From Melieria omissa (taxonomy: Eukaryota > Arthropoda > Insecta > Diptera > Ulidiidae), in contig OZ020268.1 in assembly GCA_963971225.1 (NCBI GenBank), positions 60,697,900 to 60,761,899 of the forward strand: a stretch of 64,000 nt of DNA, read 5' to 3'. Of this stretch, positions 1 through 64,000 are shown in pieces (within the stretch, counting starts at the first letter, position 1; the number at the start of each line of letters is the position of its first letter). A model generated the notes under the pieces. It was given only the letters and a program-made list of their open reading frames with translations, searched no databases and was not told the DNA's origin. The position numbers were made by a program, and so were the translations under genes.

Positions 1-1
1 G

Positions 2-370
2 ACATATGAATATATACGGGACGTGAGGTTCGTGGTAGGGCTCAGGGATTTCGGCTTCGGCTTGAGCCTTGGGTTCCTACTCACTGGACATGGGTCACTC
101 AATGCATTCTTGCATAAGAGAGCCCTGAGTGCAAGTGCAGAGTGTATGTGTGGGGCTGCGCGTGAGGATTGGTTGCATGTGTTATGTGAGTGCCCGTTGT
201 ATTCAGATTTGAGGGACCTTGGGCGGATGGGGATTAGTCGGACTGACGGTGTGTGGTGTGTGCGTGAAGCACTCTCCACCAGCCAGCTGATTGCCATATT
301 GAATGAATATGCGAATGCTGTGTTTCGGCGGCGACGGCAGTTTGGTGTATTGCCAAGTGTGAATGTGTGA
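2..370 (+). pseudogene. R1-like non-LTR retrotransposon ORF2, C-terminal end
   Basis: The frame is already open at base 2 and ends in TGA at 368-370, so this is the tail of a protein that begins outside the window. The residues carry the C-terminal signature of R1/I-group non-LTR polymerases: a leucine-rich 'LLTGHGSLNAFLHKR' stretch followed by a Cys-X-Cys-Gly...His...Cys-Pro finger (CMCG, ED-LH, CECP) and 'LYSDLR'. This finger follows the reverse transcriptase in such elements and is thought to bind nucleic acid. No catalytic RT residues lie inside the window. The frame looks intact as far as it can be seen. The clade call rests on the finger alone. Confidence 0.7.
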
Positions 371-887
371 GCGGGCTGTGTGGGGGGGCCGGTCTATTGA
401 GTGGATGAATGAATGCGCACGTGAATGAGGTCAAGTGCGGTGCGGTGGTCACCAGTCCACGAGCTAAATGGGGCTCAACTGGTAGTAGCACGGCTACGAG
501 GTCTGACCAGAGGCTTTGTCTGGTACCACGGGAATCAGGGTGCCCCTGGAGCCTTGTGCTTCAGCCTGATTATGGGAATGGCCCCCTCGGGGAGTTCCGT
601 GGTGGCGTGGTTTAACACCCAAATGCGGGTAGAGTTTCGACTCGGCGTGGAGTTGCGTTTACAACCGGGTGCCGGACCCATAGCACGGCAGAGGTTTAGA
701 TAGGCCTCGATCCCTACCAAGGAGGGGAAATGTCCATTTACATTAACCCAATTGGTACCGGGAGCTTGCTCTCGGGGCGCTTATCAATGCTTAATTTTGA
801 TACGCTGTGCTTTTGAGCACCGTGGGGTTAGGCCACACTGTGGCGGCACTCACGTTAAAAATACGACATTCAATGCCCTCGTACACT
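371..887 (+). other. Probable 3' UTR of the R1-like element
   Basis: GC-richer than the DNA to its right and without a gene. It follows the ORF2 stop directly and holds G-rich segments typical of R1-type 3' untranslated regions. No poly(A) tail is seen. The right border is set where Tc1-type terminal sequence begins. Overlapping short ORFs here show no recognisable domain. Confidence 0.45.
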
Positions 888-890
888 AGT

Positions 891-1620
891 CAGAATAAGT
901 TTGCGTACAAGGGGTACGTAGTTTTTTCATATAAAAATTAATCACTTAACCCATTAAGCCCTGAGCGTTGCGTTTGCGCAACGTTTGGGAATTTCGCTAC
1001 ATTAAGTAATTCATAAAGATATAAGACTTGAAAATGGGTAGAATTGGATTAGAATTGATCGTTTTAGATTCTGCCATACCGAAATTTCAAAATTTTTTAA
1101 ATATTCATATCTTTTTTTCGATCCAAAGTCAAAGGTTTTTTTTGGGGAATTTTTGAAATTCAATTAAAAATACTTATTCTTCAAACCTATCAAAATCCCT
1201 TTGTGGGCTGCATTTTGTAATGCTAAACTATTTAAAAATAAGTTTAAAAAAATTTTTTTTTTTTTTAATTTTATGTTTTGTATGTGACTAAAGCCCAAAT
1301 TGCGTTTGCGCAACGTACCCTCCTGGTTCAGGGGGTGGGGGTATGAATTATTTTCTTGATTTTTTTTCTTGATTAGGTCAATTACTAAGATTGTGCAAAA
1401 TTTTATGGAAATCGCACAAGCCCTTCTGGGGTCAGGTTTTAATGGGTTAAAGTAATTTTTCAAAAACAAAATATTTTTTATTTCTTCCGTAAACTTGGTT
1501 CTTTTATTCCATTAAGATAATAATATCAAAAACTTGAGCAAACTGTAAAATAAGGGCCAAAAACAAAATATGTTATGAATTCACCTCAGAAAAAGTTTGC
1601 GTACAAGATAAGGTTATGTA
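891..1620. mobile_element. Tc1-type IR/DR terminus, split by a TTAA MITE
   Basis: Two direct copies of a 20-bp word (CAGAAtAAGTTTGCGTACAAG-like, starting at 891 and 1587) are followed by similar TACGTAG/TATGTAG sequence. After subtracting the MITE inserted between them, the copies are about 195 bp apart. That matches the outer/inner direct-repeat spacing of IR/DR Tc1 elements, and the Tc1 end at 37181-37399 in this window shows about the same spacing (192 bp). No transposase and no opposite terminus were found, so this is a truncated end at best. Confidence 0.4.
946..1450. mobile_element. TTAA-flanked MITE (piggyBac-like), copy 1
   Basis: The element is bounded by TTAA at 946-949 and 1447-1450. 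The termini are inverted: CCCATTAAGCCCTGAG on the left against CCCATTAAAACCTGACC read from the right. The TTAA duplication and terminal CCC are typical of the piggyBac superfamily. No transposase ORF is present in the ~500 bp, so it is non-autonomous. Just inside the left end is a hairpin-forming word, CGTTGCG-TTTG-CGCAACG (966-983), and a second copy of its core (TTGCG-TTTG-CGCAA) lies at 1300-1313. Confidence 0.75.
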
Positions 1621-2085
1621 GTTAAAATTTAATTGAAACAAATTTTTGTTCAAAAATTAATAACTTTGTGAATATGCTTTTCTCGCTTGAACTTCCTGCA
1701 GAAGTTTCGGCGTGAATTTGATTAAATTCGGTGTTTTTTCAGCGGTTATTTTGTTATATCCTTGAAATGTTATATTGGTTTACTATATCTTTGAAGATGG
1801 AGTGTTGTTGGGCTCAGGGTTCAAGTTAACCCCTTATATACTCAATTAGATGCATGTTAGGTAACTAGGGAGCAACTTTTTCAACTTTGTTGAGCCAGTT
1901 AAAAGCAAAAAAACTTCGCATCATATGCATTGCGCCCTAAGGTTGAAAAGAAATGTTGGAATCAGATCCAAAGTATTTAAACCTTGGCTTACATAAGCTT
2001 TTCGAATATGTAAATAATCCGCCGGAAGCATTTCTGAATAAAAAAACAGCCTGCTCACTCCTTTCCCTGTCATGCAGCCCCACTA
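1621..2085. other. AT-rich stretch without a recognisable gene
   Basis: No coding sequence, RNA gene or repeat boundary could be supported here. It may be the body of the Tc1-type relic whose end lies at 891-1620. Confidence 0.5.
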
Positions 2086-2086
2086 A

Positions 2087-2510
2087 GATGGGTCGCACTC
2101 CATACAAAATAAAAATCACGTTTCAGTCACCACCTAAAAATAAAATTCAGAGTGTTTAATGACTATTTGGAAAATATTGCGATTCTGAGGTAAGCCAATT
2201 GTGAGCGGTTTTGCTTCAAAAATACCTCTAATTATCATGGTTTTTGGGTGTAACTTTTTTGTTGTTGGACATTTTCGAATAATTTTTTTTGGTTAGATAA
2301 ACCTTCAGGAGTCCTTGGATTGCACATATTTTGTAAAAATTTTTTTTGTTAATTTATTGAGTTAACATGATAATTAGAGGTATTTTTGAAGCAAAACCGC
2401 TCACAATTGGCTTACCTCAGAATCGCAATATTTTCCAAATAGTCATTAAACACTCTGAATTTTATTTTTAGGTGGTGACAACACCAATTTTTTTTCGCGA
2501 CCCACCTTAA
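2087..2510. mobile_element. Foldback element with perfect 114-bp inverted repeats
   Basis: Bases 2126-2239 are the exact reverse complement of 2366-2479; I compared all 114 positions and found no mismatch. The loop is 126 nt of T-rich DNA. Outside the arms, a shorter imperfect inverted word (TAAGaTGGGTCGC near 2087-2101; TAAGGTGGGTCGC read in reverse near 2498-2510) suggests outer termini of a foldback transposon or MITE. No transposase is present. Perfect identity of the arms means recent duplication or gene conversion, or an assembly artefact. A transcript across it would form a long hairpin. Confidence 0.7.
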
Positions 2511-2591
2511 TCCCCACATATGCTATGCTTCACTGTTAATTTTAAATTTTTGTTATTAACAGGTTCCTCTTCACATTAGTTGATGCCTTTT

Positions 2592-3011
2592 AATGCCTGG
2601 CATATTTGTCCATTACCAGATAATAATGAATTGTCCCATTTTCTATAGATAACAACATATCGTCCCTGAAATCCGGTTTTCCAAACTCTTTGATGGACTC
2701 TTTTACGATAGCAATTCTGTACTCCTTGTAAGTAAGCTAAATATGGGCTTCTTACATGCTGTTAGGGTAAATATATTTTTTTCAGGATGTTTCTTATAGT
2801 TACTGCTACTGGGTTTTATAAAATATTTCTGTACATTTCTGAAGATATTGGATGCAACTTGCCTTAGATTATGATGCACTGATCGCAAACAATCTAATCC
2901 TCTTGCTCGGGTAGCTTTAGAAAATGGCCAGATCGTTGTAACAAAGCAAGATTTTCTGGGTTTTTTTTCGAGATTTGAGATGGCTTTTTGAAATGACGAA
3001 TGTGCTCTCAA
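2592..3011 (-). pseudogene. Unrecognised coding-like remnant
   Basis: Read on the reverse strand, there is a 102-codon open frame (3011-2703). Immediately downstream, in another frame, is a second stretch with coding character ('KEYRIAIVKESIKEFGKPDF' then 'RDDMLL'). The composition is lysine- and serine-rich like many transposases, but I recognise no catalytic motif. It may be the decayed ORF of a DNA transposon related to the adjacent foldback. Its function is unknown. Confidence 0.25.
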
Positions 3012-3073
3012 AAAAGTTTCCCTAATTTTATGAAATTTTTGCCAATTTTGGAAGTTCTAGTTAGAGTAAAAAT

Positions 3074-3225
3074 TGCCTATGAAAAAGCTCCCAACCTGCC
3101 GTTCGGAACCGGCATAAAACTGTAGGTCCCTTCCACCCGCGTACAAAATTCACACGCACAACACAGGTGGTTGCGGGAAGCTAGGCCTTAGTCTCGCGTA
3201 AGCGGGCTGTCGTGCCAATCAATTA
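3074..3225 (+). repeat. SINE-like repeat X, copy 1
   Basis: This segment is repeated in inverted orientation at about 20951-21137. Both share AAATTGCCTATGAAAAAGC at one end, then a word of the type GCCGTTCGGAnnCGGCrT, then AAACTGTAGGTCCC. The same core occurs in the tRNA-headed SINEs at 22156 and 24354, so X looks like a related SINE family with a different head. No tRNA head or poly(A) tail is visible in this copy. Its right side abuts a decayed Tc1 element. Confidence 0.55.
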
Positions 3226-3289
3226 TTAATTATTACTGTATACCTTAACTGCACTTTTTGTTCTGTTTTATATGAATTAAATTCTTGTA

Positions 3290-4670
3290 GTATCAAATCG
3301 GTGTTATTTTTCCAATATAATTTTTCAGCAGACTTCAATGATCAATACTTGCACAATTTCAGCCTTCTAACTGCATTTATATTTCCGGTGAAACACTTTA
3401 GAGGGCAAAATCCTTGGGCAGAGAAGCATACATACACATGACCCTTCTGGGGATGCTTTTCACTTTGTTGAATAAATTTTTCACCTTTTTTCATTCAAAC
3501 ATGTCTAATTTGATTAAACAACACAAAAGTTGATTCATCTGTAAATATTACTTTGGTCCAATCACGATCGATATTTGTGTAAGCCCACTAAAGATGCTTT
3601 TCAATATGCTTTTTTGAAAGCAACTGTTTCGACAAAGTACCGCTACGTGTTATGTCTGATTGCTGAAGCCTGTCGCGAATCGTATGTAAGGGTATATATA
3701 ACCCCTTCTGCGATTATATTTGTTTGGCTCTCAGACTGACCGTTGGGTTTCTTTCAAAAAGCCCAACAATGACTTTATCTTGCCGCTTGAAAGTGGTGGG
3801 GTTTCGGCTTCTTCCTGTTTCCTTTTTCTGCATAACGTTCGGACCATGATACAAATATAGAAGGTAGAACCGCTGTAATTTGTTTTGACACTAAACGTGT
3901 TTATTGACGTTTCTCGTATTTGTCAATAGCTTGGGTCGTGATGCCACTTCGTTGTAATACTAAATTAGGGCTGTTTAAGGTTCTAAGGATTTTTAGATCT
4001 TTTTTAAAATAAACACGAACATTTCAATGTGACTAGTACATTTTGTTGAGTAATATTATTAACTGTTATACAAGCAACAACGTAATAAATAATACAAAGG
4101 TAAATTATTATGTAATTGTTTTTTTTAATTTCTTACTAATATTCATTTTTTTGTGTTTTCAAATTGCTGTTTAAAAACCGTGTCCTAAAAAATTTTCGGC
4201 CTAAAAAGAAACGTTGCATTGTTTACATTTGAAGTTTGAAAAAAAAAACGGAGCTTAAAAACAGGAACAACCCACCAAGCAAAATGTGGGAAATAGGCAA
4301 CTATCGTCAGTGCCAACAAATTGGCGACTCACCGATTAATTGGCACGGCGACAAATTACAAAAACAGTTTGTTTTCTAGTACTTTGAAATATCGAATTGA
4401 ACTAAATATGTTTTGTATTTCAGTGAGATTGATCGTAATTGAAAAATTTTTATTCATTCGTCAACGGTTGATTCAAGCCTAAAACTCGAAATGTTTCTTA
4501 AATAGCACACTCATTTTGGTCATACGTGTCGCAGCGGAAAGGACAAATAATTGATTAAAATGTATGCGTCGACAACCGCAACAATGTACGCTTATGTAAA
4601 AACAGAACCGGTAAATTTTTACTTAAAAGTTAACCGAATAAGCGAAGAACGTTCATTGTTGAACACAATG
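3290..4670 (-). mobile_element. Tc1-like transposon relic, copy 1
   Basis: The reverse strand matches the Tc1-like element at 19589-20860 over two blocks. Block 3290-3858 covers the transposase from its HTH region to the part before the last catalytic residues. Block ~4490-4670 covers the 5' UTR and terminal repeat, ending in CATTGTGTTCAACAATG against CAGTGTGTTCAACAATA in the other copy. About 630 bp between them (3859-4489) is unrelated and replaces the start of the coding region. The 3' end is missing. The copy cannot encode transposase. Confidence 0.75.
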
Positions 4671-4951
4671 CATATGAAAAATGTGGATACGTTTTTATAA
4701 ACAGAGAACCCATTTTTGAGGTCAAAATTAATCATAACATAATTTTCCTCATGTAATGCATTTTGCAAGTCATCCTTGTTAGATCCCTACAAGAACAGTG
4801 ACGGTCATATGACCGACATGCCTGACCGAAGTTTCGGTCAGCTCTCCGAACAAAGTTTCTATCATTTTTGTACAGGCGGTGTGACAAAAATTACCGAAAC
4901 TCTCCTGTACGTGCGATTTTTTTTTCACTCTAACACACACCTTTTGCATAT

Positions 4952-5390
4952 TGTAACGATGAGACAGTCTGTCGCTGTGCAAAGCAACCCTGCCGCTACG
5001 TGCCGTGCTATAATCCAATCTGGCAACGACGGCCGCGATAGTAACTTTTAGTCCAATCTGGCAGCGACGGCCGCGATAATAACTTTTAGTCCAACCTGGC
5101 AATGATGGAAACTTTTAGTCCACTCCGGAATGTGCGGGAACGATCTGCGCGATGGCCTGAGAGGTATAAAAGGCAGCCGGATGCGGCGCAGCGAGTCAGT
5201 CTGGTTTTGACAAGTGAAGTCGCCACGCAGAGTAATTAAGCAAATACTTAAGTGTACGAACAGTAAAGTGTGAATAATAAAGTGACTGTTGGTTTATTTT
5301 ATTGTCTGCGTTTAAGAAACTGACTGTTTCATTTTCAAATTACACAATCCAGAGATACGTAACAGCCCACTAGACATAGTATTCGTAACA
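4952..5390 (+). mobile_element. Solo LTR of gypsy family B, copy 1
   Basis: Starts TGTAACG and ends CGTAACA, 439 bp, flanked by the 4-bp duplication ATAT (4948-4951 and 5391-5394). It carries the family's 38-bp upstream repeats (CGACGGCCGCGATA...TTTTAGTCC), a TATAAAAG box, a downstream AGTCAGTCTGG initiator-like word and AATAAA. No internal sequence follows, so recombination between two LTRs has removed the body of the element. Confidence 0.93.
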
Positions 5391-5473
5391 ATATTAAGAA
5401 AAGTGTGTTTGCTCTGCTCTAACGCATACGTGTTCCAACCTCCAAATATTTCGTTTTTAATGGCCGCCGCCGC

Positions 5474-6125
5474 GGCAGCCGCCGTAGCTCATCTGGCTAG
5501 TGCGTTGGCCGCGAGTTAAACTCACCGTTGCAGCAAACTTCTTTTTTTTCGGTGTTGCAGCAAACACCGAAAAAAAATGGAAATGCCAGTTAGTTGACCG
5601 GTCATGTGCCGAAATTACTGACTGAAATGCTGATGCAAATATCGGTCACAATGTGATGTATAAATCGGTCATTCATGACCAATACTCAATATTGCAAAAA
5701 TGTAGGTTTTTATTGAAATTTTTTGGAAAACCCGTTTGCTCTTACTTCTGTCTGAATTTATTTTAAATTAATTTCAATAAAATAATAAAAAAAAATTGAA
5801 TTAAAAAAAAATGCATTTGCGGTACTGCTTGGATGCCCCATATTGTTGCAATCGAAGGCAAATCATTGGCATCGGGCTTCTTTGGTTTTGCGCTTCGGTA
5901 CTTGTTATGTCCCCATATTGAAGTTACTGAAAAGTGCAGAGTTATTTAAATATTCAAATAATATTATTTAAATTAAATTTTAATTCGAATTGTTACCTTC
6001 TTCCTGTTTTTCCTTTTTTTTTGGTGTTTGAAGCAACGAAGTATTGAACATGGATTCGCGCGTCGCATTTGACTCGCGGCCGCACGCGTTAGCCAGCTGA
6101 GCTACGTAGCTACGGCAGCCGACGA
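5474..6125. repeat. Inverted pair of tRNA-like sequences
   Basis: Near 5474-5600 the + strand reads GGCAGCCGCCGTAGCTCATC, then TGGCTAGTGCG, then GGCCGCGAGT. Near 6030-6125 the reverse strand reads GGCTGCCGTAGCTACGTAGC, then TCAGCTGGCTAACGCG, then GGCCGCGAGT. Both resemble a tRNA 5' half with an A box (TAGCTCAGCTGG type) and both continue into a similar CGTTGC..CAAACACC..A-run segment. Together they form an inverted repeat of about 90-120 bp around ~430 bp of AT-rich DNA. Neither folds into a complete tRNA as far as I can see. This could be two SINE heads in opposite orientation or a MITE with tRNA-like arms. Confidence 0.45.
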
Positions 6126-6299
6126 CTCTTAATCATTTATATTAACTCCGATGCGAGTTCTTGTCAGCAGTTGCTTTTATTGTTGTCTCATTCTTACACA
6201 TACATGTATAAGCAATTAATGTTTCTATGGTTGTCAAAAGGTTTGTTTCAGTTTAAATGAAAGACAAATTGCAGCGATATGTTGTCTCATATGGGCCAA

Positions 6300-6468
6300 A
6301 TTTCATGCAAATGTATTGGTAAATTCAAAAAATGTTGCGAATGTAGTGGAGTTTCGGTCAGTCGCGTCTTGTAGGGATATTTGTCGTTTGCGAATATTGT
6401 TGTCCAGCAAAGCCCACAAATTTTCGATGACGTTCAGGTCGGGCGATTGTGCTGGTGGTGCCACTACG
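6300..6468 (-). pseudogene. Tc1-like transposase D, C-terminal fragment
   Basis: On the reverse strand this encodes 'PPAQSPDLNVIENLWALLD', the block with the third catalytic acidic residue (the E of VIEN) of DD34E Tc1 transposases, followed by 'NNIRKRQIS'. It continues directly from the fragment that ends at 19539: deleting 6469-19543 joins the two in one frame. The remainder downstream (toward 6240) is frameshifted, and the element's left terminal repeat was not found. Confidence 0.85.
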
Positions 6469-6496
6469 CACAGTGTTGCGAGTAGTGACAAAAATG

Positions 6497-6830
6497 CCAA
6501 AATGCAGCTGTATAAGCGCAAAAATCTGAGTACGAGGTTTTGTTGGAAATACTTCAGTTAAGAGAAAATATTGGATAACATAGAAGTTATGAGCTCTTAA
6601 AGTACGCTCTTCCAGCGTTGAAAAAAATTGTGTACAAACAGCAAATTTTTGCTTTGGCTTTGAGGTAGAATATTTTAAAATAAATTATGAGCAGGTCTCT
6701 AAAAGTTACTATTGTCATAAGTTTTATATAATCTAGGTCTGACAAGATCAACATTTTGCTGATTACTCTTATCCTTGAGCAGTACCGTTATGATGAAAAT
6801 TAAGTATATAAAGCGAGGGAATTTTTCAAG
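6497..6830. other. Internal left part of element F, no gene
   Basis: AT-rich DNA between the left F terminus and the LINE fragment. No ORF with recognisable domains, RNA gene or repeat boundary is visible. Confidence 0.5.
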
Positions 6831-7957
6831 GGCAAAGTCGCCGAAACCGCGGATGATGCCGCTAACTTATTCGCACAGTTTTTCAGCTCAAATTTTGTGA
6901 CGGATACAAACGCTGTTTTGGCAGACACCTTCTATCCCGACTCCTTTTTTTCCTTTGGGTCGTTGACTTTAACCGCCGACGATGTCAAATGGGGCATCAA
7001 CAATCTTAAATTTTCAATGCGTACGGATACAGATGGGCTTTCCTCTGTGCTCTTAAAGAATTGCAGCTCTCTTGTTGAGCCGCTACTACTGATCTTTAAC
7101 AAATCCCTTTCTTCTGGTATTTTTATAGATGCGTGGAAAAAAGCAACAATAACTCCAATATTCAAGAGTGGCAACAAAAATGATATCGCAAATTATAGAC
7201 CCATCTCGAAACTCACGTCGGTGTCTAAACTTTTTGAATGCATAGTCCATGAAAAATTAAGGTTTTGCGTCAACAGTGCAATTTGTCAAAACCAGCACGG
7301 TTTTGTTAGGGGCAGATCAACTCTCCAATCTCGCGATTTTTGTCGAAGATTGTCTGTCTGCTTTTCAGGAAGGAAGTAAATTAGATACTATCTACACGGA
7401 TTTTGCTAAAGCCTTTGACAGAGTTTGTCATGCAATTTTCACTCTCCAATAGACAGTGTGTTGTGACTGTTGATAATCACCTTTCTCAGCCGTTTGTTGC
7501 TAGTTCCGGCGTTCCTCAAGGTAGCATACTTGGTCCTCTGTTGTTTGTTTTATTTATTAATGACATTGGCTCCTGCTTTTCGTTTGCAAAATTTCTTCTA
7601 TATGCGGATGATCTGAAGATTTATGCTGCGATTAATACTATGGCTGACTCTCTGGCACTCCAGGCTGACCTAGATAGAGTTCAATCGTGGTGTACGAGAA
7701 ATCACCTTTTCTTAAATATAAGTAAGTGTTTTCATGTATCTTTTTCTAGGAAACACAGCCCTCTGAACTTGTCCTACTTCCTGTCTGGCTCACTGTTGCA
7801 GTCAGTCCAAGAAATCAAAGATTTAGGTGTGTTTTTCGACACAAAACTTTGTTTCTCTAGCGATATCGATTTCATTATTTCCAAAGCATATGCCATGTTG
7901 GGGTTCGTTCGTCGGAATAGTACGTCATTCTCTGACCCATATACGTTCAAACTGTAA
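6831..7957 (+). pseudogene. Non-LTR retrotransposon reverse transcriptase fragment
   Basis: Three frames together cover RT motifs in order: 'WKKATITPIFKSGN...YRPIS' (motifs 0-1), 'HGFVRGRST', 'DTIYTDFAKAFDRV' (motif A, first catalytic Asp), 'GVPQGSILGPLLFVLFINDI' (motif B) and 'LLYADDLKIY' (motif C, the two catalytic Asp). A frameshift lies near 7320, and a short deletion with frameshift follows 'AFDRVCH' near 7430. The endonuclease and ORF1 are missing on the left, and the thumb/C-terminus stops at 7957. The clade is uncertain: Jockey/CR1/I-group by motif style. Confidence 0.85.
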
Positions 7958-8399
7958 ATAAATAAAAAGTGAGTTCAAATTTTAAAAGTGATTTAAAAAA
8001 AAACGTTAAATATCACTTTTGAAATTTTTTGATATTTTGTTTTGGCAAGTATGTAGATTATGCTGTACAATTTTTAGCTGCGCATATTTGCGCGAATGGA
8101 AGTTATTGGCATTTTTCGGTGAAGACTTGAGTGCAAATTAGCGATATTTTCACAGTTTGGTTGAAAGCCAATAGCAATCGGTCAATTAGTGCTCTGCTGG
8201 TGATGGAAAAATTTGTTGAAGATAGCTTCCGAAAATCAATTACGATTACCATTATATTCGAAATAGAGGGGTTAATGGAGTTTCGACAGTACACTTTTTG
8301 TGTCGTACAGAACCAAAAGTTGACAACCTTACTACTTCAATTGTATGGGAGCCGCCCTCTGGAGGGAATTTTTGAACTTTAATTAATTTTGTATTTTTG
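7958..8399. other. No gene seen between LINE fragment and solo LTR
   Basis: AT-rich. One 83-codon open frame (8131-8382, +) has no recognisable motif. This is probably interior sequence of element F or decayed LINE sequence. Confidence 0.5.
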
Positions 8400-8403
8400 G
8401 TAT

Positions 8404-8828
8404 TGTAACGATGGGACAGTCTGTCGCTGTGCAAAGCAACCCTGCCGCTTCGCGCCGTGCCATAATTGAATGTGGCAACGACGGCCGCGATAATAACTTT
8501 TAGTCCAATCTGGCAACAATGGTCGCGATCATCAGGGAAGCATTTAGTCCACTCCGGAATGTGCGGGAACGATCTGCGCGATGGCCGGACAGAGTATAAA
8601 AGGTGGCCGGATGCGGACAACGAGTCAGTCTGGTTTTGACAAGTGAAGTTGCCACACGAAGTGATTAAGCAAATACTTAGGTGTACGAACAGTAAAGTGT
8701 AAACTGTGAATAATAAAGTGACTGTTGGTTTATTTTATTGTCTGCGTTTAAGAAACTGACTGTGTTTTATTTTCAAATTACAAAATCCAGAGATACGCAA
8801 CAGCCCACTAGACTTAGTATTCGTAACA
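8404..8828 (+). mobile_element. Solo LTR of gypsy family B, copy 2 (short-repeat subtype)
   Basis: TGTAACG...CGTAACA, 425 bp, flanked by GTAT on both sides (8400-8403; 8829-8832). It differs from copy 1 in carrying fewer upstream repeat units and a CAGAGTATAAAAGGTGGCC promoter. The same subtype forms the 5' LTR of B6 at 57721. Confidence 0.93.
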
Positions 8829-9025
8829 GTATTAAGGAATGTTGACGATTTTTTAATAAATCATTCAAATCGATTAAGTACTTTGCCAGATACGATGTTT
8901 CTTCGCTTACTTGACTACATTTACAAGTGTGGAGCCAGTTCCATTGAAAATTACTAGTTTTGTATGGCAGTCACCTTAAGAGTTGGATGTAGCGGTTAGG
9001 TATGTATAGAAATAATATTCGAAAG

Positions 9026-9334
9026 TGTAGTATTTAATAGTACGGTGGCATCACCCGAGCAGTGGCACTGTTCAGTGTGCATTGGCAACACTCGAGCGAT
9101 GGCACTACTCGCGGCATGATGGCTGACGTTGCCGCCAAAAGCCAAAGTAGCAAGTGAAAAACGCGCGAAAGACACAGGGAGACGAATAAGTGACAGCGAA
9201 CGAGACGGACGTGCCGAGCAGAGTCGGCAAGACACCAGTTACCTCATATATTGTTTTTTTCCAATCCTTTGTATTACACACTTCTATTAAATAAAGCAAG
9301 TAAGCTGAAAGTTACAAAAAATAAGCTTACTACA
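9026..9334 (+). repeat. 5' LTR of element A
   Basis: 309 bp, nearly identical to the 3' LTR; I noticed a single substitution close to the start (AATAG versus AATGG). An AATAAA lies at 9290-9295. No clear TATA box is visible, so transcription may be initiator-driven. Confidence 0.93.
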
Positions 9335-9336
9335 GT

Positions 9337-9349
9337 TCAGAAGTGGGAT
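9337..9349 (+). promoter_or_regulatory. Primer binding site of element A (tRNA-Leu type)
   Basis: TCAGAAGTGGGAT directly behind the 5' LTR equals 13 of the 18 bases of the tRNA-Leu-complementary site seen complete in family B. The first bases (TGGTG) are not present, so priming would use an incomplete match or a slightly internal part of the tRNA. Confidence 0.6.
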
Positions 9350-9378
9350 AAAAGACCTACTGCGAGTGTCGGCCAACA

Positions 9379-9474
9379 ATTTCACAACAACGTAAGTTAG
9401 TGCAGCGTCCAGCGGAGCACCCGCCTCGATTTCACAACAACGCGGGTTAGTGCATCGTCCAGCGGAGCACCCAC
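9379..9474 (+). repeat. 50-bp direct duplication in the element A leader
   Basis: A ~46-bp segment beginning ATTTCACAACAACG occurs at 9379 and again at 9429, an exact 50-bp period with a few substitutions. It lies in the untranslated leader between primer site and gag. A role in packaging or translation is possible but not shown. Confidence 0.8.
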
Positions 9475-9490
9475 TAACGAATCCAGCACC

Positions 9491-10578
9491 ATGAATCGAG
9501 CGACGAAGGGCCAATTGATGGCTGAGCTGACGGCTGCGGACATTTCGCCGCCGCCGAACTCGACACGCACCACTTTGATGGCGCTCCACGCGGAGGCCGG
9601 TCTTCCGGGTGGTGACGAGGTCGATGTACTGGAATGCGACGAAGACGCCGCCGCTGAGATCCAACGGCTCGAACAGCGGGCCGCCCTACTTGAGCTGCGC
9701 GCAAAGGTGCGCGCACTAGAACAAGAAACGGCGTCCACGTCGGGCCGACGTAAATTTGATTTTTCCGAAATGGACAGTGCAATTGCCGACTTCACGGGCG
9801 ACGACTCCTATGGCATCCGGAAGTGGATCGCCGACTTCGAAGACATTTCAGCCACGCTCGATTGCGATGATCGCGATCGATACATTTGTGCGCGCCGCAA
9901 GTTGAAGGGATCAGCAGGTGTGTTCCTCCGCACAATTAATGTCACCAATTGGGCGGAGTTGCGTCCTATGCTAGTGGCTGAGTTCGATCGCCGTACGAGC
10001 CGCCAAGAAGTCTACAACCAGCTGCGTCAGCGTTTTAAGAAGAAAAACGAGACGAGCTTCCGGTACGTCCTTATTATGGTGGAGATTGCCTCACATGCAG
10101 ACATCGAAGCCAACGAAGTCATTGAAGCGATAATTGCCGGCCTACAAGATCGTACCTCCGATATTTCGATCTTGTATGGCGCAACCGACATCCAGCAGCT
10201 GAAGGAGCTGATGGTTCGCTACGACAAGCTGAAATTGCGCCGCTCCGAAGTGCGCCTTCCGATTCCAGCTGTCACACCTCCGACGAGCGCCACCCACACC
10301 AAACTTTCTACTTCCACCGCAGCTAGTGGACCACGCTGCTTTAATTGTTCCGGCTATGGGCATTTTTCCTCTGAGTGTCCAAAGAGCGTCGCATTCCTGG
10401 TTCGTGCTTCCGATGTGGCAACCTTGGCCACCAACAAGCTGACTGCCCGTCAGCCCCGAAGAAACAACGAGCCGCGTTTGTGGGCGTCCACAGTGCCCGA
10501 CCTATCGCCCGAGAAGATGACGACGGTGATGACGAGGGGACAGCTCAGACCATGAGCGCACTTCAGATGGTCGAGTGA
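9491..10578 (+). pseudogene. gag: gag of element A, frameshifted between zinc knuckles
   Basis: The start is the first ATG after the leader (9491). Residues ~60-80 are Glu/Leu/Arg-rich (likely coiled coil), and a capsid-like region follows ('FTGDDSYGIRKWIADFE' to 'LRQRFKKKNE'). Near residue 278 is a first CCHC knuckle (CFNC...GHFSSEC). A one-base frameshift near 10380 puts the second knuckle (CFRC...GHQQADC) and the acidic tail into another frame that ends at 10578. Two tandem knuckles are usual in this lineage. Gag would assemble the particle and bind RNA; this copy would make a protein lacking knuckle two. Confidence 0.85.
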
Positions 10579-10579
10579 T

Positions 10580-11286
10580 TCCAAATGCACAGGTGTAATT
10601 GGTTGTAATTCTCTTCTTGATACGGGTAGCCCCGTTAGCTTTATTACAATATCCTTGGTTCCGGAGTTTGTCAAGATTGGACAACCGAGGCCATCGAACT
10701 TTTGCGGATTGGGCAAGGCTAATATAGTCACTCACGGTGAGCTGGGTGTTGCTGTGCTACTGCAGAATCGTGTGCGGATAATTCCTGTGTTGGTTCTGTC
10801 AGACGACGCTCTTCCGTTCCCGATGCTGCTTGGCAGGGATGCACTCCAGTCATTTAAAATCCTACTGTATTCTTGCCCAATCATTCCTATTCCTGAACAT
10901 AGTTCTGTATTTAACGTTTCTGGCAATGCCATATTAAATGAACCAAAAGACGTGTGCGTTTGTAATTCACCTATGACTTCCGAAGTGGCTCAATTGAATA
11001 GTGTAAGTGAAAGTGGGGGCTCATCCAGGCGAATTCTCATTAATCGGAAGGGAATTGTTTCAAATTTCTTTGCCACTCCGCGTCAAACATTGTCGCGGCC
11101 TGGTGCCATTGAGGCGCTTGATGAGTTCCAAAATTCTCAGAATCCTTGGGTTCTTGTATCTTCCGACGAAATTGACATTGATCCGCAGCTTGCTCCACCG
11201 TTCCGTGACTGCTTACGCCACGGGATTACCTCCGAATATTTGAAGTTTGATCAAAGTTCGGTGACTGTCCCGAATTATGATATTTA
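10580..11286 (+). pseudogene. pol: pol of element A, part 1: protease region
   Basis: The aspartic protease active site 'LLDTGSPVSF' is encoded from 10613, followed by a conserved 'LLGRDALQSF' flap-side motif. The frame runs open to the LINE insertion at about 11287, where it enters the poly(T) of the reverse-strand LINE. The frame is open upstream of the first ATG, so expression as a Gag-Pol fusion by frameshifting is likely (inference). The rest of pol resumes at 16086. Confidence 0.8.
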
Positions 11287-11624
11287 TTTTTTTTTTTTTT
11301 TTTTATTTAACAGATAATACAGGCATATAAGATACAATCTTTTGCATGCCAATTAGGAACACATTCGTTTTAAGCATTACACAATAAATAAAATATCATT
11401 ACAATGTTTAATAATTTACAAAGAAAAATCTTAACTATGTGTAAGTGAAAGTAGAGAAGTAGAGTAAAGAGTAAAAGAAAAGTTTGAGATGTTATGAGAA
11501 GTGTTTGAAGAGTAGATGCTTAAAGTTACTACTGCCCGAAATACATTTGATTGCACTAGGGAGCGAGTTCCAAGACCTTATGGCGCTAACGAAAAAAAGC
11601 CTACTGGAATTTTTTAAATTATGG

Positions 11625-14226
11625 CTAGGAAAGTTTTTCAAAAAGGTAGCAGGGACGCTTCGTATGTATAAGTTTATGTAAAAACATACAGTTTCGTGCT
11701 TCTAAGTAGCTTTTGAGATCAAGACCAAGCAACTGTCTACTATAAGAAGAAACGTGATCCCCTTTCTTTAATCCATAGACGTAACGTGCAGCATTGTTGT
11801 AGGCAATAAGCAGTTTATGCTCCGACCTAGAATCAAGTTTGCTATAAACAACTTCTGAATATGTAATTATGGGTAAAATTAGCTGTAAAACCAATTTTCG
11901 TCTTGTCTCACATGGTACGAATGCAGCAGTCATTCTAAGATTTCGTAATGCTAGATATATTTTGCTTACGACCGAACATCGCAACCAGGAACATCGCAAA
12001 GGGAGAGCGGTGATTTGGAGATCGGGAGAACGTAGGACTTTAGTGGATTAAGCTTGAGTTGGTTCTCGCAGGCCCATCTATAAATGGAACATAGGTCTTC
12101 ATTTACCCTCACACATAAGTCCTCAACAAGACCTACAGGCCTAGACAGATAAAGTTGGATGTCATCCGCATATGCATGCATAGACACATGGTTACAAACA
12201 CTGAAAATGTCATTTATAAACATAATGAAGAGCAGCGGACCAAGTACTGAGCCTTAAGGGACCCCTGTATTCACTAAATTATAAGAGGAAAAGTTACACC
12301 CAACCCTAACCCTCTGAGATCGGCCATGTAGATAACTTTTCAAAAGTTTCACCGCACTATCCGCAAACCCAAAGTAACATTTGAGCTTTTGACACAAAAT
12401 TGAATGATTTACGCAGTCAAATGCCAAAATCCAACAAACACAGTAAGGTAATTTTACCAAGGTCGTAAGGTATTCTTATGTCATCCAGGACTTTAATAAT
12501 AGCTGTGGAACAACTATGCGCCGGACGGAAACCTGATTGATGGGGTGACATTAGTGCAAACATGTCAATGTGACTAGAGATCTGCTCAGCCATGAGAGAT
12601 TCGAAGACTTTTGAGAGTGAGGACAATATGCTGATAGGTCGGAAGTCACCCGGAAGTGAAGCCACTGATTTCTTTGCTACAGGAACAATTGTAGCCACCT
12701 TCCAAATTTCCGGAAAACACGAACTCGTGAAGCAGTGATTTATTATATGCGTGAGGGGACCAAGCACATAGGGAAGAATAAGCTTAATAAATTTGATGGC
12801 AATCCCATCCTCACCAACAGCATTTGATTTTATTTTACTGATGCAACGAATCACATCAAGTTCACTAACAGTGTCAAACTGAAAACTACAAGGGGAGACG
12901 GCAAGTCTATCTAATGAACACAGGTTAGGCGTGCAAGACGAGCTAGACACAGAACTGGCAACAAAGTAATCATTTAGTACATCAGGGTCAAGACAACAGG
13001 TATCCGAATTTTTACTGCACACTCCGACACTTTTCAGGTTATTCCAAAGCTGCTTGGGCGGTAGAGAAGGGCGTAGCTTAGAGCTAAAGAAATTCTTTTT
13101 GGACTTTCTGAATATAGAAACAGCTTCATTCCTAGCCCTACGGTCTCCCAATTGTAGTCAGTTGGATTTCTCTTCCATTTTCTATAGGTTTTATGACGCT
13201 TCTTTAGGGCCAGTTTCACTGCAGCAGTAAACCAAGGACAGCTGCTATTGATGACGCGACGTGTACGTATTGGCACATGAGTGTCAAACAATTTGGAAAT
13301 CCTATCAATCAGGATATTCAGTTTATCATCAACTGAAGAGTACCACCAGCATTCAGACCAATTTACAAGTGACAAGTCATTCAACAAACCAACAGGATCA
13401 ACGGACCTATAATCACGGAAGGAGAGAGTATTTTCAACAGTAACAGTATTATTGTATTCAGAGTACAAAAAATTAAATCATGATCCGAGATAAATGATAT
13501 TTGGTCGAACAACAACAGCGAAGAAGTATCAGAGACAACAAACATATCCAACAGGCTAGGACAGGCATTGGCCGCAAACCTGGTTGGCATCATAGTATTC
13601 ACTACACTAAGGCCTACTTCAGCCACGCTATCAAGAAACTTGCAGGCAAGGCTGTCATTGGCAAGAGCATTAACATTAAAATCACCACATAAAACAAAAT
13701 GATCATAGTCAATCGCATAACAGGATAATGAAGCAAACAAAGGGTCTAAGCTACAGTTACGGCTAGGATTGTAGACACAAGAGAGCAACACTTTAGTTTT
13801 GTTGTCAAAGATTTCAATGTTCAGAAACTCCACCTCTGATCCAGAAGAGTTACTCAGTACATTGACCTTCAAGTCAGCTTTGCAATATATGGCAACTCCT
13901 CCCCCTCTCTTGGCAGATCTATCATTGCGGAAAAGTTTAAAATTATTTAACATTAGGTAAGAATCATTCACATCATTCTGAAACCAAGTTTCAGAGACAC
14001 AAATAACATAAACAGAGGAGTTCTCAAAGGTGTACCTAACGCAGTCAAGTTTAAAATCGTTTAAACTGCGTGCATTAAAATGAACGATTTTTAGCCCCGA
14101 ATGCTGCTTGCACAAAACACTGATTAACGTTTTATAATTATCGCTTGCGCCAGAGTCGGAACTATTAATATTAAGCATAATAAAAATAAATATAAGTTGC
14201 GCAACAGGTGACTGAACTAAAAGCAT
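11625..14226 (-). pseudogene. LINE ORF2: endonuclease and reverse transcriptase, several frameshifts
   Basis: Reading leftward: the endonuclease domain (14226-13381) shows 'NARSL', 'VSETWF' (metal-binding Glu), 'RGGGVAIYCK', 'LCGDFNV' and 'SDHDLI' (catalytic His). A linker follows in other frames (13468-13034). RT motifs follow: 'FRPISILSSLSKVFE' and 'HQSGFRPAHSCSTA' (13151-12417), then 'AFDCVNHS' (12460-12254). The motif B glutamine codon is a stop near 12255, where GVPQGS is expected. 'AYADDIQLY' (catalytic Asp pair) lies in 12223-11966, and the C-terminus ends near 11625. At least five frame breaks make it non-functional. Confidence 0.88.
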
Positions 14227-14475
14227 CCAGATTGGGAAATATAGACAGCTCTAAGATTGTAGAGAAGGAATGGTGCACAAGTAGGTTGAAAAAGAAAACG
14301 ACGAAGAGAGTATGAGAGAGAGCAAAAAAGAGATAGACAGTAAGAGTAGGCAGAATTAAGGTTAAAATTACAACTAAAGTAGAGTGCACTAATAAATAAA
14401 TATAATATATATTTAGTTGTAAGGCACATCTTGACCAAAAAGTACCCATGTTTAACAACGCGTAGTCCCACATTT

Positions 14476-15874
14476 CTATAATCGGTACCCTATCTTCCGT
14501 TTTCTCGCCTCAAGCTGATAAAGATACACAGGGCATTCTCTACTCGTTGAAGAGTGATTTTCATCAAGACCTAAGCGCCGAGTTTGATTCGTGCGAATAC
14601 AATTAATGCATTTATTAATCGCCTCTTTACTGCAGTCACTAGTTTTGTGTTCTCCCAAGCATTTTGAACATGTTTCCTTGTTTTTACAATTTGCCGCCTT
14701 ATGATTAAAGCCCTTGCACTTAAAACAACTCAGGACATCCACGCCATCATAAATCTTGCAAGTTTCCCACCCTACATACAGTCTTTCAGCCGCAAGGAGT
14801 TTCGGAAACGACTCTGCATCCGTTTTAATTAAGGCATTGAAGTAATTTCCGGTTCCTCGTTTCACTTCGTAAATTTTCACCACAGCCATCTCACACGAAC
14901 TGATGCTTTGATTTTGCTTTTTGATCCCACTGACTAGATTTTCCTTATCCAATCTCTGCTTTATGCCCACCACAAGTACTTTTGGTTTAATGACCGTCGG
15001 TATTTTAATTTCGTACTCAGCTCCCAGTTTTTTCAGATAACACTCCTTTGATTTTCTCCCGATCCATTTCAGTGTTGCTTTCTATTACTACAACGCCATT
15101 GCGATTAGCTTTTACATTCGAAAATTGCAAATTCAGGGGGTCTACTTTTGCAGCCAGTTCCACTTTAGTCCTCTCACCCGCTTGCTTATTCTTAGGCTTA
15201 ATATTTAACTTTAGTTCATTTTTTAATTCTGGCAATACTCTTTTCACTTGTGCTCTTTGTTCACTTCGCACCACATCCGCAAATGATGGGTTGGCACTAC
15301 TGATTGTCCCACTATTATTGTTTACAGTTTTCGCAGCACTCATTACTCGTTCGCTTTCTTTCTTTATTATTTCAGCATGTTGTTGTATTTCTTTGGACAC
15401 CTCTCGTATTTTTTCGTGTTCGTTTTGAACCAATTTGGCTTGCTTTACCAAAATGTCCACCTGATCCCGTGTTGTACCCAAGTCAGCCACATTAATTTCA
15501 CATTTTTGTTGAACTGCCTTAACATATTCGACTCGTTCAGAGTACCGAGCTTCGATCGCCTGAAGCAAACTCATGATTTCAGCTTCATTTCTTTCAAGAG
15601 CACGCACAAACTCGGTTTTATACTCCTTGAGCTGATTTGCATTTCTTTCCACAATTTCGTTCACCCGTTGGAGCACCAAGTCAACATTATAGATGTAAAG
15701 GACACAGTCATCACACATAAATTTGATTTTTGCACATTCATCCAGCATTCTAAGGCTACATTGGTCCAGTGCACAGCATTTTGAAGCAGAGTGATATATT
15801 TTGCCACACACTCCTACACACCGCACACCCGATTCACCACGTATCGCGCCCTTGCACTTAGCGCACTCGGGCAT
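14476..15874 (-). pseudogene. LINE ORF1: PHD-like finger, coiled coil, zinc knuckles
   Basis: The first frame (15874-15017, 285 codons) starts 'MPECAKCKG' and has a Cys4-His-Cys3-like pattern over residues 4-56 (CxxC, C-GKIYH, MCDDC), typical of the PHD-type fingers of CR1-group ORF1. A long Glu/Lys/Gln-rich coiled coil follows over residues ~75-180. The second frame (14973-14476) encodes zinc knuckles (CFKCKGFNHKAANC, CSKCLGEHKTSDC, and a CxxC). A small frameshift near 15000 separates them. ORF1 proteins bind LINE RNA. The gene is broken at this one visible point. Confidence 0.82.
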
Positions 15875-16085
15875 TTCAGCCCAATTTTAAAATTTTGGCG
15901 ATAACAGGCACAACAAACAGGTATATCAAAAGAAAAATGAGTCACTGTCTCTGTTTTAACAACTTTTAGAATGTTGTGATAAATGTTTTTGATAATTAAA
16001 CAAGTTAATTCGCAGCTCAAAATTACACGTCCAAACACGATTCTTCTTCTTCTCTCTTCTGTTATAACACTAATGGTTCAAGGTA

Positions 16086-18628
16086 TTGGTGGGAGCCTTG
16101 GTCACAACCACTAGCGTACTTCGACGTATGACGATACGCCTCACCACCGATACGCCGTTCTTTTGCTCGCCTCGGCGACTCTCTTACCGCGAGAAGGATG
16201 AAGTGAGTGCGATCATAAGTGACCTTCTGCGACGCGAAGTAATCAGAGTCAGCGATTCACCCTATGCTTCACCTATTGTGTTAGTTAAGAAGAAAAATGG
16301 TGAAACGCGCATGTGTGTTGATTATATTCCGTTAATTGACGATTGCCTTGAATATCTCGGCAATAAGAAAATATTTACGTTGCTTGATCTCAAGAATGGT
16401 TTTCACCACGTGAAAATGGCGGATGACTCGACGCGATACACTTCTTTCGTAACCCCGAGTGGTCAATACGAGTACATCCGAATGCCATTCGGGCTGAGAA
16501 ATGCACCCTCAGTGTTTCAGCGGTTCATATCACGAATCCTTAAGCCTTTTACCGATACCGAGCATATGGAGTTGATAATCGACGTCCTGCGCTGTCTTGC
16601 TCGTAATGGACTAGAGTTGCGATTGTCTAAGTGCAAGTTTGCTTACGAACAGATTGAATATCTGGGATACAATGTCTCAGCGTCTGGTATTACTCCCAGT
16701 GGGGACCATATACACGCTATACAAAATTACCCAGTGCCAAAAAACTCTAAGGAGCTACATTCATATTTGGGATTATGCTCATATTTTCGGCGGTTTGTCC
16801 CGTCATTCTCGGTCATTGCCCGTCCTCTGAATAATCTTACGAAGAAGGAGGTCCCGTTTCATTTCAATGATGAGTGCCGAGAGGCCTATGAAATGTTGCG
16901 TACCGCTCTTACCTCCGCCCCAGTTCTTACGATTTACGGCCCGAAGCGTGAAACCGAGCTGCATTGCGATGCAAGCGCAAAAGGCTTCGGTGCCGTTTTG
17001 CTTCAGAAAGGCGATGATGGGAAATTGCATCCAGTGTCGTACTACTCGAAGAGTACAACGCCTCAAGAAGCCAATTATCACAGTTTCGAGTTGGAAACTC
17101 TTGCTATTGTCTACGCCCTCCGCCGATTCCGCACTTATTCGGAAGGCATTCCATTTAAAATTATTACTGATTGTAACTCACTAACTCTAACATTAAATAA
17201 ACGAGAAATGAATCCGCGAATCGCTCGCTGGGCCCTTGAATTTGAAAATTATAATTATTCCGTTTCCCATCGACCTGGCGCCCGTATGGGTCATGTGGAT
17301 GCTCTTAGCCGGTGCCATATTGTTTCTGTCATTGGTTCCGAAGATATTGATTTCCAAGTGAGGGCCGTACAAAACCGCGACCCAGTTATCTCTAAATTGA
17401 AGGTTAGTTTGAGTGAAGGTGAGTCAAAATCGTATGCTATGCATGACGGAATTGTTTACCGACAGGACCGAAAGGGGGATCTATTCCTCTATGTGCCCGG
17501 TGAGCTTGAGGAGAATGTGGTGCGGCATACTCATGAAAAGATTGGCCATCTCGGTGTTACGAAGTCTATGGACCAGCTTAAATTACATTACTGGTTCCCT
17601 GACATGCAACCGAAAGTTGAAAGATGTATCCGCATTAAGTGCATTCTGTATTCCGCCCCGACTCGTACTAACGAGCACAATTTATATAATATCCCGAAGC
17701 AGCCCGTTCCATTCCACACGATCCATATTGACCACTTCGGTCCCCTGCCGTCACTTCAGTCCAAACGAAAGCATATTCTGCTGGTCGTCGATGCCTTTAC
17801 TAAATATGTAAAATTGTATCCGGTCGTATCGACAAGTACGCGTGAAGTATGCATTTCGCTCAATAAGTATTTTGAGTATTATAGTCGCCCTTCGCGAATA
17901 GTGAGTGACCAGGGAACATGTTTTACGTCTCTCGAGTTTACATCTTACCTTTCGGATAAAAATATCGAGCACGTAAAGGTTGCGTCCCCGCAGGCAAATG
18001 GTCAAGTTGAGAGAGTGAATCGGACGCTTAAAGCGATTCTGGCCAAATTGAGCGAGCCGCTGGCTCATTCCGATTGGGTGCGCCAGCTAGCGCATGTTGA
18101 GTACGCACTGAACAATACGGTTCACCGGTCAATTAAAACGGCCCCTAGCAACTTCTCTTTGGCGTTTTGCAGAGGGGGTGTGAAGTGGATCGGCTTACCG
18201 AATTCTTGGATGAGAAAGATGTGAACTCCGTCGGAAGAGATCTAGAGGTTGTGCGAGATCAGGCCGCTGTTGCCATTCGGGAGAGTCAAGATTACAACTT
18301 AAAGTGCTTCCATGAGCATAGTCGACCGCCCAGGGTTTTTGACGTGGGAGACTTTGTCGTTATTCGAAATAATGATACGACCATTGGCACCAACAAGAAG
18401 TTTATTCCGAATTTTAAGGGTCCATATGTGGTAATCAAGAAGCTGCCTCATGACCGCTATGTCGTAGGCGACATCGATGATTGCCCCATTACCCAACTCC
18501 CCTATCAAGGCATCCTTGAAGCCAACCATATTCGCAAGTGGGTTGAGCCTCCAAGTAACGAAGTAATTGAGTCGCTTCCGCAACACCTCATTGAAACTAA
18601 TTTACATCTTCAGCCTTCAGCACCCTAG
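16086..18628 (+). pseudogene. pol: pol of element A, part 2: RT, RNase H, integrase
   Basis: RT motifs 'SPIVLVKKKNGETRMCVDY', 'LLDLKNGFHHVKM' and 'MPFGLRNAPSVFQRF' are present. Two in-frame deletions are visible. About 14 residues are missing after 'CVDY', and a block after 'ILKPFTD' that should hold the catalytic YxDD box is gone (near 16555). RNase H follows ('LHCDASAKGFGAVL', 'FELETLAIVYAL', 'ITDCNSLT', 'HVDALSR'), then the integrase H2C2 region, 'IDHFGPL', 'VSDQGTCF' and 'GQVERVNR' (D, D, E). A frameshift near 18165 moves the C-terminus to the second frame, ending at 18628. Confidence 0.9.
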
Positions 18629-18774
18629 TTTTAATGACCAGCTGTTCAACCATTGTAAATTAAGTTCCTTTTGATTGTATTGTGTGTAGTAGGATGTAAG
18701 CTCACTTATGTAGTATGTAAGCTCACTTATGTATATCGATTGATCGGGCCGATCAAAGTGTCAGAACGGCCGAC

Positions 18775-19083
18775 TGTAGTATTTAATGGTACGGTGGCAT
18801 CACCCGAGCAGTGGCACTGTTCAGTGTGCATTGGCAACACTCGAGCGATGGCACTACTCGCGGCATGATGGCTGACGTTGCCGCCAAAAGCCAAAGTAGC
18901 AAGTGAAAAACGCGCGAAAGACACAGGGAGACGAATAAGTGACAGCGAACGAGACGGACGTGCCGAGCAGAGTCGGCAAGACACCAGTTACCTCATATAT
19001 TGTTTTTTTCCAATCCTTTGTATTACACACTTCTATTAAATAAAGCAAGTAAGCTGAAAGTTACAAAAAATAAGCTTACTACA
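18775..19083 (+). repeat. 3' LTR of element A
   Basis: 309 bp, TGTAGT...ACTACA, followed by the AAAG target duplication. It is nearly identical to the 5' LTR, so the insertion is recent relative to the decay of the internal ORFs. The internal deletions were probably copied from an already defective RNA helped in trans (inference). Confidence 0.93.
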
Positions 19084-19087
19084 AAAG

Positions 19088-19499
19088 GGAAAATAAATGG
19101 GGGTCAGTCTTACATATGGTACATCTGGGACCAACCTGAGAGCAACGGGAGCCCATTTTTTTAAAACTTTGGGGTCAGTCTAAGATTTTAACCCTCTAAG
19201 AGCAATTTCTGAGAAGCCGTGGAGCACTTTATCGCGATTTTATTTTCAATCACTTTTGAAAAAAACGCATTTTATCTATATACACATTTATAAATAAATT
19301 TATATTAAAATTCAATTATTTTAAATGTAGCTTTTATGAACTAAGATAATTTTCATTGTTAATATAAAGTTTTTTCAAATCCGTTTGTATGGGAGGTAGT
19401 CGAAGTTTTGGTCCGATTTAATTGAAATTTTGCACAGTAAGTTCTTTACTCATACACTCAACTGTATACCAAATTGCATTTATATACGACCACTCCTAC
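19088..19499. other. Right interior of element F, no gene
   Basis: AT-rich. It includes a 'GTATGGGAGGTAGTCGAAG' word of a kind often met in fly repeats. No coding sequence was recognised. Confidence 0.5.
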
Positions 19500-19588
19500 T
19501 ATTTTGGTCACTCCGCTATATGAACTCGCAACACTGTGCTACGTGGGGGCAGTTCCAAATCAGCCAGGTTTTAACAATATCCGACTTA

Positions 19589-20860
19589 CAGTGTGTTCAA
19601 CAATAAACGTTCTTTGCTTATTCGGGTAACTTTTAAGTAAACATTTACCGGTTCTGTTTTTAGATAAGTGCACATTGTTGCGGTTGTCGACGCATACATT
19701 TTAATCAATTCTCTTTGTACTTTCCGCTGCGACACGTGTAACCAAAATGATTGTGCTATTTTAGAAATGTTTTGAAGCGAGCTTTTTGACGAAGTATCCT
19801 AAGGGGCCTAAATGGTCAGTTGAAAAATCTGCAAAATATCTTAAAACCACTTCCACGTTTGTTAAGAGGTGGTCTGAACGTTATGCAGAAACAGGAAACG
19901 TTGACGACGAACCAGGAAGAGGCCGAAAACCCACCACTTCCAAGCGGCAGGATAAAGTCATTGTTGGGCTTTTTGAAAGAAACCCAACGGTCAGTCTGAG
20001 AAAAGCAAACAAAATATTATCGGAGAAGGACGTGCATATATCCTTAAATACGATTCGCGACAGGCTTCAACAATCAGACATAAAACGTAGCGGTACTTTG
20101 TCGAAACGGTTGCTTTCAAAAAAGTATATTGCAAAGCGTCTTCAGTTGGCTTACACAAATATCGACCGTGATTGGACCAAAGTAATATTTATAGATGAAC
20201 CAACTTTTTTGTTGTTTAATCCAATTAGACATGTTTGAATGAAAAAAGGTGACAAATTTATTCAAAAAAGTGAAAAGCATCCACAGAAGGGTCATGTGTA
20301 TGGATGCTTCTCTGCCCAAGAATTTTGCCCTCTAAAGTGTTTCACCGGAAATATAAATGCAGTTAGAAGGCTGAAATTGTGCAAGTATTGATCATTGAAG
20401 TCTGCTGAAAAGTTATATTGGAAAAATAACACCGATTTGATACCACAAGAAGATAACGACCCGAAACACAAAAGTAAACTATGCACTTATGTTAGATGAA
20501 AGAGGATCCCGATATTGCAACTTTGGATTGGCTCTCACAGTCACCAGATGCAAATCCCATAGAGAATGTTTAGTCTATAATGAAAGCTAAGATATCAAAG
20601 AAGAATAAAAAATCATCAAAACATTTTATTCGATTTCTCAAAAGAACGTAGAGGTCTCTTTCCGTGGAATATGCTGAAATTTTGGCTGCCAGTTGTCGCC
20701 AAAGATGTCGTGCTATTATAGATTATGCAGGAGATTGGACCCCATATTAAGCATTCTGTCGAAACTTATAATAATATCTATTTCTCAAAAATAAAACATT
20801 TTTTTAAATAAATGTAATGTACACTCTGTGAGAGAAGAACGTTTTTTGTTGAACACACTG
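19589..20860 (+). mobile_element. Tc1-like transposon, copy 2 (inserted in element D)
   Basis: Inverted termini CAGTGTGTTCAACAATAAAC (19589) and CAGTGTGTTCAACAAAAAAC (read from 20860) are flanked by TA (19587-19588; 20861-20862). The 1272-bp length is normal for Tc1. Removing the element and one TA joins the flanking element D sequence into one open frame through 'QDNDPKHKSDIVKTW', which confirms the boundaries. A second, truncated copy lies at 3290-4670. Confidence 0.93.
19786..20750 (+). pseudogene. Tc1-like transposase, degenerate
   Basis: The N-terminal 150 codons (19786-20238) are open and contain the paired-type HTH ('SAKYLKTTSTFVKRWSERY'), a GRGRKP hook-like basic motif and the first catalytic Asp in 'VIFIDEPTF'. 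A stop at 20236-20238 ends that frame. Downstream, 'EDNDPKHKSK' (second Asp) and 'SQSPDANPIEN' (third residue) can be read with further stops and shifts. Full-length family proteins are about 340 residues. The start is uncertain because the ORF opens within the HTH region without a clear initiator context. Confidence 0.85.
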
Positions 20861-20950
20861 TATGTTTTGGGTCGTTATCTTGGTAAAACCGAAAGTTTTC
20901 GCGTATACCCAGTTTCTCGGCACTTTGAATCAAATTGGTTTTAAGTATAC

Positions 20951-21137
20951 TTCTTCTTCTTGACTGGCACGAAAGCCCGATTACGAGACTTAGGCCTGGC
21001 TACCCGCAACCATCCGTGTTGTGCGTACGAATTTGTACACGGATGGGAGGGACCTACAGTTTTATGCCGATTCCGAACGGCGAGTTGGGAGCTTTTTCAT
21101 AGGCAATTTTATTCTCAGAGGTTTGCCATTTCCTGTT
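20951..21137 (-). repeat. SINE-like repeat X, copy 2 (inserted in element D)
   Basis: Reverse complement of the repeat at 3074-3225. It interrupts the element D coding sequence between 'YLSMLK' and 'NLIQSAEKL'. Imperfect 13-14-bp flanking words (AGTATACTTAAAAC and AGTATGCTAAAAAAC, read on the reverse strand) may be its target duplication. Confidence 0.6.
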
Positions 21138-22155
21138 TTTTAGCATACTGAGGTACTTATTTTTGTCCATTATTCCCTCAATGAATTCCAACTGGCCCAC
21201 ACCAGTTGCGGACATACAGGCCCAAACCATCACACTACCGCCACCATGCTTAACAGTAGCTTTCAGGTTTTCTTTGTTAAGTTCAGTTTTTGGTTTCTGC
21301 CGAACATATCACATTCCGTCGGACCCAAAAACATTGGACTTGGACTCGTCCGCAAAAATGACGGTGTTCCAGAAGTCAGAGGTCTTGTCCATATTGTAAC
21401 GATAAGACAGTATGTCGCTGTGCAAAGCAACCCTGTCGCGCCGTGCTATAATTCAATCTGGCAACGACGGCCGCGATAATAAGGGAAACTGTTAGGCCAA
21501 CCTGGCAATGATGGAAACTTTTAGTCCAACCTGGCAATGATGGCAACTTTTAGTCCAACCTGGCAATGATGGAAACTTTTAGTCCAACCTGGCAATGATG
21601 GTCGCGATCATCATGGAAACCTTTAGTCCACTCTGGAATGTGCGAGAACGATCTGCGCGATGGCCGGACAGGTATAAAAGGCAGCCGGGTGCGGCACAGC
21701 GAGTCAGTCTGCTTTTGACTAGTGAACAGTGTTGCTAGAAAATTTTGAAGACAATAGCCAGATCGTTGACGAAAAATAGCTAAAAAAAAATGTATTAGCT
21801 AAAATTTTATAGCTAAACAGAAATTGCTAAACGCACTGTATTTTATTTAAAAAATATATTTAATCTTTTCGTTAGTAAATGATGAATTTCATTTGTAGGA
21901 ATAGGAACGCTTTCTTACACTTGAAGTTGTAACCAAACATAACTTTTAATCCAGAAACAGAAACAAAAATTCAAATTATATTACTTTCTTTGAGAATAAA
22001 TAATATTTACATACATTTCAGTTTTAATAGTAAGAATACTTATTATTACAAACACATTTCAAGTTATAAACAACAACCAACAACAAACATAACTTTTAAT
22101 CCAAAAACAAAAAAATAAATTATAATTATATTGCAGTTCTCTAAAATATATAATA

Positions 22156-22536
22156 GGCCGGCCTCGATAGTCTAGCGGGTAGCGCGCTGGCTTCTCATAC
22201 CGTGGCCCCGGGTTCGATTCCTGACTTAGGCTGGAAAAAACACTCATCTACTTCTATCGCTATCCACATGAAGGGAATGAGAATTATAAGAATCGCACAA
22301 AACCTGGCAAAACCTCCAAGTGTGAAAGAAAAACTGACAATCGCCGTTCGGATTCGGCGTTAAACTGTAGGTCCCCTCCCTCCCTTTCCCCATCCGTTTG
22401 AAATGTGTGTTGTATCACATGTTGGAAAAAACAGTGTTGCATACGCATTTGAAACGGGTGGAATTTGTGGTATCACAACGGGCCAATAGGCCTAAGTGTG
22501 TCTCATACAGAGGCAGCCACTACAACCAACCAACCA
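22156..22536 (+). repeat. tRNA-derived SINE, full length
   Basis: The head (22156-22230) resembles a tRNA with A box TAGTCTAGCGGGTAG and B box GGTTCGATTCC (22211-22221). The body contains CACATGAAGGGAATGAGAAT, GCCGTTCGGATTCGGCGTTA and GTGGTATCACAACGGGCC, a word common in insect SINEs. The tail is (AACC)n at 22523-22536. Imperfect 13-bp flanks AAAATATATAATA and AAAATAAATGATA may be the target duplication. RNA polymerase III would transcribe it from the internal boxes. Confidence 0.85.
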
Positions 22537-22619
22537 AAATAAATGATACAACTCACAGACATTTTAAATCATTTAAATCATATTTCGATTTCACTTTCCC
22601 CGTTCGACATGCACGGAGT

Positions 22620-24165
22620 ATCATATAAATTACACGAATTAAATAGCTTAATGAGATCGTCGGGAATCATATAGTTATCACAACATTTGTCAAGTCTTTT
22701 AAGGGCATATCTTATAGTAAGTAAAGAGTTAAGCATTGGTAAAAGTAGTCTATTTCTTTGTTTGGTTTTAATCAAATTCATTACTGAGGAAGTTCTCTCT
22801 ATTTCTGCATTGCTAAGTGGCAAAATTAAAAACTTAAAAACAAAATTCGCCAGCTCTTCAAACGGGTTCTCGTTGAGCGCATCTTTAAATTCCTTAACCT
22901 CTATCCAAAAATAAATAGTTGAACTAATGTTTTTCCATGGATAGATACACATTTTCTTCCACTGTAATTCTATTGTTGTTATTTCATCAGTAGTAAAATT
23001 TTGTTTTTCATTTTTGAAACTATCAAATATAGTGGATTTTGTGGCATTCAACGAATTTTTTACAGAAAAAAATCAATATTTTTCAAAGACTCAATGTTTT
23101 GTGGCAGCCGTTGGCGTAATTGCTGGATCAAATCAACAATGAACTTTTGGCAAGTTTGCCGGATAATTGTTTCTGTCTCGTCATCAATGCTATTTTCTGA
23201 TTTTTTTAATCTAATGTATTGTTCAAAGCAAAAATGAAATTGAGAAAACGAAGTCAAATAAGGTTGAAGCGGAGTACTTAACGGATTGAAATCAGGGCAA
23301 GAAGACAATAAAATTTGACATGTTTGAAATTAAAATCACCAGCTCTGAGAAAAGTTTTGTTGGATCAACTTCATTGCTTTCGAACATTTTATTCACCTTT
23401 TGAACTTCGCTCAGAACTGGTTTCAAGAATTGAAGATATGCCAAATTATTATAAGTTATAAGTTTCTGATACGAGAAATTCGACTTCACTTGGAAGTACT
23501 TTTGACGCACTTGATACAGCGATTTGAATAGAATGGTAAATACACGGCACCAATCTAATTTTCGAATTGAAGTCTTTCAAACGAGCAATTACTCCTCGGT
23601 TAGTACCAGTCATGACATTAGCGTTATCTGTACCAAGCCCTACCATATTTTTAATATCCAACTTAAATTCCCCTAACGTTTCCAGAATTTATGCAATTAT
23701 TCCTTCTGCTCTGTAGTTTTCAAGCTCAGCCAATTTGAAAAAGGTGTTAACGATTTGAAATGAGGGAATAATATGTTTTTGATGACGGAGCTACACTTCG
23801 TTCTGCCAAGCTTCAGACTGCCTGCAGTTTCGCTGTCATCAAATAGGCTTTGTTGCAACTTAACTAAATGATCAATTGAACGTATTAAAGTGTGCGCGGC
23901 AATGTAAATGGCGTTGGATAATTCCGCTTTGCAAACACTTTTGTTCACCTTTACCGATTGAAATGGTATTGATGGTTGAGTCCCGCGGAGAATTGGTGAC
24001 ATTGCGTTTATGTGTTTCTTCGTGCTAGCGTGCGAAAGAAGCCCATGGATTTTTGGTTGCAAACTGCAATTGCAATATTTGCAAATAACGCCATCACCTT
24101 GCGGTTGGACCCACTTCTCGAGCCGCTTGTCCTTTAGCCACGACGTTCTGAAATGTTGATTGTAT
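22620..24165 (-). pseudogene. hAT transposase, degenerate
   Basis: In coding order: a BED/TTF-type zinc finger near 24165-24000 (CKYCNC...HGLLSHASTKKH), a middle region, the 'GLGTDNANVMTG' block with a catalytic Asp (23640-23590), and a C-terminal dimerisation domain (23051-22620) with 'LSNAEIERTSSVMN'. At least three frame breaks separate these, so no active transposase can be made. The finger plus hAT dimerisation signature fixes the superfamily. Confidence 0.85.
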
Positions 24166-24353
24166 TTCCAAAAAAAAAAGCATAGGTATTATTCATTTTC
24201 GCAATCGGCTTCCAAAATGAACCTATGTTTGCTTGTTGTTGGCATCTCGTCGCTGCTGCTATCCGTCGTTGCATCGCCTTCAGACCTAAATTGTACAACC
24301 TGTTAATAATTTTACATTTAATTTATAAATTCAATAAACTTACGTTTCCATTT

Positions 24354-24674
24354 GCCGGCCACTCGTCTACTTCTATCGCTATCCACATGAAGGGAATGAG
24401 AATTACAAGAATCGCACAAGTGCGCTCTTGGCAGGCAATGGCAAAACCTCCAAGTGTGAACGAAAAACTGCCAATCGCCGTTCGGATTCGGCGTTAAACT
24501 GTAAGTCCCCTCCCCCTTTCCCCATCCGCTTGAAATGTGTGCTGTAACATATGTTCGCAAAAACAGTGTTGCATACACAGTTCAAAAACGGGTGAAATAT
24601 GTGGTATTACAATGGGCCTTTCAGGCCTCCGAGTGTGTCTCTCATAGAGGCAGCCACCGCAACCTAACCTAACC
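24354..24674 (+). repeat. tRNA-derived SINE with deleted head
   Basis: It begins GCCGGCC (the first bases of the SINE at 22156) and then jumps to ACTCGTCTACTTC, which lies downstream of the tRNA part in the complete copy; the polymerase III boxes are therefore gone. Body and (AACCT)n tail match. The 13-bp target duplication TACGTTTCCATTT flanks it (24341-24353; 24675-24687). Confidence 0.88.
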
Positions 24675-24758
24675 TACGTTTCCATTTTGCAAATTTACTT
24701 ACATGAAACTGTTATTGATAAAGCAAGCTATCGACTCAATGAAAGAGACTTGGCAGAC

Positions 24759-25533
24759 TTAACCCTCAATCACCCACCCCTATTAAAATCACGTATCTAC
24801 CCACCCTGAGTCCCCGGGACTCAAAACTTTTGTTTACGAAATAACGCAACATCTATTAAATTTGTATGGTTTTTTATATTTTTGTAGGACACATTAAGAT
24901 CTCTTGTTACAGATATCATTCCATTTTTTTGCATAACTCAAATAAAAATTCACCTTTTAATTGACAGAAAAAAACATACTCTAAAAAACATACACTAAGC
25001 ATTTTATAAAAATAAAAGATATAAATAAATAAACAAAAACAATTCTTTTTACATAAATAACCTAAAAATTAAATAACTGTTCAGAAAAAAAACTTAAACA
25101 ATACTTCATTATATAAAATAAGAAAACGTGCATCAGGTTGAATTTCATATGTTGTGCACATACCTCACATACTTTTCCAGCACAACTAAGGCAAATTGTT
25201 AGTAGCAAAACTTCTCAAATGGTTAACACTCTCAATTATTAAACTTTTCGCGGCCATTTTTGGCATCCTCAATTTAAATTAACACGATTTTAAAAAAATT
25301 ACAAGTACAATTTTTGTAACACAAAACACCACCCTGAGTCCCTGGGACTCACTTTGTGCCAAAACTCAGCCTTGTAATTTTAGTGCGCTAACTTCCGATC
25401 GTCTTCGCGTTCAGAGCGACCCTTTAGGAAGGTATACGAAAGCTGGGCGCCGAAACATAAAAACACAACGTGTACCAACTTATTAAAGTTCGTAGTGAGT
25501 CCCCTGGACTCAGGGTGGGCGATTGAGGGTTAA
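24759..25533. mobile_element. TTAA-flanked MITE (piggyBac-like), copy 2
   Basis: TTAA at 24759-24762 and 25530-25533; termini CCCTCAATCaCCCACCC and CCCTCAATCGCCCACCC (inverted). There is no transposase. A motif CCACCCTGAGTCC followed by its own palindromic half GGACTCA occurs three times: palindromes at 24807-24823, 25335-25351 and 25496-25512. Confidence 0.85.
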
Positions 25534-26047
25534 ATTCAACGCACAAATTTTGTAAGAAATCTTTCGGCTCAACCATAGTATAATTATTATACTATGGGCT
25601 CAACTAAGTTTTGATTTTTAAAATAAGGGCAGCTTTAACCAAAAAAGCTAAAAAATAGCTAACTTTTAAATAAAAAAGCTAAAAAAAAGCTAATAGCTAA
25701 AACCAAATTTTCATAGCTAAACACCGAAAATAAAAGCTAAATCTAGCTATAAAATCGCTAAACTGGCAACACTGCTAGTGAAGGTGTCACACGGAGTAGT
25801 AAAGCAAATACTTAAGTGTAAAGACAGTGAACTGTAAATCTGTGAAATAAATTGATTGTTGGTTCTTATTGGCTGCGTTTGGATAATTAATGTTGTTTTA
25901 TTTTCAAATTGCACAATCCAGTGATACGTATCAGCCCACTAGAACTAGTATTCGTAACATTTGGTGTCAGAAGTGGGATTGTGGAAAATTGAAAATAAAC
26001 AAAAAAAAAGTAAATAACTAAATAAATAAAATTATAAAAGCACGGAC

Positions 26048-26639
26048 ATGGTTAAACTCGAGCTGCTGAAGGTAGACCAGCTGAAGAAGGAGCTGGCTGC
26101 CTGGAATTTGCCGACTGCTGGCGGAAAGATGGAGTTGCAGTTGTGCTTGCGAAAAGCATGTGAGGCACGAGGCGTCGATTGGACTGTGCACGAGTTCGGA
26201 GCGCAAGAACTAGAGGCGTCGGCCAAGGCGGAGGAATCGCCTGCTGCTGCTGCGTCGCTGCAAAGTACGGCTGCCGCCGCTGCGCCACTACAAGCATTGG
26301 ACATGAGCCAGCTAATGGTTGCACTTAAAGGCATGCTCGAGACTTCCAACCGTGAAATGGCAGAGAAGCTGGAAGCTACGAATCTCGAAATATCGGCAAA
26401 AGTCGAGACTGCAAATCGCGAAATGTCAGCGAAGCTGGAAACTACGAATCTCGAAATTTCGGCAAAAGTAGAGACTGCAAATCGAGAAATGGCGGAAAGT
26501 TCTTCGCGCATAGAGCAGAAGGTGGAGGAAATTTCCAATAGGCTGAACGTGAAAGTTGAGCATCTCGAGACGCGAATAGACAATTGGGACAAACGAGTTG
26601 ACGAAATGGGTGAATCCCTGAACAGACGAGTCGACGACC
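26048..26639 (+). pseudogene. gag: gag of B3, N-terminal part: SAP domain and hendecad coiled coil
   Basis: The ATG at 26048 gives a 5' SAP-like motif (residues ~2-40: 'LLKVDQLKKELAAWNL...GGKMELQL'), a DNA-binding fold unusual in Gag. Then four exact 33-nt units (26363-26494) encode an 11-residue repeat of the type AKLETTNLEIS / AKVETANREMS, predicted to form a hendecad coiled coil, followed by heptad-like 'VEHLETR'. The frame is cut at 26639 by element E and continues at 34158; deleting E with one 5-bp duplication restores it. Confidence 0.88.
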
Positions 26640-26992
26640 CACAGTGGCATTTTTATACAATCTAGTCGCTCGAAATTAATTACAAGCTGAAAAATTAACA
26701 TATTACATTCAAATTAAGATCATGTGTTAATATGATACTCCGGAATCAGATACCGACGAATTTTTTTTAGATCGGTCAACGACCACGCCCATTTGTGGTA
26801 CATAACCAATTTAGTAAATTTAAAGCAAAACACAAAGTAATAAACTTAACCAATCTAAGTTATCGGGACATGGTACATTATGTTCCATTACATTTGGTAA
26901 ATTCAAAGCAAAAGACAAAGTTAAGAACTTAACTAATCTAAGCATAAAATAAACTTTATGTTATAAAAACTTAATAAACTTGTAGATATTAT

Positions 26993-27609
26993 TCAGCAAT
27001 TTGTGTGTGCTTCTATTGTGGAAGCGTATTGAGGATCTGTGAGCAGGGAAAGAGCTTCGTCGTTAAAACCATTACCCTTTTTAAAGGCTTATTGGCGGGT
27101 TTTGGATATGGATGTTATTAACCCTCTGATGCCCAACAAGGTCCATAGGGACCTATGGCGTTTTCAAAAGCAATTATTTTGTATTTTATACGTTTTTGCC
27201 TATCTGTTTGTAGTAAAAATTCATATATGTTTACTAAAAAATATACACGAAGCTTAGTTTTTGGCTTTCCAAACACATCTATACACACATTATGTAACAC
27301 TACGTTATACAATTACACGCCTTATATGCAATATTACAAAAGAGTTCCCTGGGGACCTTGTTGGGCTTTGGCCGTTAACAAATTTATCGGTTATCGCAGG
27401 GTTAAAGGATCAGAAGTAAAAAGTAAGGCATAAGTAAGATCTTTCAAGCAAATCACATGGGGAAAACCAATGTTTGATTCAAGCCATGAAGCAAATTTGT
27501 CCACAAAACTTCGCGTTCTGCAACCCAAAAGTCGTATATCTCTCTTCTTGTTACTGCCATTTTTTTGGAAAGGGGCAGCTAGGGGCAACAAAATCCCTAA
27601 GGAATACAT
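26993..27609 (-). pseudogene. Possible Transib transposase C-terminal remnant
   Basis: Reading leftward from 27609 the protein contains 'CLKDLTYALLFTSDPL'. After removing the TTAA MITE (27118-27405) it continues 'ITSISKTRQ', a stop, then 'NGFNDEALSLLTDPQYAS', ending near 26993. The 'LLxTSDPLI' block resembles, from memory, the extreme C-terminus of Transib proteins. No catalytic DDE residue is included. The assignment leans on the CACAGTG ends and 5-bp duplication of the surrounding element. Confidence 0.45.
27118..27405. mobile_element. TTAA-flanked MITE (piggyBac-like), copy 3
   Basis: TTAA at 27118-27121 and 27402-27405. The left end is CCCTCTGATGCCCAACAAGG and the right end, read in reverse, starts CCCTGCGATAACCG and contains GCCCAACAAGGTCC. 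A palindrome AGGTCC-ATAG-GGACCT (27139-27154) lies just inside the left end and a degenerate version inside the right end. It is 280 bp long without coding capacity and is inserted in the coding relic of element E. Confidence 0.78.
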
Positions 27610-27999
27610 TAAGAAATGACAAAATATTGTAAATAACTAAAAATTATAGTAATGCGGCGCAATTCAAGCTTTTGGCAACATTTTGAATTCACATTTTCAT
27701 ATATTTCATTCAAAAAAAAAAAATAGGACACTTTTTTATAGTTAAAATTTTACAAAAGAAACATACAAAACATATTGAAAACATATTGTAACGATAAGAC
27801 AGTCTGTCGCTGTGCAAAGCAACCCTGTCGCTACGTGCCGTGCTATAATCCAATCTGGCAACGACGGCCGCGATGGTAACTTTTAGTCCAATCTGGCAAC
27901 GACGGCCGCGATAATAACTTTTAGTCCAACCTGGCAATAATGGAAACTTTTAGTCCACTCCGGAATGTGCGGGAACGATCTGTGCGATGGCCTGACAGG

Positions 28000-28036
28000 T
28001 ATAAAAGGCAGCCGGATGCGGCGCAGCGAGTGAGTC
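28000..28036 (+). promoter_or_regulatory. LTR core promoter of family B
   Basis: TATAAAAG at 28000-28007 is followed about 30 bp downstream by a GAGTGAGTCT word (GAGTCAGTCT in other copies, matching the insect TCAGT initiator). The same TATA/initiator pair is found in every family B LTR in the window. Upstream repeats of 38 and 29 bp are candidate enhancers. Confidence 0.75.
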
Positions 28037-28117
28037 TTGTTTTGACAAGTGAAGTTGCCACACGGAGTAATTAAGCAAATACTTAAGTGTACGAACAGTA
28101 AAGTGTAAACTGTGAAT

Positions 28118-28123
28118 AATAAA
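28118..28123 (+). terminator. Polyadenylation signal of the family B LTR
   Basis: AATAAA in the 3' half of the LTR, downstream of the initiator and conserved among the copies (one copy, B6 5' LTR, reads AATAGA). In the 3' LTR the equivalent signal would define the 3' end of genomic RNA. Confidence 0.65.
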
Positions 28124-28236
28124 GTGACTGTTGGTTGATTTTGTTGTCTGCGTGTAGGAAACTGACTAAGTTTTATTTTCAAATTACACAATCCAGAGAT
28201 ACGTAACAGCCCACTAGACTTAGTATTCGTAACATT

Positions 28237-28254
28237 TGGTGTCAGAAGTGGGAT
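28237..28254 (+). promoter_or_regulatory. Primer binding site, tRNA-Leu
   Basis: TGGTGTCAGAAGTGGGAT, two bases behind the 5' LTR, is complementary to the 3' end of insect tRNA-Leu including CCA (from family knowledge). The same 18-mer lies at 25962 (B3); B6 has TGGTATCAG at 58146, with one change. Confidence 0.85.
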
Positions 28255-28303
28255 TGTGGAAAATTGAAAGTAAACAAATAAATAAAATTATAAAAGCACG
28301 GAC

Positions 28304-29870
28304 ATGGTTAAACTCGAGCTGCTGAAGGTAGACCAGCTGAAGAAGGAGCTGGCTGCCTGGAATTTGCAGTTGCGCTTGCGAGAAGCATGTGAGGCACGAG
28401 GCGTCGATTGGGCTGCACACGAGTTCGGAACGCAGGAGCAGGAGGCGTCGGCCAAAGTGGAAGAATCGCCTGCGGGTGCTGCGTCGATCCAAAGTACGGC
28501 TGCACAGGCTGGACCATTACAAGCATTAGACAAGAACCAGCTAATAATTGCAATAAAAGGCATGTTCGAGACTTCCAATCGTGAAAAACGTGAAATGTTG
28601 GCGCAGATGGCAGCGAAACTGGCATCTTCGAATCAGGAGATGGCAGCAAAGCTGGAAACTACGAATCTCGAAATTTCGGCAAAAGTCGAGACTGCAAATC
28701 GAGCAATGTCAGCGAAGCTGGAAACTACAAATCGAGAAAATGGAAACGGCGACCCAGGAAATATCGGCGCAAGTGGCGGAGCGAATGGAAGTCAAGCTTC
28801 AGGAAAATTCTGCGCGCTTGGAGCAGAAAGTGGAGGAAATCTCAGACAGGATTAATGGGAAAGTCGAGCACCTGGAGACGCGGGTAGAACACTTGGATAT
28901 ACGAGTCGGCGACCTAGATGATTCCCTGAACAAACGAGTTGGCGACCTGGACGATTCCCTGAACAAACGTGTTGACGATCTTGATGATTCCCTGAACAAA
29001 CGAGTTGATAGTCTGGAAGTTTCGATGAACAGAAAAATGGACGAGCGGCTTAGGGAGGTACAGCCGCGAGACTGGTTGCCGCCGGTTCCAGAAAGTGTTG
29101 CCCCCCGAGCAGAAGTGCCTAGTTATGATGGGACTACACCGTTCGACACATTCAAGCTGCAATTCGACCTAGCTGCTCTGGAAAATCAGTGGACCGATAT
29201 AAGGAAAGGTCGGAGATTGGCGCTGGCTCTTAAAGGTGCTGCGGCTGAGGTAATAAAATCAGTTCCAGAATGTTCACGAAGTGAGTACGAGACCGTCATA
29301 AGGGCGCTGGCAGCCAAATACAGCGACGAGCACAACAGAACGCTGTACTACTATGAGCTGAAGAACCGCAGGCAAAGATCCAACGAGGCGCTGCAGACAT
29401 ATGCAGCAGACATTGAGCGGCTCGTGCAGCTGTGCTACCCGTCCTTCGGCGCTGAGGATCTCGAAAGGATGAAGATTGAGGCGTTTATTGAAGGTCTTCA
29501 TGATCCGGAGACACGTCGCAGTGCGTTGATGATGGGCAAGCCGACCTTTAGGGAGACGGTGACCAGCGCGATGACATATGAGGCGACATGGATTGGGAGC
29601 ACTCGGTATGCACCAGCAAGAATACGCCAGATCCAGCCGGACAACGACATTACGATACAGGCCATAAGCTCTGAGCCACCGGACAGGCCACGGGTGGTCT
29701 CCTCTAAAGTTGTTTGCTGGGTATGTGGCAAGCAGGGCCACATATCACGAGACTGCCGCCAACGAAAGAGGCGTTCCCGTTCTCGATCGCAATCGCCTGA
29801 AGCGAGGAATACTGACAATCGAGGCTCAGCCAACAAGCGCAGGGCTGAGGACGAGGAGCCGTTAAACTAA
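28304..29870 (+). pseudogene. gag: gag of B4: SAP domain, hendecad coiled coils, capsid, one zinc knuckle
   Basis: Starts at ATG 28304. The SAP-like domain lacks nine residues (27-nt in-frame deletion relative to B3/B6) between short TTG repeats. 11-residue coiled-coil units follow, then a one-base insertion in an A-run at 28737-28740 shifts the frame. Then come two 7-residue units and four 33-nt units (28902-29033) encoding RVGDLDDSLNK-type repeats. The capsid-like part ('FDTFKLQFDLAALENQW' to 'FIEGLHDPETRR') and one CCHC knuckle (CWVCGKQGHISRDC) follow, then an Arg/Ser-rich tail. It ends at TAA 29868-29870. Confidence 0.9.
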
Positions 29871-32800
29871 AACGGGTCAGCCCAAAGGGGCGTGAGCTGA
29901 TCCCCACAATCTGCCGCCCCACCATCCTTGTCTCACAGCTGAAACGACAGCTTGACAATTGAAGGAAGGATAGATGGAAAGTTGTTCGTGTTGACACTGG
30001 ATACTGGAGCGTCATATTCGATCATAAAAAGGAAGCTGCTGAAGAACTGGGAACCGCTGCATGGCATACAGCTGCGGACTGCGACTGGTGAGCGCGCGCC
30101 GGTGAGAGGGAAAGTTACAAAAACGATTGCTATTGGCACCAGCAGCCTGGAACATGAGTTCATCGTCGCGGATATAATGGACGACGTGATTATCGGCGTG
30201 GATTTCATGATTAGGCACGGCTTTACGCTGGACCTGAAGGAAAATGTGCTGAGATATGCCAACGTTGAATTCCCGCTGCACACCGGCTATGAGCGAAGCG
30301 TGGCGGTAAGGAAGGTTGTATCGTGTCAACACAGGAGGATACCGGCGAATTCTGAGGCGATTGTGTGGGCAAAGGTGGACGAGGACGATGGGGCGAGTCG
30401 GCTGTGTGTAGTAGAAGCACCGAAACAAGGACACGACAACATCATCATCGGACGTACATTAGTGGAACCTAAAAATGGCAGAATACCAGTCAGAATACTG
30501 AACCCCCTGAATGCACCCAGATATGTCGGGAAAGATGAGGTAATTGGCGAGTGTAAGGCAGCTGTAGCAGTGGTCAATTGCGAGAGTAGCCCGCCTGGAG
30601 GTAATAAGAAGAGCGGTTTTAACATGGACGCCATACCGCAGGAGAACCAGTGGAGCAGCGAGTTGACGGCCAAGCAGAAACAGAAGGCGAGGTCACTCCT
30701 GCAGCACTATGGGTCAATATTTGCAGCAGAAGCAGGCGGAAGAACAGCCATAGTGAAGCACAACATCGACACCGGAAGTGCGAAACCAATCCGCCAACCA
30801 CCAAGACGAGTTCCTCTGGCCAAGAGGGAAGAGGTCACAAATTTGATTGAAAACATGCATAAAGAAAAGGTCATAGAGCCTTCGGCAGGTCCTTGGTGCT
30901 CGCCGGTCGTGCTAGTCAAGAAAAAGGATGGCAGTACCCGATTTTGTGTGGACTATCGGAAGCTCAATGACGTGACCAAGAAGGACAGCTATCCACTACC
31001 TCGGATCGATGACACCCTGGACACACTGTCAGGCACACAGTGGTTTTCCACACTCGACTTACGCAGCGGCTATTGGCAGGTAGAGCTTGCAGACAAGGAC
31101 AAGGAGAAAACCGCTTTTAGTGTTGGCGACGGTTTGTGGCAGTTCACCGTCATGCCGTTTGGACTCTGCAACGCACCCGCAACATTCGAGCGGCTAATGG
31201 AACGTGTGCTGAAAGGGCTGCATTGGCAGACGTGTCTGGTATACCTCGACGATATAATCGTGATGGGCAAAAGCTTCGACGACCACCTGGAAAACCTGAA
31301 GGAGGTATTTGAGCGAATACAGAAAGCCGGGCTTAAACTCAACCCAAAGAAGTGCTCGCTGTTTCAAAAAGAGTTCAAATATCTGGGTCACACGGTTTCC
31401 GCTCGCGGAGTACATACGGACGAAGGCAAGATCACGGCAGTGAAGGAGTGGCCCCGACCACGCAATCTACACGAAACCGCAGTTTCCTGGGCCTGTGCAC
31501 ATACTACCGCCGATTTGTTCCGGGATTTGCGAACATAGCCAGCAGCTTGCACAAACTGACGAAAAAGAGCCAAGCTTTCGAGTGGAACGAGGAGCAGCAA
31601 CAGGCTTTTGCACGTCTGAAGGAAAAACTATGCAGTGCTCCAATTCTGGCCTCTGGTTTGTGCTGGATACAGATGCAAGCGGGAATAGTATTGGCGGTGT
31701 GCTATCCCAGATAATAAACGGCCAGGAACAAGTGATAGCGTACTACAGTAGGGTTCTATCGAAACCGGAACGCAACTACTGTGTGACACGGAGAGAACTG
31801 CTGGCGGTATTGGACTGCGTAAAACACTTCCACAAATATTTGTATGGACAAAGGTTTCGCCTGCACACAGATCATGCGGCATTGAAATGGCTCCTGAACT
31901 TTAAAGATCCTGAAGGGCAATTGGCGCGGTGGATCGAGCGACTGCAGAGCTACGACTACACGATAGAGCATCGCAAGGGCAGTAGCCATGGAAATGCCGA
32001 TGCCTTGTCCCGCCGTGCGTGCAAAGTCGAATGCAGGCAATGCTCGCGAGCCGAAAGCAAAGAACAGATAGTGGACGTCCGGTTGGTAAGCGTCATGCCA
32101 GAGGAAGAGTGGTCTGCGGAGAGGCTACAAAAAGACCAGCGTGAGGATGCGGATCTTGCTAAAATCGTCGAAGGCAAGGAGCAAGGCGCACGTCCAGACT
32201 GGCAGGAGATGGCCGGTGAAAGCCCGATCGCTAAGGCTTACTGGGCACAGTGGAAAAGTCTGCGGCTGAAAGAAGGATGCCTGTACCGCGAATGGGAGAG
32301 CGCGGATGGTCGGACCAGCAACTCCCTAATGGTAGGGCCGAAATGCAGAATCAACGAGGTCTTCGAGGCATACCACAACGACGCCAGTGGAGGGCACCTG
32401 GGCATCACCAAAACCGTTGCCAAAATAAAAAGACGATTCTACAGGGTAGGATGTCAGGAGTCTGTTGCCGAGTGGATTAAGAGCTGCGACCGATGTTCAG
32501 CCGCGAAAGGGCCGACAAGAGAAGCAGATTGCTATGGACGTCGCCGGCCCATTCCCAACTAGTACTCAAGGCAAGAAATATGTGCTGGTGGTAATGGATT
32601 ACTTCAGCAAATGGCCCGAAGTGTACCCTATTCCTAACCAAGAGGCCACTACGATCTCGGAAAAGTTGGTAAACAACTGGGTAGCCAGGTTCGGAGTTCC
32701 GTTGGAGTTGCACTCAGATCAAGGCCGGAATTTCGAGTCTGCGGTATTCAAGGAAGTGTGTGAGCTACTGGGGATAAAGAAAACTCGTACCACGCCTTTG

Positions 32801-33397
32801 CACCCACAGTCCGACGGCATGGTGGAACGCTTTAACCGGACACTGGAGGAATACCTGCGGAAAGTGGTAGGCGGGAATCAAAAGGATTGGGACACGCATA
32901 TCCCCCTGTTCCTGATGGCGTATAGGTCAGCCCCGCACGACACGACATCACTCACTCCAGCCCGAGCAGTGTTCGGCACAGAGTTGCGGTTACCCGCTGA
33001 CTTGAAGTTCGGGGTAGTCAGCACGACGGGAGGCGCTAAGACGGACTACGCGGTCAAAAAGCGGGCGGAACTGGAGGAAATTCACCAGTTTATAAGGAGC
33101 CGCACCAAACTGGTCAGCGATAAGGCGAAAGCCAGATACGATCTACGGGCCAACTCAGCAGGTTTCCAAGAAGGCGATCTGGTAATGCTCTACAACCCGC
33201 AGCGGAGGAAAGGGTTGTCTCCGAAACTTCAAGCGTCATGGGAAGGACCGTACGAAGGCGTGACAAGGATTAACGACGTGCTATACAGGATTCAACGTTG
33301 CAGCAATAGAGGCGCTAAGCTGAAGGTAGTCCATTTGGAGCGCCTGGCGCCTCATCACAGCGGAGCCTCGGCACTTGTTCGGGACGAACAAGTCTAA
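29871..33397 (+). pseudogene. pol: pol of B4: protease, RT, RNase H, integrase (frameshifted)
   Basis: Protease active site 'DTGAS' at 30000-30014; RT with 'FCVDYRKLN', 'LDLRSGYWQ', 'MPFGLCNAPATFERLM' and the catalytic YLDD at 31242-31253. Shifts near 31475 and 31650 precede RNase H ('LDTDASGNSIGGVL', 'HADALSR'-like end). The integrase H2C2 finger ends 'CDRCSAAKG'. A ~55-bp deletion near 32515 breaks the frame again before the core with D (MDVAGPF), D (HSDQGRNF) and E (GMVERFNR). It ends at 33397. Compared with B6, an 8-bp deletion upstream of protease puts pol in the same frame as gag, unlike the -1 overlap in B6. Confidence 0.92.
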
Positions 33398-33408
33398 GTG
33401 GTGGGCAG
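33398..33408 (+). promoter_or_regulatory. Polypurine tract region of B4
   Basis: GTGGTGGGCAG lies directly between the pol stop and the 3' LTR and is conserved in B3 and B6. It is the expected position of the plus-strand primer. The absence of space also excludes an env gene in this family. Confidence 0.6.
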
Positions 33409-34157
33409 TGTAACGATAAGACAGTCTGTCGCTGTGCAAAGCAACCCTGCCGCTACGTGCCGTGCTATAATCCAATCTGGCAACGACGGCCGCGATGGTA
33501 ACTTTTAGTCCAATCTGGCAACGACGGCCGCGATAATAACTTTTAGTCCAACCTGGCAATGATGGAAACTTTTAGTCCACTCCGGAATGTGCGGGAACGA
33601 TCTGCGCTATGGCCTGACAGGTATAAAAGGCAGCCGGATGCGGCGCAGCGAGTGAGTCTGGTTTTGACAAGTGAAGTTGCCACACGGAGTAATTAAGCAA
33701 ATACTTAAGTGTACGAACAGTAAAGTGTAAACTGTGAATAATAAAGTGACTGTTGGTTGATTTTGTTGTCTGCGTGTAGGCAACTGACTGTGTTTTATTT
33801 TCAAATTACACAATCCAGAGATACGTAACAGCCCACTAGACTTAGTATTCGTAACAATATGTAAACAAATATAATTACGTGTAATTTTGATTAAGGTTTA
33901 AGATTAAGGTTTTTAATTTTACAATACAAATTTTCCTATTAGAACTACGCGTTCACGTGCAGCGTTTTCGGCACTAAAAAAGCAAAACTTCAAAAACTCT
34001 CACTTTGTAAGCAGATATCTTCGTTAAAAAGAAAGGGTGATAACCGAGATCCTCTGTGGATATCAGGTGAAGAGATTACATAAAAAAACTCAATAATGCA
34101 TCCATACAAATTTTAATTTCGAGCGACTAGATTGAACAAAAATGCCACTGTGCGACC

Positions 34158-36265
34158 TGGATGATTCCCTGAACAAACGAGTTGATAGTCTGGAAGACTC
34201 GATGAACAGAAAAATCGACGAGCGGCTTAGAGAGGTACAGCTGCGAGCAAGGGTGCGGTCAGTTGAGGAAAGTTTTGCCGTAGAAGCGCCTACCTATGAT
34301 GGTACTACGTCGTTTGACACATTCAAACTACAATTCGAGATGGCTGCTGTGGAGAGTCAGTGGACCGATGTTAGGAAAGGTCGGAGACTGATACTGGCTC
34401 TAAGAGGTCCTGCGGCTGAGGTAATAAAAACAGTTCCAGAAGGTTTGAGAGGTGATTACGACACCGTGATAAGCACAACAAAATGCTGTATTATTGCGAG
34501 CTGAAGAGCCGTAGACAAAGGACCAACGAGGCGCTGCAGACATATGCAGCAGATATCGAGCGGCTCGTACAGTTGTGCTACCCGGAATTCGGCGCTAATG
34601 ACCTCGAGAGGATGAAGATTGAGTCATTTATTGAAGGTCTTCATGACCCAGAGACACGTCGCAGTGCGTTGATGATGGGCAAGGCGACATTTAAGGAGAC
34701 GGTGACCAGCGCGATGACGTATGAGGCGGCCTGGAGAGGAAGTTTTCGACATTCATCTGCGGAAAAGCGTCGAGCCCAATCTGGACGTGTCACCCAAAGC
34801 CAGACAGTGAGCTCGGAGGCACCAGCGGGGCTGCGGGCAGTGTCATCTGGAGTCAGTTGCTGGCGATGTGGCAAGCAAGGCCACATATCACGAGACTGCC
34901 ATCTGCGAGAAAAGCATTCCGGACAACAGACGTCGCCAAGAAGGGCTGCCGCTCTGCCACACCATTCGTGCAAAACCGAGTGCAGGCAGTGCTCGCGAGC
35001 CGAAAGCAAAGAACAGATAGTGGACGTCCGGTTGGTAAGCGTTATGCCAGAGAAAGAGTGGTCTGCGGAGAGGCTACAAAAGGACCAGCGTGAGGATGCG
35101 GATCTCGCAAAAATCGTCGAAGGCAAGGAGCAAGGCGCACGTCCAGACTGGCAGGAGATGGCAGTTGAAAGCCCGATCCGTAAGGCTTACTGGGCACAGT
35201 GGAAAAGCCTGCGGCTGAAAGAAGGATGCCTGTACCGCGAATGGGAGAGCGCGGATGGTCGGACCAGCAACTCCCTAATGGTAGTGCCGAAATGCAGAAT
35301 CAACGAGGTCATCGAGGCATACCATAGCGACTCCAGTGGAGGGCACCTGGGCATCACCAAAACCGTCGCCAAAATAAAAAGACGATTCTACTGGGTAGGA
35401 TGTCAGGAGTCTGTTGCCGAGTGGATTAAGAGCTGCGACCGATGTTCAGCCGCGAAAGGGCCGACAAGAAGATCTCGAGGCCGCATGCAGCAGTACAACG
35501 TGGGAGCGCCCTTCGAGCGGATTGCTATGTAGGTCGCCGGCCCATTCCCAACTAGTACTCAAGGCAACAAATATGTGCTGGTGGTAATGGATTATTTCAG
35601 AAAATGGCCCGAAGTGTACCCTTTTCCTAACCAAGAGGCCACTACGATCTCGGAAAAGCTGGTAAACAACTGGGTAGCCAGGTTCGGAGTTCCGTTGGAG
35701 TTGCACTCAGATCAAGGCCGGAATTTTGAGTCTGCAGTATTCAAGGAAGTGTGATTGGGGCACGCATATCCCCCTGTTCCTGATGGCGTATAGGTCAGCC
35801 CCGCACGACACGACATCACTCACTCCAGACCGAGCAGTGTTTGGCACAGAGTTGCGGTTACCCGCTGACTTGAAGTTCGGGGTAGTCAGCACGACGGGAG
35901 GCGCTAAGACGGACTACGTGGTCAATAAGCGGGCGGAACTGGAGGAAATTCACCAGTTTATAAGGAGCCGCACCAAACTGGTCAGCGATAAGGCGAAAGC
36001 CAGATATGATCTACGGGCCAACTCAGCAGGGTTCCAAGAAGGCGATCTGGTAATGCTCTACAACCCGCAGCAAAGGAAAGGTTTGTCTCCGAAACTTCAA
36101 GCGTCATGGGAAGGACCGTACGAAGTCGTGACTAGGATTAACGACGTGGTATACAGGATTCACCGTTGCAGTAATAGAGGCGCTAAGCTGAAGATAGTCC
36201 ATTTGGAGCGCCTGGCGCCTTATCACAGCGGAGCCTCGGCACTTGTTCGGGACGAACAAGTCTAA
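34158..36265 (+). pseudogene. B3 gag remainder fused to integrase (PR/RT/RNase H deleted)
   Basis: Continues the gag hendecad ('DDSLNKRVDSLEDS') and capsid region. A small deletion near 34475 shifts the frame, and the zinc knuckle CWRCGKQGHISRDC is encoded near 34855. After a short tail the frame runs straight into the pre-integrase spacer ('CRQCSRAESKEQ'), so about 2 kb of pol is missing. The integrase finger is present; a TAG stop replaces an aspartate codon at about 35528-35530, and a further deletion near 35752 removes the segment with the catalytic Glu. The integrase C-terminal domain ends at 36265. Confidence 0.88.
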
Positions 36266-36276
36266 GTGGTGGGCAG

Positions 36277-36647
36277 TGTAACGATAAGACAGTCTGTCGC
36301 TGTGCAAAGCAACCCTGTCGCTACGCGCCGTGCTATAATTCAATCTGGCAACGACGGCCGCGATAAGAAGGGAAGCTGTTAGGCAATGATGGAAACTTTT
36401 AGTCCAACCTGGCAATGATGGAAACTTTTAGTCCAACCTGGCAATGATGGTCGCGATCATAATGGAAACCTTTAGTCCACTCTGGAATGTGCGAGAACGA
36501 TCTGCGCGAAGGCCGGACAGGTATAAAAGGCAGCCGGGTGCGGCGCAGCGAGTCAGTCTGATTTTGACTAGTGAAGGTGCCACACGGAGTAGTTAATTGC
36601 ACAATCCAGTGATACGTATCAGCCCACTAGAACTAGTATTCGTAACA
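36277..36647 (+). repeat. 3' LTR of B3, with internal deletion
   Basis: 371 bp. Relative to other copies, about 100 bp between GGAGTAGTTAA and TTGCACAATCC is missing, which removes the AATAAA signal. It has the same CTGGCAATGATGG subtype repeats as the B3 5' LTR but fewer of them. Confidence 0.88.
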
Positions 36648-36651
36648 ATAT

Positions 36652-37075
36652 GTTGTTTCGGAGAGGAATGTCGACTTTTTTATTTCTCTTGCTTATAAAA
36701 GGCTTGCGAGTTAATCGGCCATTGAAATCATGCTCGCGAAGCACACGGGGAATGGTTTCAGCACTGCATGACTTCCCCAATTCATCCTGAACTTCAATAG
36801 CTAGCTTTGGGGCCGATAGCATCCGGTTGACCTATACTTTCCGGAGAATATAACGCTCGTCAGATTCATTGAATATTTTGTTTGGTGCACTTCTACCCTT
36901 ATCTTCCACCCGATTTTCGTGTTCAAAGCGCTCAAGGATATGCTGCACTGTAGATGCACTCATATTAAAAAGTTGAGCAGTTTTCCATACTGATTGCCCG
37001 TTCTTGTAACCAGTTCACGCTGTTCAATTGTTGTGCGACGACCCTTTTTTTTAAGAGCGTATTAACACTTGATGT
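36652..37075 (-). pseudogene. Tc1-like transposase D, N-terminal part
   Basis: The open block (36822-36619) encodes 'MLSAPKLAIEVQDELGKSCS' followed by 'RKPFISKRNKK', the second DNA-binding helix region and linker of Tc1 transposases. Upstream to about 37075 the HTH ('QSVWKTAQLFNMSASTVQHI') can be read with stops. It continues at 21394 beyond the B3 insertion. Confidence 0.8.
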
Positions 37076-37180
37076 TGCGAAATCAGACTTAAAATTTCAG
37101 AAAACTGATTAGGAGCATTATTGAAATGACAGAAAAATAAAAGTCGGCGTGAAGATCGGCTTGTAAGTGCAAACGAGTGT

Positions 37181-37399
37181 CTGTATCAAATAAGCTGTGA
37201 GCGAAATTTTTCTTGCGATATTACTATTCGTTCTTTGCGAAGCGAGGAGGAATTTTTTTCAAAATACATTTTTCGGTAAACGTTCGTTGAAAATCCGTCT
37301 ACAATCTTATATTAAAATTTTGTTGAATACTTCTAAGTTATGAAGTTACTGCATTAAACATTTTAAAATAGGTACTGTATCAAATAAACTGTGCCACTG
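37181..37399 (-). repeat. IR/DR terminus of element D
   Basis: The outer repeat TGTATCAAATAAACTGTGCC ends in CACTG at 37399 beside TA, and an inner copy TGTATCAAATAAGCTGTG lies near 37181-37200. The spacing is about 192 bp. These are transposase-binding repeats of the IR/DR Tc1 type. Confidence 0.8.
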
Positions 37400-37604
37400 T
37401 ACACTTGCTTGCAGAATTCGAGGTGGTGGCTTGCAGAAACTGGAGTGCCAAAAAAAATTTTAACAGACCCGTCGGTCAAGCTTTTCAAGAAGTTAAAATA
37501 TGGGACTCTAACTAAGAGCAGTTAAGTAAAAGGACATAGCCCACTCTCTTTTTAGAAAGTTAACTGCAAAAAAGTATGTAAATCAATAAGTCAAGTCAAT
37601 AAGT

Positions 37605-38312
37605 TTAAGGCAGGTTCTCACCTTGTGGATCCGAAAAAGTGAATTTTTTTAGGAATTTTTTTTGAGAAAACGGTTAAAGATACAACGCTGAAAATTGTTT
37701 CTGGATATGAACACACATTTATTTAGAGAATACAATTTTTAAAATTGAATGAATCAAAAAAGGGGGGGAGGGGGCGTCCATGAGTGGCGGCATGTCGGCG
37801 AGGAGGTGTCCCGCTACCGGAAGTGATTCCGTCAAAACCCGTGATCGGAAACACAAAAATCGAACACATTCTTAATGTGTACCGTATTATCTATTGAATG
37901 AACTACGATCATGAAAAAAAAATCGAAATTAAAAAAGTTATGAGGTTTTGAAAAAAAATTACGATTTTCGCATTTTTTTGTTCACTAATTATTTTTTTAA
38001 ATAAACAATTTTCAATATTTTTGGCTGATCGTAGTTCGTTTATTAGAAAAAACCCTAAGAAACATTTAGATAAAATTTGGTGACGATTGGTTCATTCCAG
38101 CGCCTTCAATCACTTCCGTAAAGTCCGAAAATGTGGTTCTGAGAAAAACGCGTTTAAAGTTTAAAGCGCGCTTGGCCGGTGCTCTACACTGCTCTATGTA
38201 ACGGCCTGTAACTTTTGTAATTTTTCAGATTTTGATCTGAAATTTCTGGAGCACATTTTTGAAACATATATCTACACGATAAGGCAAAAAAAAAGGTGAG
38301 AACCTGCCTTAA
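37605..38312. mobile_element. TTAA-flanked MITE, copy 4
   Basis: TTAA at 37605-37608 and 38309-38312, with 16-bp inverted termini GGCAGGTTCTCACCTT. The terminus contains a short hairpin AGGT-TCTC-ACCT. The 700 bp inside has several ORF-less AT-rich segments and no transposase. The terminal bases differ from the CCC-type copies, so it is a separate family with the same target. Confidence 0.75.
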
Positions 38313-41300
38313 AGCAGAAACTGCTTTTGAGCTGGAACAATCAAACAAATTTATATCAACTGCTCAATGTGCCCGAACTAGAATACTTCATTTTAATGCT
38401 TTACATTTTCAATATTTTATTTCATTTCTCTGGATTTCCGGTCAATCATCACACTCAGCGGAAAAGGCTGGAGAAAAAAGGAAGGAAGGACGAAAGTGTG
38501 GGAAGAGGGCATAAACAAATTATTAAGGAGGAAAGAGTATGGGTATGAATAAAATTAATTGTATTTACCTTTGTGCTTTGCGGAGCGTGCGTGCGTATGT
38601 GTGTTGGTGAGTTTGTGTGTATGCTTGATTTGGCCTTAGGTTAGAAAAACGTTAATACACACATACGCACTCTTCGCCACTTGCCACTTCCTGTTACGCT
38701 GCTGTGCGAAGCACGCACCTTTGGCTCCTGCCTTTCGTATTATTCGCGCGTATCTTATATTCTTGAAAGTATTCTGTTGTTGTTTTATTTTTATGTGTAT
38801 ATTTTGCGTTACAAAAGGTCGTTTTATTGTTTCACTTTTCGTGCGATGGTGTTTGCTCAAGTTAAGCCATTTCTCTGCTACCTTACTGAATTTCATACTT
38901 TATAATTTTTTGTTCGGTCTGGCTGGCTACCAGGGGTGGCGATTTTTGAGATGCCGACAACAGCAACGATAACAATGATGTTAATGATAACGATACGGTC
39001 ATTATTATGATAGAAAAATTCACAAACAATGCGCAGAGTTTCTTTAAATTTAATTTTCTGTATGACTTGTTAAGCACTCCTGCAGCTTACGTTTTGTGAG
39101 GATATTCAGGCGTCTGCCTGTGGACAGCAGTCCGTCATGCGTCCGCCTGCAGCGGTGTGGCGCCTTTGGGTGTTTAGTAGTACTGTGACGCCCATAATGC
39201 GGTGACGACGGTAGTCACTAAAATTGCGTTTAACCTTCCCAGTGAAGCGCGCACAAGCGACGCGTTAACCTCTTCGCGCTTTCCTTATACACAAAAGTAC
39301 GAACGCATTGTCGTATAGACGCAAAGGCGCGTAGAATGCCGCCACCAATTTCATTTAGCTGCTCAACTTGAAGCGCTTTGGTACACAACTCACAATTTAA
39401 TTTGCATCTTTTCACTCAACTTATTTCACAAATGGCATAGAAGTAACGATGAATTTAAAAGTAACAACATTTTTTCGTTTCACTTTTTTCCTACTGCTTT
39501 TATTTATTTATGATATGTACGCGTATTTTTTTAAACTTGATTTTTTAATTATTTCAATATTTCGGCAAAACGACACCGTTGCAGTTATGTCTGCATTTTC
39601 ATCACTTTCATTCAATTATTCCATTCCACAAACAACATATACATGGCAAATTCGCTGTAGCCGCGTCAACCTGCGAACAACATGCGTTACGCTCCTCATG
39701 CGTTGTCGCCACTACGCTTTATCAATAAACATATTTTTCCCATTTCGTGCCCACGAATTTTTTCATGTCTGCCTGTGAACAAAAAACTTACAATTTAATT
39801 TTACCGGGTCGATGTTGCTTGATTGTTGCGGTGTGGTTTGAATGGGTTTAGGTAGAAATGCAAATGCATTAGCCAACAAAAGCAGCTGCGTGCGCCGAGC
39901 CCACTTCGGATGTTGCGTCAGTCGCCCACAGAGTCTCGGTAAAGTGGGTAATACAGATGCATGGGGAAGGGCCCATACAGAAGCACAGCAGCGAGGCCCG
40001 CGAACACCGCCGAGCATATGGAACTACATAACTGCAAGAAAAGCAAGAGAAAAGCACATCTATTAACAATGGCTGACAATATGGCGCTTACTTAATTATT
40101 ATTGCTGTGGGCTTTAGATAGACCGCTGTATATTTAAAATAAGTTAAAAACGCAATAGGATCATGGCCCGTTTAGCCAGCATTTACACACATAAACATAT
40201 GCACCTACACATTCCCATGCACACGGCCGCATGCAAATAGGCACGAATACTTGTATGTACGTTGTGGACTTCCGCGATTTATAAATTTCGACATTTTCGG
40301 ACTGTGCGCCAGTCCCGTGATTGAACATTGAATCATGAATATCGTTTGTTTTATGCACTGCGAACAATCAATTTTACAATGCCGAAATCATGAAAATGCC
40401 AAAATTATTCTAGTATTCTAGACACCGTTAATGTGTGTACATAGCCCAGGCAAATGTGAGCAGCGTTGAAATTTGCCACCTCGACCGCCGTATCCACAGC
40501 CGCAGACACACCGCACCAAAACAAACTGACAAATTGCATTCGCGTCACTGTTAGCAATGCGCGTTGGTTATTGCCGCACGGCCGGAGCGGTTAGCGATTC
40601 ATTAACTGACAGTTTTATGCAAGCTGAAACTGACAGTGCTTCAGACTAGCGTTGATGGATGGACACAATTCAATGTTAAAGAGATGGTTTTTATTATTAC
40701 TGTTGTGTAATAAGCTTATATTGCGTCCAAATATTCCTTTTTTTCTATTTCACTCTATTTCATCTTGATTCGTCTATCACGGACAGGTAGATATATATGT
40801 AAGTACATCGGCATATACATACATCGGCACATACAAATATCAGAATAACAATTTGAACATGAGTCCCATTTAGATTTATTGTGTTTTAAAAATTCATGAA
40901 CCTATGGTTTTATGGTTTAACTAAAACATTAATCATTACATTTATGTTTCATCTATCAATATTAATTTGCAAATATCTGATCTTTAACTGAATTTACAAA
41001 TTGAAAAACCACTGTTTTCAGCGTTCAGTTTTGTGTAAACGCTTCTTCTGAATGTTAAAGATAAAACGAGAAAAATTAAAATAGAAATACACACATACTT
41101 ACACATATGCACGTAAGTATATGCGCTATTCCCTGGTACACTGGCTCTTGAAGTAATTTTAATTAATTAATTTTGTTGTTGGTAAGAAACAAAAGGAACA
41201 ATGGATGTGATAACCATAAGCTTAACATATTTATTGCACTATAACTATTGTCTGTGAAGTCGATTTGCTGTTATAATCTGAATAAGTCTAAAGGGAATTT

Positions 41301-43517
41301 GAAGCGAGACGTGACGTCAAATGCTTCAATGTTAATACAATGCCGATTTAATTGCATTGTCGGCGGTCGGCAATTAAAACACTTATATTTAATTTCCACG
41401 CCACACCTGCAAAGCGTTGTATATACGTCTGAACACATATGTGTATTGTGTAAACAATTATAGGATTATTATTACAATTATAGGAATGTAAGTATGTTAC
41501 ATCATGACTAGCAGGTTCCATGCAAGGATCACAACTGTACGCCGGGAACCAAACTGAACATCCACAAAATTTCTTGAGGATAAGCAGCTGTTTTTTTGCT
41601 TTGAAGCTGATTCTTCTATTGCACTATAAGAACACATGAATCTATAAAAATGTTAGTATCATTTAATCCAATTGTTAATGTTAAAGTATTAAAATAATGT
41701 TGGTTACTGACATTGCCTTTTAGTTTCGGTAAATACGTATGATTTACTTATTTGAATAGCCTTTCTTAGTTAGCGACGGTGTTTGTTTAATGTTATATTT
41801 ATAACAAACTAGGTGAAAACAAAGCAATTCAACTATTTATATATGTAAGTACGGAGCTTAATATAAGTACATAAACATGTGTAACATCCATACGTACGTA
41901 TGTGCAAACGTACATATGTCGATATTTACTTAATTTCAATGTCACTGCATTGTTGCGAGTACATAGTTAAGTCAAAGCTGGCTTTAACAAAAAGCATTTC
42001 ACGTGAATAGTAGCTTTCCGATTTGAATATATTTTATCCAGAATACAGAAAAACGCGAGACCTTTGATATACGATGGTGACGAACGATTGGTACGTGCGC
42101 AAGGAATACACAAATTTACACATTTATTGCCGTGCGCTATTGCAGCGCGTGATTGTATCAACTCGGCGTTTGATTTTACTTTCAGAGTCAGTAGTCAAGC
42201 AAAAAAGTTGGAAAAGTGGACAAATTGAAAGTTATAAATTGAATTGTGATGATAACGCGGTGTTTCTTCGAATTTATCGACTACTGGCTGTCGCAACGGA
42301 ATGTCAGTAGTTACTAAGGGTAACCGCATGTGTAGCCACTCCAGCTGCATAGCTATGGCTGTTACGACCCTTCACCACTCGAAAATGCAACCATAAAATA
42401 TGCTAACCCGCAGAGATGTGCTTGAAATAGTCCATCAAAAAGAGTTGACCTGAAATGTCACCAACGCAATTGCCCATAAAAAAAGAAAAATAATTGCTAC
42501 TGCGTCCAGATCGTAGTCCAATAAAGTGTAAGAGTCAGCTTCAATTCACTTTTGACGGAGATTTAAGGTCACAAATGCACACAGCTACAAGCTGAATTCG
42601 GTTGACTTGAACTTAACAGTTACAACTAACTTGCATTAATATCGCACTTCTTGTGACACTATTTTGTCTATTTTACCTAAAGCAAGGACGATAGGCGCTG
42701 CGTTCAACTGTGTTGTGTTCCAGCTTTCAAAAAGCACCGAGGTTTTTTCTTGTTTATTAACGAAATCAACTTCGATTTACAAGGTATTCAACGCGATTTA
42801 AAAAATGTTTCAGAAACTTTAAAAGGGTTAATTTTTTGAATATATTTTCTTGTCTCCCGCTCACAGAATTTTCGCAGTTGAATTTTTTCAGTGTAATCGA
42901 ACTCAGACACTGGGCCAGCGAGCGACGCGTTGCTTCTACTTCAGCTTATCGTTGATGATGCCGTTTGTATTGTTTGTGCGATACTGAATTTTCAAAATTT
43001 CACTCGTGTCGTTGTTGTTACTCGGAAAGTTCGGGGCTGCCGTCAAGCTCGCCATATTGCCAGCTGTATCGGTTGGTTGTTGTTTTTGTTGCCATCATTA
43101 ACTTTTCGTTTTCCCCTCCCAATTTCTCTCACCGCACACCTCTCCGCCTGCGCACTTGCTGCCCCCAGTAGCTAGCGGAAAGTCGGAAAAGTGGCAAGTT
43201 GTCGTTAGCTCTGGTTGGTGTGGGTCGTGGTGGCCGCGCAACTAAAGCTGACGCGGATGGTGGTTGCTGCGTTGTATTTATGCGCTTTCACATGCTCCCG
43301 ATTTGTTGCTGTCGTTAATGGTTGTGCATTCTCAACGCTCCGACGCTCCTACCATCACAGTCGGCCGTCGCCGAGTGGATTGCATTCCATCCCCACTACG
43401 GTCGGATACCTGTGGTCTACGGCGTTGCTCCGTTGCTATCGGATCGTCCGCGCTTGAATGTGTTCATCATTGGTGAACTTATAAGCTGGCTAGTGCGCTA
43501 CAAGAAATACATATATA
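38313..43517. other. Long intergenic or intronic stretch, no gene supported
   Basis: AT-rich DNA with short TG/CA and CATATGTA microsatellites and only short open frames without recognisable domains. A GC-richer interval (about 42900-43480) carries a TCAGTG initiator-like word near 42888 and could be a promoter or 5' exon of a host gene, but nothing in the sequence proves this. It lacks obvious transposon signatures, unlike the rest of the window. Confidence 0.4.
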
Positions 43518-44421
43518 GGGTTTTCCAACAAGAGGTGTTATTTTGAATCACCCGGTATTTCGGTAGCTGTCACTTTTGAAGCTTTTATTCTTTAACATTT
43601 GACAAGTAGAAACTACGCCATTACTAAAAATGGAACGATACACGCTTCAACAACGCATTGAAATTATTAAAATTCACTACAAAAATGGTGAAAATCTTGC
43701 AGTCACAGTTCGCAAAACTAAAGCATTTTTGGGTCGTCGTGAAGCACCTTGTCAGACCGCAATACAGAAATTGGTGGAAAAATTCGAGCTGTTAGGACAA
43801 GTTAGTGATGTGAAGAATAAAACCCATGCACGTCGCTCCAGAACAACTGAGAATATTGCTGCTGCAGGCAAAAGTGTTGAAGAAAACCCAGGTTTGTCGA
43901 TTCCTCGTCGTTCTTTGGAATTGGGCATTCCGAAAACGTCATTACACCGTATTTTGCATAAAGACTTGGGTCTTAAGGCTTATAAAGTTCAGTTAACACA
44001 AGAACTCAAGCCGACCGATCATCAACAACGTCGTGTCTTTGCTGATTGGGTCCTCTGGGTGTTATCTCTGGAAGAGGTGATCACAATTGGCCACTGAGAT
44101 CTTGTGATTTAACACCTTGCGACTTCTTCCTTTGAGGCCACGTAAAAGATAAGGTATACGCCAACAGCCCAGCGTCGATTCAAGACCTCAAAGATAGAAT
44201 TCGTGAGGCTATCGAGGACATAGGGCAGCCACTTTGCGATTTGGTTATGGAAAATTTCATGAAAAGGATATGGTCCTGTAAGCGTGGTCGTGGTGGCCAT
44301 TTGGCTGATGTTGTTTTTCATTCTTAACGGCATACCTTCCTCTTTATTATGAAATAAATATCCGTTCAAAAAATGGCATTTTTCTTTGAATACCAAAATA
44401 ACACCTCTTGTTGGAAACCCC
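43518..44421 (+). mobile_element. mariner-like transposon, internally deleted
   Basis: Inverted termini GGGTTTTCCAACAAGAGG (left) and GGGGTTTCCAACAAGAGG (right), each preceded by TATA, with TA the usual mariner target. The ~900-bp length is shorter than the ~1.3 kb of complete relatives because the middle of the transposase is deleted. Confidence 0.9.
43630..44327 (+). pseudogene. mariner-like transposase with deleted catalytic middle
   Basis: Codons 1-140 from ATG 43630 form the two HTH domains ('RYTLQQRIEIIKIHYKNGEN', 'RSLELGIPKTSLHRIL') of the helix-turn-helix group annotated as DUF4817 in insects. After 'RVFADWV' near 44050 the sequence jumps to the C-terminal block 'LRSCDLTPCDFFL', which carries the third catalytic Asp, then a stop and 'GHVKDKVYANSPASIQDLKD'. 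The segment with the first two catalytic Asp is missing. Confidence 0.85.
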
Positions 44422-47400
44422 TATACATACATGCATTTGTACACAAATTCATATGTAGGCATGTATGCAGGTATGTATATATATGAATAAATATGTGCAC
44501 ATATTGGTGGTGTGTGAATTCGGGATTCCTAAACACTTGCACTTGCCGATTCCAACGGTACGCGTGAACACGCGCACGGAAACTTTACCATTTTATTTTA
44601 AAAAGTAATCTTTGGAAAAAGTCGAGACAATACTAAACAAGTTCCCACATTTTCACTAATTTCAATTTGTAGCTCAAATGTAAATATTTACAGTATTCGG
44701 AAGCATAGGCAGATGCGTGTACCTACGTGCACTGTATTTGGCGTAGCATTGCGTTGGTATGTATTAATTCGTAAATATCTAAATATACATATGTATATGC
44801 ATGTATGTAAACATATCTCTCTTCTACGTCACTACTAGCCAACTGTTTGTACGAAGAGTAATTGACGTTCCCAAGAAATTCACATAACTTATTCGTTTCT
44901 CAATGGAGTTTTTAAGTTATTAAGTTAGCCAGTTAGGCAATAAACGAATACTGTCGTGTTCGAATGTTTTAATAATTTTGTATGGATCAATAACATGCAA
45001 ATAAATTGTTAAAATTAAGGTCTGAAAGATACGCTGAAACGAAATACACAACAAAATTTTTGTTATTTCAGCACATAAGTAAATCGATTGTTATGTATCC
45101 TAACACTACTCAGTTAAAATCCAATAGGAGTAAATGCTAAATTTTGGTCACCGAAATAAATTAGAAACCGAACCAAATAAAGTAAAAAATTTATTCATTT
45201 GCTTCTCTCTCTAACATAGGTATTTCGAAAACAAAACGTCAGTGGGCGATTTGTTTATTCATACAAAAGGGCGAATTTGTACATTAACTCAATGTTTATC
45301 GTCGCATGCAACACTTTAATGCGCGCAATTTCATTAATTTTAACAATACTTCCATCATTATTTTAAAACCACGTTCATAATCATAAATTAATCTGCCCCG
45401 CATTTGCATATGTTAAACCATGCATAGCGGTCGGTTGTAAATTTGTGCGGTATCTTGATTCTTGAAGCATCAAAAATCACGCACATGCGTACAGCTCCAA
45501 ATTTGCGTGTGCGTTATCGCTATCAAAACAAGCGAAAACAGTGACAGCACACAAACTTTTGAATATTGTACAGCGTGTACGGTGGCAAAATGTCAAAAGC
45601 GCACATATTCGATTAATCGTTGCTGCTGTACACCACTCGCATCATACGAAACGCGGCATTTTACGGAAAGCCAAGCCAAACTGAATCAGGTGGAAGTAAA
45701 CCAAAACAATTTGAAATGCTAGCGCGGCATTTTGTGGAACACATTGCGAATGCGCATGACTGAAGCACAAGACAACGTATGCAGCACCGACAATTAAGAT
45801 TTTGAAAGTGCATCTGCAGGGAATGGTGCGCGTTCTTTCTCCGGTAAGCGCTTCACTCCCAACTCTGTGCCCGAATTAGCCTTCGTGTAATGAAGTTGCG
45901 CCAGGAATCATTGCCCCTTTTACGATTTAACTGCGCTCAGCATATAAATCTTCTCGTTTGTCGTTTCGACGACAATCAATTTTGATTTCTTCCGATGACT
46001 TTGGAACAATACAAATTCAATATGGTTACACATATATAAAAAACATATATATAGGTAGGTCATACCCGTAGACAGAAAAAAATATGAATTTCACTCTTAA
46101 TTAGCACTTTTCCATTTCTCTTTGTTTGTTATTATTATTTAATAATGATAAATGGGCATTATTATATTATTATTTAATTAAGCAGACTTTCATGGACTTT
46201 ATGGGATCCACTTGTCTTTAGTATCAAATTTGATACTCTTTGCAACCAAACAACAATTGAAACATTTTCTCTAAATCAATTAATTCAAGTGTAATAAGTC
46301 TAACTAGTATCAAAACAGACCCTACTCCTACTTGTGTTTCAACTGCTTACATCAGTTAAATAAGTATCCGCTGCAAATATATCCTAAGTAAGCCAGGCAT
46401 AAAAAGTGTTCAGTGTGACATCAGAAATCCGTACACTTGGAATGTTGAAGTTTTCATTGGAAAAGCATATACATACATACCTGAGGTAAATCAAGGCAAA
46501 TAACATCTTCAAAGCGACACCAGACATTACTTGGGTCAATTCGAAAGAACTTAATTCCGCCTTAGCTGATTTAAAACCCCAAAAACTTGCGTCGTATAAG
46601 TAACATACGTAATTAAAAAAGTAGTCAGTATAATTATGAACCTACATTGGTCAGTTCATTTTGTTCTTTCATATTTTTATGAAATTCTTCCAATTTGAAT
46701 TCTCAAATTCTTAGACCAAAATTCAAATCCGAATATTATAATGCAAACTACTAAAAACATTTTTTTAGTAAAAATATTTAGTAACAATAAACAACTACTA
46801 AAATATCTTTTTTAGTCGTTTATCTATTAATAGTAAATAGACAAGCACGCAAATTTCTTAAATAATATCCCAGTCAAGCTGTAAAGGTGTTAAACTTTTT
46901 ATAAATTGATTGCAACATTTTTCAGAGAAAAGGAGAAGAACAAGAAAGATGTTTACAAAAAAAACCATTCACTAACTGCATTAACTAAGCCTATGACCAT
47001 GTCCAAAGTCATGTGCCCTTCTAACGAATTGTAATCAAAAATTAAAACAAAAATAAAATACATAAAAAAATTAAAATCTGCAAAATAAACTGTCAGTCTG
47101 GTACTTGAATAGTAAATAAGGCTTTCAATAAAAATCAGTGCAGTACCGTACTCACATACTATACATATTTGGCTTGTCGCACGCAGTACGCATTTTTATT
47201 TTAATGACAAATTAGTGATTCTGAAAAAACAAAACCAGGTGTCAACCCTCATTAGCCAGGTTATCTATGAATGCTCTGCATGTGAAGTATGGACTAATGT
47301 AATGGCTAATGTAAAGAGACAAGTGTATGTGCCCATTAACAATGTCGTGAGAGATTGACAAGGTTGTATTACCTTATTTATATATATATATGTATATATG

Positions 47401-47439
47401 TATGCAGGGGATACCCCTATTTATATATATATATATATA
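44422..47439. other. AT-rich spacer, no gene supported
   Basis: Microsatellite-like TATATG/CATACA runs (44420-44500; 47370-47440) and an ATT-rich tract near 46130-46180. No open frame with a recognisable domain, RNA gene or transposon terminus was seen. Confidence 0.5.
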
Positions 47440-49880
47440 CTAGCTGGGCCCCGCGGCTTCGCACGCAAGCTCTCTTCTTTCACCCGATACATATTTTGAA
47501 CGCATGGTTGAACCCATTTTGATTTAAATAAAAACATATGTCTATTATCTTTGATGCCAAGTGGTTCTAAAAATTTTGAAGTCAAAAGGCCCTTTAAATC
47601 ATGAGTTTTCACGTTTACTCTAAACAAAATCTTAACCCTTAGTTTACCACGGTAGATTTTGATTTTCAAAAATATGAAAAAAACATTGTAATTATTTCCC
47701 GATTTAAATGCTTTTTGTCCAAGTTTGAAGTCAAAAGGACCAATAAATCGTGTTTCCATGCAAACTGTTAACCCATTGTTGACCCCGTTACATTTTGATT
47801 TTCAAAAAAGTGAAAAACACGTGTCAAATTATTTCTCACTCAGAGTACTTTCACAAAGTTTGAAGCAAGTGGGCCCGTTAATTCATTTTTTTTTACAGTT
47901 TCGCCATACAAACTTTTAACCGGTCGTTGACGCCGTCCGATTTTAATATTTGGAAAAAATGAAAAACACGTATCGAGTTATTTTACATTTAAAGTACTTT
48001 CACCAAGTTTGAAGTTAAAAGGCCAAAACAATTTTTTCTTCATAGATACTTTTAACCCGTCATTGATCCAGTTAGATTTCGATTTTGAAAATAATGAGAA
48101 ACGCGTGTATAATTTTTTTATTTCAAGTATTTTTATAATTTTTGAAGTCAATAGGCCTATCGGTTCATGTTTTTTTCGAGTCTACCCTTAAACAAATCTT
48201 AACCCATTATTGGTCCAGTTAAATTTTGATTTTCGAAAAATTATAAAATACGTATCGAATTATATTTTGTTTAAAGTATTTTCAGGAAGTTCGAAATCAA
48301 TATGTCTCTTAAATCACTTTTCTTCATACAACACCTTAACAGATGTTTTGCCCCTTTACACCCCGAATTTCAAAAAATCCCGTCTTAGCGGAGGTTCATT
48401 TTTCAAGATGTATCTACAGTTAAAATTTCATGTTCGTAGCTTCAGCGGTTTGGGCTGAGCGATGATGAATCAATCAATCAATCAATCAGTCAGTCAATCA
48501 GGGCAAACAATCTATGTATATAAAAATGGAGGCGGTACCACACCCTCTTGTCCAGTGCTCACAACTTTCTTCTAGTCGAATTGTGCTACTAAGTGAAAAG
48601 TTCGTACCAAGTTTCACTGATGTGTGTATGTACTGCATAACTGTCTGAGCATAAAAAATGTGCCACGCCCCTTGTTCAACGCCCATAAAATATTATCGGT
48701 AGAATGACACTTCTATGGGACGATGGCATATTCAATTTCAATACTGTGCGACTTACAATTCCGGAGCTATTCCATATAAAAGATTAGAGTTGTATGGACG
48801 GACCCACGCCCTCGTGTTAAATACCCGCTTCATTCCTCTGCCGAAAGATATGACTAAATGGTAAATTCGTACTAAGTTTTATTCATGTGCGACTAACAGT
48901 TCCAAAATTATGCGGATAGTTTGGGTCAAACAAATGTGCCACGCCCCTTGTCCAACGTCCATAAAATTTTAACAGTGGAATAACACATCTATGAGGCGAC
49001 GCCTCACTAATTTTCAATGCTGTGCGACTTACAATTCCGAAGCTATTCCATTTAAAAGAAATGAATTGTATGGGCGGTGCCACACCCCTTTGTTCAATAC
49101 CCACCTTATTCCCTCTGCCGAAAGATATGATTAATTGGTAGGTTCATACCAAGTTTCATTGATGTACGACGTACAGTTCTGCTGCATAAAAAATGTGCCA
49201 CGCCCCTTGTTCAACGCTCATAAAATTTTAACAGTAGAATGACACATCTATGAAACGATGGTACACCAAATTTCAATATTGTGCGACTTACAATTCCGAA
49301 GCTATTCCATTTAAAAGATTTGAGTGGTATGGGCGGTGCCACACCCCTTTATTCAATACACACCTTATTCCTTCTGCCGAAAGATATGATTAACTGGTAG
49401 GTTCATACCAAGTTTCATTGATGTACGACTTACAGTTCTGCTGCATAAAAAATGTGCCACGCCCCTTATTCAACGCCCATAAAATTTTAACAGTAGAATG
49501 ACACATCTATGAAACGACGGTACACTAAATTTCAATGCTGTGCGACTTACAATTTCGAAGCTATTCCACTTAAAAGATTTGAGTTGTATGGGCGGTGCCA
49601 CACCCCCTTGTCCAATACCCACCCCATTCCGTCGGTCGAAGGACATGATTAAATAGTAAGTGTGAACTAAATTTAATTGATGTGTGACTTATGGTTCCAA
49701 AGTTATTGTCTAAAAATGTATTCTGGTGGCGCCACGCCCCGTTTTCCCGACTTTTCTTTTTTTATAAACCTTCACGTAACAATTTCGAACAAACCCGCCG
49801 AAGGAAGTATCCAAGTTGGTCCAGCCGTTCTCGAGTGATGCGCAGTCGAATGGACCACGATTCATTTTTATATATATAGA
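47440..49880. repeat. Composite repeat with two dimeric tandem arrays
   Basis: Starts behind a TA microsatellite with ACTAGCTGGGCCCCGCGGC and ends AGCCGTTCTCGAGTGATGCG...TATATATAG, borders typical of a very common insect interspersed repeat. Array 1 (47560-48440): six copies of a TTTGAAGTCAAAAGG unit at spacings 149, 135, 149, 133, 149. Array 2 (48530-49740): ten copies of a CCAC(G/A)CCCC unit at spacings 125, 141, 135, 141, 118, 141, 118, 141, 134. Between them is a (CAAT)n run near 48470-48495. No protein-coding capacity is seen. Confidence 0.8.
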
Positions 49881-49937
49881 TATGCGTACATATATATATA
49901 CACACACACACATATATATAAACAAAAAAAAACGAAA

Positions 49938-50210
49938 AAACTGGACGAAGTAACTGACGCTTGTAACGCAACTATACGTGAAGTAAAATCATGGCTACTG
50001 GCGGCCGGACTAGAACTAGCTGACCACAAAACTGAAGTGGTATTACTGTCCAGTCGAAAGATAGTTGAAAATGTCGTGATTAGAGTCGGTGACCACGATA
50101 TAAAGTTGAGTCCGTATATAAAATACTTAGGAATGCTAATAGACCACAGACTAAATTTCAGACAACACCTTACATATGGGTCAAATTTTCTCAAGTGGGC
50201 CACTTTAAAA
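49938..50210 (+). pseudogene. Non-LTR reverse transcriptase fragment
   Basis: The open frame encodes 'EVKSWLLAAGLELADHKTEV' and 'YIKYLGMLIDHRLNFRQHL', the conserved stretch downstream of the YADD motif in R1/Jockey-type RTs (the KTE and YLG blocks). Both ends are truncated. Confidence 0.8.
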
Positions 50211-50926
50211 TCGATGGTCTCAGTTTTAGTGGATCAATACGGTTTTCGATCGGCTTGGAGGTAAAAATAACACCCTAAAATAATTTTGAAAAAAATGTTT
50301 TTTTCATTAGTTATTTACCGTTAAAGTTTTTGGTCATGTTTTTTTGAAAAATTCATAACTCACGAACGGTTTATCGGAACTCAACGTTTTCTACATCAAA
50401 ATTTTTGTCAATTAACATACTTTGCCATGAAAAAATCTTTCTTCACAAAAAAATTATTATTTAGCTGAAAAATCCTATTTGTTGTAAATAATTGAAAATG
50501 AATGAAACTTCTCCGCCTGCGAGAAAATTCTAACATATTTCATTCAATTCTACAATCCCTTACAAAAATTTTGGTGAAAAAAAAAGTCATTATTTTGCAT
50601 TAGGTCAAAAGTTATACATGTTTTTGTGACCGCGCTCCTACCTCTAGCGCTGGAAAAGCACATATTGACGCGCGCGCGCTTAGTCATCGTGTCACACGAT
50701 GACGATTCGGTCACACGCAAGCAAGATTGAGAAATCTTCTATAACTCTATCCGATTTTATGACGAATTTAATTAAATTATTCTATGTATATATTGAAAAA
50801 TATCTATTTTGGGGGGCTCCAAATCCGACTTAAAGCTATGGTCTCTTGAGCAAAATTTCTCAGAATCACCTATAGATTACGTTTTTGCTATACGCTTCTT
50901 TGAAAAAAATTAACCCGCCCTAATAT
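50211..50926. other. No gene seen
   Basis: AT-rich sequence between the LINE fragment and the solo LTR. It should contain the missing 3' end of the errantivirus if that were complete, but nothing env- or LTR-like could be recognised. Confidence 0.5.
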
Positions 50927-50930
50927 ATAT

Positions 50931-51383
50931 TGTAACGATAAGACAGTCTGTCGCTGTGCAAAGCAACCCTGCCGCTACGTGCCGTGCTATAATCCAATCT
51001 GGCAACGACGGCCGCGATGGTAACTTTTAGTCCAATCTGGCAACGACGGCCGCGATAATAACTTTTAGTCCAACCTGGCAATGATGGAAACTTTTAGTCC
51101 ACTCCGGAATGTGCGGGAACGATCTGTGCGATGGCCTGGCAGGTATAAAAGGCAGCCGGATGCGGCGCAGCGAGTCAGTCTGGTTTTGACAAGTGAAGTT
51201 GCCACACGGAGTAATTCAGTAATTCATTCACTTAAGTGTACGAACAGTAAAATGTGAACTGTGAATAATAAAGTGACTGTTGGTTTATTTTATTGTGTGC
51301 GTTTAAGAAACTGACTGTGTTTTATTTTCAAATTACACAATCCAGAGATACGTAACAGCCCACTAGACTTAGTATTCGTAACA
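50931..51383 (+). mobile_element. Solo LTR of gypsy family B, copy 3
   Basis: 453 bp, TGTAACG...CGTAACA, flanked by ATAT (50927-50930; 51384-51387). It is inserted into the env-like region of the errantivirus relic and truncates the reading frame there. Confidence 0.93.
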
Positions 51384-52500
51384 ATATATATTAACAATTT
51401 CTTCTTTTAACAATTGCAGTCTAAATTTGTGTTGGAGTCCTAGTTCTAGTTGTACATTTTCAATGCTCTTATAGCTACTTACAATTTGGTAAGTTATTTG
51501 GGTTATGTTATTAAATTTTTCCTCTAGGCTTTTGTTTATTATTATTTGCGTATCATTATTGGTTAGTATGTTATTTATTTTTTCTCTTACTATGCTAATA
51601 TCGTGGTGATCTGGACTACCTGATATCCATTTCCAGGCAGTTCCGATCATCTCTATTGAACATTTTGGTCTAGTTACTGGTTTAAGCCTGGCTATGTGAG
51701 TTTGGATTTGTGTGGTTTCGCTCAATAGGAATGGAAGGATGGGATTGTTAGCGTTGATAGTCTTTATTATAGATTGTCTTATATCTTTGAAGGTGTCTTC
51801 GAATCGTCCTATGCCGACAAGGTGTTCTAATTTGAATGTTCCCGTCTGTAGTCTGGCAGTTCCGGTCTCGAATGTGACGATTTGGGAATTGGAGTAGTCC
51901 AGGATTTGTATCCCCGCGAAACTGGTGAAGAGTAGTGACCTAGGGGGAGAGTGATAGTTTTTTATATTACTTTTGTGTACTGTTCTTCCGGTTTCTGTGA
52001 TTATAGTCGCTGATTTGTTTTCTTTTACTACTTCTTTTCTATATTTAGGTGACAATTTCGACCCTAGCCTTTTATCTATTCGGACATATATGACTTCCCC
52101 GGGTTCATAGTCTTTAATTGGATGCCTTTTTTGGTTTTGATTTCTTAAGTCGGTTTGTTGTTTTTGCTTGAGTTTTTCTTTTCTTTCCTTTGCTCTTTCA
52201 AATTGGTTGGGGTCGGTGCTGACATTTCTACCGAAGAATGCCTCGATTAGTTTTTTTCCTGTTGAGGAATGTACTGAGCAGTTATATTCGTACACCGCCC
52301 TGTCGAGGAGCTCTACAAAAGATCTGTGAGTTTGGTCTGTTTTTAGGCATCGCATTATTTCTGACAAGGTGGAATGAAACCGTTCCACCTGCCTGTTTAC
52401 AGAACTGGTGTAGGGTGGTGTTTTAAATATCTGTATACCTAACTGATCTTCTAACATAAAACTAATAGAGGCTGAGTACAAAGATTTTTCGTTGTCAATT
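51384..52500 (-). pseudogene. Errantivirus integrase C-terminus and env-like N-terminal part
   Basis: One open frame starts inside integrase (catalytic Glu in 'RQVERFHSTLSE') and passes the C-terminal 'YEPGEVIYVRIDKR' domain. It then runs on into an env-like region with an 'AWKWISGSPD' block, the conserved part behind the cleavage site in this group. The expected basic cleavage motif is altered (its last Arg is Cys). The frame ends at the solo LTR, so the transmembrane part is missing. Pol and env overlapping in one frame here is probably a result of decay. Confidence 0.8.
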
Positions 52501-52505
52501 ACAAC

Positions 52506-53118
52506 TATAGGGTGTTTTTTTTAGAGGTATAGAACTTCGAATTGAAATAAAACACAAGAAAATCGTTTTAATGTCCATCAATTGGAAGGATAATTGTATG
52601 CCATTAATGTTTAAATATGATTTCGGGCATGTGGCCGCCGCGGCTGGCTCGAATAAAGCCAATTCTACAGGTCCAATTTTTAAAGTTGATGGACAAAGCT
52701 CCAATTGCTGTGCACGGTGGCGAATCGATTCATTCGGGTCCTCTTCAACATTTTGCTCTACAGCGGCAATTGTTTCTTCGGTGCGCACTGTTCGACGTCT
52801 CTGCGGATGCGTATTATCACATAGAGTAAACGTAGTGCGAAAACGACCCATGGTTAACCGATGGATGGACCGATTTTGCTCTGATGGACGATTATGTCGA
52901 CCATAAAATGGACGGAGCTTGCGGTAAACTTCGCGAACTGAACCATTATTTTTGAAATAAATTTGCACGATTTGCAAGCGTTGTACTTGTGGCAACCTGT
53001 TCATGATGAAATGGTAAACCAAACTGAACATAAATGACATTAGAGTTGCCAGATTTGACCACAAAATGCCAGTTTTATCTCTATTCGAAAAACAAACCTC
53101 TAGAAAAAGCACCCTATA
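52506..53118 (-). mobile_element. mariner-like MITE inside the errantivirus integrase
   Basis: Termini TATAGGGTGTTTTTTTTAGA (left) and TATAGGGTGCTTTTTCTAGA (right, inverted), about 613 bp. It contains the transposase N-terminus on the reverse strand ('MNRLPQVQRLQIVQIYFKNN', 'EETIAAVEQNVEEDPNESIR') fused by deletion to a short C-terminal remnant. It is related in type to the element at 43518 but with different termini. Confidence 0.88.
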
Positions 53119-55560
53119 CTTTCGGTACACCGTAACAGAATATGAGTTCGCGTAGGGGTTCCTTGATGTCTTCCGTTGCCTTTGATTTAAGAAGTTTTGT
53201 TTGCGCATATTTCGAAAACTTGTCTACGGCTGTAAGGACCAGGTTTCGTTCCGTGTAATAAATATCTACGTGGAGTATGTGGCCAGGATATTGTGGTAAA
53301 GGGGTCTCTTTTAGTTCTGGTTTATTAGGATGTCTGTCATATTTGTGTTCTTTGCAAGCTGTGTATTGTTTCACTATAGTATTTATCCTATAGTTCATTC
53401 TTGGAAAGTCGAATTTCTCTAACAGCTGCATTTTGTTTTCCCGTCCGTTTCGGTGAGCTCTTCTGTGTTCCTTAAGGATTTCCTATACTTGTTGTGCTTC
53501 GTTGGGAAGATCTTTTACTTTTGATTGAGTGAATCTAATTTTACAGTTTCTAAAATGAATGGGATAGAATTCCTGAATTCTTTCCATTATTGGTTCCGTG
53601 GTATATAGTCCGTTGATGACGTTGGGGTTCATATATCTTTTAAAAATCGATTTTTAGTCTTCGACTGTATAAGAAGTTTGGATGATTGTATGTCGATGGT
53701 ATGTAGGGAATGGTATCTCAAATTTGTAGCTAGTTTCGTCTCCTATTAGTATGAAAACTTGGTTTTTGAAGACATTTATGGGTACTTCTACTGCAGGGAT
53801 AAGGTCATGTGCGAACCTTTCACTACTGTGCCGAGTGGCTGTCATGGAATTAACTTGTGAGATATGAGGTGGCCTTGATAAATCGTCGGCTACAACGTTT
53901 GTTTTCCCAGGTTTATATTTCAGCTCGTAATCATACTCCTCTAAAATCGCTTTCCATCGTTTCATTTTGGAATTATTATTTTTGTTGCTGAGTGCGAACG
54001 TCAGAGGTTGGTGGTCGGTGAAAATTACGACTTTGGCTGTTCCGTACAAATAGTTCCTAACCGAATTCAATGCCCAAACGATGACCAGCATCTCTTTCTC
54101 ATTGGCAGCGTAATGTTCTTCTGCCCTATTTAGAGTTTGCGATATGAAGGTGATCGGTCTTCCGCTCTGTTCTAGTACTGCTCCCAAAGCGTAATTTGAA
54201 GCGTCAGTAGTCAAGTGAAATTCCTTAGTTGGATCGGGATATGCAAGAATTCTATTTCTGGAAATCAATGAGTTTTTAATTTTGTCATATGCTTTCAAGG
54301 CATCCTCATTTAGTTTGATGATTTTTCTACTAGAAGCAAATTTGGATAAACGTCCGTCTTCCCCCCTTAGCAGGCATGTTAATGGTTTGGCTAACTTCGC
54401 ATAACCCTTTATAAAGCGGGGGTAGTACCCGGACATGCCCAAAAAGGACCGGAGATCTTTTAATGTTTTCGGTTGGGGAAAGGTACGGATTGCTTGGACC
54501 TTTTTGGGATTCGTTTTCACTCCTCCGCACGATATTATGAACCCTAAAAATTCGACATCTGTCTTGAGAAAATCGCATTTGTCGAATTGAACTTTCATAT
54601 TGGCTCTTTTGAGGGTTTCGAAAATTCTGCCAATAGCTCTTAAATGATCTTCGTCGGTTTCACTAACGTCTATATTGATGACATCGTCGTAGCATCTTTC
54701 CGATATGCTCGCGAAGGATGTCGTCGAGGGCCCTTTGAAAGATGGATGGTGCATTCTTAAGCCCGAATGGTAATCGAGTAAATTCAAATTTGCCGTTGTT
54801 GATTGAGAAGGCGGTTTTCTCTATGTCAGATTCCTTCAAGGGGATCTGATGGAATCCGCTCTTCAAATCTAGCACTGAGAAAATTCTTGCCGAGTTGGGC
54901 TATAACTTAGTTTATTTCTGGTATGGGGTAGCGATCGACTATAGTGATCGCATTTAGTTTGCGAGAATCTATGGCCATTCGATATTTTTTTTGTCCAGAA
55001 GCGTCCAATTTTTTTGGGAGAACCCATACTGGAGAGTCAAGAGTTCTAATTTCTCCTATAACCCTGGTAGTATACGTCAGTTTTTCATCTGGTTCGGCAA
55101 AAAGTCCTGGATGTCTGTCAACTAGCTTGAATAATGAATTTCTTTGTCTCTCTGTCATATGTCCCGTTTGTACATTGATGAATTTACGTCTTGTGAAAAT
55201 AATTGTCTGATTTTTACTTTCGTATTATTATGTAAGGTCATGTAATCGTATCTCGTATCGATTACGGCTGAAAGGTCTTTTAGGCTATCGTTTTCGATTA
55301 TTCCGTGAAAAGATTTTAAAGTCTATAGGATATAGAATTTAACACTTCTGTCATCTAGCCTAAAGAGGCGAACATTTGTATGATGGGTAATTTTAATTTT
55401 TCCACCTATTGAGGTGGCGAAAAAGGGTTCATCGTTCGGAATAGGGTCTGGCACGATTGCAGGCTGCATGTAGTTTTTGTTGGACCCTGTGTCAATTAAT
55501 ATTCTCAGTATCTTACCGCCTTGTGTCTTGCATTCGAAGTAGGGGAGCGATGAGTTCGAT
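53119..55560 (-). pseudogene. pol: Errantivirus pol: protease, RT, RNase H, integrase N-terminal half
   Basis: Protease 'DTGSNK' is encoded near 55500. RT begins in 55158-54907 ('VWVLPKKLD', 'RMAIDSRKLN') and continues in 54875-54663 ('LDLKSGFHQI', 'LPFGLKNAPSIFQRAL'). The catalytic box region near 54690 is frameshifted, leaving 'YDDVINID' in the next frame (54787-53654). That frame also encodes RNase H ('LTTDASNYALGAVLEQ', 'YAANEKEMLVIVWAL', 'VVADDLSR'). Integrase pieces lie at 53431-53114 ('HVDIYY', 'AVDKFSKYAQ'). A stop in the frame near 53640 and other breaks occur. Confidence 0.87.
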
Positions 55561-55973
55561 TGTCTAAATAATGAATGTCGGAGAGTCGGCCATGTCGTTA
55601 GTATTATTTATGTTTGATAGTTGGTTGCCTTCATGGCTCTGAATGATGTTATTGTCATGTAGGTCATTGTAATATTCGTCTTCTCATTTTTGTTTGGAAA
55701 TGAATGTTGGGGGCTATGAGGTCGTTTGCCAGCGTATTTAAATTATGAACTATTGGCGTAGTTTACTCCGGCTGTCCGGATCATTTGGTCGACTTCCATA
55801 GGCTCCTGTGTTTGGGGCTGATGATCTAGGAGGACTAGAATTATTGTATTTGAAATCTTGTCGCGATTCTCGCGTCATATTTGAATTATTAAATCCGTTG
55901 TTAAAGAAAGGTTTTGAAGGGTTTCGTGGGTTGTCCCAATGGTATTTTTGGTAACTAGGACGTGGGATGTAGG

Positions 55974-56940
55974 CTAGCTGAGGATAGAACTGTTCCCTGT
56001 TTCGCGGAACAAAGTTAAAATTATTCCTTCTAGGGGTAAGGTTGTAGCAGTGGTTTGTTGAGCATATTTTTTTACATTCGTGTTAGCTGCATAGGAAGAT
56101 CTGAAACTTTGGTTCTGGAGTTTGAAGCAAAGGTGGAGAGCCTGGGGTAAGTCTGCCGGTTCGCGGATGCCAAGAAGTCGGGGCAGGTCACCCCGGAGTC
56201 CTCGGATGAACGTGTCCAGTGCTTTGTCCCTGTAAGTTTGAGTAAGTAGATTCAGCGATTCGGTGCCCATTTCCATGCATGCGATTTTATTGAGTATCAG
56301 CGGCAGATGGGTATACACTTGTGGGTAAAAATCGTCTATGGTTGAGCTTCCTTGGATCAATGATGTAATTTGATATCCTAAATCGCGCTTGTCAGCATAG
56401 TGTAGGGTGAGACAGCGTGAAATCCAATCTAAAGGTGTGTTATATGATTTCAAAGCAACGTCTGCGTTACCTGTAATCTTATTACGAATGACACTCAGGA
56501 TTCCGTAGCATCGTGGTGTTTCTTTTAGACTTTCATAAATATGCAAAACCCTGTCTACACTTTTCTTCCACGAACTGAATTTTCCTGGATTACCTGAAAA
56601 ATCTCGCAGGCTCCTTACAACGTCAGGAATTTTATCAAGCTCGTTTAAGTCATTTTAGAATTGGAGTTCAATGGTCTTTTCAATAGCTTCAGTCAAGTCC
56701 GAATTGGGGTTTACAATTGAATTAACTAAGCTACGTCCTTCAGTTTTCAGGACGCGGTTGACAATCGAAGATATTAGGGCTTCTAGCTCCACCGTTCCGT
56801 AGTGAACTGCTGGTTGAGTTAGTGGGGTGGCTATTGGGGCGGTTGCCCGCGGAAGGGTGATTGGCCACTGGACCAAGGGGATATGGCCGTAGGATACTAG
56901 AGGGGGACTCGTTCTGCATTTTTTCCAGTTGCATTGCTTT
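55974..56940 (-). pseudogene. gag: Errantivirus gag, frameshifted
   Basis: The N-terminal part begins near 56934 and changes frame near 56850; the second part ends at 56655. The capsid part is then read through 56654-55974 ('[11 protein letters not shown]', '[20 protein letters not shown]', '[12 protein letters not shown]', '[10 protein letters not shown]'), typical of gypsy/errantivirus Gag. No CCHC knuckle is seen before the protease. At least two frameshifts are present. Confidence 0.82.
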
Positions 56941-56949
56941 CCTTTTCAG

Positions 56950-57716
56950 TAAAATTTTTCTTTCTCTTTTTTTATATAAAAAAAATTTTCTTTTTTGTTT
57001 TTCCTTTTCTTTTATTTGTAGTTCTTTCTCTTTTTTTTCCTTTTATTCTTCTTTTTATTTCTTTCAAATTATTCTATTTTTTAATTTCCTGCTATTTCTT
57101 TAATTGTTTGCTTATTCCACTTTTCTCAACTTCTCAACTTTTGCTGGATATTTTTATCTTTTTTATTTCTTTTTTTTCTTTCAAATTCTTCTTCTTTTAT
57201 TGTTTGCTTATTCCATTTTTCTTAACTTCTCAACTTTTGCTGGATATTTGTTCTCTATTGTTTTACATTTAAATTTCAGCTCTTATCAATTGTATTTTAT
57301 TTCTTTTTTAAAATTTTCCTTCACAATTTCCGGTTTCATTTTGTATTTCTCTTTTCTCTCTATTTTCTTTCTCCTCTTCTTGTTTTTCCTTTATTTATAT
57401 TGCATCACTTTGAGTAAAAGTTTTTTCTTGTATTTTTCACCCTTTTCCGCACGATTAATAATTTTCTTTTTTGTATAATTTTTTTTTTAATTTTTTATTG
57501 TATAGATTTTCTTAAAAATTTTTATTTTGGTGCATTTTTTCCTGTTTTGTGTTTTTCAACTTTTCTGGTCAATAATTATTCCTTTTTTGTGTAATTTTCT
57601 TTTAAATATTCATTTTCAACTTTTCGGCTTAGTCAATAATTATTCCTTTTTGTGTAATTTTCTTTTAACTTTTTTCTTTTACTTGTATCTTATGGATTTT
57701 CTTAAAAATCCCTAAA
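56950..57716 (-). other. T-rich tract (A-rich leader of the errantivirus)
   Basis: More than 700 bp of strongly T-biased + strand, so A-rich on the coding strand of the relic. It includes two near-repeats of a CTTTTCTCAACTTCTCAAC word (near 57118 and 57214) and two of CAATAATTATTCCTTTTTG. Several long T-rich open frames here are compositional and not genes. Confidence 0.6.
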
Positions 57717-58226
57717 ATACTGTAACGATAAGACAGTCTGTCGCTGTGCAAAGCAACCCTGTAGCTTCGCGCCGTGCCATAATTCAATGTGGCAACGACG
57801 GCCGCGATAATAACTTTTAGTCCAATCTGGCAACGATGGTCGCGATCATCAGGGAAACTTTTAGTCCACTCCGGAATGTGCGGGAACGATCTGCGCGATG
57901 GCCGGACAGAGTATAAAAGGCGGCCGGATGCGGCGCAGCGAGTCAGTCTGGTTTCGACAAGTGAAGTTGCCACACGGAGTGATTAAGCAAATATTTAAGT
58001 GTACGAACAGTAAAGTGTAAACTGTGAATAATAGAGTGACTGGTTTATTTTATTGTCTGCGTTTAAGAAACTGACTGTGTTTTATTTTCAAATTACACAA
58101 TCCAGAGATACGTAACAGCCCACTAGACTTAGTATTCGTAACATTTGGTATCAGAAGTGGGATTGTGGAAAATTGAAGATAAAAAAAAACAAAAAACTAA
58201 AGAAATAAAATTATAAAAGCACGGAC

Positions 58227-59618
58227 ATGGTGAAATTCGAGCTGCTGAAGGTGGACCAGCTGAAGAAGGAGCTGGCTGCCTGGAATTTGCCGACTGCTGG
58301 CGGAAAGGTGGAGTTGCAGTTGCGCTTGCGAGAAGCATGTGAGGAACGAGGCGTCGATTGGACTGTGCACGAGTTCGGAGCGCAAGAACAAGAGGCGTCG
58401 GCAAAAATGGAGGAATCGCCTGCAGGTGCGGCGTCGATGCAAAGTACGACTGCAGCGGCTGCGCCACCACAAGCAATGGACATGAGCCAGCTAATGGTTG
58501 CACTTAAAGGCATGTTCGAGACTTCCAACCGAGAAATGTCAGCGAAGCTGGAAACTACGAATCTTGAAATTTCGGCAAAAGTCGAGACTGCAAATCGAGA
58601 AATGGCTGAAAATTCTGCGCGCATAGAGCAGAAGGTGGAGGAAATTTCCAATAGCCTGAATGTGAAAGTTGAGCATCTCGAGACGCGAATAGACAATTGG
58701 GACAAACGAGTTGACGATATGGGTGAATCCCTGAACAGACGAGTTGACAACCTGGATGAGTCCTTGGACAAACGGGTTGACAGTCTGGAAGATGCGATGC
58801 ACAGAAGGATAGAGCGGTACAGCCACGAGAATGTTTGCCACCGGTTCAGGACGATTTTGCTGCCAGAACAGAAGTGCTTACTTATGATGGTGCTGCGCCG
58901 TTCGATACATTTAAATTGCAATTCGACTTGGCTGCTTTGGAAAATCAGTGGACAGATATCAGGAAAGGTCGGAGGTTGGCACTGGCGCTGAAAGGTCCTG
59001 CGGCTGAGGTAATCAAATCAGTTCCAGAATGTTTAAGAAGTGATTACGGTGCCAACATGAGAGCATTAGCAGCGAAGTATAGCAACGAGCACAACCATGC
59101 GCTGTACTACTGTGAGCTGAAGAACCGCAAGCAAAGAGCCAACGAGGCGCTGCAGACATATGCAGCAGACATTGAGCGGCTCGTACAGTTGTGCTACCCA
59201 AAATTTGGTGCTGATGATCTCGAGAGGATGAAGAGTGAGGCGTTTATTGAAGGTCTGCATGATCCAGAAACACGTCGCAGTGCGCAAGCCAACATTTAAG
59301 GAAACGGTGACCAGCGCAATGACATATGAAGCGGCATGGATTGGCAGCACTCGGTATGCACCTGCAAGGATACGCCAGATTCAGGCGGACAACGACGTTC
59401 CGATCCAGGCCATAAGCTCTGAGATACCGGACAGGCCACGGGTGGTCTCCTCTAAAGTTGTTTGCTGGATATGTGGCAAGCAGGGCCACATATCACGAGA
59501 CTGTCGCCAACGAAAGAGGCGTTCCCGTTCTCGATCGCAATCGCCTGAAGCGAGGAATACTGACAATCGAGGCTCAGTCAACAAGCGCAGGGCTGAGGAC
59601 GAGGAGCCGTTAAACTAA
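58227..59618 (+). pseudogene. gag: gag of B6
   Basis: ATG 58227 begins a complete SAP-like domain (with the GGKVELQLRLREA segment missing in B4). 11-residue coiled-coil units of both types follow (AKLETTNLEIS, RVDNLDESLDK). A frameshift near 58820 precedes the capsid part (58835-59299). A second one near 59283, a ~20-bp deletion, comes before 'KPTFKETVTSAMTYEAAW'. The CCHC knuckle CWICGKQGHISRDC and Arg/Ser-rich tail end at 59618. Confidence 0.9.
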
Positions 59619-59639
59619 AACGGGTCAGCCTAAAGGGGC

Positions 59640-62178
59640 GTGAGCTGATCCCCACAATCTGCCGCCCAACGATCCTTGTCTCACAGCTGAAACGACAGCC
59701 CAGCAGCTTGACAATTGAAGGAAGGATAAATGGAAAGTTGTTCGTGTTGACACTGGATACTGGAGCGTCATATTCGATCATAAAAAGGAAGCTGCTGAAG
59801 AACTGGGAACCGCTGCATGGCATACAGCTACGGACTGCGACTGGCGAGCGCGCGCCGGTAAGACGGAAAGTTACAAAAACGATTGATATCGGCACCAGCA
59901 GCCTGGAATATGAGTTCATCGTCGCGGATATAATGGACGACGTGATTATCGGCGTGGATTTCATGATTAGGCACGGTTTCACGCTGGACCTGAAGGGAAA
60001 TGTACTGAGATATGCCAACGTTGAATTCCCGCTGCACACCGGCTATGAGCGAAGCGTGGTGGTAAGGAAGGTCGTATCGTGTCAACACCGGAGGATACCA
60101 GCGAATTCTGAGGCGATTGTGTGGGCAAAGGTGGACGAGGACGATGGGACGAGTCGGCTGTGGGTAGTAGAAGCACCGAAACAAGGACACGACAACATCA
60201 TCATCGGACGTACATTAGTGGAACCTAAAAATGGCAGAATACCAGTCAGAATACTGAACCCCCTGAATGCACCCAGATATGTCGGGAAAGATGAGGTAAT
60301 TGGCGAGTGTAAGGAAGCTGTAGCAGTGGTCAATTGCGAGAGTAGCCCGCCTGGAGGTAATAAGAAGAGCGGCTTTAACATGGACGCCATACCGCAGGAG
60401 AACCAGTGGAGCAGCGAGGTGACGGCCAAGCAGAAACAGAAGGCGAGGTCACTCCTGCAGCACTATGGGTCAATATTTGCGGCGGAAGCAGGCGGAAGAA
60501 CAGCCATAGTGAAGCACAACATCGACACCGGAAGTGCAAAACCGATTCGCCAACCGCCAAGACGAGTTCCTCTGGCCAAGAGGGAGGAGGTCACAAATTT
60601 GATCGAGAACATGCGGCATTGAGATGGCTCCTGAACTTTAAAGATCCTGAAGGGCAATTGGCGCGGTGCATCGAGCGACTGCAGAGCTACGACTACACGA
60701 TAGAGCATCGCAAGGGCAGTAGCCATGGAAATGCCGATGCCTTGTCCCGCCGTCCGTGCAAAGTCGAATGCAGGCAATGCTCGCGAGCCGAAAGCAAAGA
60801 ACAGATAGTGGACGTCCGGTTGGTAAGCGTCATGCCAGAGGAAGAGTGGTCTGCGGAGAGGCTACAAAAAGACCAGCGTGAGGATGCGGATCTTGCGAAA
60901 ATCGTCGAAGGCAAGGAGCAAGGCGCACGTCCAGACTGGCAGGAGATGACCGGTGAAAGCCCGATCGCTAAGGCTTACTGGGCACAGTGGAAAAGTCTGC
61001 GGCTGAAGGAAGGCTACCTGTACCGCGAATGGGAGAGCGCGGATGGTCGGACCAGCAACCCCCTAATGGTAGTGCCGAAATGCAGAATCAACGAGGTCAT
61101 CGAGGCATACCATAACGACTCCAGTGGAGGGCACCTAGGCATCACCAAAACCGTCACCAAAATAAAAAGACGATTCTACTGGGTAGGATGTCAGGAGTCT
61201 GTTGCCGAGTGGATTAAGAGCTGCGACCGATGTTCAGCCGCGAAAGGGCCGACAAGAAGAACTCGAGGCCGCATGCAGCAGTACAACGTGGGAGCGCCCT
61301 TCGAGCGGATTGCTATGGACGTCGCCGGCCCATTCCCAACTAGTACTCAAGGCAACAAATATGTGCTGGTGGTAATGGATTACTTCAGCAAATGGCCCGA
61401 AGTGTACCCTATTCCTAACCAGGAGGCCACTACGATCTCGGAAAAACTGGTAAACAACTGGGTAGCCCGGTTCGGAGTTCCGTTGGAGTTGCACTCAGAT
61501 CAAGGCCGGAATTTCGAGTCTGCGGTATTCAAGGAAGTGTGTGGGCTGCTGGGGATAACGAAAACGCGTACCACTCCTTTGCACCCACAGTCCGACGGCA
61601 TGGTGGAACGCTTTAACCGGACACTGGAGGAATACCTGCGGAAAGTGGTAGGCAGGAATCAAAAGGATTGGGACACGCATATCCCCCTGTTCCTGATGGC
61701 GTATAGGCCAGCCCCGCACGACACGACATCACTCACCCCAGCCCGAGCAGTGTTCGGTACAGAGTTGCGGTCACCCGCTGACTTGAAGTTCGGCGTAGTC
61801 GGCACAACGGGAGTCGCTAAGACGGACTACGTGGTCAATAAGCGGGCGGAACTGGAGGAAATTCACCAGTTTATAAGGGGCCGCACCAAACTGGTCAGCG
61901 TTAAGGCGAAAGCCAGATACGATCTACGGGCCAACTCAGCAGGGTTCCAAGAAGGCGATTTGGTAATGCTCTACAACCCGCAGCAGAGGAAAGGTTTGTC
62001 TCCAAAACTTTAAGCCTCATGGGAAGGACCGTACAAAGTCGTGACTAGGATTAACGACGTGGTATACAGGATTCAACGTTGCAGCAATAGAGGCGCTAAG
62101 CTGAAGGTAGTCCATTTGGAGCGTCTGGCGCCTCATCACAGCGGAGCCTCGGCACTTGTTCGGGACGAACAAGTCTAA
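59640..62178 (+). pseudogene. pol: pol of B6: protease, RT deletion, integrase
   Basis: The frame is open upstream of the protease and lies -1 relative to gag, the usual arrangement for frameshift expression. Protease 'DTGAS' is near 59756. RT stops at 60610-60614, where CATGC joins to the CATGC of the RNase H region. Compared with B4 1019 bp are missing, including the YLDD box. From 60615 the next frame runs through the end of RNase H ('HADALSR'-like), the H2C2 finger and the integrase core (D in MDVAGPF, D in HSDQGRNF, E in GMVERFNR). A CAA-to-TAA stop at 62011-62013 comes before the last ~55 codons. Confidence 0.9.
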
Positions 62179-62639
62179 GTGGTGGGCAGTGTAACGATAA
62201 GACAGTCTGTCTCTGTGCAAAGCAACCCTGCCGCTACGTGCCGTGCTATAATCCAATCTGGCAACGACGGCCGCGATAGTAACTTTTGTCCAATCTGGCA
62301 ACGACAGCCGCGATAATAACTTCTAGTCCAACCTGGCAATGATGGAAACTTTTAGTCCACTCCGGAATGTGCGGGAACGATCTGCGCGATGGCCTGACAG
62401 GTACAAAAGGCAGCCGGATGCGGCGCAGCGAGTCAGTCTGGTTTTGACAAGTGAAGTTGCCACACGGAGTAATTAAGCAAATACTTAAGTGTACGAACAG
62501 TAAAGTGTAAAACTGTGAATAATAAAGTGACTGTTGGTTTTGAATTGGCTGCGTTGGAATAATTAAAGTTGTTTCATTTTCAAATTGCACAATCCAGTGA
62601 TACGTAACAGCCCACTAGACGTAGTATTCGTAACAATAT

Positions 62640-63349
62640 ATATACATATGTGTGTGTGTGCAGCGTAGAGAATAACATAACATACATAGTAGAATGTTTA
62701 TTGTTAATATCATTTGTGAAAATTCTGCTGCGCCACAAATCATTTCCATACAACAAACTTTGGAAAATAATTTCGCTTTCAGTAGTATTTTCGATAAGTT
62801 TGAAAATACTATAATAGCAAGTCACAACGGATCTCTCCGCACGGATCTCTCTAGACGTCTAATGTCTATCAAAAGTCGAGTATTTCAAGCCCCAGAGCAA
62901 TTAATTCACTTTAAAATATTCAATTTGGGGTTTTTTGCTCAATTTTGCGAACTTTGAAGTTGGAGGCGATTTTACTTTTACGTTTACCCCTTCTACGGCA
63001 TATTAGCTGATGAGCTCAATATAGTTTATCCTTCAAGCGTGCTATTCGGCATCTTGTCACAGTTTAATTGTATTTTTATGCAAATAATTCATATTCTCCA
63101 CGACAGTATTTTAAGAGCTTTTGTTTGTATAGTACTTCCAAGAGAAGTTGTTGACGATATTTGAATTATCTGTGATATCATTATGAAAGGATTTTCGTAT
63201 TAAAGCTCATAATTTTCTTTTTACCTTCTAAAATTCTCAACAAGTGGTTCCTTATTGTAAGCCCAAAATAAATCCGAAGACTACAGTTGCCAGAGACTGC
63301 AGGCTTCTCTCTCACACACACACACCTCATATTTTAACAACTTCACGCC
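62640..63349. other. No gene seen
   Basis: TATATA/TGTGTG microsatellite next to the B6 LTR, then AT-rich sequence without recognisable features. A CA-repeat lies near 63311-63325. Confidence 0.5.
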
Positions 63350-63510
63350 GGCCCGCGCTTGACTGTCTCATCGGACGGCGTGTACCACCGGTGGCCCGCA
63401 CTAGATTGTCTCATCGGGCGACGCGTATCGCCGGTGGCCCGCACTAGATTGTCAAATCGGGCGACGCGTACTGCCGGTGGTACGCATTCGATTGTGCTAA
63501 TAGACGCTGA
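63350..63510. repeat. 43-bp GC-rich minisatellite, about 3.7 copies
   Basis: Units start at 63350, 63393, 63436 and 63479 (partial), exactly 43 bp apart. Each begins GGCCCGCACTAGATTGTCTC and ends GACGCGTATCGCCGGT with a few substitutions. It is much richer in GC than its surroundings. Forty-three is not a multiple of three, so a coding repeat is unlikely. Confidence 0.9.
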
Positions 63511-64000
63511 AAATTAAAATAATGAAAATTTAACGTATTTTCATTAAAAACATTTAATGAAAGCCAGATGAAGCATGGCATTAATTTCAGCGCCGCCTCA
63601 CAGCAAAAACAATGAAAATCGGCCCCGGCGTGAACGTTCAGACCATGAAAGATGGTTGTGACATGGGCGATGTATTTCTGAAAACTCCACTCCTCGACTG
63701 TTGCTTTCAGTTGCATTTTCAGCGAACGACTCCTTCTACATTATTGTCATGTCACCATCCCTCGTCAAACATACAAGATTTCACTGGAGCGTGGATATCA
63801 GATAAAATATTGTTCTTACCAGTTCTATATATATCAAGAAGAGGCTCAAATATGAGAAGCATGCGCAGGCATGTGACTTTGAAGCATTTATTTACAACAA
63901 CAAAGTGTAGGAAAGCAGAAATTATATTTCAATGACGATTATAAGCCGAGTTCGGTTGGAGGTGCAGTGAAATTAATTTATGCAGAACTGCGGCTAGCTG
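63511..64000. other. No gene seen at the right edge
   Basis: Mixed-composition DNA with one open frame of 107 codons (63612-63935, +) lacking any recognisable motif. It could be host sequence or a decayed element. Confidence 0.4.

Follow-up and report, generated by a model that had tools for sequence, protein, structure and literature searches.

Ends that begin with CAC, together with 5-bp target-site duplications, are features common to Transib transposons, RAGL transposons and RAG (PMC7204232). The closest described counterparts of the element considered here, designated F, are those Transib families recorded in PMC8355894, with citation of Kapitonov and Jurka 2005, as having spacers of 12 or 23 (±1) on opposite ends, the examples named in that account being Transib5 from Drosophila melanogaster and Transib2, N1, N2 and N3 from Anopheles gambiae. 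Likened to F by their description in that source, these families share with it a CAC heptamer and a nonamer-like word placed ~12 nt inward on one end and ~23 nt inward on the other. Because 12/23 Transib families have already been described, the layout of F is not new in kind: it adds one more case, seen in a single copy, to those published for a small number of transposons from mosquitoes and fruit flies. An earlier sequence-only reading of this DNA had regarded a 12/23 Transib pair as a notable novelty, a suggestion that does not stand beside the precedents in D. melanogaster and An. gambiae (PMC8355894), and had taken insect Transib ends to be 23-RSS-like, a view that was incomplete since the same source lists both 12/23 families and symmetric families with spacers of 20–22.

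Most Transib families, as characterised in PMC8289069, are symmetric and have little or no nonamer similarity, and spacer length is reported to be variable (PMC6941560). Symmetric representatives such as Hztransib share with F the CAC heptamer and the 5-bp duplication but, unlike F, have ends that are alike and show little or no similarity to the nonamer (PMC8289069). RAGL transposons, including ProtoRAG with its asymmetric (27/31) ends, also have the CAC start and 5-bp duplications (PMC7204232, PMC8289069); they differ from F in encoding RAG1-like and RAG2-like proteins, for which F yielded no counterpart, and in a spacing other than that seen here. When set beside vertebrate V(D)J signals, F has the consensus heptamer at both ends, 12/23 spacers, and nonamers matching at 7/9 and 6/9 positions, but these are the ends of an insect transposon. 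How the 12/23 rule arose as antibody-gene assembly evolved is still unsettled, and a 12/23 Transib-type element that shares its genome with a symmetric neighbour would offer a helpful natural case for examining spacer reading by insect transposases.

Within the window (the whole 64-kb stretch of DNA that was analysed), F is read as a real, old, non-autonomous Transib-type insertion with a probability of roughly three in four. Its left end (6469–6496), read directly, consists of the outer heptamer CACAGTG (6469–6475, plus strand), a 12-nt spacer TTGCGAGTAGTG (6476–6487, plus) and the nonamer-like word ACAAAAATG (6488–6496, plus), which matches the V(D)J consensus ACAAAAACC at 7/9 positions. The right end, read directly and inward from 19538 to 19500 on the minus strand, consists of CACAGTG (19532–19538), a 23-nt spacer TTGCGAGTTCATATAGCGGAGTG (19509–19531) and the word ACCAAAATA (19500–19508), which matches the consensus at 6/9 positions. 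Identical copies of the target-site duplication CTACG, also read directly, lie at 6464–6468 and 19539–19543 (both plus). The outermost 15 nt of the two ends, heptamers included, form a perfect inverted repeat; beyond it the left AGTGACAAAAATG and the right AGTGACCAAAATA match at 11/13 positions, the latter being preceded by 11 extra nucleotides. Both spacers start TTGCGAGT and finish AGTG, the right being longer by 11 nt. The sequence-only reading was thereby confirmed letter for letter as regards heptamers, spacings and nonamer scores, and direct reading also bore out the shared spacer start and AGTG and the difference of a single 11-nt block. As far as this copy of F is concerned, the 12/23-like layout is genuine. 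The left end additionally contains a second A-rich word (6496–6505, plus), readable either as GCCAAAATG at a spacing of 20 (5/9) or as CCAAAATGC at a spacing of 21 (6/9), and because of this word a near-symmetric 20–21/23 reading is available for the one copy in which the 12/23 pairing of heptamer and nonamer was found. As a query word for further copies of F, CACAGTGTTGCGAGT can be used with one mismatch allowed.

A second CACAGTG-ended element, G (26640–34152, strand unassigned), starting CACAGTGGCATTTTT, came to light when the window was scanned for inverted repeats flanked directly by 5-bp duplications, with ends 100 to 20,000 nt apart and any start trinucleotide. F and G were the sole 15/15 inverted repeats with abutting exact 5-bp duplications in the 64 kb, whatever the start trinucleotide; in 60 shuffles, scanned for CAC starts only, the best repeat did not exceed 13/15. 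The target-site duplication of G is CGACC (26635–26639 on the left, 34153–34157 on the right, plus strand), its terminal 40 bp (26640–26679 and 34113–34152) are alike at 38/40 positions (95%), and at spacings of 3–59 these ends contained no nonamer-like word above 5/9, a layout resembling that of Hztransib. After removal of a nested LTR element (27787–33856, duplication ATAT), native G amounts to ~1.44 kb, one stretch of which we take to resemble a piggyBac-type miniature element. G interrupts an LTR element within its gag frame, which is open across the join, and another gag copy in the same window supplies a paralogous empty site in which CGACC occurs once (28943–28947); a further gag copy has CAACC at the corresponding position (58748–58752). 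A 3-bp reading of the CGACC duplication was ruled out, and G looks like a non-autonomous Transib-type element. Scanning the viral_contigs collection, which is non-insect, with the G-end pattern gave 0 matches. The left end of F also resembled the inverted right end of G with a score reached by 1 of 2000 shuffles (best of 8 comparisons), a score likewise reached at 12 further places (31 of 12,792 window stretches in all, 2 of them belonging to F and 10 to G); since these 12 places score equally, the likeness was treated as weak.

The part played by chance in the layout of F was estimated by shuffling the 60 nt inward of each 15-bp repeat 20,000 times with dinucleotides preserved, all of the resultant 12/23 figures being computed after the pattern was known. 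Both nonamer scores were reached at exactly 12 and 23 in 0/20,000 shuffles, and within 1 nt of those spacings, in either arrangement, in a fraction of 0.0009; the shared 13-mer block (11/13) was reached at some offset of up to 24 in 0.001. When the ends were aligned locally and freely, the score obtained was equalled in 0.013 of shuffles and in 0.0128 of 35-nt pairs drawn at random from the window. Among the CACNNNG sites on both strands (n = 368), the only one with at least 7/9 at a spacing of 12 was the left end of F, while 8, the right end of F among these, had at least 6/9 at a spacing of 23, and an unrelated site at 22498 (minus) scored 7/9 at that spacing. Words with up to one mismatch from AGTGACAAAAAT or AGTGACCAAAAT occurred at 3 other places on the two strands of the window. 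The 12/23 reading of F beats chance at a level of ~0.001–0.01 for a pattern picked post hoc.

These data bear on whether the layout is a trait of the F family or an accident of one copy. The odds are evenly balanced that the family is Transib-type and symmetric, with one end of the present copy altered by a gain or loss of 11 nt, or with the true inner motif lying at 20–21/23, in which event the 12/23 look of F would be an accident of this copy. The left GCCAAAATG/CCAAAATGC at 20/21 and the right ACCAAAATA at 23 have CCAAAAT in common, the ends of G are symmetric, and symmetry is the condition described for most Transib families (PMC8289069), with spacers of 20–22 on record (PMC8355894). However, the 12/23 match, AGTGACMAAAAT (11/12), exceeds the common 7-mer in length, and as 0.012 of random pairs have a 7-mer in common at positions differing by up to 3 nt, the support offered by this word is weak too.

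A 12/23 layout at the level of the F family is, by comparison, a tentative proposition, and it is rather doubtful that the family has conserved asymmetric ends of this kind that its transposase uses as a pair. Chance estimates of ~0.001, the Anopheles and Drosophila precedent (PMC8355894) and the identity of the heptamer with the V(D)J consensus all speak for such a family; set against them are the single copy of F and the post hoc choice of layout, the fact that G does not have the 12/23 layout, and the less striking result of free local alignment (0.013). The symmetric and the conserved 12/23 readings are both sub-cases of the Transib explanation, and their confidences were rounded separately. 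Distinctly unlikely, and the most far-reaching version of the latter, is that the F family is living or recent, with ends fixed at 12/23, a V(D)J-consensus heptamer and recognisable nonamers, beside a symmetric-ended G family in the same genome; were this so, one species would provide a natural contrast of asymmetric and symmetric Transib ends.

As regards the preferred assignment to Transib, which embraces both of these readings, all four ends, two of F and two of G, start with CACAGTG, in keeping with the CAC start and RSS-type heptamer of Transib ends; given that CAC starts and 5-bp duplications are common to Transib, RAGL and RAG, this shared start constitutes the best evidence for the Transib type of F. 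The CTACG adjoining both ends of F has the 5-bp length of a Transib target-site duplication, a 3-bp reading remaining for F alone. Of the earlier proposal that F is a non-autonomous Transib-type element with 12/23 ends, the Transib/RAG heptamer and the 5-bp duplication held good and were reinforced by G, while the 12/23 arrangement was seen in one copy only. The Transib target is often CGNCG, and in the two cases at hand the duplications, CTACG for F and CGACC for G, were partial fits to a GC-rich or CGNCG preference. Two features of CTACG count against the Transib reading: its fit to CGNCG is partial and, in F taken by itself, it also permits a 3-bp reading as TAC. A GC-rich Transib target is described in PMC8289069.

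On the Transib assignment, F would be a non-autonomous DNA transposon of the cut-and-paste kind, surviving as an old copy, both ends of which may have been bound by a Transib (RAG1-like) transposase encoded elsewhere in the genome. At each end the cut would have fallen beside the CAC that opens the heptamer, and the joining of F to a staggered target would then have generated the 5-bp CTACG duplication within a Tc1 relic. We infer the transposase and its action on F; what the sequence shows directly is the two ends with their duplication, a target restored once F is removed, an absence of long open frames and a further element of like end type. An RSS-like look alone proves little for F, because RSS-like heptamer and nonamer words have also been drawn on the unrelated ends of Tc1, Tc3 and herpesvirus repeats, as depicted in PMC2686171; RAG, for its part, is described in PMC9723617 as acting on many heptamers other than CACAGTG.

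That F belongs instead to some other superfamily, be it hAT with CAGTG ends or one making 3-bp duplications, and that its heptamer match is incidental, was judged improbable. Because CTACG starts with C and finishes with G, F taken alone can be read as having a 3-bp TAC duplication and a 16-bp inverted repeat beginning GCACAGTG, and its ends contain CAGTGTTG, which we take to be a hAT-like start. Elements of the hAT superfamily have an 8-bp duplication abutting CAGNG ends; the 8 bp flanking CAGTG in F, however, differ on the two sides (ACTACGCA versus TGCTACGT), as do the flanking 5 bp (ACGCA versus TGCTA), and G, which has the same heptamer, combines a 5-bp duplication that is unreadable as 3 bp with a paralogous empty site. 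A hAT origin for F, proposed on account of CAGTGTTG, was dropped for want of an 8-bp duplication abutting the CAGTG.

Once the native pieces of F were joined, their longest stop-free frame comprised 94 aa, and Pfam searches with the 9 longest of the 18 stop-free frames of at least 33 aa in the separate native pieces recovered no transposase family, the weak matches obtained (BC10, E 0.1; RRP14, E 0.0081; YvrJ, E 0.057) all being under the curated cut-offs. F therefore looks non-autonomous, and its membership of Transib accordingly rests on the ends and the length of the duplication; absence of a transposase is what any non-autonomous element shows. Scans with the F-end pattern returned 0 matches in viral_contigs and 0 in genome_contigs, neither of which is a collection of insect genomes.

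The status of F as a true insertion was examined by means of its empty site, constructed from the flanks plus one CTACG, which on the minus strand reads ...KTWLIWNCPHVVAPPAQSPDLNVIENLW... and aligned gap-free with the Sleeping Beauty transposase (residues 3–39 of the 64 given, E 5e-05). The alignment spans the join at residue 10, with W, L and N matching among the seven residues of the short side (3–9). A Pfam DDE_3 match to the same empty site (E 1.4e-05, under the curated cut-off) is confined to one side of the join, which makes the alignment with Sleeping Beauty the stronger test of the two; that alignment bore out the claim that the CTACG duplication flanks true insertion ends and that the Tc1 frame is rejoined on removal of F. 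Resemblance to a second Tc1 copy starts at 19589, 45 nt past the right CTACG, and the host Tc1 remnant to the right of F is therefore short. That the ends of F are a chance inverted repeat with no insertion involved, a reading which has in its favour a general caution for AT-rich DNA and nothing more, is at odds both with the restoration of the Tc1 frame and with the inverted-repeat scan, in which F and G stood alone at 15/15 against at most 13/15 in CAC-start shuffles, and it was dropped on both counts as practically negligible.

Whereas the ends of the span 6469–19538 were as the sequence-only reading had placed them, the 13-kb element that it implied was not sustained: later insertions make up all but ~1.43 kb of the span (1426 nt as joined, 33% G+C), and native F survives in four pieces, all on the plus strand. 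The first (6469–6818) has an inner edge accurate to a few bases, set from a tentative 8-bp duplication, AAAGCGAG (6810–6817) and AAAGTGAG (7966–7973), alike at 7/8 positions. It is followed by a 5'-truncated non-LTR retrotransposon fragment with RVT_1 and an A-rich tail (~6818–7965, plus, edges tentative). The second piece (7972–8403, outer edge accurate to a few bases) is separated by a solo LTR (8404–8828, plus), with the duplication GTAT at 8400–8403 and 8829–8832, from the third (8833–9025). A Ty3/gypsy-type LTR retrotransposon (9026–19083, plus) lies between this and the fourth (19088–19538), with the duplication AAAG at 9022–9025 and 19084–19087; its LTRs (9026–9334 and 18775–19083; 309 nt) are 99.7% alike, and a non-LTR element (~11628–15886, minus) lies inside it. 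When the gypsy pol served as a protein query, 7983 candidates were scored and 1108 were found at E up to 1e-50; among the best 120 of these 1108, an organism is named for 5, and these 5 point to an insect as the host, all of them being insects: Ceratitis capitata, Diabrotica balteata, Lasius platythorax, Eupeodes corollae and Trachymyrmex cornetzi.

A second element with CACAGTG ends, G (26640–34152), likewise read as a putative non-autonomous Transib-type transposon, was flanked by a 5-bp duplication, CGACC, and bounded by 40-bp ends nearly identical to each other; a paralogous counterpart of its empty site was present within the same window. The right end of G (34113–34152), taken in inverted orientation, was similar to the left end (6476–6505) of F, the first such element (GCGASTAG...ACAAAAATGC), a likeness that proved weak once tested against the window itself. 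Within G, a stretch at 27122–27401 started with CCCT, ended with AGGG and was flanked on either side by TTAA, and thereby resembles a piggyBac-type miniature element.

Two Tc1-like copies (3069–4670 and 19589–21110), mutually inverted in orientation, were 88 to 93% alike over three aligned stretches, the latter starting approximately 45 nt past the right-hand duplication of F.

Copies of one LTR retrotransposon family were located at 25777–36653 and 57710–62646, with further LTR copies of that family at 4942–5398, 8395–8836, 21384–21726 and 50918–51391. The LTRs of this family contained tandem repeats of approximately 29–38 nt, and its gag exhibited a SAP-like domain at the start followed by coiled-coil-like matches.

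On the minus strand, a region at 51372–54787, possibly comprising more than one element, yielded three matches: Gypsy env-like (PF07253; 51372–52481), reverse transcriptase/RNase H (53657–54787) and, between them, a DUF4817 helix-turn-helix (52498–53208). A tandem array of 2.8 copies of a 259-nt unit was recorded at 48932–49652.
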